NCBI GenBank assembly: GCA_002705265.1
Contig: PAHR01000030.1
Span: 1 to 36,224, forward strand
Direction: 5' to 3'
Source of the DNA: Pelagibacteraceae bacterium
GTDB taxonomy: Bacteria > Pseudomonadota > Alphaproteobacteria > HIMB59
Length of the DNA stretch: 36,224 nucleotides
Shown here: positions 1-36,224 of the stretch, in pieces
Position numbering within the stretch: position 1 is the stretch's first letter
Layout of the letters: each line of letters opens with the position of its first letter
Program-made: the position numbers and the translations under genes
Notes under the pieces: model-generated
The model's input: the letters and a program-made list of their open reading frames with translations, nothing else
Told to the model about the DNA's origin: nothing
Databases searched by the model: none

Positions 1-491
1 TCTGAAAAGTCTGCCATTGGAATTATTTCTTTTACCTGTTCTCTATTTAGAAGCACTGCATCGATACCATTTAATCTCATAGAGTTACCTCTTCTTGCGT
101 AAGCATTTAATTGTGCATCTGTATGAGCTAAATTTATAATTCCTCTTGGTGAATACATAACGTTGTAATTAAGTTCTTGACTTAAGTTTTCCCAAAGCTT
201 CATTCCCAATTCATAAAAATGAGCATTTGCGTCAAACATATAATTTGAACGAAGGATAGTAGTGTTTCTCCCTACGTTCCCTCCTCCAATCCATCCTTTT
301 TCAATGACTGCTATGTTTGTAATATTATGTTCTTTAGCAAGGTAATAAGCGGTGGCTAATCCATGACCACCTCCTCCAATAATGATTACTTCATATTCTT
401 TTTTTGGCTCTGGGTCTTTCCAGGCAACTTCCCAGTTTTGATGATCTGAAAAAGCATTTTTAATTAAGCTAAAAATTGAATACTTCTGCAT
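1..491 (-). CDS. Sarcosine oxidase beta-subunit family protein (SoxB or N-methylglutamate dehydrogenase MgdA), 5' part only
   Basis: FAD-dependent amine oxidase subunit; only the first ~163 residues are in the window and the gene runs off the left edge. The ATG lies at 489-491 on the minus strand. An N-terminal segment (about residues 1-30) leads into a Rossmann FAD motif GGGGHGLATAYYLAK, followed by the hallmark GGGNVGRNTTILRSNY of heterotetrameric sarcosine oxidase beta subunits. Family knowledge: SoxB oxidises sarcosine and feeds formaldehyde to folate, while the paralogous MgdA is a subunit of N-methylglutamate dehydrogenase, which works downstream of methylamine oxidation. The divergent neighbour tmm and the tdm operon make MgdA a serious alternative, but the truncated sequence cannot decide. 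The two divergent genes share 162 bp containing a strong inverted repeat. No good Shine-Dalgarno is seen in front of the ATG. Confidence 0.85.
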   Translation of the reverse strand, partial: MQKYSIFSLIKNAFSDHQNWEVAWKDPEPKKEYEVIIIGGGGHGLATAYYLAKEHNITNIAVIEKGWIGGGNVGRNTTILRSNYMFDANAHFYELGMKLWENLSQELNYNVMYSPRGIINLAHTDAQLNAYARRGNSMRLNGIDAVLLNREQVKEIIPMADFS

Positions 492-552
492 TTTAATTAT
501 TATATTTTACCTTGGAAAGAAATATATAGATCAAAATCAAAACTAATAAACG

Positions 553-573
553 TTGTTTCATATTATGAAACAA
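553..573. promoter_or_regulatory. Perfect inverted repeat, putative operator between soxB/mgdA and tmm
   Basis: Arms TTGTTTCAT and ATGAAACAA (9 bp each) are separated by ATT. This is the strongest of four sites in the window that fit TTTCA-N5-TGAAA (others at 9309, 29671 and 35021). Its place in the divergent promoter region suggests control of one or both genes. The regulator is not encoded here. The dyad also satisfies the loose T-N11-A pattern of LysR-type regulators, but the family is not determined. Confidence 0.6.
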
Positions 574-608
574 AGCTTTTATTTTTATGAAACAAAGGTT
601 TTATTTGT
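565..608. repeat. Tandem direct repeat of 22 bp upstream of tmm
   Basis: Two head-to-tail copies start at 565 and 587, each beginning ATGAAACAAAG and continuing TTTTATTT. I count two mismatches between the copies. The first copy contains the right arm of the inverted repeat at 553-573, so the second copy presents another half-site about two helical turns downstream. This spacing suits a second bound regulator dimer near the tmm promoter (inference). Confidence 0.6.
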
Positions 609-653
609 ATGTTTTTTTTAATACCATAAAAAAAATTTTGGAGGATTTTTGAT

Positions 654-1994
654 ATGACAAAAGTAGCAGTAATAGGTGCTGGCCCAAGTGGACTCGCACA
701 ACTCAGAGCTTTCGAATCTGCAGAAAGAAAAGGTGAAAAAATTCCAGAAGTGACGTGTTTTGAAAAACAAGACGATTGGGGCGGATTATGGAATTATACA
801 TGGAGGACAGGAACTGATGAATTCGGAGAACCTGTTCATTGTAGTATGTATAGATACCTTTGGTCTAATGGACCTAAAGAATGCTTAGAATTTGCTGATT
901 ATACTTTTGAAGAACATTTTGGAAAACCAATAGGATCTTATCCACCAAGAGCTGTATTAAAAGATTATATACAAGGCCGTTTAGCTAAATCTAATTTTAG
1001 AAATAAAATTAAATTTAGAACACCAGTAAGAAGTGTTGTTTATAATAAAGAAAGTGATGATTTCACAATAACTTCACACGATTTAGTAAATGATAAAGTT
1101 TCTTCAGAAAATTTTGATTATGTAATATGTGCTAGTGGTCATTTTTCAACTCCAAACGTCCCTCATTTTGAAGGATTAGATTCATTTGGTGGACGAGTGA
1201 TGCACGCGCATGATTTTAGAGATGCATTAGAATTTAAAGATAAGGATATATTAATAGTGGGAACAAGCTACTCAGCTGAAGATATAGCTTCTCAATGTTA
1301 TAAGTATGGTTGCAAGTCAATTACTATAAGTTACCGAACAAATCCTACTGGATTTCATTGGCCAGAAAATTTTTCTCAGGTACCTTTAATAAAAAAAGTT
1401 GAAGAAGGAAATAAAGTCACTTTTATTGATAGTTCTTCCAAAACTGTAGATGCTATAGTTCTTTGTACAGGGTATTTACATCATTTTCCTTTTTTAACTG
1501 ACGACTTAAAATTAAAAACAAATAATTGCTTGTGGCCTTTAGGAATATATAAAGGAATTTTTTGGGTAGATAATCCCAAAATGATGTATATCGGCATGCA
1601 AGATCAATTTTACACATTCAATATGTTTGATGTTCAAGCTTGGTATGCAAGAGACTATATAATGGAAAAAATAAGTCTGCCCTCAAAGCAAGAAATGATA
1701 AAAAATAATAAAGAATGGAAGGACAGAGAAGAAAAGCTTGAAACTGATGAAGATATGATATGGTTTCAAGGTGACTATACAAAAGAATTGATGGAGGCTA
1801 CAGATTATCCTAACTTTGATATTGAAGGTGTAAATAAAACATTTATGGAATGGGAGGAAGATAAACATAATGATATAATGGGGTATAGAAATAAATCCTA
1901 TAAATCACTTATGACAGGCAATATGGCTCCAAAACATCATACTCCTTGGATTGAAGAACTTAACGATAGTTTTGACTCTTATATGAAAAATTAA
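654..1994 (+). CDS. tmm: Trimethylamine monooxygenase (flavin-containing)
   Basis: Oxidises trimethylamine to trimethylamine N-oxide with NADPH, FAD and O2 in the cytoplasm. The 446 residues match the bacterial Tmm family from end to end as I remember it: FAD motif GAGPSGL at residues 8-14, an early [16 protein letters not shown] block, the FMO signature [11 protein letters not shown] near 178-188, the NADPH motif GTSYSAED near 203, the [12 protein letters not shown] motif in the C-terminal half, and a conserved tail [15 protein letters not shown]. The start is supported by GGAGG about 10 bases upstream. TMAO produced here is the substrate of Tdm, encoded next door on the other strand. The promoter region holds an inverted repeat and a tandem repeat that may bind a regulator. 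Related FMOs act on other amines or indole, but the match to Tmm is specific. Confidence 0.95.
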
Positions 1995-1997
1995 ACT

Positions 1998-2171
1998 TTA
2001 TTTTTTTATAGAGTTATCATTTAACCAAGATTTGTATTTATTGTTTTTTTGGATATAAATTTGATGAACTAGATTCACCCTATCTAAAAAAGATGGGGTT
2101 AAATATCTATCTTCAATTTTTTTTGCAACTTTCTTGGAACAAAAATTAATTTTTTTTGATTTTTTTGTCAT
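1998..2171 (-). CDS. Possible small basic protein of 57 residues, unknown
   Basis: The 326-bp gap between tmm and tdm holds one open frame on the minus strand, from an ATG at 2171 to a TAA at 1998. The product begins MTKKSKKINFCSKKVAKK and ends with a KSWLNDNSIKK tail. It is lysine-rich with no membrane segment. An open frame this long is unusual by chance at this base composition, and the residue mix (W, F, D, R, P present) looks protein-like. Against it: there is no clear Shine-Dalgarno, and I recognise no family. It lies downstream of tdm in the same direction, separated by about 150 bp of very AT-rich sequence in which I see only a weak AT hairpin at 2306-2324. Confidence 0.4.
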   Translation of the reverse strand: MTKKSKKINFCSKKVAKKIEDRYLTPSFLDRVNLVHQIYIQKNNKYKSWLNDNSIKK

Positions 2172-2305
2172 ATAAAAAATTTAAAATTAAAAATTTTTTT
2201 GTAAACTATAAAAAATAAATTTCAGTATATCAGACCAAATAAAAGTTTTTTGGAAATTCATTCAAATTTAAAAAACAACAAAACTTAATTTATCAAAAGG
2301 AGCAG

Positions 2306-2324
2306 GTAATTAAAAATTAATTAC
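2306..2324. repeat. AT-rich inverted repeat at the 3' end of tdm
   Basis: Arms GTAATTAA and TTAATTAC flank AAA and overlap the tdm stop codon. The stem has little GC, so it would be a weak terminator at best. It may be chance in such AT-rich sequence. Confidence 0.25.
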
Positions 2325-4666
2325 GATCTTACTCTAGATTTATCTGGATCATAAAATGGAAATCTTACTACTTTTGCTTTAATTCTTTTTTGATGACCAT
2401 CTAGTTTTCCAATTTCAACTTCAGTATCTATAGTGGAATAATTAATATCAATTTTACAAAGTGCGATCATTTTTTTTAAAGTTGGAGATTTCATGCCGCT
2501 AGTAATTATTCCTATTTGACTCCTACCTCCAACTTCATGAACACAATCACCATGGCCACAAAGTTCGTTGCCTTCAATTTCAAGACCTACAAGAGTTCTC
2601 TGAGGGTTGGCTTTTCTTTTAATTAAATTTTCTTTTCCGATAAAATTATCTTCCTTTGATTTTAAAGGTACAGTAAAACCTATACCTGCTTCAAATGGAT
2701 CAGTTTGATCATCAAATTCATAATTAGCAAAAATTAAACCAGCTTCAATTCTAACTAAATCTAAAGCATCCAAACCCATAGGAGTTATTTGAAATTCTTC
2801 ACCTGCTTTAATAACAGCTTCCCATACCTCAACAGCATGTCTTGGGTGACAAAAAATTTCATAACCAAGTTCCCCTGTATAACCTGTTCTTGAAACCATA
2901 ATTGGAATTCCATTTAACTCATTTAAATTACCTATTGTAAATCTAAACCAACCTAGGTCTTCTAATGTAGTTTGATGTGCGGGTGTCCATGTAATTTTTT
3001 TTAAAATTTCTCTACTCTTAGGTCCTTGAACAGATACATTATGAAGGTTATCGGTGGAAGACTTAATCCAAACTTTTAAATTAAATTCTTTTGCTTTTTC
3101 CCTTAACCATTCACCGCAATATTCATCACCACATATCCATCTAAAGTTAGTATCAGTCATTTTAAATACGGTTCCGTCATCAACCATACCTCCATGCTCA
3201 TAACACATAGCGGTATAAACAACTTGTCCAACAGCCAGTTTCCTAATATTTCTTGTACAAGTTCTTTGCATTAGTTCTTCAGCATCTGGTCCAAGTATTT
3301 CGAATTTTCTTAGAGCGGATAAATCCATAATTATTGCTCTCTCTCGACAAGCTTCATATTCTTGAAGGGCACCATTATTATTATATTTTGTAGCAAGCCA
3401 AAAACCTTTATAGTCAATTATATTTTCAGTTAACTTTGAAACACAAGGGTGAAATCCAGTTTCTTTTGTTAATTTTGGTTCTGAATCAGGCTTCATTCTA
3501 AAGACCCCTCCTTTACTGTAAGGTTTATTTGGTCGATAAATTCTAACAAACATATCTGTACAATTCCATCCATTTGCTGCATCAATATCATCTGGGCAAG
3601 CAGAAGAAACACATACTAAATTCTTTAATGCTTTAAACATAATATAATCGCCCGGTCTTGAAAAAGGTTCATCAAATATTATCGAATTGCTACTATCAAT
3701 AGCTGTATTATAAAATAAATTCACAGCATTCCATCCTAATCGCTTTCTTATAGGGTAATTTTCTAAAGCATAATTAAAATTATCAGAGCAATTTGGATGT
3801 CCAAAATAACCATGGTCATCATAAAACTTAGATGAGCAAGCAATTCCGTATGTATCATGACGACCTACCGTATCTCTTATAACCTCAACCAAAGGATCAT
3901 GATTTTCAGTAAAATATTTTGAATGAAGACCTGGGTTTGAAGATCCTCCCATTATGTATCTGGAATTAGTGGTATCTATTACAGCTTCTTTTCCTTTTTG
4001 TAATTGATTTGCATCAAAAGCAGTAAAATCAGAACACTGTCTTCCATAAATATCTATTATTTGAATATAGTCTCCTTCTTGAACTTCATAGGAATTAGCT
4101 GTTTGTCTTTTAATGAATATTTCTTGAACTGGATCTCCTAGAGGATCAGGGAGTATATATTCTCCTTCTTTTCTATCTTTAATTCTTTCAACAATAACTC
4201 TCAAGTCTGTTGCTGGAATACCTTGACTAATTATATCTTCTTCACCAGGAGCAGAAATAATACAAATACAATTAGAATTGGAAGTAAATTTTTCAATAGA
4301 GTCAATTCTAGCTTCATCAGAAAAAACCAAAATAGATTCTTTAATAGCATTAATATCAATTTTATGTTTTTTTAATTTTAAACGAACCATAGTCGCTGAT
4401 TCATTATCTTTACTTAAAATTGATTTTGTCAAAAATCCATTATGCTCTTTTTTTAAACCTAAAGGGGATAGATCATTCTTTCCATTTTCCAAAAAACATA
4501 CTATTTCTGCTTTTTGATAACCTTCAAGATTTAAAATATGAAATTTATCTCCACTAAATAATTTAATTGCTATAGAACCATTACCTGTAACTGAATATTG
4601 TTCTTGATTATTTGCTAAAGCTGGAAGTCCCGGTTCATAAGGCCTAGAGATTGAAGGAATAATCAT
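2321..4666 (-). CDS. tdm: Trimethylamine N-oxide demethylase
   Basis: Converts TMAO to dimethylamine and formaldehyde, with the formaldehyde thought to be passed to tetrahydrofolate. The 781-residue length and two-part architecture fit Tdm: an N-terminal/middle DUF1989-type zinc region (about 1-380) and a C-terminal GcvT-like folate-binding half (about 400-781). Cysteines 277, 293 and 357 have the spacing I recall for the zinc ligands of the characterised enzyme; other conserved blocks are IYGRQCSDFTAFD near 206 and RTGYTGELGYEIF in the GcvT half. GcvT or DmdA alone would be half this size and lack the first domain. It is the last gene of the minus-strand run tmoX-tmoW-tmoV-smr-tdm, 30 bp after the SMR gene. 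No frameshift or missing motif is apparent. Confidence 0.93.
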   Translation of the reverse strand: MIIPSISRPYEPGLPALANNQEQYSVTGNGSIAIKLFSGDKFHILNLEGYQKAEIVCFLENGKNDLSPLGLKKEHNGFLTKSILSKDNESATMVRLKLKKHKIDINAIKESILVFSDEARIDSIEKFTSNSNCICIISAPGEEDIISQGIPATDLRVIVERIKDRKEGEYILPDPLGDPVQEIFIKRQTANSYEVQEGDYIQIIDIYGRQCSDFTAFDANQLQKGKEAVIDTTNSRYIMGGSSNPGLHSKYFTENHDPLVEVIRDTVGRHDTYGIACSSKFYDDHGYFGHPNCSDNFNYALENYPIRKRLGWNAVNLFYNTAIDSSNSIIFDEPFSRPGDYIMFKALKNLVCVSSACPDDIDAANGWNCTDMFVRIYRPNKPYSKGGVFRMKPDSEPKLTKETGFHPCVSKLTENIIDYKGFWLATKYNNNGALQEYEACRERAIIMDLSALRKFEILGPDAEELMQRTCTRNIRKLAVGQVVYTAMCYEHGGMVDDGTVFKMTDTNFRWICGDEYCGEWLREKAKEFNLKVWIKSSTDNLHNVSVQGPKSREILKKITWTPAHQTTLEDLGWFRFTIGNLNELNGIPIMVSRTGYTGELGYEIFCHPRHAVEVWEAVIKAGEEFQITPMGLDALDLVRIEAGLIFANYEFDDQTDPFEAGIGFTVPLKSKEDNFIGKENLIKRKANPQRTLVGLEIEGNELCGHGDCVHEVGGRSQIGIITSGMKSPTLKKMIALCKIDINYSTIDTEVEIGKLDGHQKRIKAKVVRFPFYDPDKSRVRS

Positions 4667-4696
4667 ATTTAATTTTAACCTAAAATATAAATTTAA

Positions 4697-5029
4697 TCAT
4701 GCAGATATTTTTGAAAAAATGTTTAAAATTACCACACCTATTATAATTAAGAATAAACCTAAAATTCCAGCAAAGTCCATTTGTTCTTTAAAATAAAAAA
4801 TTCCTATTAAAGTTAATAGCACAATTCCTAAAGCTGACCAAATTGCATATACATATCCTATTGAGGTAAAATATTTTAAAGAAAGTGATAAAAAATAAAA
4901 ACAAACCATATATGAAAATACAGTTAAAATACTTGGTTTAAGTAAAGTAAAGCCCTCTGATGCCTTTAGGGAAGCGGTACCAATAACTTCAAATGCTATT
5001 GCTAAGACAAGGTAAATATATTTAAGCAT
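4697..5029 (-). CDS. Small multidrug resistance (EmrE/Qac-type) transporter
   Basis: Inner-membrane proton antiporter of 110 residues with four predicted membrane helices. The essential membrane glutamate is present at E14 (AIAFEVIGTASLK), and the helix-3 signature YAIWSALGIVLL matches EmrE. EmrE-type members export quaternary ammonium and other lipophilic cations. It sits between the TMAO permease gene (8 bp away) and tdm (30 bp away), so it is almost certainly co-transcribed with TMAO catabolism. A role in moving a methylated amine, for example exporting excess dimethylamine or trimethylamine, is an inference from position; a SugE-like guanidinium exporter is less likely given the EmrE-like motifs. 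Confidence 0.85.
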   Translation of the reverse strand: MLKYIYLVLAIAFEVIGTASLKASEGFTLLKPSILTVFSYMVCFYFLSLSLKYFTSIGYVYAIWSALGIVLLTLIGIFYFKEQMDFAGILGLFLIIIGVVILNIFSKISA

Positions 5030-5037
5030 TTAAAGTA

Positions 5038-7095
5038 TCAATCAATACCTAATAATTTTTTTTGTTTTTCTGACCAAGTACGAATTAAATGATCAACTGC
5101 TAAACAAATAAAAGATACGAAAATACCTAGTGTTAAAGCTACTCCAGCTCCATCATTTCTTGATAAAGAACCCATAATAATTTGACCTAGATCTTCAGTT
5201 CCAATTAAAGCACCTAGCACTATCATAAATAAAGAAAAAATAAGTGTTTGATTAATTCCAAGCATAATATGTGGGAAAGCTAAAGGAATTTCAATTGTAG
5301 TCCATCTTTGTAAACGAGAAACACCTGACATTGATGCTGCTTCATGAAGAGAGACGGGAACGCTTTTTAAACCTTCTATTGTGTATCTAGTAGAAGGAAT
5401 TGTTGCATAGATAATAGCAGCTAATAGCACTGAAGTGTCTGTTATACCAAATAATAAAATAACAGGTATAAGATAAACGAAAGAAGGGAAAGTTTGAAAA
5501 AAATCACATATGAATAACATAAATTTTGTTGCTTTTTCACTTTGAGCACTTAATGACCCTACTACTAATCCTATAATAGTTGAAATTACAACAGCAAATG
5601 TTGCCATGTACATTGTAATTAAAGCTCTATCCCAATATTCAGAAAGAGCTATAAATAAAATTAACGGTCCTACTGTAAAAGCAGATCTTAAACCACCAAT
5701 TATATATCCAGTCCCCATGAATAAAATGAAAGTAGAAATTACTGGCATAGCTAAATAAGCTGTCTTCATCGGAAGTAAAACATTGCTTATCAAAAATATA
5801 TTAAAAGCATTCAAATAATAAAAAAAAGTTTCCCAAACCCAATCAACAAAGGCATCTAATAATGGCGATATACTAAAACCCCTCTCATAAGGAATTATAT
5901 ATAAATAATTAATTTCATTAAAATAATTACCTGCATAAAAAGCTATTATAGATCCAATCAATAATAAGATAGAAAAAATAATCAAATATTTATTTTTTTG
6001 AAAAAAACTTAAGTTAGCAAAGTAATTTTTTTGCTTATTTGCCCATGCCAAAGAAAATTTATCTAAAACTACCGCAATAATTACAATACAGATTCCAATT
6101 TCTGCTGCTTTACCAATTTTTAATGAATTTAATGCTAATTTAAGATTAAAACCTAATCCTTTTGCTCCAATAAAAGAAGCTATAACAGTCATAGCAAGGC
6201 ATTGCATAATTACTTGATTTACTCCAATTAATATATCTGTTCTTGCAGTTGGGATTAAAACTTTAAATAATAATTGAAATTTATTGCAACCACTCATCAA
6301 ACCTGACTCAACTACTTCTGGGGAAATTTTTCTTAAACCTAGAATAGTTAAACGAACCATTGGTGGAGTAGCAAAAACAATAGTAGCAATAGCTCCAGCA
6401 TGATCACCGATTCCAAATAAAACCATTACTGGTATAAGAAAAGAAAAATGTGGCATCGTTTGAGCGACATTTAAGATTGGCTGTAAAGCTGCTTCAACTT
6501 TTTTATCTAAATAACCCCATATGCCTAAACTAAGTCCAAATAAAAAACAAATTGGTGCTGTTATTAATACAAAAGACAGGGTTTGCATTGATGGAGCCCA
6601 TTGTCCAAAAATTGATAAATAACAAACTCCTATTCCTGCAAGTAATGCTAAACGAATACCTTGAAGTTGAAACCCTAAGATCATAGCTCCAGATACAACT
6701 ACTGTCCAAGGAAGTGCTGGCCAAGTAAACCATTTATTTGAATTCAGCCATGAGTCACTAATAAATGAACCTAAAGTTTGAACTCCACCTAATAGAATTT
6801 CTCTTACAAAGGTTATAAGAAATAATACTGAAGCAGAAATAGCTCTAGTAACTTCTCTAAAAGCTGCTTTTTTTTCATACATTTCAAAAACTGGATCCCA
6901 AACTTTTATAGGAAACCAATCATATAGAGCACTATAAATTGTATTATTAATCCAAAGTGGGAAGTCTTTAAATAGAGGCGGGAGCCTCCATAGTAAATTG
7001 CTTTCAGATTTAGGAACTAAGAAATAGAAAATTAAAAAAACAAGAAAAAGAATACCAAACTGTAATGGTTTGGATTTCTTTAATTTTTCCTTCAT
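5038..7095 (-). CDS. tmoV: TMAO ABC transporter, fused double permease
   Basis: Membrane component of a betaine-class (ProW-like) ABC importer. At 685 residues it is about twice the length of a single ProW permease and contains two complete permease modules, each with its own cytoplasmic coupling (EAA) loop: GLMSGCNKFQLLFKVLIP in the first half and AASMSGVSRLQRWTTIEIP in the second. Each half also begins with an extra hydrophobic region before the transport domain. The position between the ATPase gene (10 bp) and smr-tdm, and the fused architecture, fit TmoV of the TMAO importer TmoXWV rather than a glycine betaine system. Choline or betaine uptake remains possible without an assay. Confidence 0.85.
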   Translation of the reverse strand: MKEKLKKSKPLQFGILFLVFLIFYFLVPKSESNLLWRLPPLFKDFPLWINNTIYSALYDWFPIKVWDPVFEMYEKKAAFREVTRAISASVLFLITFVREILLGGVQTLGSFISDSWLNSNKWFTWPALPWTVVVSGAMILGFQLQGIRLALLAGIGVCYLSIFGQWAPSMQTLSFVLITAPICFLFGLSLGIWGYLDKKVEAALQPILNVAQTMPHFSFLIPVMVLFGIGDHAGAIATIVFATPPMVRLTILGLRKISPEVVESGLMSGCNKFQLLFKVLIPTARTDILIGVNQVIMQCLAMTVIASFIGAKGLGFNLKLALNSLKIGKAAEIGICIVIIAVVLDKFSLAWANKQKNYFANLSFFQKNKYLIIFSILLLIGSIIAFYAGNYFNEINYLYIIPYERGFSISPLLDAFVDWVWETFFYYLNAFNIFLISNVLLPMKTAYLAMPVISTFILFMGTGYIIGGLRSAFTVGPLILFIALSEYWDRALITMYMATFAVVISTIIGLVVGSLSAQSEKATKFMLFICDFFQTFPSFVYLIPVILLFGITDTSVLLAAIIYATIPSTRYTIEGLKSVPVSLHEAASMSGVSRLQRWTTIEIPLAFPHIMLGINQTLIFSLFMIVLGALIGTEDLGQIIMGSLSRNDGAGVALTLGIFVSFICLAVDHLIRTWSEKQKKLLGID

Positions 7096-7105
7096 TTATG
7101 TTTGA

Positions 7106-8137
7106 TTAGTCGCCAAATAGAACTTTAATAACTTTAGAAGGATTAAGTGATCCTACAACCTTATTCTCTTTTGGATCTATAACATTAAGGGTTTCTTTGC
7201 TATTAAGAATAACCTCAGCTACTTTTTCGATTATATCATTTTTTGAAACGTTAGAATTATTAGAAATATTCGGATCAACTGGATCCATTATTGATTCAAT
7301 TTTTAAAACCTTTTCTCTTGGTACATCTTCTGTAAATTTTTTGACATAATCTGTAGCTGGATTTAAAACAATATTATCTGGGGTGTCTAATTGCTCAATA
7401 ATACCATCTTTCATAATTGCTATTCTATCAGCCAAACGAAGAGCTTCATCAAAATCATGAGTTACAAACATTATTGTTTTATTTAAAACTCCTTGTAATC
7501 TTAAAAATTCATCCTGCATTTCTTTTCTAATCAAAGGATCTAGTGCAGAAAAAGGTTCGTCTAAAAACCAAATATCTGGTTCGACTGCAAGTGAACGTGC
7601 AATACCGACTCTTTGTTGCTGACCACCTGAGAGTTCTCTTGGAAAATAATTTTCTCTGCCTTTTAACCCTACAAGCTCAACCATCTCTAATGCTTTATTC
7701 ATACTATCAGTTGTGTTATTTCCCTTAACTTGTAAAGGAAAGGCAATATTTTCTATAACTGTTTTATGAGGGAGTAAGGCAAAATTTTGGAAAACCATGC
7801 CCATTTTATTTCTTCTAAGCTCTATAAGCTGTTTGCTATTCATTGCGTTAAGATCTTCACCATCTATATAAATTTTTCCAGAAGTTGACTCACCTAGTCT
7901 TGATATACATCTTAATAAAGTAGATTTACCTGAACCTGAAAGACCCATAACAACTAACATTTCACCTTTATGTACTTCAAAAGAAGCATTGTTAACTCCT
8001 ACTATACAACCCGCATCTTGAAATTTTTTAGCATCAACAGCACCTTCTGTGTTCTCTAATAATTTTTTTGCATTGGTTCCAAAAATTTTATAAACAGATT
8101 CACATTTAATTACTGGATTATTTGAACTATTTTGCAT
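7106..8137 (-). CDS. tmoW: TMAO ABC transporter, ATP-binding protein
   Basis: Energises TMAO import. The 343-residue protein has the ProV-type N-terminal extension (about 1-50), Walker A GLSGSGKST, the ABC signature LSGGQQQRVGIARSL, Walker B DIWFLDEP with the D-loop SALDP, and the H-loop VTHDFDEALRLAD. The C-terminal ~60 residues after FTEDVPREKVL are shorter and more divergent than the paired CBS domains of ProV, so osmotic gating like that of ProU/OpuA is doubtful. It lies between tmoX and tmoV. A strong terminator hairpin separates it from tmoX, so its transcript level is probably lower than that of the binding protein. No Shine-Dalgarno is visible before the ATG at 8137. Confidence 0.87.
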   Translation of the reverse strand: MQNSSNNPVIKCESVYKIFGTNAKKLLENTEGAVDAKKFQDAGCIVGVNNASFEVHKGEMLVVMGLSGSGKSTLLRCISRLGESTSGKIYIDGEDLNAMNSKQLIELRRNKMGMVFQNFALLPHKTVIENIAFPLQVKGNNTTDSMNKALEMVELVGLKGRENYFPRELSGGQQQRVGIARSLAVEPDIWFLDEPFSALDPLIRKEMQDEFLRLQGVLNKTIMFVTHDFDEALRLADRIAIMKDGIIEQLDTPDNIVLNPATDYVKKFTEDVPREKVLKIESIMDPVDPNISNNSNVSKNDIIEKVAEVILNSKETLNVIDPKENKVVGSLNPSKVIKVLFGD

Positions 8138-8168
8138 GATATTTTAAGCTTAATTATAACTGTAAAAT

Positions 8169-8201
8169 ATAAAAAAATCCCCCCTCAAATAAGGGGGGAT
8201 T
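8169..8201 (-). terminator. Intrinsic terminator/attenuator between tmoX and tmoW
   Basis: Minus-strand RNA would form a 10-bp GC-rich stem (AATCCCCCCT paired with AGGGGGGATT, hairpin 8176-8201) followed by a U run. It lies directly after the tmoX stop and before tmoW. The usual effect of this layout is high expression of the binding protein and partial read-through into ATPase and permease. Confidence 0.85.
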
Positions 8202-8225
8202 AAAATTAAATTGTATCTAAGTTGA

Positions 8226-9188
8226 TTATTTCAACCACTCGTCTACATCGCCTCTAAAGTCTGCAATAAATTGTGAAGCTGCATCAGCATGAGTCATACC
8301 GCCATTATCAACGTAGTTGGCCATATTACCGATGTGAGTTGCATTAGCTTCAAATTTAGTTAAGAACTTATAAGCACTTGTGTGAGTGATAGGTAACTTA
8401 ATATGAGCTGCTTTCTTTAACCAACCAACTGGTGAACCACAACCTGTTGTGTCTACAGAACCACCATCTTCAAGTCTACATCCTTGAAAGAATGGAGGGA
8501 ACTCTATGAAAGTGAATCCTTCTGCGTCAGTGAAGTTTGGTGTCCAGTTAAATATAACTGTTCCACGACCTTCTTTTTTAGCAGCAGCTAATTCTGCCCA
8601 AAGAGCATCTGCACTACCTGCAAATTTAACCGTCCAAGTATCATCAAGACCTAGTCCTTTTAATCTATTAGGCATAACATCTGTATGCCATTCATAAGGT
8701 CCTTCTAACCAACGGCCTTTTCCTTCTGAATCAGCAGTTGCAAAATTCTTTTGACACTCTTCAGATTTTAAAGCTTCCCAACTTGGTAGACCTGGACAAA
8801 GGTTTTGTTCAATAACCCAGTTAGGCACTCCCATATCTTCTAATGTAGGTGCTGCATGACTACCTGCATCAATTAAACCACCTTTATCCATAGCTTCATA
8901 CATTGGCTTAGCCATTGTTGACTGCCATGTTTCATGAGCAATATGTAAATCACCTGTTCTAATAGCTTCATATCTTGAAGCAGATTCTGCTGGCACTAAC
9001 TCAACATTATAACCCTGCTCTTCAAAAACTTGAGCTAAAACGTTAGCCATAACAACCTGACTTGACCAGTTTAAAACTGGAATTCTAATTGGATCTGAGC
9101 TATCAGCTTTCGCAATATTTGTTAAACAAGTTAAAGCGATTACTATAGAAGCTAAAAAACCAAATAGTTTGTTTCTTAATATTGACAT
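8226..9188 (-). CDS. tmoX: TMAO ABC transporter, periplasmic substrate-binding protein
   Basis: Secreted binding protein of the OpuAC/ProX type that captures TMAO. I place the start at 9188 because AGGAGG lies 4 bases upstream and the next residues form a signal peptide (hydrophobic GFLASIVIALTCLTNI, cleavage after AKA); an ATG 51 bases further upstream lacks these supports. The mature protein of about 295 residues is rich in tryptophans that could form the aromatic cage for a quaternary amine (NWSS, HETWQ, GPYEWHTD, NWTPNF), and it has acidic residues near them, as expected for TMAO-binding members. It heads the operon tmoX-W-V-smr-tdm. Its leader contains a terminator-like hairpin immediately before the Shine-Dalgarno, and a dyad motif lies farther upstream. 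Confidence 0.87.
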   Translation of the reverse strand: MSILRNKLFGFLASIVIALTCLTNIAKADSSDPIRIPVLNWSSQVVMANVLAQVFEEQGYNVELVPAESASRYEAIRTGDLHIAHETWQSTMAKPMYEAMDKGGLIDAGSHAAPTLEDMGVPNWVIEQNLCPGLPSWEALKSEECQKNFATADSEGKGRWLEGPYEWHTDVMPNRLKGLGLDDTWTVKFAGSADALWAELAAAKKEGRGTVIFNWTPNFTDAEGFTFIEFPPFFQGCRLEDGGSVDTTGCGSPVGWLKKAAHIKLPITHTSAYKFLTKFEANATHIGNMANYVDNGGMTHADAASQFIADFRGDVDEWLK

Positions 9189-9198
9189 ATGTCCTCCT

Positions 9199-9233
9199 AA
9201 AAAAAACAAAGCAATACTGTCTATATTGCTTTG
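9199..9233 (-). promoter_or_regulatory. Terminator-like hairpin in the tmoX leader (candidate attenuator)
   Basis: On the minus strand CAAAGCAATA and TATTGCTTTG form a perfect 10-bp stem with a 7-base loop (9207-9233), followed at once by eight T (9199-9206) and then the tmoX AGGAGG. The arrangement is that of an intrinsic terminator inside the 5' leader. A TATAAT box at 9273-9278 would start transcription near 9266, leaving ~33 bases upstream of the stem for an antiterminating structure or bound factor. No known riboswitch class is recognised. Confidence 0.65.
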
Positions 9234-9308
9234 ATGCACTTAAATAAATTAAGTACACTTATTCCTGATACTATTATATAAAGTTAAATCTAAGCTGGAA
9301 GACCAATA

Positions 9309-9323
9309 TTTCAGAATATGAAA
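9309..9323. promoter_or_regulatory. TTTCA-N5-TGAAA site between tmoX and alr
   Basis: TTTCAGAATATGAAA fits the dyad seen at 553-573, 29671 and 35021, here with 5-bp arms only. Its centre is about 50 bases upstream of the predicted tmoX start of transcription, a position suitable for an activator. It overlaps the ATG of alr on the other strand. It is the weakest of the four sites. Confidence 0.4.
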
Positions 9324-10433
9324 CAATTTCTTAAAAAAAATAAATATAAAATCAACAAAACTATTGAAAATAATATGTTTTATGTAAATCATGGTAATTT
9401 AATCCACAATTATAAACTAATTCAAAAACTTTGTAATAATTCTAAAATCATTGGAGTAGTTAAAGGAAATGCTTATGGGCATGGTATGGTTGAGTGTACA
9501 AAATCACTTTCAAAAGCTGGCTGTAATGATTTTTATGTTGCAAATATAGATGATGCTTTAGTATTAAGAAAAAAATTCCAAAAAATTCAAATTTATGTAC
9601 TTTCTGGGCCAATTACAATCAATGATGTAAAAACTTTGCAAGATAATAAAATTGTAATCATAGTAAATAATTTTGAACAATTAAATTTAGTTAATAATTT
9701 TTGTCATTCTACTAACAAAAGAATTGATGTTGTCTTGAAATTAGATACCGGAATGAACCGATTAGGATTTAAAATAGAAGACTTTTATAAAATAAAGCCA
9801 CTAAGCAAAAATATAAATTTAAAATTTTTAATGAGTCACTTTACTTCTGCTGACGCAATGGATGTAAAATCTTGTAATTTACAACTTAAAAAACTTTTGA
9901 TTTCAAATAAAATTCTTAATGCAAAATTAAGTATTGCTAATTCTTCGGGTTGTTTTTTAAGAAAAAAATATCACTTAAACTTTGTAAGACCAGGTAAAAG
10001 TTTATATGGCATGAATCCTTTTTACAAAAAAACATATAAATTAAAACAAGTAGCTTCTTTTTATTCTCCAATTATACAAACTTCTTTTGTAAAAAAAGGT
10101 GATACTGTAGGATACGAAAAAACTTTTAAAGCTAAAAAAAATCTTAAAACCGCTACAATTAATATTGGTTATGCCAATGGCATATTAAGGAAAGCTAGTA
10201 ATCGTATAGTTACTTATATAAATGATTTTCCCGCAAAAGCTTTAGGAAGAATTTCAATGGATTTAATTACAATTGATATTTCGAAAGTGCCAGAAAAATT
10301 TATACGATTAGGTCAGCCTGTTGAAATTCTTGGTAAAAACGCAACTTACGAACAAATTTCAAATGCAATGGAAACGAATGAACATGAAGCTTTAATTTCC
10401 ATTGGATCAAAAAATGAAAAAACACATATATAA
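9318..10433 (+). CDS. alr: Alanine racemase
   Basis: PLP enzyme that interconverts L- and D-alanine for peptidoglycan. The 371-residue length is typical. The PLP lysine is K49 in VVKGNAYGHG (usually VVKANAYGHG), the fold-type III barrel carries KLDTGMNRLGF, and the C-terminal domain has the conserved GYANGILR region with the second catalytic tyrosine and GRISMDLITID. The first ~20 residues (lysine-rich) precede the usual start of the family and may be a short extension or reflect a later start; a methionine at residue 20 is the alternative. It is divergent from tmoX with only 129 bp between the starts. No functional link with TMAO uptake is evident. Confidence 0.9.
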   Translation: MKQFLKKNKYKINKTIENNMFYVNHGNLIHNYKLIQKLCNNSKIIGVVKGNAYGHGMVECTKSLSKAGCNDFYVANIDDALVLRKKFQKIQIYVLSGPITINDVKTLQDNKIVIIVNNFEQLNLVNNFCHSTNKRIDVVLKLDTGMNRLGFKIEDFYKIKPLSKNINLKFLMSHFTSADAMDVKSCNLQLKKLLISNKILNAKLSIANSSGCFLRKKYHLNFVRPGKSLYGMNPFYKKTYKLKQVASFYSPIIQTSFVKKGDTVGYEKTFKAKKNLKTATINIGYANGILRKASNRIVTYINDFPAKALGRISMDLITIDISKVPEKFIRLGQPVEILGKNATYEQISNAMETNEHEALISIGSKNEKTHI

Positions 10434-10486
10434 AAAAAGCCACACCTTAAAAAGTATAAATAATTATAATTTATAGATGTGGCTTT
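10430..10486 (-). terminator. Probable terminator after cspA
   Basis: AAAGCCACA (10436-10444) pairs with TGTGGCTTT (10478-10486). The 33-base interior itself holds TATAAAT and ATTTATA, which can extend the fold. On the minus strand the stem runs into seven T at its 3' end, which suits termination of the cspA transcript. Alanine racemase ends at 10433 from the other side, so it may also block read-through in the opposite direction. Confidence 0.55.
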
Positions 10487-10561
10487 AGAATATATTTTAA
10501 TCTAAATTCAGATCATCTAAGACGAACCTGACCTATGATAAAATAAATTGTATGAGGAAAA

Positions 10562-10765
10562 TTATATTTTCTTTAAATTATCAGCTTTCTTTTTTCCTCT
10601 ATCTTCAACAATTTCAAATTCGACTTTATCACCCTCATCTAGGCGGTCTAATCCGGCTTGTTGAACAGCTGTTATGTGAACGAAAATGTCATTATCTTCA
10701 CCTTCAGGTGCAATAAATCCAAATCCTTTTTTTGGGTTAAACCATTTAACTGTTCCTGTAGTCAT
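10562..10765 (-). CDS. cspA: Cold-shock domain protein
   Basis: Single OB-fold RNA chaperone of 67 residues. RNP1-like KGFGFI and RNP2-like DIFVHITA motifs are intact, with the opening [12 protein letters not shown] typical of CspA-type proteins. GAAAGG lies upstream of the ATG at 10765. The 148-bp gap between this start and the next divergent gene could hold a long cspA leader; long structured leaders are common for cold-shock genes, but I see no specific conserved element here. A stem with a T run downstream is a likely terminator. Confidence 0.93.
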
Positions 10766-10913
10766 TACGTTACCTTTCTTATTTTAGTATTTATTAAAAG
10801 ATTAACTAAATTTATATAAGCAAACATTGTTTTTGAGAACTAAGTATGAATATTCAAATAATAATTAACCTTAAGTACAGAGACATTAATATACATTTCT
10901 TTGTAAAAAACAA

Positions 10914-11693
10914 ATGATATTTATTAATAATATGAATAAAACCATTGTATATCATCCTTATTTAAAAAAAGGGGTTTTTAGCAGTATTTATAAGGGAAAA
11001 ATTGATAAAAAGACTGCTTTTTTTAAGATTTATAACATTAAAAAAACATTATTATTTATTGGAAAATTTTCAAAAAACTATCTATTAACTCTAAAAAAGA
11101 TCTCAAAATTTAAAATCACCCCTAACATAATTTTTATTGATAATTTAATGATTATTCAGGAAGAAGCTAAACTAAACAATTTTAATAATAAAGAATTTAA
11201 TAAGAATTCAGTACAAAGAGAAGTTTTAAAAGCCATATTAAAAATACAAACAATTGATTGTGCAGAAATGCCCTCCCTTTATGATCAAATAATTAATTAC
11301 AAAAAAATTTTAAAAAATCACAAAATAGTAAATAAAGTCACTCACAATAAAAAATTATTAAAAAAATATTTGAATAAATATAATCAAAATATTTTATGCC
11401 ATGGTGACTTACATTTTGGTAATATAATCAAAAATAATAAAAAAATTCAATTTATTGACTTTGATTATATGGTTCGTTCTTCAGATGGATTTGATCTTTC
11501 TATGCTTTTTTATCAAGAAAAAATTAAAAAATATGACTTATTTAATAAGTACAAAGAACAAATTAATCACTACAGACCTATATGTTTGCTATTAGACTTT
11601 CTATGGCAAGAAGTTTTAGTAAAATCAAATTTTATTAAAAAGAATAAGATATCTAATAAAATTATTTTAAATTCCCTAAAAAATATCTTTTAA
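10914..11693 (+). CDS. APH/choline-kinase-type small-molecule kinase, possible thiamine kinase
   Basis: Protein-kinase-like fold enzyme of 259 residues. The catalytic Brenner motif is CHGDLHFGNI and the metal-binding motif is FIDFDYM; the N-terminal lobe (YKGKIDKKTAFFKIY) carries the likely ATP-binding lysine. This family includes aminoglycoside phosphotransferases, choline kinases and the thiamine kinase ThiK. The gene is convergent with thiQ, overlapping its 3' end by 32 bp, so it is not in the same transcript. Proximity to a thiamine transporter suggests phosphorylation of imported thiamine, which is inference only. Sequence is extremely lysine/asparagine-rich like its neighbours. A second ATG six codons in is an alternative start. 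Confidence 0.7.
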   Translation: MIFINNMNKTIVYHPYLKKGVFSSIYKGKIDKKTAFFKIYNIKKTLLFIGKFSKNYLLTLKKISKFKITPNIIFIDNLMIIQEEAKLNNFNNKEFNKNSVQREVLKAILKIQTIDCAEMPSLYDQIINYKKILKNHKIVNKVTHNKKLLKKYLNKYNQNILCHGDLHFGNIIKNNKKIQFIDFDYMVRSSDGFDLSMLFYQEKIKKYDLFNKYKEQINHYRPICLLLDFLWQEVLVKSNFIKKNKISNKIILNSLKNIF

Positions 11694-12369
11694 ATTTAAT
11701 ATTATTTTTAATATCTTTATATTTAAGAACTTTATTACTTTCAATACTGCCTTTAGATACAAATATTATTCCTTCAACAATATCTAATAGTTCATCTAAA
11801 AAATGACTACTAATAATTGTTATTAAATTTGAATTAGATTTATGAAAAGATAAAAGTTGCTTAAACATATCTTTTCTTAAGCCGGGATCTAGAGCATTAA
11901 AAGGCTCATCAAGTAATAGTAAATTTTCGTTCCTTAACCAACATCTAGCTAAAGAAACTCTTTGTTGCTCACCTCCTGATAAATCTGATACTAAACCTAG
12001 CATGCTCATCTTAAGTGATAATTTTTTCATTACATAGTTTACTTTTTTTTTATTTTCTTCATTAAAATTCATATTAGGATCTACTCCCATTATGACATTT
12101 TGAAAAATATTTAAATGATCAAAATTATTATGATTTTGAAATAATGAAGAAATAGGTCTCTTAGATGGGGTTAAATTAGATACCAGTTTGTTGTTAATTA
12201 AAAAATGACCTTTGTTTTGTTTTGTATAACCTCCCAAGAGGTTCATAAAAGTAGATTTTCCACTACCACTTTCTCCAACAAGGGCGTAAATACCATTTTT
12301 ATTAATTGATAAAGTATATTTAGCTTTAAATTTACCAACTGAATAAGACAAGTTATCTAAGCGTAGCAT
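11662..12369 (-). CDS. thiQ: Thiamine ABC transporter ATP-binding protein
   Basis: ATPase of the ThiBPQ importer, 235 residues, compact like ThiQ. Walker A is GESGSGKST, the signature is LSGGEQQRVSLARC, Walker B is LLLLDEPFNALDP, and the H-loop histidine is in SSHFLDELLD. The start overlaps the end of thiP by 17 bp, indicating translational coupling. The 3' end overlaps the convergent kinase gene. The TPP riboswitch in front of thiB should control the whole thiB-P-Q unit. Assignment to thiamine rests on the riboswitch and on thiB; the ATPase alone could serve iron or other small-substrate importers. Confidence 0.85.
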   Translation of the reverse strand: MLRLDNLSYSVGKFKAKYTLSINKNGIYALVGESGSGKSTFMNLLGGYTKQNKGHFLINNKLVSNLTPSKRPISSLFQNHNNFDHLNIFQNVIMGVDPNMNFNEENKKKVNYVMKKLSLKMSMLGLVSDLSGGEQQRVSLARCWLRNENLLLLDEPFNALDPGLRKDMFKQLLSFHKSNSNLITIISSHFLDELLDIVEGIIFVSKGSIESNKVLKYKDIKNNIKFKRYFLGNLK

Positions 12370-13984
12370 CTCTGTGAACCATTAAACTTACAATATATAG
12401 TAAAGAAATTATAAATATTACGTAAATAGACATTATAAAAAAAGCATCATCATATCTATAACTTGAATAAAGTTGAGATATAAAAAAAGGTACTGTTTTA
12501 AATTCGCTAGAATTAAAAATAGTTACTGAAGTTAAATCACCCATACTCAATACAAAGCACGCTGATGAAATTAAAATTAAGTCCTTTTTAAATTTAATTA
12601 AATCAATTTTAAAAATCCTTATTAATGGATTAATACCAAACTGTAGTATTTTAGACTTTTCATAAATATTATTATCCATAAATTTTGGTAATAAAAATAA
12701 AAAAATTATAGGTATTAATAAGCAAGAATTAATTATAGATACTATCCAAAAATTATTGAAATAAAAGTCTAACTTAATATTTATCATAAAAATAATTGAG
12801 CTTAATGATATAGCTGGCACAAAACATAAAATAAAAATTGAAAATAACATAAGTTTTTTAAATCGTGAATTATCTTCAAAAAGCTTTCTAGCAAAATATA
12901 AAGAAGATAAAGATATTAGTAATGATAAAAGTAAAGAAATGGTTGCGACACTCAAACTTGATAGAAAAGACTTAATAGCATTATATGAGATTAGTAAATC
13001 TAAGTTAAAACTAGATAAACCCTTAAAAATCATCAAGCAAGGTGAAAAAAAATAAATACTCATTATTATAAGGAATGAAGTTGAAAGAAGATTTGATTTA
13101 TAAATTTTATAATTTTCTGTTTTCTTTAAACTAAGCATTTGAAAATTATTTGAAATTTTAAGTAATGGACTTAATAAAAGTATAACTATAAAAGCTTGAA
13201 TTAAACCGTAAACAATTGCTGCATAAATATTAGCCTCAAATGATATTTTTTGATAAATAACTAATTCTAAAGTTGATAAAAATGGAGAGTTAGCAAAAAT
13301 ATAAATTATTGTAAAATTACTAATACAAAAAATTAAAACAATAGAGCAAAGCACAATTATATTGTTTTGAAATATTGGTCTTAAGTAGTATTTTAGTGCC
13401 TGATAAAAAGATACGTTGTTTGCTTGAAGTAATTTTAAATAATTTTCTGGAATATTAATTAACTTACGAAAAAAATAGTTCGCTGATAAAGAAATATTAA
13501 AATAAGAAGTAACATATAAAATTCCCACAAATCCAAAAATTGAGTATGAAAAATTTATACCAACTTTATTTAAAAAAGACTGAATTAGGCCATTAGAACC
13601 ATGAATAAAAATTACACCATAGGATACGAATATTACTGGTGCTATAAAGAAAAAATTTAAGACAACAGAAATAAGTTTAATTTTAATCCTAGATAGATAA
13701 AGACATATACCTATTAGAAATCCTATAATAATTGATATTAATGTACTCAAAATAGCTTGAATAAAGGTAAACTTTAAAGAATTAAAAAAAAATCTGTCAA
13801 ATACTATTACGTTAGGTTTATCTTTTAAAAAATAAGAAAAAATAAAGCATACTAGAATTAGTATAATTATTAAATAAAGCAGATAAGGGAGTTTTAAAAA
13901 AAAAACCGTTAATTTATTTTTAACATTACTCAATACTGCTAGACCAAGATTTAATCCAAGTAGTTCTATCAGATGTTGAGCCAA
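12353..13984 (-). CDS. thiP: Thiamine ABC transporter permease
   Basis: Inner-membrane permease of about 530-543 residues with roughly twelve membrane helices and two internally repeated permease modules, as in ThiP and FbpB proteins. A coupling loop of the first module is seen as LLQANNVSFYQALKYYLRPIF. The ATG at 13984 gives a 59-bp overlap with thiB; a TTG at 13933, overlapping the thiB stop by a few bases, is a realistic alternative because the first 17 residues do not look like a membrane-protein start. No other methionine is available near the first helix. Middle gene of the riboswitch-controlled thiBPQ operon. Confidence 0.82.
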   Translation of the reverse strand: MAQHLIELLGLNLGLAVLSNVKNKLTVFFLKLPYLLYLIIILILVCFIFSYFLKDKPNVIVFDRFFFNSLKFTFIQAILSTLISIIIGFLIGICLYLSRIKIKLISVVLNFFFIAPVIFVSYGVIFIHGSNGLIQSFLNKVGINFSYSIFGFVGILYVTSYFNISLSANYFFRKLINIPENYLKLLQANNVSFYQALKYYLRPIFQNNIIVLCSIVLIFCISNFTIIYIFANSPFLSTLELVIYQKISFEANIYAAIVYGLIQAFIVILLLSPLLKISNNFQMLSLKKTENYKIYKSNLLSTSFLIIMSIYFFSPCLMIFKGLSSFNLDLLISYNAIKSFLSSLSVATISLLLSLLISLSSLYFARKLFEDNSRFKKLMLFSIFILCFVPAISLSSIIFMINIKLDFYFNNFWIVSIINSCLLIPIIFLFLLPKFMDNNIYEKSKILQFGINPLIRIFKIDLIKFKKDLILISSACFVLSMGDLTSVTIFNSSEFKTVPFFISQLYSSYRYDDAFFIMSIYVIFIISLLYIVSLMVHRDATLR

Positions 13985-14903
13985 AAATTCTATCTAGATT
14001 ACTTGGCTTAGGAGCATATCTATAAAAAGACTCGATTCCTTCCACTTCATCAATTACAGGATACATCCAGTTTCCATTTGGAATAAAATTTTGAAACCCG
14101 GATGAAATTGAAAATTGCATAAATTGATCTGCTAGTTGTTTATTTTGAGAATTTTTTAAGATTGCCAAAACTTCAATTTGTTCAGCGTGACCTTCTTCGA
14201 AAATCATAGCTTTATAGGTTTCATCACCTTCTGCAATAGCATGGTATGCAGGAGAAGTAGTGTAGCTCAATACAATATCAGCTTCTCCCTCTAAAAATAA
14301 TCCATACCCGTCTGACCAACTTTTTGCAGTAATTACAATTTGATCTTGAAGACTTTTCCAAAATTCATTTGAAGAGTCTCCTTTTAATTGATAAATCCAT
14401 TTGGCTAAACCTAATCCTGGGGTAGAAGTTCTTGGATCCATTATGATTATACTAATGTCATTCCTTTGAGCTAACTGATCAAAAGAAGTAGGAGGATTAG
14501 ATAAATTAAAAGAATTATATATAAAACTAAAAAAACCGTAATCAAATGGTAAAAAAATTTCGTCATTCCAAGAAATATTTAGATTAGATAATGTTGAACT
14601 ATTTATGGAATGGGTTTCGAATAAGTTTGTCTCTTTTGCTTCAGACATTAAAGAATCATCTAATCCCATTAAAATGTCTATTCCCTCTTTATTTTTCGAT
14701 AGTTTCACTCTAGATAAAAGCGCACCCGAGGAATCGGCTGTTATCCAATTAATAGTACAACTACATCGGGACTCAAAAGATTTCTGAATATTAGGACCTG
14801 GACCCCAATCAGATATAAATGAGTCATAAGTTAAAATATTGAGCTGTTCTTTGGATAGTAAGCTCATCGGTATTAGAGTTAACAAAAGTATCAATTTGAT
14901 CAT
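13926..14903 (-). CDS. thiB: Thiamine-binding periplasmic protein
   Basis: Substrate-binding protein of the thiamine importer. I start it at the ATG at 14903 because GAAAGGA lies 6 bases upstream and the protein then opens with a signal peptide (MIKLILLLTLIPMSLLS). A TTG at 14918 would be inside the Shine-Dalgarno region. The mature part opens with EQLNILTYDSF, as typical of ThiB, followed by a two-lobed binding-protein layout of about 310 residues (DILMGLDDSL, LPFDYGFFSFIYN, SWSDGYGLFLEGEADIVLSY, SFYRYAPKPSNLDR). It is preceded by a TPP riboswitch, which supports the substrate. The 3' end overlaps thiP. Confidence 0.9.
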   Translation of the reverse strand: MIKLILLLTLIPMSLLSKEQLNILTYDSFISDWGPGPNIQKSFESRCSCTINWITADSSGALLSRVKLSKNKEGIDILMGLDDSLMSEAKETNLFETHSINSSTLSNLNISWNDEIFLPFDYGFFSFIYNSFNLSNPPTSFDQLAQRNDISIIIMDPRTSTPGLGLAKWIYQLKGDSSNEFWKSLQDQIVITAKSWSDGYGLFLEGEADIVLSYTTSPAYHAIAEGDETYKAMIFEEGHAEQIEVLAILKNSQNKQLADQFMQFSISSGFQNFIPNGNWMYPVIDEVEGIESFYRYAPKPSNLDRIFGSTSDRTTWIKSWSSSIE

Positions 14904-14908
14904 GTATA

Positions 14909-14927
14909 TTCCTTTCAATTAAAGGAA
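14909..14927 (-). promoter_or_regulatory. Hairpin that sequesters the thiB Shine-Dalgarno
   Basis: On the minus strand TTCCTTT pairs perfectly with AAAGGAA across the loop AATTG. The second arm is the thiB Shine-Dalgarno. It lies just downstream of the TPP aptamer, so ligand binding probably controls this stem and hence translation initiation. No intrinsic terminator (stem plus U run) is seen here. Confidence 0.6.
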
Positions 14928-14949
14928 CCTTAAAACGCTCGGTAGGTGT

Positions 14950-15036
14950 ATTTTACTTCCTACGCCGGCATTATCCGGTTCAGGTTCTAGGGTTAAGTTT
15001 AATTAACTTTCTCAGCTTTTGAGCACCCCTGTTTTA
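14950..15036 (-). promoter_or_regulatory. TPP riboswitch (THI element) upstream of thiBPQ
   Basis: The minus strand carries the hallmark blocks of the aptamer in order: ACAGGGGTGC, GCTGAGA, an ACCCT block, GAACCTGA, CCGGATAATGCCGGCG and GTAGGAAG. All conserved bases of the pyrimidine- and pyrophosphate-sensor arms seem present. It should turn thiBPQ off when thiamine pyrophosphate is abundant. Confidence 0.95.
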
Positions 15037-15084
15037 AGAAATTATATCTTATTCAATTTAAATATCAATTTTCTTTACTATTGG

Positions 15085-15096
15085 CTATCTAGATAG
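15085..15096. promoter_or_regulatory. 12-bp palindrome upstream of mmsA
   Basis: CTATCTAGATAG is a perfect palindrome ending 17 bases before the mmsA ATG. Its position suits an operator, but I see no second copy in the window and no regulator gene next to it. Confidence 0.3.
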
Positions 15097-15113
15097 TACA
15101 AAATTCAAATAAA

Positions 15114-16604
15114 ATGTTAGAAATAAATAATTTTATAAGTGGCAAAAAAACACCTAGTGAAACAAAAAATTTTGTTAGCCTCTACAAACCAACAACTGGA
15201 GAAGAGTATGCTAGGACACCTGTAAGCACACCAGAAGAGTTTAAAAATATCATTAATTTGATGAAATCAGCTCAAAAAAATTGGGCTGAAACGACATTAA
15301 TGAAAAGAAGCTCAATACTTTTTAAATTTAAAAATTTAATTGAAAAAAACTTTGATGAGTTAGCAAAAATTATTTCTTATGAGCATGGCAAGGTTTTCTC
15401 AGATGCCAAAGGTTCTCTTCAACGTGGTCTAGAAGTTGTTGATTTTGCTTGTGGTATTCCTCATTTATTAAAAGGTAGTCATTCTATTAATGTTGGTACT
15501 AATGTTGATTCTTTTGACATAAGACAACCACTTGGTATTTCGGCAGGCATAACTCCATTTAATTTTCCCGCAATGGTTCCTATGTGGATGTTTCCTATGT
15601 CAATAGCTTGTGGAAATGTTTTTCTTTTGAAGCCATCTGAAAAAGTCCCCCAGTGTTCAATGAAATTAGCAGAATTATTTTCAGAGGCAGGGCTTCCTGA
15701 CAATGTATTTAATATTATTCATGGTGATAAAAGTGTTGTTGATTTAATTATACAGTCACCTGACATTGCTTCGGTGAGTTTTGTAGGATCAACGCCGGTA
15801 GCAAAATATATTTATTCTGAGTCAGCAAAATATAATAAAAAAGTTCAAGCTCTTGGTGGAGCAAAAAACCATATGGTAATTATGGAAGATGCTAATCTTG
15901 AAGATGCTGTAAATGGTTTGATTGGAGCAGCTTTTGGATCTGCCGGTGAAAGGTGTATGGCTACATCTGTAGCGCTCCCAGTTGGTAAAATTCAAAAACC
16001 ATTTATGGATTTACTAAAACAAAAAGCTAATTCAATTATAGTTGGTGAATCCTTCGATAAAAATAGTGAAATGGGCCCTCTTATAACTAAAGAACACAAA
16101 ACTAAAATATTAACTTATATAGAAACAGGTATTAGTGAAGGAGCTCTTCTTGAATTAGATGGCAGAAAATTATCTCTTAAAGGTTTTGAAAACGGTAATT
16201 TTGTTGGACCTACTATTTTTAATAATGTGACAAAAGATATGACGATTTATAAGGAGGAAATTTTTGGACCTGTATTATCAGTAGTTAATGTTGAAAATTA
16301 TAAACAAGCTATTGATCTTGTTAATGCTCATGAGTTCGGTAACGGAACTTCCGTTTACACTTCAAGTGGAAATATAGCTAGAGATTTTACTAATAATGTT
16401 AAAATTGGTATGGTTGGTATAAATATACCTATTCCCGTACCAATGGCTTTTTATAGCTTTGGGGGTTGGAAAAATTCGATTTTTGGAAGCAATGGTATGC
16501 ATGGGGAAGAAGGCATAAACTTTTATACTCGAAGAAAAACTATTACTTCAAAATGGTCTGGCACAAATATAGACCCATCTCTGACTATGCCAACAATAAA
16601 GTAA
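15114..16604 (+). CDS. mmsA: Methylmalonate-semialdehyde dehydrogenase (CoA-acylating)
   Basis: Aldehyde dehydrogenase superfamily enzyme that converts methylmalonate semialdehyde (or malonate semialdehyde) to propionyl-CoA (or acetyl-CoA) with NAD and CoA; used in valine, beta-alanine or inositol breakdown. The 496-residue length is right. The active-site cysteine is C281 in GSAGERCMA, a form typical of MmsA, and PFNFPAMVPMWMFP and FVGSTPVAKYIY match the subfamily. The C-terminal MAFYSFGGWKNSIFG block is also diagnostic. The general catalytic glutamate of ordinary aldehyde dehydrogenases is absent (QALGGAKNH instead of ELGG), as expected for CoA-dependent members. It is divergent from thiBPQ, and no other valine-pathway gene lies nearby. 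Confidence 0.93.
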   Translation: MLEINNFISGKKTPSETKNFVSLYKPTTGEEYARTPVSTPEEFKNIINLMKSAQKNWAETTLMKRSSILFKFKNLIEKNFDELAKIISYEHGKVFSDAKGSLQRGLEVVDFACGIPHLLKGSHSINVGTNVDSFDIRQPLGISAGITPFNFPAMVPMWMFPMSIACGNVFLLKPSEKVPQCSMKLAELFSEAGLPDNVFNIIHGDKSVVDLIIQSPDIASVSFVGSTPVAKYIYSESAKYNKKVQALGGAKNHMVIMEDANLEDAVNGLIGAAFGSAGERCMATSVALPVGKIQKPFMDLLKQKANSIIVGESFDKNSEMGPLITKEHKTKILTYIETGISEGALLELDGRKLSLKGFENGNFVGPTIFNNVTKDMTIYKEEIFGPVLSVVNVENYKQAIDLVNAHEFGNGTSVYTSSGNIARDFTNNVKIGMVGINIPIPVPMAFYSFGGWKNSIFGSNGMHGEEGINFYTRRKTITSKWSGTNIDPSLTMPTIK

Positions 16605-16653
16605 TTAAAATATTCTCGTAAATTCCTTAAAAAACAATGTTTTTAGAAGTTAT

Positions 16654-16917
16654 TTGAATTCTAATCCAATTTATGATAAGAACGTAATTACAGTTATGAA
16701 TAAAGATATAAAACACGTATATGTTGTAAAAGTTGAAGAAGGTAAAAGCTACTCATGGTGCTCTTGTGGTAAAAGCACTAACCAACCATTCTGTGATAGC
16801 TCAGAGATAAGTTGCGAAGAAAAAGCCGTTGACTACAGCTCAAATTCAACAAAGGATGTATATTTTTGTGGATGTAAAGAAACAGCTAATTCGCCTATAT
16901 GTGACTGTAATTCATAG
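16654..16917 (+). CDS. CDGSH-type iron-sulfur domain protein with degenerate ligands
   Basis: Small protein of 87 residues from a TTG at 16654, or 73 from an ATG at 16696. Two CDGSH-like repeats are visible: CSCGKSTNQPFCDSSE and CGCKETANSPICDCNS. Family knowledge: each [2Fe-2S] cluster is held by three cysteines and one histidine (CxC...CDGSH). Here the cysteines are kept in both repeats but the histidine position is Glu in the first and Ser in the second. The protein could bind a cluster differently, or have lost binding. The leading KHVYVVKVEEGKSYSWCSCG is otherwise a good match to bacterial members. The start is uncertain because no convincing Shine-Dalgarno is seen. It lies 49 bp after mmsA and may be co-transcribed. 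Confidence 0.72.
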   Translation: MNSNPIYDKNVITVMNKDIKHVYVVKVEEGKSYSWCSCGKSTNQPFCDSSEISCEEKAVDYSSNSTKDVYFCGCKETANSPICDCNS

Positions 16918-16923
16918 AGATAT

Positions 16924-17331
16924 TTATCTAAGTTTACAAAAATAATTAACACCTGGAATAGAGAACTGAGATAAATAACCTATATCCTCTAATACGTCAA
17001 AAAAAACTGCATTTTTAATATCTGAGTAACCTTTTGAACCAATACTAATTGAATTTAAATTTTCGTTTTTTAAAATTTCGAAATGTTTTTCAAGTTTTTG
17101 ACCATCCCAAGAAAATAATTTCAATATTTTACCTGAATAAGCTAATTCAATTTTTTTAGGGGCACTGTCTTTGATAGAAGATTTGTTTGTTATTTCATTA
17201 TAATCTATATTACAGTCAAGATTAACTAATGTAATTCCATATGAGTTTTTTAATCCAAAATTATTATCAAAGAAAAAACCTATACCTATACCTAAAAGAA
17301 TTGCTAAAATAAATTTATTTCTTTTATTCAT
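16924..17331 (-). CDS. Hypothetical protein with N-terminal membrane anchor
   Basis: 135 residues, not recognised. One hydrophobic helix near the N terminus (FILAILLGIGIGFFF after MNKRNK) suggests a signal anchor or uncleaved signal peptide, with the remaining ~110 residues outside the cytoplasm. No lipobox is seen. Two cysteines (about residues 40 and 132) are present in the outer part. It starts 15 bp after gloA and is likely in the same transcript; it is convergent with the CDGSH gene. No function can be assigned. Confidence 0.65.
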   Translation of the reverse strand: MNKRNKFILAILLGIGIGFFFDNNFGLKNSYGITLVNLDCNIDYNEITNKSSIKDSAPKKIELAYSGKILKLFSWDGQKLEKHFEILKNENLNSISIGSKGYSDIKNAVFFDVLEDIGYLSQFSIPGVNYFCKLR

Positions 17332-17346
17332 TTTTTTTATAGATTT

Positions 17347-17787
17347 TTACCAATTCCCATTATTTTTCATGGAACTCCAAGGTTCTTGTATCTCCAATCT
17401 GTCTCCTTTTTGAAGAAGCTCAATGGATATACCATCAGGTGATTTTATAAAAGCCATATAACCATCTCTAGGTGGTCTATTAATTGTAACTCCGCTATCA
17501 ATTAAAAACTGACATTTTTCATATATATTATCAACTCTAAATGCAAGGTGGCCAAAATTTCTTCCTCCTGTATATTTTTCATGGTCCCAATTATAAGTTA
17601 ACTCTAAAAGTGGTTTTTTATCACTTTTTGCTAGTACTTCATCTTCCGGGGCACAAAGAAATACTAAAGTAAATCTTCCTTTCTCATTTTCTTTTCTTAA
17701 AAATTCAAATAAACCCAATTTATTACAATAAAAATCAATAGATTCATCTATATTAGAAACTCTAACCATTGTGTGTAAATATTCCAT
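17347..17787 (-). CDS. gloA: Lactoylglutathione lyase (glyoxalase I)
   Basis: Isomerises the hemithioacetal of methylglyoxal and glutathione to S-lactoylglutathione. The 146-residue VOC-fold protein has two beta-alpha-beta modules. It opens MEYLHTMVRVSNIDESIDFY, with the first metal ligand (H5), and then LELTYNWD with the glutamate ligand, GHLAFRVDN with the second histidine, and FIKSPDGISIELLQK with the final glutamate, so all four metal ligands are visible. Glutathione-dependent detoxification fits a proteobacterium that also makes formaldehyde and other aldehydes. It is followed closely by a hypothetical membrane-anchored protein. Confidence 0.9.
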   Translation of the reverse strand: MEYLHTMVRVSNIDESIDFYCNKLGLFEFLRKENEKGRFTLVFLCAPEDEVLAKSDKKPLLELTYNWDHEKYTGGRNFGHLAFRVDNIYEKCQFLIDSGVTINRPPRDGYMAFIKSPDGISIELLQKGDRLEIQEPWSSMKNNGNW

Positions 17788-17866
17788 GATGCCTACAATA
17801 GCAAAAAAAATTCTACTGTCTAATATTTATAAATTTACAAATATCTGATCCTAAAAAACTTAAGGA

Positions 17867-18739
17867 TTAAAATTGTTTATTTATTCCAACGGCAATTTTT
17901 TTCTTAAGTATGCTTTCTCTGTAGAATATATAACTAACGCTCAAAACAATTATTAGCGCCCCTATATAAACTCTAAAAGTTACTATCTCATTAAATAAAA
18001 AATATCCTATAAAATAACTCCATATCAATGATGAAAATTCAAAGGGAGCTAAAACAGAAGCATCTGCTAGTTGAAATGATTTTGTTAAGAAGAATTGAGC
18101 TATAAAACCAAATATTCCAGTTAACATTAAAAGAAGTAAATCTTGAGAACTAGGTATTATCCAAGACGAATTATAAAAACCTAGACTGATAAGCGAGCAA
18201 AAAAAAGTAAATATAAAAATTGATAAAAAGTTATTATTAGTTGTTAATATTTTTTTTAAACAAATAACAGCAAAAGATAAAAATAGACTTGCTATTAATG
18301 GCAATAATGAATAGTTAGAAAAAATATTAATTGAAGGGTTTAATATAATTACTACACCTAAGAAACCAAACATTATTGCTATAATTCTTCTTATCCCGAT
18401 TACCTCTTGAAGAAAAAATATAGATAGAATTGATATAAAAAAAACAGAAGAAAAACTTATTGTTTGCATCTCTACTAAATTAACATGCCTTAAGGATAGA
18501 AAAAAAAGACTCATGGCACAAATACCGAAAACAGCTCTCATTAAATGAAGAGGGTATTGATTAATTTTCGATAATTTTAATTTATTTTTATAAATAACCA
18601 AAATAATAGGAATAAGTGCAAAAAAATTTCTAAAAAAAACAACCTCAAATAAAGGAACTCTATCACCTAAGATTTTGATACAAGTACCCATTAAAACAAA
18701 AAATAAAACAGATAAAGATTTAAAAAAAAATGCAGACAT
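17867..18739 (-). CDS. EamA/DMT-family transporter
   Basis: Inner-membrane protein of 290 residues with about ten membrane helices arranged as two EamA repeats (about 1-135 and 145-280). The first repeat has PLFEVVFFRNFFALIPI and the second ends with APFEFSSLIWSYFIGYFLFNE, both characteristic of the drug/metabolite transporter superfamily. Members export amino acids or metabolites, so the substrate cannot be named. It starts 28 bp from the divergent amidotransferase gene. The ATG at 18739 has no clear Shine-Dalgarno. Confidence 0.85.
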   Translation of the reverse strand: MSAFFFKSLSVLFFVLMGTCIKILGDRVPLFEVVFFRNFFALIPIILVIYKNKLKLSKINQYPLHLMRAVFGICAMSLFFLSLRHVNLVEMQTISFSSVFFISILSIFFLQEVIGIRRIIAIMFGFLGVVIILNPSINIFSNYSLLPLIASLFLSFAVICLKKILTTNNNFLSIFIFTFFCSLISLGFYNSSWIIPSSQDLLLLMLTGIFGFIAQFFLTKSFQLADASVLAPFEFSSLIWSYFIGYFLFNEIVTFRVYIGALIIVLSVSYIFYRESILKKKIAVGINKQF

Positions 18740-18743
18740 AATC

Positions 18744-18749
18744 TATAAT
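18744..18749 (+). promoter_or_regulatory. -10 promoter box of the amidotransferase gene
   Basis: TATAAT lies in the 28-bp gap between the divergent EamA and amidotransferase genes. Transcription would begin near 18756, leaving a leader of only about a dozen bases before the GTG at 18768. No obvious -35 box; the upstream side lies inside the EamA coding region. Confidence 0.45.
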
Positions 18750-18767
18750 CCAATATATTACATAGTT

Positions 18768-19550
18768 GTGAATTTACTAATAGTTAATGGTTATAATAAA
18801 GAAGGTTGGAACAAACTCCAAAAAAAAGGCCTACAACATATTTGTGATTTTTATCGTGATCAGTTATTAGAAATAAATCCGAAATTAAAAACTACTTACA
18901 TTCATCCTTCTATAGATTTAAAACAAATATATGAAGAAGAATTTTTAAAATCTTTCGATGGAATAGTTTGGACTGGTTCAAGTTTAAATATTTACGATAA
19001 TACTAAACAAATACAAAATCAAATTATGTTAATGAAAATTCTTGTTAAAAATAAAATTAAAATATTTGGTAGTTGTTGGGGCATGCAAGTTTATACAATA
19101 GCTAATAATGGAGATGTAAAAAAAAATAACAAAGGTAGAGAGATAGGAATTTCTTATAATATTGCATTAAATAAAAGAGGTAGATCTCATAATATGTATA
19201 TCAATAAACCTTATCTTTTTGATGCTTTTTGTTCTCACTTAGATCATATAACTACTTTACCTAAAAATTCATTTTCATTAGCTGAAAATAATTATTCAAT
19301 TCAAGCTATTTCTTCTAAAAATTTTTGGGGAACTCAATATCACCCTGAGTTTAATTTTAAATTTACTGCACAAATTTTAAATGCTAGAAAAAAAATTTTA
19401 ATAAAAGAAAAATGTTTTACAAAAAATCAAATTAATAGTGTCATAAAAGCTTACAATAAACCGAATGAAAAACAATTTAGTCAATCATTACTAAATGATA
19501 AAATTAGGAAAACTGAACTAACAAACTGGTTAAAGTTTATTAGGAAGTAA
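18768..19550 (+). CDS. Class I glutamine amidotransferase (GMP-synthase-like domain)
   Basis: About 260 residues. The nucleophile elbow is FGSCWGMQVY, and the His/Glu pair is in GTQYHPEFNF, so the catalytic triad is complete. It resembles stand-alone GuaA-type amidotransferase proteins without the synthetase domain; these act as hydrolases on gamma-glutamyl compounds or supply ammonia to an unknown partner. I choose the GTG at 18768 because the protein then opens NLLIVNGYN, the usual first strand, and because a TATAAT box sits just upstream; an ATG at 18675 would lie inside the divergent EamA gene. The 3' end overlaps the convergent LOG gene by 21 bp. Confidence 0.8.
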   Translation: MNLLIVNGYNKEGWNKLQKKGLQHICDFYRDQLLEINPKLKTTYIHPSIDLKQIYEEEFLKSFDGIVWTGSSLNIYDNTKQIQNQIMLMKILVKNKIKIFGSCWGMQVYTIANNGDVKKNNKGREIGISYNIALNKRGRSHNMYINKPYLFDAFCSHLDHITTLPKNSFSLAENNYSIQAISSKNFWGTQYHPEFNFKFTAQILNARKKILIKEKCFTKNQINSVIKAYNKPNEKQFSQSLLNDKIRKTELTNWLKFIRK

Positions 19551-20081
19551 CTTAGATAATTCTTTTAAATTTTTACAAACAGTAAAAAAACTTAAAATAT
19601 CTTTTTTAGAGTAATTTTTTGATGGTACTACTTGATATTGTTTAATTAAACCACTCCAATAGTTTTTATAGTTATAAATTATTATGGGTTTATTTTTAAT
19701 AATTTTGAGTTGATTTGCGCTAATAACTAAAGAAATTTCTTCAATAGTACCCCCTCCCCCAGGAAGAGCTAGGAAAAAATCTGCTTTATTTAAAAAAATT
19801 TTTTTTCTTTCTTCCATTGTTTTTGTAATAATTAATTTATTCAATCTTTTATTTATTTTTTCTCTATTATCTAAAAACTCTGGGATAATTCCTGTAACTT
19901 GACCTCCTAAATCTAACGCTGTATTTGCAACTATGCCCATTAATCCATTTTGACCGCCACCATAAATAATTCCATAATTTTCTTTAACTAAATAGGTTGT
20001 AATTTTTTTAGCTAATACTTGATGTTCTAGATTTGGGCCTTTCATAGAACCACAAAATACTGCAATTTTAGCTTTAATCAT
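19530..20081 (-). CDS. LOG-family protein (nucleoside 5'-monophosphate phosphoribohydrolase type)
   Basis: 183 residues, Rossmann-like. It has the opening AVFCGSM, the IYGGGQNGLMG loop and the signature PGGGGTIEE (PGGxGTxxE), which carry the phosphate-binding and catalytic residues of LOG proteins. Family knowledge: plant and actinobacterial members release cytokinin bases from their ribotides; many bacterial copies were called lysine decarboxylases in error. The natural substrate here is unknown. The conserved arginine after the first loop region (MEERKKIF) is present. Confidence 0.85.
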   Translation of the reverse strand: MIKAKIAVFCGSMKGPNLEHQVLAKKITTYLVKENYGIIYGGGQNGLMGIVANTALDLGGQVTGIIPEFLDNREKINKRLNKLIITKTMEERKKIFLNKADFFLALPGGGGTIEEISLVISANQLKIIKNKPIIIYNYKNYWSGLIKQYQVVPSKNYSKKDILSFFTVCKNLKELSKLLPNKL

Positions 20082-20128
20082 TTAAAAATTTTTATTTTCA
20101 TTTATAAATTGGCTTATATATTACAATA

Positions 20129-20416
20129 ATGAATAAAGATAACACTATTAAACTAAATGCTATTAGAAAAAAAATTGACTCAATTGATGATAAAATTTTA
20201 AAATTAGTTTCTAAAAGATTTAAAGAAATTCACAAAGTAGCTGCTTTAAAAGATAATTCTGATCAAATAGTTGATAATAAAAGAATTAAAAAAATACTTA
20301 CAAAAATTAAGTCAAAAGCTAAAAAAGAAAAATTGGATAACGATTTTGCTGTAAGATTATGGCAATTATTTATTCAAGAAGCTATTCGCATGGAATATTC
20401 TAAAATTAAAAATTAA
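20129..20416 (+). CDS. Chorismate mutase, AroQ class
   Basis: All-helical enzyme of 95 residues that converts chorismate to prephenate for phenylalanine/tyrosine synthesis. The N-terminal LNAIRKKIDSIDDKILKLVSKRF pattern gives the arginine and Asp/Ile spacing of the first AroQ helix. The following K (HKVAALK) and a C-terminal WQLFIQEAIRMEY helix complete the active site. It is a stand-alone domain, without a fused prephenate dehydratase. The 3' end overlaps nhaD by 11 bp (convergent). Confidence 0.85.
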   Translation: MNKDNTIKLNAIRKKIDSIDDKILKLVSKRFKEIHKVAALKDNSDQIVDNKRIKKILTKIKSKAKKEKLDNDFAVRLWQLFIQEAIRMEYSKIKN

Positions 20417-21722
20417 TTAAAATATGTGCATATATGCTTGCGGCATAACCTAAAGCTATTACAGGAGTCCACTTTAAATGGCCAAAAAAAGTATATTGAC
20501 CTCTTGCTTGACCCATTAAAGCAACTCCAGCTGCTGAGCCAATAGATAACATACTCCCACCTACTCCTGCTGTAAGAGTAACTAGCAACCATTGTGAATC
20601 TGGCATTGGTGGGTTCATTGTTAGTACAGCAAACATTACTGGTATATTATCAACAATAGCTGATAAAATTCCTACTAAAACATTTGCCCATGTTGCTCCT
20701 AACTCTACATACATAAAATTATTGATCATTGATAAGTATCCAATAAAACCTAATCCACCAACACTAAGAATTACACCAAAGAAGAATAACAAAGTATCCC
20801 ATTCTGCCTTAGAGACTTTTCTTAAAATATCAAATTTTTCAGGTGCATCTAATTCACTATTACCATGAGTTATTTTAAGATAGTAAGCAAACAAAGAAAG
20901 ATATCCAAAACCAAGCATCATTCCCATCATAGGAGGTAAGGTTAAAAAATTATGAAAGCTGACAGCTGTAGCTATTGTAAGAATAAACAACACCATAACA
21001 GTTACAGCCCCTCTTCTCATTACGACTTTTTCACCTGAAGATTTTGGTTTTTCGTTTGGAACAAAAAAATACATTATAACTGCTGGCACTACATAATTAA
21101 CAACAGACGGTATGAAGATTGCAAAGAATTCAAAGAAACCAAGTATTCCTTTTTGCCAAACCATTAGAGTAGTAATATCTCCAAAAGGTGAGAAAGCTCC
21201 ACCTGCATTAGCTGCAACAACAATATTAACACATCCTATGGAAATAAATTTACTATTGTCTTTTCCTACTGCTAAAAGAACAGCACATAAAACCAGTGCT
21301 GTAGTTAAGTTATCTGCAATTGGCGACAAAAAGAAAGCAATTATACCTGTAATTAAAAATAATTGCCTATAAGTGAAACCTTTACTAGTTAACCAAGATC
21401 TTAGTGCATTAAACACATCTCTATTATCTAGGGAATTAATATATGTCATAGCTACAAGTAAGAATAAAAATAATTCAGCATATTCTAAAACTCCATGTCT
21501 AAGAGCTGCTTCAACTGCATGAGACATTTCTTTGTCACCAATAAATTGCGATGCTATTAAGGCCCATATAATTCCAGCAGATATAATCACAGGCTTTGAC
21601 TTTCTTAAGTGGGTAATTTCTTCAGCCATAACAAATGCATAGGCAACAACAAACACAATGACACTTGCTATACCAACAGTGCTAGTAGTTAAATTAACTG
21701 CAATATCCGCCGAAGCTGCCAT
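20406..21722 (-). CDS. nhaD: Na+/H+ antiporter NhaD
   Basis: Inner-membrane sodium/proton antiporter of the ion-transporter superfamily, 438 residues and about twelve helices. Typical motifs are the AEEITHLRKSKPV loop after helix 1, SPIADNLTTALVLC, AANAGGAFSPFGDITTLMVW and, in the second half, VDNIPVMFAVL with LSIGSAAGVALMG. The gene starts 1 bp after the formyl-hydrolase-like gene and so belongs to the ThDP lyase-frc operon. Co-transcription with a carboxylate pathway may mean it resets the sodium or proton gradient during carboxylate uptake or decarboxylation (inference). Confidence 0.92.
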   Translation of the reverse strand: MAASADIAVNLTTSTVGIASVIVFVVAYAFVMAEEITHLRKSKPVIISAGIIWALIASQFIGDKEMSHAVEAALRHGVLEYAELFLFLLVAMTYINSLDNRDVFNALRSWLTSKGFTYRQLFLITGIIAFFLSPIADNLTTALVLCAVLLAVGKDNSKFISIGCVNIVVAANAGGAFSPFGDITTLMVWQKGILGFFEFFAIFIPSVVNYVVPAVIMYFFVPNEKPKSSGEKVVMRRGAVTVMVLFILTIATAVSFHNFLTLPPMMGMMLGFGYLSLFAYYLKITHGNSELDAPEKFDILRKVSKAEWDTLLFFFGVILSVGGLGFIGYLSMINNFMYVELGATWANVLVGILSAIVDNIPVMFAVLTMNPPMPDSQWLLVTLTAGVGGSMLSIGSAAGVALMGQARGQYTFFGHLKWTPVIALGYAASIYAHILINF

Positions 21723-21723
21723 T

Positions 21724-22644
21724 TTAGCTAAATAAATCCCCTTCAGTAAAAACTGCTGTGTTCATATCTTTGACATAAAGCTTACCTTGATCTTTAGACT
21801 TAAACCTAGTTACAATTAAAAAACCACCTTTTACAGCAATTTTTACATTCTCTTCATTAATTTCCATAATTTGACCTGGAAAATGCTCTGCTGACTGTTC
21901 TTCAGAGAATTTAGTATCTAAAAATACATATTCTTCATCCATAAATTCAGCCCAAGCTCCAGGTTGTGGGTTAGATGCTCTTATTAAATTATAAACTTCT
22001 TTACCTGGTTTTTTCCAATCTATTCTAGCTATATCTTTTTTAAACCAGGATTCGTAGGTTGCCTTTGTTTCATCTTGTTTAATTCTAGGTGCATTTCCTT
22101 CATTTAATAAATTTGCTGATTCAATACAAGCATCAACACCTAAGGGAAAAATTTTATTAAAATAAATATCTCCTAAAGTTTCATCATCACCAATATCAAC
22201 TTCCTTTTGAAGAAGAATATCACCTTCATCCAATCCATCATTTGGATAAAAAATAGTTAATCCAGTTTTTTTCGAACCTAAAGATATAGGCCAATTGATT
22301 GAACTTGGACCCCTATGTAAAGGTAAAAGAGATGGATGAAAACAAATTGATCCATGCTGAGGTATATCTCTAGCTTCCTCAGGAACAAAAATAGTCACAT
22401 ATGCCATTACACATAAGTCTGAATTATGACTTCTCATTTGATCTAAAACTTCTTTATCTTTAAAATTAGAAGGTTGAAAAACAGGTAAGTTTTCATTTAA
22501 AGCATATTCTTTAACTGGGTCTAATGGTTTTCCTTCTTTATCTGGAGCACAATAAACAGCTACAATTTCATGATCTGTTTCTTTGTAGAATTTTTCTAAA
22601 GTGCTTTTTCCAAAAGCTTGCTGTCCCATTAATATAATTTTCAT
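21724..22644 (-). CDS. 10-formyltetrahydrofolate hydrolase/formyltransferase-like protein
   Basis: 306 residues resembling the N-terminal hydrolase domain of 10-formyl-THF dehydrogenase (ALDH1L1) more than methionyl-tRNA formyltransferase: HGSICFHPSLLPLHRGPSS, SINWPISLG, KKTGLTIFYPNDGLDEGD and LLQKEVDI align well from memory. Catalytic His103 and Asp139 are in place. The position of the catalytic asparagine of tRNA formyltransferase is Cys101 here, as another residue replaces it in ALDH1L1. A C-terminal Fmt-like barrel (about 205-306) follows. No aldehyde dehydrogenase domain is fused. Its operon partners make and transfer formyl-CoA, so a role in moving or hydrolysing a formyl group is likely; the exact reaction is unknown. 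Confidence 0.75.
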   Translation of the reverse strand: MKIILMGQQAFGKSTLEKFYKETDHEIVAVYCAPDKEGKPLDPVKEYALNENLPVFQPSNFKDKEVLDQMRSHNSDLCVMAYVTIFVPEEARDIPQHGSICFHPSLLPLHRGPSSINWPISLGSKKTGLTIFYPNDGLDEGDILLQKEVDIGDDETLGDIYFNKIFPLGVDACIESANLLNEGNAPRIKQDETKATYESWFKKDIARIDWKKPGKEVYNLIRASNPQPGAWAEFMDEEYVFLDTKFSEEQSAEHFPGQIMEINEENVKIAVKGGFLIVTRFKSKDQGKLYVKDMNTAVFTEGDLFS

Positions 22645-22669
22645 GAATTATCTTTTATATGATTCTTAT

Positions 22670-23917
22670 CTAAATTGCACCTGAATCTCGAAGGGATTTT
22701 ATTTCTTCATCACTCATATTACAAAATTCCTTAATAACCTCTTCTGTGTGTTCTCCAAGCAAAGGAGATCTTTTAACAACTGCAGGTGAATCAGAGAGTT
22801 TTATAGGATTGCCAACAGTAAGATACTTTCCTCTTTCTGGATGATCTACTTCTACAATTGTCCCAGTTTCTCTTAAACTTTGTTCATTAGCGAGTTCTTT
22901 CATAGAAAGAATTGGTCCGACAGGTATATTAAGAGGATTACAGATGTCCATAACTTCAAATTTTGTTTTGGTCATAGTCCATGCTTCAATTGTTTCAAAA
23001 ATCTCATTTAAATGAGGCAATCTAGCTTCAGGTGTTAAAAATTTTTCATCCTCAATCCATTCAGGTTTTCCAATAACCTCGCATATATTTTTCCAAACAG
23101 CTGCTTGAGTAATAAAATAAGTATAAGCATCCGGATCTGTGTCCCATCCTTTACATTTTAAAATTCTACCAGGTTGACCACCTCCTGAATCATTGCCAGC
23201 TCTAGGAGTTGCTTCTCCAAAAGGAATTCCTTGACCAAACTGTGAATATTCTTTTAATGGACCGTGAGATAAACGCTGTTGATCACGAAGTTTAACTCTA
23301 CAAAGATTTAAAACCCCATCTTGCATTGCAGCACTTACTCTTTGTCCTTTACCTGATTTTTCTCTGTGAAATAGAGCTGTAACTATTCCTAATGCTAAAT
23401 GAAGTCCTGTACCACTGTCACCTATTTGCGCTCCAGTAACTGTTGGTACCTCACCTAACATACCAGTTGTAGATGCAGAACCACCTGCACACTGAGCGAC
23501 ATTTTCATATACTTTGCAATCTTCATAAGCACCAGGTCCAAAACCTTTTACTGAAGCATAAATCATTCGTGGATTAATTTCTTGAATTTTTTCCCAACTA
23601 AAACCCATACGATCTAATGCTCCTGGAGCAAAATTTTCTACCATAACATCACACTGCTCTATAAGTGATGTAAAAATTTTCGCTCCATCTGGGTTTTTAG
23701 GATTAAGAGTAATGCTTCTTTTATTAGAATTAAGCATAGTAAAATATAAACTATCTGCTTTTGGTACATCTCTTAGTTGTCCTCTAGTAGCATCTCCTAC
23801 TCCTGGTCTCTCAACTTTTACAACATCAGCACCAAACCACGCTAATAATTGCGTGCACGTCGGACCTGACTGTACATGAGTCATATCTAAAATTTTTACA
23901 CCTTTTAAAGCTTCCAT
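22670..23917 (-). CDS. frc: Formyl-CoA:oxalate CoA-transferase (class III CoA-transferase)
   Basis: Moves CoA between carboxylates, classically formyl-CoA + oxalate to formate + oxalyl-CoA. The 415-residue protein follows Oxalobacter Frc closely as I recall it: [56 protein letters not shown], the catalytic Asp167 in [27 protein letters not shown], the glycine loop GGGQPGR and [16 protein letters not shown]. This is a specific match and not a generic family III enzyme. It follows the ThDP lyase by 20 bp and precedes the formyl-hydrolase-like gene by 25 bp. The acceptor acid in vivo may be oxalate or another small carboxylate. Confidence 0.9.
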
Positions 23918-23937
23918 TTACTAACCTCCTGAAAACA

Positions 23938-25614
23938 TCACTTATACATAGTTTGATTTTTAGTACCTGGAGCAAACTCTTCTTTATCAACCCATATATT
24001 TACTAGAGCTGGAGTTCCTGACTTAACAGCTTCTCTTGCTCTTTGAAGTGCTGGCTGAATGTCTTTTGCCTCTCTAACACACTCACCGTGACCTCCTAGT
24101 ACTTTAGCGAATTCATCGAAATTAACATCTCCTAGTATGTTACCTACATTTCCTTTTTCTTCCCCATATTTCATAATTTGCCCAAACCTAATTTGATTTT
24201 GAGCAGAGTTATTACCAACTACAGTTAAAACTGGAAGTTTATGTCTAACAAAAGCTTCAAAATCCATACCTGTCATTGAAAATGCACCATCACCACAATA
24301 TAAGAGAATTTCACTTTCAGGTGATGATTGTTTAGCTGCCAAAGCATAAGGAACTCCAACTCCTAGTGTTCCGAGTGGACCTGGATCCATCCAACCACCT
24401 GGTCTTTTTGGTTGAACAGCTTGAGCACTAATTGTTACCACATCTCCTCCATCACCTATATAAATAGTATCTTCATTTAAAAACTGATTTAACTCCCAAG
24501 CAACTCTATAAGGGCTTATTGGAGATTTGTCAGTTGTAAATGTTGGCATAAGTTTTTCTAACGCACTTTCTTCCCCTGTTCTTAATTCTTTAAACCAATC
24601 TGTTCTGTCACTTTTACTACCTGCATCTGCTATTGCTGACAAGGTTCTGCCTATATGACCAACTAAACCTAAAGATATATCTCTATTTTTACCAACTGTT
24701 CTATAATCCATATCAATTTGAATTACTGTAGCTTTTGGATTTAAACGCTTTCCATAGCCCATTCTAAAATCAAAAGGAGTGCCAACTATTATTATACAAT
24801 CAGACTTTGTAAAAGCATTTCTTCTTGTTCTATGAAAATGATGTGGATCTCCTGGTGGTAATGTACCTCTAGCTGCCCCATTAAGATAAGCTGGGATATT
24901 CATTTTTCTTACGAATTCAACTGCTTCTTTATTTGATTGGCATGTCCAAACCTGCTGACCTAAAAGAATACAAGGTCTCTCTGATTTTGAAATTATGTCA
25001 GCTGCTTTTTGAATGTCTTCCGGATCAGCTAATGTCTTTGATGAAGCACTATATTTTCCAGGTTGAGGTAAAACAGCTTTACTTAATGGAATTGATGTAT
25101 CTAGAACATCTCTAGGTATTTCTAAAAAAGCAGGTCCGTAAGAACCGTTTCTTGTTTCCCTAAATGCCATAGAAACCATATCAGCACATCTTTCGGTAGA
25201 CATAACTGTTGCAGCAAATTTTGTAATTGGTTGCATCATATCTACGTGAGGTAAATCCTGAAGTGAACCCATTTTATGTTGAGTTAAAGAACTTTGTCCT
25301 CCAATAAGCAGCATTGGTATTTCAGCTCTAAAGGCATTTGCAACACCAGTTATAGCATGAGTAGTGCCAGGGCCTGCTGTAACTACAGCACAACCTGGTT
25401 TTCCAGTCATTCTAGAATAACCATCTGCAGCATGGGAAGCCACTTCTTCATGTCTTACATCTATAATTTTTATTCCTTCGTTCAAACAACCGTTATAGAT
25501 ATCTATTATATGACCTCCACATAAAGTATAGATCACTTCAATTCCTTCGGCTTTAAGCGCCTTTGCAACTAGTTCACCACCAGTTACCATTTGTTCATTT
25601 GATGCTGTAGTCAT
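23938..25614 (-). CDS. ThDP-dependent lyase, 2-hydroxyacyl-CoA lyase/oxalyl-CoA decarboxylase type
   Basis: 558 residues with the three-domain fold of acetolactate-synthase-like enzymes: N-terminal pyrimidine domain with catalytic Glu56 (VRHEEVASHAADGY), a central domain (about 200-340), and a C-terminal diphosphate domain with GDGAFSMTGMDFEAFVRH and VGNNS. The opening IYTLCGGHIIDIYNG and the GGQSSLTQHKMGSLQDLP region look most like 2-hydroxyacyl-CoA lyases (HACL2/ILVBL type). The Tyr-Glu pair of Oxalobacter oxalyl-CoA decarboxylase that I recall near residue 120 is not evident. No ilvN-like small subunit is nearby. With frc next in the operon, the product is probably formyl-CoA plus CO2 or an aldehyde. 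The start has GAGGAG upstream and an operator-like dyad just before it. Confidence 0.8.
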   Translation of the reverse strand: MTTASNEQMVTGGELVAKALKAEGIEVIYTLCGGHIIDIYNGCLNEGIKIIDVRHEEVASHAADGYSRMTGKPGCAVVTAGPGTTHAITGVANAFRAEIPMLLIGGQSSLTQHKMGSLQDLPHVDMMQPITKFAATVMSTERCADMVSMAFRETRNGSYGPAFLEIPRDVLDTSIPLSKAVLPQPGKYSASSKTLADPEDIQKAADIISKSERPCILLGQQVWTCQSNKEAVEFVRKMNIPAYLNGAARGTLPPGDPHHFHRTRRNAFTKSDCIIIVGTPFDFRMGYGKRLNPKATVIQIDMDYRTVGKNRDISLGLVGHIGRTLSAIADAGSKSDRTDWFKELRTGEESALEKLMPTFTTDKSPISPYRVAWELNQFLNEDTIYIGDGGDVVTISAQAVQPKRPGGWMDPGPLGTLGVGVPYALAAKQSSPESEILLYCGDGAFSMTGMDFEAFVRHKLPVLTVVGNNSAQNQIRFGQIMKYGEEKGNVGNILGDVNFDEFAKVLGGHGECVREAKDIQPALQRAREAVKSGTPALVNIWVDKEEFAPGTKNQTMYK

Positions 25615-25630
25615 TAGTTATGCTCCTCGT

Positions 25631-25666
25631 GGTATATTGTATACCAATAATAGTATAAAAAATCAA
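25631..25666 (-). promoter_or_regulatory. Promoter with overlapping dyad, candidate GntR operator for the ThDP lyase operon
   Basis: Minus strand: TTGATT (25661-25666), a 17-base spacer, then TATACA (25638-25643) preceded by TGG, an extended -10. The dyad GGTATACAATATACC (25631-25645) overlaps the -10 and start site, with 6-bp perfect arms. Its 13-base core is identical to that of the site before qor. This layout suits a repressor, probably the GntR protein encoded just upstream. Confidence 0.65.
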
Positions 25667-25675
25667 ATGGTTTTG

Positions 25676-26335
25676 CTATTTTCTAAGCTTTTCTTCAATT
25701 CTTTTAACTAAACCTAATGCATGATTTCTTAAAGTTTTTTCAGCCCTTGTAGCATTACCAGATAACAGAGATTTTATAATTTCATCATGCTCATCAATTG
25801 ACTTAATAGCCCTTTTAGATTCAATTATAAATTTTTTTCTTAAAAACTGTAAATGCAACAGTTGTGACTCTAAGATATGAGACATAAGATCAACTTTTGT
25901 AAGTTTCATAATAAATTGATGAAATAAAATATTATCACGAGAGTAGTTTTCTAGCTCTGATAAAACATTTTCTTTTTTATACTGGCAAAATTTTTCTAAT
26001 TTTTTAATTTCTTCTTGTGTAGAATTTTTAATAATTAAATGAGCTGCGTAACCCTCCAAACCAGCCCAAACAGATACAATTTCAATTAAGTCTTTTTTTG
26101 TTTTACGGTTAACAAAAACTCCACGTCGAGGTATTGTTTTTACAATGCCTTCTTGTTCTAATCTAGCAATTGCTTCACGAATTGGTGTCCTACTTACACC
26201 AAGTTTAAGTGATAATTGTCTTTCATCTAAATGAAAATCTGTTTCTTTTAAATATATATTAAGGGATATTATATATTTTTTTAAACTATCATATACTTTA
26301 CCTTTAAGATTCACTGTTCCTATTCTTTGAATCAT
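25676..26335 (-). CDS. GntR-family regulator, FadR/FCD subfamily
   Basis: 219 residues. The N-terminal winged helix-turn-helix is clear (LDERQLSLKLGVSRTPIREAIARLEQEG, then the wing VKTIPRRGVFV). The C-terminal all-helical FCD effector domain carries an Asn/His metal-site pattern (RDNILFHQFI, EHDEIIKSLL, RNHALGL). Family members sense small carboxylates or acyl-CoAs and bind dyads of the TTGTATACAA kind. Two such dyads occur in the window, before the ThDP lyase gene and before qor. It lies 8 bp after tctA and 61 bp before the ThDP lyase gene, so it is likely made with the tct genes and controls the catabolic genes. The ligand is unknown. Confidence 0.9.
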   Translation of the reverse strand: MIQRIGTVNLKGKVYDSLKKYIISLNIYLKETDFHLDERQLSLKLGVSRTPIREAIARLEQEGIVKTIPRRGVFVNRKTKKDLIEIVSVWAGLEGYAAHLIIKNSTQEEIKKLEKFCQYKKENVLSELENYSRDNILFHQFIMKLTKVDLMSHILESQLLHLQFLRKKFIIESKRAIKSIDEHDEIIKSLLSGNATRAEKTLRNHALGLVKRIEEKLRK

Positions 26336-26343
26336 TATTAGTA

Positions 26344-27864
26344 TTAAGCAGACTTAGCTTTGAAAAATTTTCTTTTTATAGGACCAGCTAAAGGCATGAG
26401 TAAAAACACAAGAGCTATATACATAATGGATGCAGCAATTGGCTTTTCCCCAAAATCAAAAAATATACCCATACTACCATCTGATAATATAAGTGTTTGT
26501 CTTAAGGCATTTTCTGCAAGAGGTCCTAAAACAATTGACAGAACAGCTGGAGCTACAGGGTAATCTAGTTTTCTTAAGACATAACCAACAAAACCGAAAA
26601 TTAACATCAACCATACGTCATGTAAACTTTGCGTAGGTGCATAACCACCCGTTACACATAGAACAAATATTACAGGTGCTAAAATCGCAAAAGGTATTCT
26701 AAGGACCATTAAAAAAGCAGGAATCAAAGCTATATTTAAAACTAAAGTAAAGAAGTTAGCTATATAAAGACTGCCAATTAATCCCCACACAAATTCTGGT
26801 TCTTGAGTAAATAAAAGAGGTCCAGGTGTTAATCCCCATAATATCATCCCTCCAAGTAATATTGCTGTTGTCGGAGATCCTGGTATTCCTAAAGTAAGCA
26901 TAGGCAACATACTCCCAGTACTAGCAGAATTATTAGCGCACTCTGGTGCTACAACACCAGCTGGAACTCCAGTTCCAAACTCTTTAGAATTCTTTGAAAG
27001 CTGTTTTGTAATTCCATATGACATTAAAGAAGCTGGAGTTGCTCCAGCGGCAGGAAGAATACCAACAAAGAAACCTAAAAAAGAACCTATAGACATGGCC
27101 ATAAGAGTAGATTTTAATTTTTTAAATGCCTTTCCTATCTCATTCATATTTACTTCCATTTTAGCCATTTGAACTTTTCCTTTAGTTGATTCTAAAGTCC
27201 AAAGCATTTCTCCTATTCCATAAATTCCAATAGCAAGTACTAAAAAGTTAATACCGTGTAAAAACCCTGGCATACCAAATAAAATTAATCTAGGTTTGCC
27301 TGAAATAAGATCTAATCCAATAGTTGAAAGTAATAGTCCTATTAATATTGAAAATACTGTTTTAGGAATGTCGTCACCACCAAGACCAACAAAAGTAGCA
27401 AAGGCCATTACCATAAGAGCAAAGGTTTCAGGAGCATTAAAAGCAAGAGCTACCTCTGCTAGAGGTGGTGCAAACAATGTAAATAAAATAACAGAGACAG
27501 TTCCTCCAACAAAAGAACCTACTGCTGCAGCTGAAAGTGCTGTTATGGCATCTCCTTTTTGTGCCAAAGGCCTTCCATCGAAAACTGTAGCAACAGCCGT
27601 TGATGCGCCCGGTATACCTAACATAACAGAGCTTATTGCTCCTCCGTACATAGCTCCATAATAAACTGCTGCTAAAAAAATTATAGCTGCTGTTGGTGGT
27701 ACAATAAAAGTAATAGGTATAAGGATGGCAACACCATTAACTGATCCTAGACCAGGCATGGCACCAACGAACAAACCTACTAAACAACCAAATATTAAAA
27801 GACCTAAATTAAACCACTGCAGTGATGTAAAAATACCGTCTAGTAATAATCCAAAAGTTTCCAT
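26344..27864 (-). CDS. tctA: Tripartite tricarboxylate transporter, large membrane subunit
   Basis: 506-residue inner-membrane protein with about twelve helices, of the TctA family. The family glycine-rich blocks are present: GAMPGLGSVNG, YYGAMYGGAISSVMLGIPG, and in the second half GILPAAGATPASLMSYG with ANNSASTGSMLPMLTLGIPGSPTTAILLGGM. It forms the transport channel with TctB and uses TctC as the periplasmic receptor. The substrate is a carboxylate in known systems. Gap to tctB is 28 bp and to gntR 8 bp. Confidence 0.94.
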   Translation of the reverse strand: METFGLLLDGIFTSLQWFNLGLLIFGCLVGLFVGAMPGLGSVNGVAILIPITFIVPPTAAIIFLAAVYYGAMYGGAISSVMLGIPGASTAVATVFDGRPLAQKGDAITALSAAAVGSFVGGTVSVILFTLFAPPLAEVALAFNAPETFALMVMAFATFVGLGGDDIPKTVFSILIGLLLSTIGLDLISGKPRLILFGMPGFLHGINFLVLAIGIYGIGEMLWTLESTKGKVQMAKMEVNMNEIGKAFKKLKSTLMAMSIGSFLGFFVGILPAAGATPASLMSYGITKQLSKNSKEFGTGVPAGVVAPECANNSASTGSMLPMLTLGIPGSPTTAILLGGMILWGLTPGPLLFTQEPEFVWGLIGSLYIANFFTLVLNIALIPAFLMVLRIPFAILAPVIFVLCVTGGYAPTQSLHDVWLMLIFGFVGYVLRKLDYPVAPAVLSIVLGPLAENALRQTLILSDGSMGIFFDFGEKPIAASIMYIALVFLLMPLAGPIKRKFFKAKSA

Positions 27865-27892
27865 ATTTTTTTTACCTATTCTCTCTCATTAA

Positions 27893-28510
27893 TTATTTAA
27901 TAAACCTTTTAGATAGAAGTCCTAATGCTGGTGGCAAAAATAATATTATTATAATATAAATTATTTTCTCGACCAATGAACTTTCGCTATACATAAAATC
28001 GTAAACCGGATAAAACAGTGGCTCAGAGTATCCTTGTGGTAAAGGTATCTTCAGCAGCCACTCAAAAAATAGAAACGTTAATATCGGTGTCTCGTAAGCA
28101 AACAAACCAATAAAAATGTTACTCTTATTACTAAAAAATTTCAGATAAAAAGCTAAAAAGAAAATCAATGATATATAAATTCCAATATAAGCAGTAGCTA
28201 AAACTAAAAAACAAAGAGAGATTACTGTTAAATAAATATATCTCTCAGCTCCAACTTGAATAAAAGGGTTATCGTCTTTTGATTGTGGGGATTTTTTTAA
28301 AATGAATTTTCCTATTGTTATTAAAGTGCAAACGAGCATACCGGCTGACAAATAAAATGGTAAAAAACCTGCTCCCATATTAGTTTCAGCTGTCCAATCT
28401 ATTCTATTTTCAGCACTCTTAATCATAAGAGCTATGGAGCACATAGCTAATAATACGGCTACAACAATTTCAGCAATCTTAACTGTGAACTTACTTGATA
28501 TATTCGACAT
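27893..28510 (-). CDS. tctB: Tripartite tricarboxylate transporter, small membrane subunit
   Basis: 205 residues with four predicted membrane helices, as in TctB, and a central soluble-looking loop (ILKKSPQSKDDNPFIQ). The opening helix IVVAVLLAMCSIALMI is followed by GAGFLPFYLSAGMLVCTLI, a typical TctB block with a conserved GxGFxP motif. Sequence conservation in TctB is low, so the call rests mainly on topology and its place between tctC and tctA. It is separated from tctC by a hairpin. Confidence 0.88.
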   Translation of the reverse strand: MSNISSKFTVKIAEIVVAVLLAMCSIALMIKSAENRIDWTAETNMGAGFLPFYLSAGMLVCTLITIGKFILKKSPQSKDDNPFIQVGAERYIYLTVISLCFLVLATAYIGIYISLIFFLAFYLKFFSNKSNIFIGLFAYETPILTFLFFEWLLKIPLPQGYSEPLFYPVYDFMYSESSLVEKIIYIIIILFLPPALGLLSKRFIK

Positions 28511-28564
28511 TATTATATTTTTTAGTAACCTCCGTCGCTATTTTAAAAATTAATTCAAAAATTA

Positions 28565-28590
28565 TAGAGTGAGGATTAAACCTCACTCTA
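28565..28590 (-). terminator. Stem-loop between tctC and tctB
   Basis: TAGAGTGAGG pairs perfectly with CCTCACTCTA across six bases, followed on the minus strand by ATAATTTTT. It resembles a leaky terminator or 3' stabiliser that would favour the binding protein over the membrane subunits, as at the tmoX-tmoW junction. Confidence 0.65.
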
Positions 28591-28607
28591 AAAATTATAA
28601 TTTAATA

Positions 28608-29582
28608 CTACTTAAAGTTCTCAATAATAACTGAGTGCTTGTCATATTCAACAGCTAAGAAATCCTTAAGACCATATCCTTCTAACCAGCTCATTAACTT
28701 ACCATCATCGATGTTGAAAGATTGGAATTCACTATCCCAATAAACTGTATGAAGAAGTCCTGTGTAGTAGTCTCTAACCTCAGCATCAATACCTGCTGGA
28801 GCCATAAAAGCTCTCATCATGTAGTACTCAAGATCAGGGTAACCTAATTCATAAGAAGAAGGTACTTCAGGAAATGCAGGGTTTCTTTCAGGTGTCATCA
28901 TAACTAAAGCTTTTGAGTCGCCTGATTGATAGAATCCCATTTGCTCTGAAGGGTTGTTAAGAGTAAAGTCTGACTCTCCTCCAACAAGACCTTTAGCAAC
29001 TGCACCACCGCCTGAATAAGGAACATACTTAGCGTCAAAACCAAACTGGCCTCTCATCATACCAAGTAGAAGTTCATCTTCAGACATTTTACCTGTACCG
29101 CCCATTACTAGACTTCCACCTTTTGCTTTTGCAATAAACTCATCAAAAGTATTTATACCTGCAGTATTTTTACCTTCTGTAGCAATCCATACTAAGAATG
29201 TATCTGTAATTAATCTTGCAAGCGGTGTGAAATCATTAAAGAAATCTATACCTAATTCTGGTTGGTTAGTTGGTGTTGTAAGAACATTGTTAAGAGTGAT
29301 CATAAGAGTATGAACATCTCCATTTTTCTTTTTAACATAAGTCATAGCTTCACCACCGGATCCACCTTTTTTATTAATTGGAATCACTGGCTTTGAAGCA
29401 TAGTCATTCTTTTCAATAACACCTTGTACTAATCTTGCGATTTCATCAGCACCTCCACCTTGACCAGCTGGGATAATTAGTTCAATTGGTTTCTTTGGGC
29501 TAAAAGGCTTTGCAGAAACCGTACTAACAGCAAACAAGGTAAATGATACTAAAACAACCGCTAGTTGTTTAATTAAAGTCAT
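28608..29582 (-). CDS. tctC: Tripartite tricarboxylate transporter, substrate-binding protein
   Basis: Periplasmic Bug/TctC-family receptor, 324 residues. A signal peptide (LAVVLVSFTLFAVSTVSA, cleaved before KPFSP) opens the protein and a strong AGGAGG precedes the ATG. PIELIIPAGQGGGADEIARLV and INKKGGSGGEAMTYV are the two loops that hold the carboxylate in this family. The rest shows the two-lobed fold with GGTGKMSEDELLLGMM and PERNPAFPEVPSSYELG. It heads the tctCBA-gntR run. No tricarboxylate-specific residues can be singled out by eye; oxalate, glycolate, a 2-hydroxy acid or another small carboxylate are all possible. Confidence 0.92.
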   Translation of the reverse strand: MTLIKQLAVVLVSFTLFAVSTVSAKPFSPKKPIELIIPAGQGGGADEIARLVQGVIEKNDYASKPVIPINKKGGSGGEAMTYVKKKNGDVHTLMITLNNVLTTPTNQPELGIDFFNDFTPLARLITDTFLVWIATEGKNTAGINTFDEFIAKAKGGSLVMGGTGKMSEDELLLGMMRGQFGFDAKYVPYSGGGAVAKGLVGGESDFTLNNPSEQMGFYQSGDSKALVMMTPERNPAFPEVPSSYELGYPDLEYYMMRAFMAPAGIDAEVRDYYTGLLHTVYWDSEFQSFNIDDGKLMSWLEGYGLKDFLAVEYDKHSVIIENFK

Positions 29583-29613
29583 TATTATTCCTCCTAAATT
29601 ATTTAAGGCGTTA

Positions 29614-29619
29614 ATAATA
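29614..29619 (-). promoter_or_regulatory. Predicted -10 box of tctC
   Basis: TATTAT on the minus strand, preceded by GTGTG giving an extended -10 character, about 32 bases before the tctC ATG. The region upstream contains a run of 14 A (29645-29658) and the dyad at 29671-29685. No good -35 box is visible. Confidence 0.35.
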
Positions 29620-29670
29620 CACAGATAAACTTTAAATTAACAATAAAAAAAAAAAAAATTAAATTATTAA

Positions 29671-29685
29671 TTTCATATTGTGAAA
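29671..29685. promoter_or_regulatory. TTTCA-N5-TGAAA site upstream of tctC
   Basis: TTTCATATTGTGAAA differs from the core of the tmm/soxB site at a single base. It lies ~90-100 bases upstream of the tctC ATG, in the intergenic region shared with qor, centred about 70 bases upstream of the predicted tctC start of transcription. Confidence 0.55.
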
Positions 29686-29744
29686 CTTTGGTTAAATAAA
29701 TTCACTATATCAATAACTCTAGCAAATGGCTTGTTTGTAAAACT

Positions 29745-29767
29745 GGTATAATGTATACAATATACAT
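29745..29767 (+). promoter_or_regulatory. qor promoter with overlapping dyad, candidate GntR operator
   Basis: An extended -10 box (TGGTATAAT, with TATAAT at 29747-29752) runs into the dyad ATGTATACAATATACAT (29751-29767), which has perfect 7-bp arms. The 13-base core matches the site at 25631-25645 exactly. The dyad covers the predicted start of transcription, so binding should repress. The qor ATG follows two bases later, leaving a near-leaderless transcript. Confidence 0.65.
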
Positions 29768-29769
29768 TC

Positions 29770-30759
29770 ATGAAGTTTGTAAATCATAATAATCAAGGGT
29801 TGCTTTTTATTGATGAAAGAAATATTGAAACTCCAAATCCAAATCAAGTTCAAATTGAAGTTTATAGTGCAGGTGTAAACAGAGCGGATTTACTTCAAAA
29901 AAAAGGCCATTACCCTCAACCTGAAGGGGAAAGTGATATATTGGGATTAGAAGTATCTGGCAAGATATGTGATTTAGGTTCTTCAGTCACTAAATACAAA
30001 ATTGGGGATAAGGTGTGTGCTATATTAGGTGGTGGAGGTTATGCAGAATATGTAAATGTTGATGAAAGACAAATTCTTACAATTCCAAAAAACATTAGTT
30101 TAAATGATGCCGCTTCACTCCCTGAAACAATTTTAACTGTATATGAAAATATATTTAATATATCAGGTTTTAAAAAAAATGAGTCGGTTCTGATACATGG
30201 CGGTAGTAGTGGTATTGGAACTACAGCTATATCTATTTTAAAAAATTTCACTGATAAAATTTATGTTACAGCAGGCAGTGATGAAAAATGCAAAGCTTGT
30301 GTAGAGCTAGGCGCTACAAAAGCAATAAATTATAAATTGAAAGATTTTGAAGAAGTTTTATCTAGTGATAGAATAAAAATAGACGTAGTATTAGATATGG
30401 TAGGTGGAGAATATTTTAAAAAAAATTTAAAAATTTTAAACTTTAAAGGTAGACTTACTTATATTTCTGCTTTAGGTGGTATAAAAGGTGAAATAAATTT
30501 ATTACACATAATGAACAAACAATTAAAAATATCTGGTTCTACTTTAAGATCAAGATCTTCAGAAATGAAAGGACAAATAGTAAATCAAGTTAAAGAAATA
30601 ATTTGGCCTTTGATAGAAAAAAAACTAATTGATATTAAAATTTTCAAAAAATTTCATTTAGATGAAGCAAATGAAGCTCATTCATTAATGGAAAGTTCAC
30701 AACATATTGGAAAAATATTATTAACAGTTAAGGAGGAAAAAATAAATGAACTTACATGA
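29770..30759 (+). CDS. Zinc-free MDR-family NAD(P)H:quinone oxidoreductase
   Basis: 329-residue medium-chain dehydrogenase/reductase of the quinone-reductase (PIG3/QOR) branch. The N-terminal domain has VNRADLLQKKGHYP, typical of that branch, and GLEVSGKI; the catalytic-zinc ligands of alcohol dehydrogenases are absent. The NADPH-binding loop is HGGSSGIGTTAIS. The C-terminal KFHLDEANEAHSLMESSQHIGKILL block is conserved. The physiological substrate is unknown; enoyl or quinone compounds are usual. The ATG is almost at the predicted start of transcription, with no Shine-Dalgarno. The 3' end overlaps sucC by 14 bp, so the two are co-transcribed. Confidence 0.85.
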   Translation: MKFVNHNNQGLLFIDERNIETPNPNQVQIEVYSAGVNRADLLQKKGHYPQPEGESDILGLEVSGKICDLGSSVTKYKIGDKVCAILGGGGYAEYVNVDERQILTIPKNISLNDAASLPETILTVYENIFNISGFKKNESVLIHGGSSGIGTTAISILKNFTDKIYVTAGSDEKCKACVELGATKAINYKLKDFEEVLSSDRIKIDVVLDMVGGEYFKKNLKILNFKGRLTYISALGGIKGEINLLHIMNKQLKISGSTLRSRSSEMKGQIVNQVKEIIWPLIEKKLIDIKIFKKFHLDEANEAHSLMESSQHIGKILLTVKEEKINELT

Positions 30760-31933
30760 ATATCAAGCTAAACAACTTTTAAAAAATTTTGGTGTAAGAG
30801 TTCTTGGAGGCAATCCTGTTTATCAAAACTCTGAAATTAATAAAGCTGTTGATTCTATATCCACTCCCGTGATGGTTGTAAAATCTCAAATACATGCTGG
30901 TGGAAGAGGAGCTGGTAAATTTAAAAATAGCGGTGATGACAAAGGTGGAGTTAGAGTTTCTATGACAAAAGATGAAGCAAAACTAAATGCTGAAAAAATG
31001 TTGGGAAAAATTCTAGTAACTAAACAAACAGGATCTGAAGGCAAAATAGTTAATCGTCTTTATATAGAAGAAGGATGTGATATTAAAAAAGAGTTCTACT
31101 TAAGTATTCTAGTTGATCGTTCAAGTTCCTCTATATCTATTATAACTTCTACTGAAGGCGGTATGGAAATTGAAGAAGTAGCAGAAAAAGAACCTGAAAA
31201 TATAGTTACAGTAAATGTTGCTGGTGAAGAAAATCTAAGTTCAAATACATTGGAAACTCTTATCAAAGGATTGGGGATAAAAGAAGATCAGTCAGATGAT
31301 TTTTCTATACAAATCCAAAGTATTTATAGTGCTTTTCTAGGAACAGATGCCTCATTAGTAGAAATCAATCCTTTTGTACTTACAGGTGAAAATAACTTTA
31401 TTGCCTTAGATGCAAAAATATCAATAGATGATAATGCTTTATATAAACATAAAAATATAGCTGATATGAGAGACGAAACAGAAGAAGAAGCTGCGGAAGT
31501 TGAAGCTTCAAAGCATGAATTAAATTATATTAAACTTGATGGAAATATTGGCTGTATGGTTAATGGAGCAGGTTTGGCAATGGGAACAATGGATATAATT
31601 AAGTTAAATGGAGGTAGTCCAGCAAACTTTTTAGATGTAGGTGGAGGAGCAACTAAAGAGAGAGTTGCTAAAGCTTTTTCAATTATACTTCAAGATGAAA
31701 ATGTCAAAGCAATATTAGTAAATATTTTTGGCGGTATTATGAAATGTGATATAATAGCTGAAGGAATAGTTTCTGCTGCAAAAGAACTATCAATTAAAGT
31801 TCCTCTTATTGTGAGACTTGAAGGAACTAATGTTGATTTAGGTAAAAATATATTGAGTAAATCTAATTTAGATATTATTTCTGCAGATAACTTGGATGAT
31901 GCAGCCCAAAAAGCTGTTTCGTCGATTAATTAG
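30746..31933 (+). CDS. sucC: Succinyl-CoA synthetase beta subunit
   Basis: ADP/GDP-forming ligase subunit, 395 residues. MNLHEYQAKQLL opens the ATP-grasp domain and the IHAGGRGAGKFK insert is of the alphaproteobacterial type. IEEGCDIKKEFYLSILVDRSS, ASLVEINPFVLTG, GNIGCMVNGAGLAMGTMDI and PANFLDVGGGATKERV are intact. A malate thiokinase (MtkA) is related, but the sequence follows SucC at the positions I can recall. AAGGAGG lies upstream within the end of qor. It is translationally linked to qor and followed 9 bp later by sucD, so the pair sits under the qor promoter and its candidate GntR operator, which is unusual for a TCA-cycle gene. Confidence 0.93.
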   Translation: MNLHEYQAKQLLKNFGVRVLGGNPVYQNSEINKAVDSISTPVMVVKSQIHAGGRGAGKFKNSGDDKGGVRVSMTKDEAKLNAEKMLGKILVTKQTGSEGKIVNRLYIEEGCDIKKEFYLSILVDRSSSSISIITSTEGGMEIEEVAEKEPENIVTVNVAGEENLSSNTLETLIKGLGIKEDQSDDFSIQIQSIYSAFLGTDASLVEINPFVLTGENNFIALDAKISIDDNALYKHKNIADMRDETEEEAAEVEASKHELNYIKLDGNIGCMVNGAGLAMGTMDIIKLNGGSPANFLDVGGGATKERVAKAFSIILQDENVKAILVNIFGGIMKCDIIAEGIVSAAKELSIKVPLIVRLEGTNVDLGKNILSKSNLDIISADNLDDAAQKAVSSIN

Positions 31934-31942
31934 GAGATTTAT

Positions 31943-32815
31943 ATGTCAGTATTAATTAATAAAGAAACAAAAGTTATTTGCCAGGGATTTACTGGAGCTC
32001 AAGGAACCTTCCATTCAGAACAAGCTATTAAATATGGAACAAAAATGGTTGGAGGAGTTACTCCAAAAAAAGGCGGTCAAATACATTTAGATTTGCCTGT
32101 ATTTAATTCAGTAAAAGAAGCTAAGGAAATAACTCAGGCTGAAGCTTCAGTAATATATGTGCCTCCGCCTTTTGCTGCTGGAGCAATTTTATAAGCCATT
32201 GAGTCTGAAATTGAATTGATAGTTTGTATAACCGAAGGTGTTCCTGTTTTAGATATGCTTAAAGTTAAGAATAAATTAAAAAACTCCAAATCAAGACTTA
32301 TAGGTCCTAATTGTCCAGGAATAATTACTCCAGATGAATGTAAAATAGGAATTATGCCAGGACATATTCATAAAAAAGGTAAAATTGGTGTTGTAAGTAG
32401 ATCAGGAACTCTCACTTATGAAGCCGTTGCCCAAACAACTGCAGTAGGACTTGGACAAACAACTTGTATTGGAATAGGAGGAGATCCTATAAATGGAACA
32501 AATTTTATAGATTGTTTAGAATTATTTATGCAAGATCCTGAAACAGAGGGAATTATAATGATTGGTGAAATTGGTGGAACTGCTGAAGAAGAAGCTGCGG
32601 AATTTATTAAAAATTCTCCTATTAAAAAACCAGTTGCCTCATTTATAGCAGGTGCTAGTGCTCCAGCAGGAAAAAGGATGGGTCATGCAGGGGCTATAAT
32701 TTCTGGAGGAAAAGGAACTGCTGAATCAAAGTTTAATGCTTTAGAGGATGCTGGTGTACACATTTCAAAATCTCCTTCTAAACTAGGAGAAACGATTAAA
32801 GCCGCTTTAAGTTAA
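31943..32815 (+). pseudogene. sucD: Succinyl-CoA synthetase alpha subunit interrupted by an in-frame TAA
   Basis: Conceptually 290 residues, the normal SucD length. Codon 84 (32192-32194) is TAA where SucD has a conserved glutamate (FAAGAIL[14 protein letters not shown], compare ILEAID in E. coli). The reading frame is not shifted and both halves are fully conserved: the CoA-binding N-terminal domain ([23 protein letters not shown]) and the C-terminal part with the phospho-histidine loop [17 protein letters not shown]. One G-to-T change in GAA explains it. It could be a sequencing or assembly error, a very recent nonsense mutation, or a suppressed stop. A TTG at 32216 could restart the C-terminal part but lacks a Shine-Dalgarno. 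The 3' end overlaps the stop of the convergent reductase gene by 4 bp. Confidence 0.88.
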
Positions 32816-33789
32816 TAAAGCTTAGCTTCTTTTGCTCTTAGCTTAGTTAGAGCTAATACAGTATCAATTGTTGGCGTTGCAATAGATGTAATTCTTCCTA
32901 GTTCTTGAACAGAACCTATAAGGGCGTTAATTTCCATAGGGCGTTCTCTTTCTAAATCTTGGAGCATAGAGGTTTTATGTTCACCAACAGCTTTTGCCGC
33001 GTCTATTCTTCTCTCAACATCAAAAGGCTTATCGATACCAAGTTTTTTAGCAATTGAATGTGCCTCTATCATCATATTTCTAACAACATTTCTTACTTCT
33101 TCGTCACTACAAATTTTTACTAACGTAGAAGTAGTCAGTGAACTTATTGGATTAAAAGATAAGTTACCAAATAGTTTTAACCAAATATCGCCTTTAATAT
33201 TCGGTCTAATTGGAGCTTGGAATCCAGCTTTTTCTAAAACAGAAGAAAGGTTTTTAACTCTATCTGTATCTTCACCATTAATTTCACCTAATTGGAATTT
33301 ATCTCCTTCTAAATGTTGAATTACTCCTGGTTTAATTACTTCAGATGCTGGATTTACAATACATCCAATAATTTTTTCTGGCCCTATATCAGTCCATTGA
33401 GAGTTATCAGGGTCAACTGAAGTAACCTTCTTATTTTTAAAATTTGAGTCAGGATGATTATAAAAATACCACCAAGGAATACCATTAACTCCCCAAACAA
33501 ATGATGTGTCATCTTTCTTCAGTACTTTAAACGCATCGAGACACCCAGGTACAGAATGTGCTTTAAGAGTAACGAAAATGAAATCTTGTTTGCCTGCTTT
33601 TTCTGCTGTATCTACACATTTCGGATATACTATTAACTCTTTACCATCTTTACGTAATCTTAATCCATCTTGTTTAATAGCATTATAATGAGGTCCCCTT
33701 GCAATAAGCGTTACATCTGCACCAATCTCTGTTAGTTTAGCTCCTAAATAACCACCAATTGCGCCAGCTCCATAAATACAAATTTTCAT
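32812..33789 (-). CDS. PanE/ApbA-family reductase, possibly an oxalyl-CoA or 2-keto acid reductase
   Basis: 325 residues, NADP-binding [13 protein letters not shown] at the N terminus, VTLKAHSVP and the [12 protein letters not shown] loop, then the C-terminal helical ketopantoate-reductase domain with a catalytic-lysine region ([17 protein letters not shown]) and [13 protein letters not shown]. General annotation would be 2-dehydropantoate 2-reductase. Family knowledge: a PanE homologue of Methylobacterium reduces oxalyl-CoA to glyoxylate. Being 10 bp downstream of a glyoxylate aminotransferase gene and near frc makes such a role here plausible, but substrate choice cannot be read from the sequence. 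It is likely co-transcribed with sga. Confidence 0.75.
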
Positions 33790-33799
33790 ATATTTATTT

Positions 33800-34960
33800 T
33801 TATTTCTTTAAATGCTTAATAGCTGCTGCAACACCGCTACCAAGTTCAAATTTAATTCCTACATCATACATAGCTAACTCTGCAGTAGATATAGCTCCAA
33901 GGATCATTGTGCTATTTAAATCACCTAAATGCCCTATTCTAAAAAGTTTGCCGGCAACTTTATTTAAACCACCACCAAAAGATGTATTATATTTATTATA
34001 AGCTGTTTTTACAACATCCATGGAATCTATTCCTTCAGGCACCATAATTGCTGTAACAGTATTAGAATATAAAGATGGATCTTGAGCACAAAGATTTAAC
34101 CCCCAAGCTTCAGCAGCATTTCTTACAGCAGTTGCTAAAAACGCATGTCTTGAATAAATATTTTCAAGTCCTTCTTCTAGCATCAAATTAAGAGCTTCTC
34201 TTAAACCTCTTAATAAAGGCATAGGATTTGTATAAGGCCAATACCCTGTATTATTTACAGCTAACATGTCATGAAAATCGTAATAAGCTCTTCTCATATT
34301 AGATTTTTTAGCCATCTCTAATGCTCTTTGACTAATACAAGAAATTGCTAAACCTGCGGGAAGCATAAATCCTTTTTGAGATCCTGAAATCGCTGCATCA
34401 ACACCCCATTTATCCATTTGAAAATCTATTGAACCAATAGAGCTTACGCCATCTACAAATAATAGAGCTGGATGTTTTAAATTATTTAATAATTCCCTAG
34501 TTTTTGAAACGTTATTTGTAACTCCTGTAGAAGTTTCATTATGAGTTACTAAAACAGCTTTAATTTTATGACTTGTATCTTCTTTTAAAATTTTTTCGAA
34601 TTCATCATGAGGGGTTCCTAAGCCCCAATCAACATCTACTACTTCAACTTCAATTTTAAGTTTCTTACACATTTCAACCCAAAGGTGAGAAAATTGTCCA
34701 AAACGACCTGATAAAACTTTATCTCCCTCGTTTAATATGTTTGTAAGAGCTGCTTCCCATCCGCTACTACCAGTACCTGCAAATACAAATGGTTGAGCTT
34801 CTGAAGTTCCAAAAACTTTTTTTAAATCAGAAATTAAAGGATGCCAAAATTTCTCCATACCAGGTGCTCTATGATCCTCATTAGATATATCCATAGCTTG
34901 ACGAACTCTATCAGGCATATTTGTAGGTCCTGGAACAAAAAGTGAAATCTTTCCTGGCAT
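33800..34960 (-). CDS. Serine/alanine-glyoxylate aminotransferase family
   Basis: PLP class V aminotransferase of 386 residues. The opening SLFVPGPTNMPDRVRQAMDI and NEDHRAPGME are typical of the SGAT/AGT family; the cofactor lysine is K196 in SGSQKGFMLPAG, with LFVDGVSSIGS carrying the PLP aspartate and FRIGHLGDLN near the C terminus. It transfers the amino group of serine, alanine or aspartate to glyoxylate, giving glycine. Sga of the serine cycle and BhcA of the beta-hydroxyaspartate cycle are close relatives and cannot be told apart here; no bhcBCD or other serine-cycle genes lie in the window. AAAAGGAG precedes the ATG. A dyad motif lies 60 bp upstream. Confidence 0.88.
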   Translation of the reverse strand: MPGKISLFVPGPTNMPDRVRQAMDISNEDHRAPGMEKFWHPLISDLKKVFGTSEAQPFVFAGTGSSGWEAALTNILNEGDKVLSGRFGQFSHLWVEMCKKLKIEVEVVDVDWGLGTPHDEFEKILKEDTSHKIKAVLVTHNETSTGVTNNVSKTRELLNNLKHPALLFVDGVSSIGSIDFQMDKWGVDAAISGSQKGFMLPAGLAISCISQRALEMAKKSNMRRAYYDFHDMLAVNNTGYWPYTNPMPLLRGLREALNLMLEEGLENIYSRHAFLATAVRNAAEAWGLNLCAQDPSLYSNTVTAIMVPEGIDSMDVVKTAYNKYNTSFGGGLNKVAGKLFRIGHLGDLNSTMILGAISTAELAMYDVGIKFELGSGVAAAIKHLKK

Positions 34961-34991
34961 TTATTCAACTCCTTTTATTAATAATATAAAT

Positions 34992-35035
34992 ATTATATAT
35001 AAGGGAAAAAACATACTAGATTTCATCAGATGAAA
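34992..35035 (-). promoter_or_regulatory. sga promoter with upstream TTTCA-N5-TGAAA site
   Basis: TATAAT on the minus strand (34992-34997) lies about 32 bases before the ATG. The dyad TTTCATCAGATGAAA (35021-35035; 7-bp arms with one central base) is centred about 43 bases before the predicted start of transcription, a typical activator position. It belongs to the same motif group as the sites at 553, 9309 and 29671. Confidence 0.55.
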
Positions 35036-35091
35036 CAAACATTAATATCTTATTAATCAATAATGAAATTGAATAGATAATATGGAAATTT

Positions 35092-35166
35092 TGGCATCTC
35101 CTACGGGAATCGAACCCGTGTCTTCACCGTGAAAGGGTGATGTCCTAACCGCTAGACGAAGGAGAC
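35092..35166 (-). tRNA. tRNA-Glu (anticodon UUC)
   Basis: 75 bases including encoded CCA. The acceptor stem GTCTCCT pairs with AGGAGAT, the first pair being a G-U wobble. The D arm has TCGTCTAGCGGTTAGGAC, the anticodon stem TCACC/GGTGA encloses the loop CTTTCAC with anticodon TTC, and the T loop is GTTCGATTCC. It matches glutamate tRNAs in all conserved blocks. Confidence 0.96.
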
Positions 35167-35208
35167 ACTTATACGGAATTAAAATAGCTAGATTTAACTA
35201 AAAATCAA

Positions 35209-36224
35209 TCAATGAATATCTTCAATATGGGCAATAACGTTTGAACTATAAGTGTCTCTTTTTACCTTATAAAAGCAATTAAAAGTATCTTTTTTAGAGA
35301 TATATTCTTTAAACTTAATTACATCAATATCAAAAAAAATACCAATTAATGAGTTTCCAAGATTATCAAATAACTTACATTTTATATGTTTTTCTTTAAA
35401 AATATTTAAAATATTTATTTTTAAATTCTCAGATTTAAAAACCGGCTCTGGGTTTAACTGACCAAAAGGACTCATCAAACTTAAATCGTTTAATAAATTT
35501 TCATTTATTACTGATATGTCTAAATTCATTTCATAAAAATTATTTTTTTCAGGATAAAACCCTTGAAATTTTGTAAATAAAAAATTTTTAAATTCTTTAA
35601 TTGAATCTTTTTCCAATGTAAATCCACAAGCTTTAGAATGACCTCCTCCTTTAATTATTATTTTTTTTTCCACAGCTTCTATCATTAAATTACCAATGTT
35701 TAATCCTCCTGTAGATCTACCTGACCCAACAATTAAATCATTTGAATTGGTCATCACAAAAGATGGCTTTTTATTACCCCTCATAAGACGTCCTGCTATG
35801 ATACCAATAACACCTATGTGCCAAGAAGGATCATAAAAAAAATTTATTGCATCACTCTCTTCTATTAAAGTAGTTAAAGAATTAATAATTTTATTTTGAA
35901 TTTTTTGTCGTTCCTGATTTTTAGAGGTAATTATTGATGAATACTGAGTTGCAGCATGAATATTTTCACAAGAAAGTAAATTAAAACCAAGATATGACTC
36001 TCCCATTCTTCCACCAGCATTAATTCTAGGACCTAAAATAAATCCTAAGTGATATTCTGAAATTTTTTGATTAATTTTTGATTGATTTATTAAAGTTACG
36101 ATGCCTTTATTTTTAATATCATAATTTAAAATATTTAGACCTTGCTTAACAAAAGATCTATTTATTGAATTAAGCGGAACTAAGTCACAAATTGTTGCCA
36201 AAGCGACTAAATCCAAATATTGAA
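35209..36224 (-). CDS. recJ: Single-stranded-DNA exonuclease RecJ, C-terminal part
   Basis: About 338 residues of the C-terminal side are visible; the 5' end lies beyond the right edge, and the frame is open there. DLVALATICDLVPL sits at the junction after the DHH catalytic domain; LGPRINAGGRMGESYLGFNLL and WHIGVIGIIAGRLM with GGGHSKACGFTL are hallmark RecJ/DHHA1 motifs, and an OB-fold-like tail follows. The metal-binding DHH motifs themselves are outside the window. RecJ degrades single-stranded DNA 5' to 3' in repair and recombination. The tRNA-Glu gene lies 42 bp downstream. Confidence 0.93.
   Translation of the reverse strand, partial: QYLDLVALATICDLVPLNSINRSFVKQGLNILNYDIKNKGIVTLINQSKINQKISEYHLGFILGPRINAGGRMGESYLGFNLLSCENIHAATQYSSIITSKNQERQKIQNKIINSLTTLIEESDAINFFYDPSWHIGVIGIIAGRLMRGNKKPSFVMTNSNDLIVGSGRSTGGLNIGNLMIEAVEKKIIIKGGGHSKACGFTLEKDSIKEFKNFLFTKFQGFYPEKNNFYEMNLDISVINENLLNDLSLMSPFGQLNPEPVFKSENLKINILNIFKEKHIKCKLFDNLGNSLIGIFFDIDVIKFKEYISKKDTFNCFYKVKRDTYSSNVIAHIEDIH

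Follow-up and report, generated by a model that had tools for sequence, protein, structure and literature searches.

Based on the comparisons reported here, we conclude that a conserved palindrome upstream of the predicted tmoX promoter is a better candidate for the control of tmoX than the terminator-like hairpin in the leader of the same gene. The gene is the first of the tmo operon, which lies on the minus strand of the window (the whole stretch of DNA analysed, 36,224 nt). The leader hairpin is real and, as far as its sequence goes, looks like an intrinsic transcription terminator. Judged in the same way, tmoX would be controlled mainly at initiation by an IclR-family protein, whose binding to the palindrome we infer. 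Initiation under IclR control, combined with the hairpin acting as an always-on partial terminator, is the best explanation overall, and we hold it with about even confidence.

The source genome is a draft of 54 contigs, 87.7% complete, and the G+C content of the window is 30%. The features discussed are collected in Table 1. The small multidrug-resistance (SMR) gene inside the operon may encode an amine exporter. Alanine racemase (alr) is the divergent neighbour of tmoX; the first ATG of its frame, at 9318, is overlapped by the operator candidate, and a later in-frame ATG near 9375 may be the true start. The window also holds a TPP riboswitch (14940-15040, 61.7 bits) upstream of thiamine-ABC-transporter-like genes, which is ordinary.

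Table 1. Positions of the genes, predicted promoter elements, RNA hairpins and operator-like sites considered in this study (window coordinates unless a stretch is named).
Feature	Position	Strand	Basis or context
Perfect operator GTTTCATATTATGAAAC	555-571	.	Between a presumed sarcosine-oxidase-like gene (named from its sequence) and tmm
tmm, TMA monooxygenase	654-1994	plus	NF058570 above cut-off; beyond the tmo operon
TMAO demethylase	2321-4666	minus	NF053776 above cut-off
SMR family gene	4697-5029	minus	Between tmoW and the TMAO demethylase gene
tmoW, two-domain permease	5038-7095	minus	
tmoV	7106-8137	minus	
Hairpin after tmoX, before tmoV (AATCCCCCC..GGGGGGATT, T run)	8176-8201	minus	Conserved
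tmoX, OpuAC-type substrate-binding protein of TMAO ABC transporter	8226-9188	minus	Operon context with TMAO demethylase
tmoX ATG	9188-9186	minus	
Shine-Dalgarno AGGAGG of tmoX	9193-9198	minus	Sequence read; starts directly after the U tract
U8 tract	9199-9206	minus	Sequence read
Second leader hairpin, terminator-like (CAAAGCAATA / loop TAGACAG / TATTGCTTTG)	9207-9233	minus	10 Watson-Crick pairs and a U.G
First leader hairpin (GTGTACTTAA/TTAAGTGCAT)	9234-9258	minus	Fold: 10 pairs, 5-nt loop
Predicted tmoX -10 element TATAAT	9273-9278	minus	Consensus match only
Predicted tmoX -35-like element CTTCCA	9296-9301	minus	CTTCAA at the same operator offset in several relatives
Operator candidate GTTTCATATTCTGAAAT (minus-strand reading)	9308-9324	.	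Matches RTTTCAN5TGAAAY; immediately upstream of the predicted -35 of tmoX
Operator-like site	29670-29686	.	Between genes taken to be TctC-like and quinone-oxidoreductase-like; the TctC-like gene heads an oxalate/formyl-CoA type cluster
Operator-like site	35020-35036	.	Upstream of BhcA-like glyoxylate aminotransferase gene (33800-34960)
IclR gene	L167, 1255-2019		

The original prediction described a perfect 10-bp stem followed by eight U immediately before the AGGAGG of tmoX, and the minus strand reads exactly so from 9233 to 9193. The stem contains 10 Watson-Crick pairs, or 11 when the inner U.G is counted with the loop AGACA, and folds alone at -11.0 kcal/mol. It would lie inside the tmoX leader given the predicted promoter, for which the start of transcription was guessed near 9266, giving a predicted leader of 78 nt. 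Relatives carry two TATAAT-like boxes, at offsets of about 47 and 64 from the operator, so the tmoX start could be placed differently. The AT-rich dyad ACTTAA/TTAAGT reported upstream of the stem is present and proved to be longer than stated: GUGUACUUAA and UUAAGUGCAU form a separate 10-pair hairpin (hairpin 1; -10.1 kcal/mol), not an alternative fold of its neighbour. Hairpin 1 abuts the terminator-like hairpin (hairpin 2) with zero linker and takes up 25 of the 33 nt that precede it in the predicted leader. There is little space for a sensor in this leader apart from hairpin 1.

A chance origin of hairpin 2 was ruled out by Markov-1 copies, dinucleotide shuffles and a scan of its own genome. 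For the leader's first 76 nt the folding energy is -21.8 kcal/mol, against a mean of -9.9 kcal/mol (sd 2.4) for 1000 dinucleotide shuffles, about 5 standard deviations below that mean and a value reached by none of the shuffles. Likewise, 60 Markov-1 copies of the window, scanned on both strands, contained no perfect 10-pair stem with at least 7 T. The 354,565 bases sampled from the same genome (20 stretches and the window; 27% of the genome) contain six terminator-like sites, among which hairpin 2 is the only one with a Shine-Dalgarno sequence and an ATG within 60 nt downstream; no other intergenic site among them combines a stem of at least 9 with 7 T in 8. Hairpin 2 is also among the two longest stems in a general hairpin scan of the first 18 kb, which returned 13 sites against 6.5 expected (sd 2.3). 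A stable hairpin with a U-rich tract at once after it is the form of an intrinsic terminator, and the score by a d'Aubenton-Carafa-type formula, in which values above 0 count, is 15.6. Only three of the ten stem pairs are G-C, so termination could be weak. A search of the genome for T6-AGGAGG before other genes gave three sites, two of which (L113 and L114) have no ATG at Shine-Dalgarno distance and look internal to coding sequence.

The same hairpin has no counterpart in related leaders. The gene tmoX was found in 42 of the 52 genomes of the genus, which constitutes the whole family as sampled, and we assembled 67 close leaders, 44 of them distinct, from the window, the genus (partly in duplicate) and eight other records (L049-L052 and L054-L057, L049 being Pelagibacterales/SAR11). 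A terminator-like hairpin between the promoter region and the start codon was present in one of the 44 distinct close leaders, that of the window itself; two other scan matches (L005 and L022) sit further upstream, one of them being the operator. None of 53 distant leaders showed such a hairpin within 130 nt of the tmoX start. The original prediction had named a lack of conservation of the stem in tmoX leaders of related strains as grounds for refutation, and the stem was absent from every relative examined, the two nearest leaders coming from genomes with TmoX identities of 85% and 83%. A DNA search with the leader across 162 genomes of the order recovered its own genome only, with no homologous leader in the other 161; the remaining matches had E values of 2e-4 or greater and covered 16-64 bases, mostly about 20. 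Neither the close leaders nor this search provided a homologous stem in which compensatory changes could be compared. The putative leader terminator is lineage-specific.

A second hairpin of the operon, located between tmoX and tmoV, behaves differently. It is present with at least 4 G-C pairs in all 32 distinct sequences including the window, and with at least 5 G-C pairs in 29 of the 32, as compared to 0 of 640 shuffles; the pairing is kept while the sequence varies. Because one hairpin is unconserved and the other is retained throughout, the two hairpins of the operon have opposite histories. Intergenic hairpins after substrate-binding-protein genes are an ordinary arrangement in ABC operons, where more binding protein than permease is made. 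The tmoX-tmoV hairpin fits this arrangement and probably fixes how much binding protein is made relative to transporter, in contrast to the unconserved hairpin of the leader.

The conserved element upstream of the predicted tmoX promoter is the palindrome GTTTCATATTATGAAAC. Its core, TTTCAN5TGAAA, was found with at most one mismatch in 24 of the 44 distinct tmoX leaders as compared to 3% of shuffles, and an intact half-site was found in 40 of the 44. The palindrome is thus kept at the same place in orthologous promoters. G008, whose TmoX (85%) is the most similar of all, is an exception, with no operator before tmoX. The G008 leader (L004) has a different perfect 10-bp inverted repeat, AGTTAACTTA/TAAGTTAACT, approximately 75-107 bases before the tmoX ATG. 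In a large group of genus members the site reads GTTTCATATTATGGATT, with a damaged right half-site, and no good operator site was found in the distant tmoX leaders (L058 and beyond). Relative to the ATG the operator lies at -82 to -95 in most leaders, at -136 in the window, which holds an extra 49 nt or so, and at -168 in G007, whose leader is long too but unrelated. These distances differ because the length of the leader differs; the spacing from the operator to CTTC(A/C)A and to the TATAAT-like box is nearly constant across relatives. In tmoX leaders of genus members (for instance L006, L014 and L021) we also observed a second, nearly invariant CTATTATAATAG right before the Shine-Dalgarno sequence; if this is a -10 box, the tmoX mRNA of those members would be almost leaderless.

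Five sites in the genome match RTTTCAN5TGAAAY. One falls within a reading frame (L202); the other four are intergenic, and the window contains all of them. The genome has a single IclR_C match, located between glutamate-synthase-like and sarcosine-oxidase-like genes, neighbours that from context we take to be mgs/mgd genes of the N-methylglutamate pathway. A site with at most one mismatch follows the IclR stop codon within 130 nt at 30 of 31 loci, the 31st being cut by a contig end, so that the palindrome stands beside the regulator's own gene at all 30 testable loci. These include the genome under study, where the site has one mismatch, and a SAR11-type genome (L201) whose IclR protein is 44% identical. 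Other genomes carry the site in the gap separating tmoX from tmm (L200), next to tmm (L187), next to the aminotransferase gene (L188) and, in L196, flanked by an ammonium-transporter gene and one resembling type III glutamine synthetase. In 4 of 20 stretches examined it is inside coding sequence (L189, L194, L202 and L203).

Two further observations concern the surroundings of such sites. The cluster at 20406-29582, with TctC/TctB/TctA-like, GntR-type, TPP-dependent decarboxylase-like, formyl-CoA transferase and formyltransferase-like genes (some labels tentative), looks like one for oxalate or formyl-CoA metabolism. In three relatives and a SAR11 genome, a GTTTCA-N5-TGAAA palindrome lies about 60 nt upstream of a bacteriorhodopsin-family gene (L191, L193, L195 and L199, near position 1000-1021 in each), and exact sites stand beside a second rhodopsin paralogue in G018 and G040. 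The rhodopsin-linked palindrome could tie a light-driven pump to the regulator of methylated amines.

Other owners of the palindrome were considered. The genome has four LysR (PF00126) matches, and their loci had neither an exact core match nor recognised methylamine neighbours; the IclR protein is therefore preferred. The best NCBIfam match of that protein is BhcR, at 111 bits against a cut-off of 350, a score far enough below the cut-off that the protein is not BhcR itself. PMC11323563 proposes that a palindrome ahead of the bhcA -35 may be a binding site for BhcR, which is the same geometry as that of the tmoX palindrome, and the BhcA-like gene in the window has an operator-like site. In contrast to BhcR, the inferred targets of the IclR protein in the window are methylated-amine genes.

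Regulators of the same role have been described from other protein families. According to the text available from PMC13390433, Ruegeria pomeroyi has two transcription factors, TmaR (AraC family) and TmoR (GntR family), that act at promoters to regulate TMA/TMAO catabolism, tmaR often adjoins the mgd operon, and Rhodobacterales, Hyphomicrobiales and Gammaproteobacteria are named for the spread of TmaR; that text does not link an IclR protein to TMA/TMAO control. Since these two proteins run TMA catabolism in Ruegeria, the IclR protein would be a different regulator. The open literature searched, including the accessible part of PMC2704228, yielded no account of an IclR regulon for methylated amines in SAR11 or in the group of the window.

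Together these results suggest the following model. Transcription of tmoX would begin at the predicted promoter just downstream of the palindrome, most likely the binding site of the one IclR-family protein found in the genome, and induction would take place at that site, at initiation. In this lineage the 5' UTR appears to have grown to about 78 nt, with two abutting hairpins. Polymerase would meet hairpin 2 and the U8 tract approximately 60 nt from the start, where a fraction of complexes probably stops; the rest would proceed into the Shine-Dalgarno sequence right after the U tract, and the surviving mRNA would receive a structured 5' end. Because neither a competing fold nor a conserved sensor was found, hairpin 2 is most likely an always-on partial terminator that would trim tmoX output, and nothing in the leader, whether in folds, Rfam or relatives, was found to confer TMAO dependence on the stopping fraction. 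Our search of the open literature returned no description of a tmoX leader terminator.

The layout had been read as a transcription attenuator, and specifically as a leader responsive to TMAO or amines. What stands of this reading is the terminator-like hairpin placed between the predicted promoter and the Shine-Dalgarno sequence; the antiterminator and the conserved sensor were not found. In folds of the growing transcript, hairpin 1 formed first and hairpin 2 next, each on its own and with no competing pairing, and the best pairing between the upstream leader and the 5' arm of the terminator is a 3-pair duplex of -3.2 kcal/mol. No Rfam family reached its gathering score at the leader, and we attributed four sub-threshold matches (plastid psbA 3' UTR twice, DapZ and a miRNA; E 0.02-0.4) to chance. 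A leader peptide was also rejected, as the GTG frame from 9258 and the in-frame GTG at 9239 run through the hairpin and neither resembles a regulatory peptide. As covered in the available part of a survey of premature terminators (PMC2965389), leaders of ABC-transporter operons are a known site of attenuators and resemble the tmoX leader in having a hairpin and U tract between predicted promoter and Shine-Dalgarno sequence; however, the ABC leaders drawn there each have an antiterminator and a conserved motif, neither of which was found for tmoX. The same part of the survey includes a rimP leader that has no antiterminator and for which a protein is suspected, so the lack of an antiterminator weakens the attenuator claim and leaves room for regulation by a protein. 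Considering also the restriction of the hairpin to one of the close leaders and to none of the distant ones, the few nucleotides before it that are not part of the plain 10-pair hairpin 1, and a conserved candidate regulator site already present at initiation, it is quite improbable that read-through responds to TMAO- or amine-linked small molecules or proteins. We also consider it unlikely that the hairpin is a young, species-level attenuator, a recent terminator in an operator-controlled transporter leader that would supplement an IclR regulon for methylated amines, in common with SAR11, with additional control by termination; polymerase speed, NusA or a protein binding hairpin 1 might mediate this.

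Constitutive partial termination or a structure at the 5' end of the mRNA is most likely for the leader hairpin. The chief alternative to our explanation is an effect on mRNA stability or translation. In that case the hairpins would barely terminate; they would shield the 5' end from decay, and the U8 tract would serve as a landing site for ribosomal protein S1 next to the Shine-Dalgarno sequence, raising TmoX. Two stable hairpins abut near the predicted 5' end, the U8 directly before a consensus Shine-Dalgarno sequence could equally serve translation, and substrate-binding proteins are usually made in excess. Yet relatives express tmoX without such an element, a hairpin with U8 is the exact form of a terminator and is rare in the sampled part of the genome, and folds that include coding sequence predict pairing of the U8 with codons near the start of tmoX. 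We regard this role as possible, at clearly less than even probability. The extra sequence missing from most relatives could instead mark a terminator imported from the end of another gene, or a small inverted-repeat element, with no role in the leader. A repeat or mobile origin was rejected: neither the genome itself nor the order yielded a convincing second copy or a source, no exact hairpin with these arms was found in viral contigs, and the long, unrelated leader of G007 suggests that long leaders may be a trait of this small clade and not the result of one insertion; an imported terminator is accordingly doubtful. Two hairpins ending in U8 also resemble the 3' end of a small RNA, and the terminated leader, about 67 nt long, could persist as a stable RNA with other mRNAs as its targets. 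An Hfq-dependent small RNA was rejected since no Hfq was found in the 87.7%-complete genome, and with the element absent from every relative examined, such an RNA is very improbable.

We thus favor IclR-controlled initiation at the palindrome with hairpin 2 as an always-on partial terminator. By comparison with relatives, a striking RNA feature of the tmo operon belongs to a single genome and is not conserved. For the two groups of ocean bacteria concerned, our search of the open literature yielded no regulator described for methylated-amine genes. The palindrome points to a testable switch at the level of a protein: it is linked to an IclR gene with methylamine-type genes for neighbours, and in both groups it is found again ahead of TMA, TMAO, glyoxylate and further genes.
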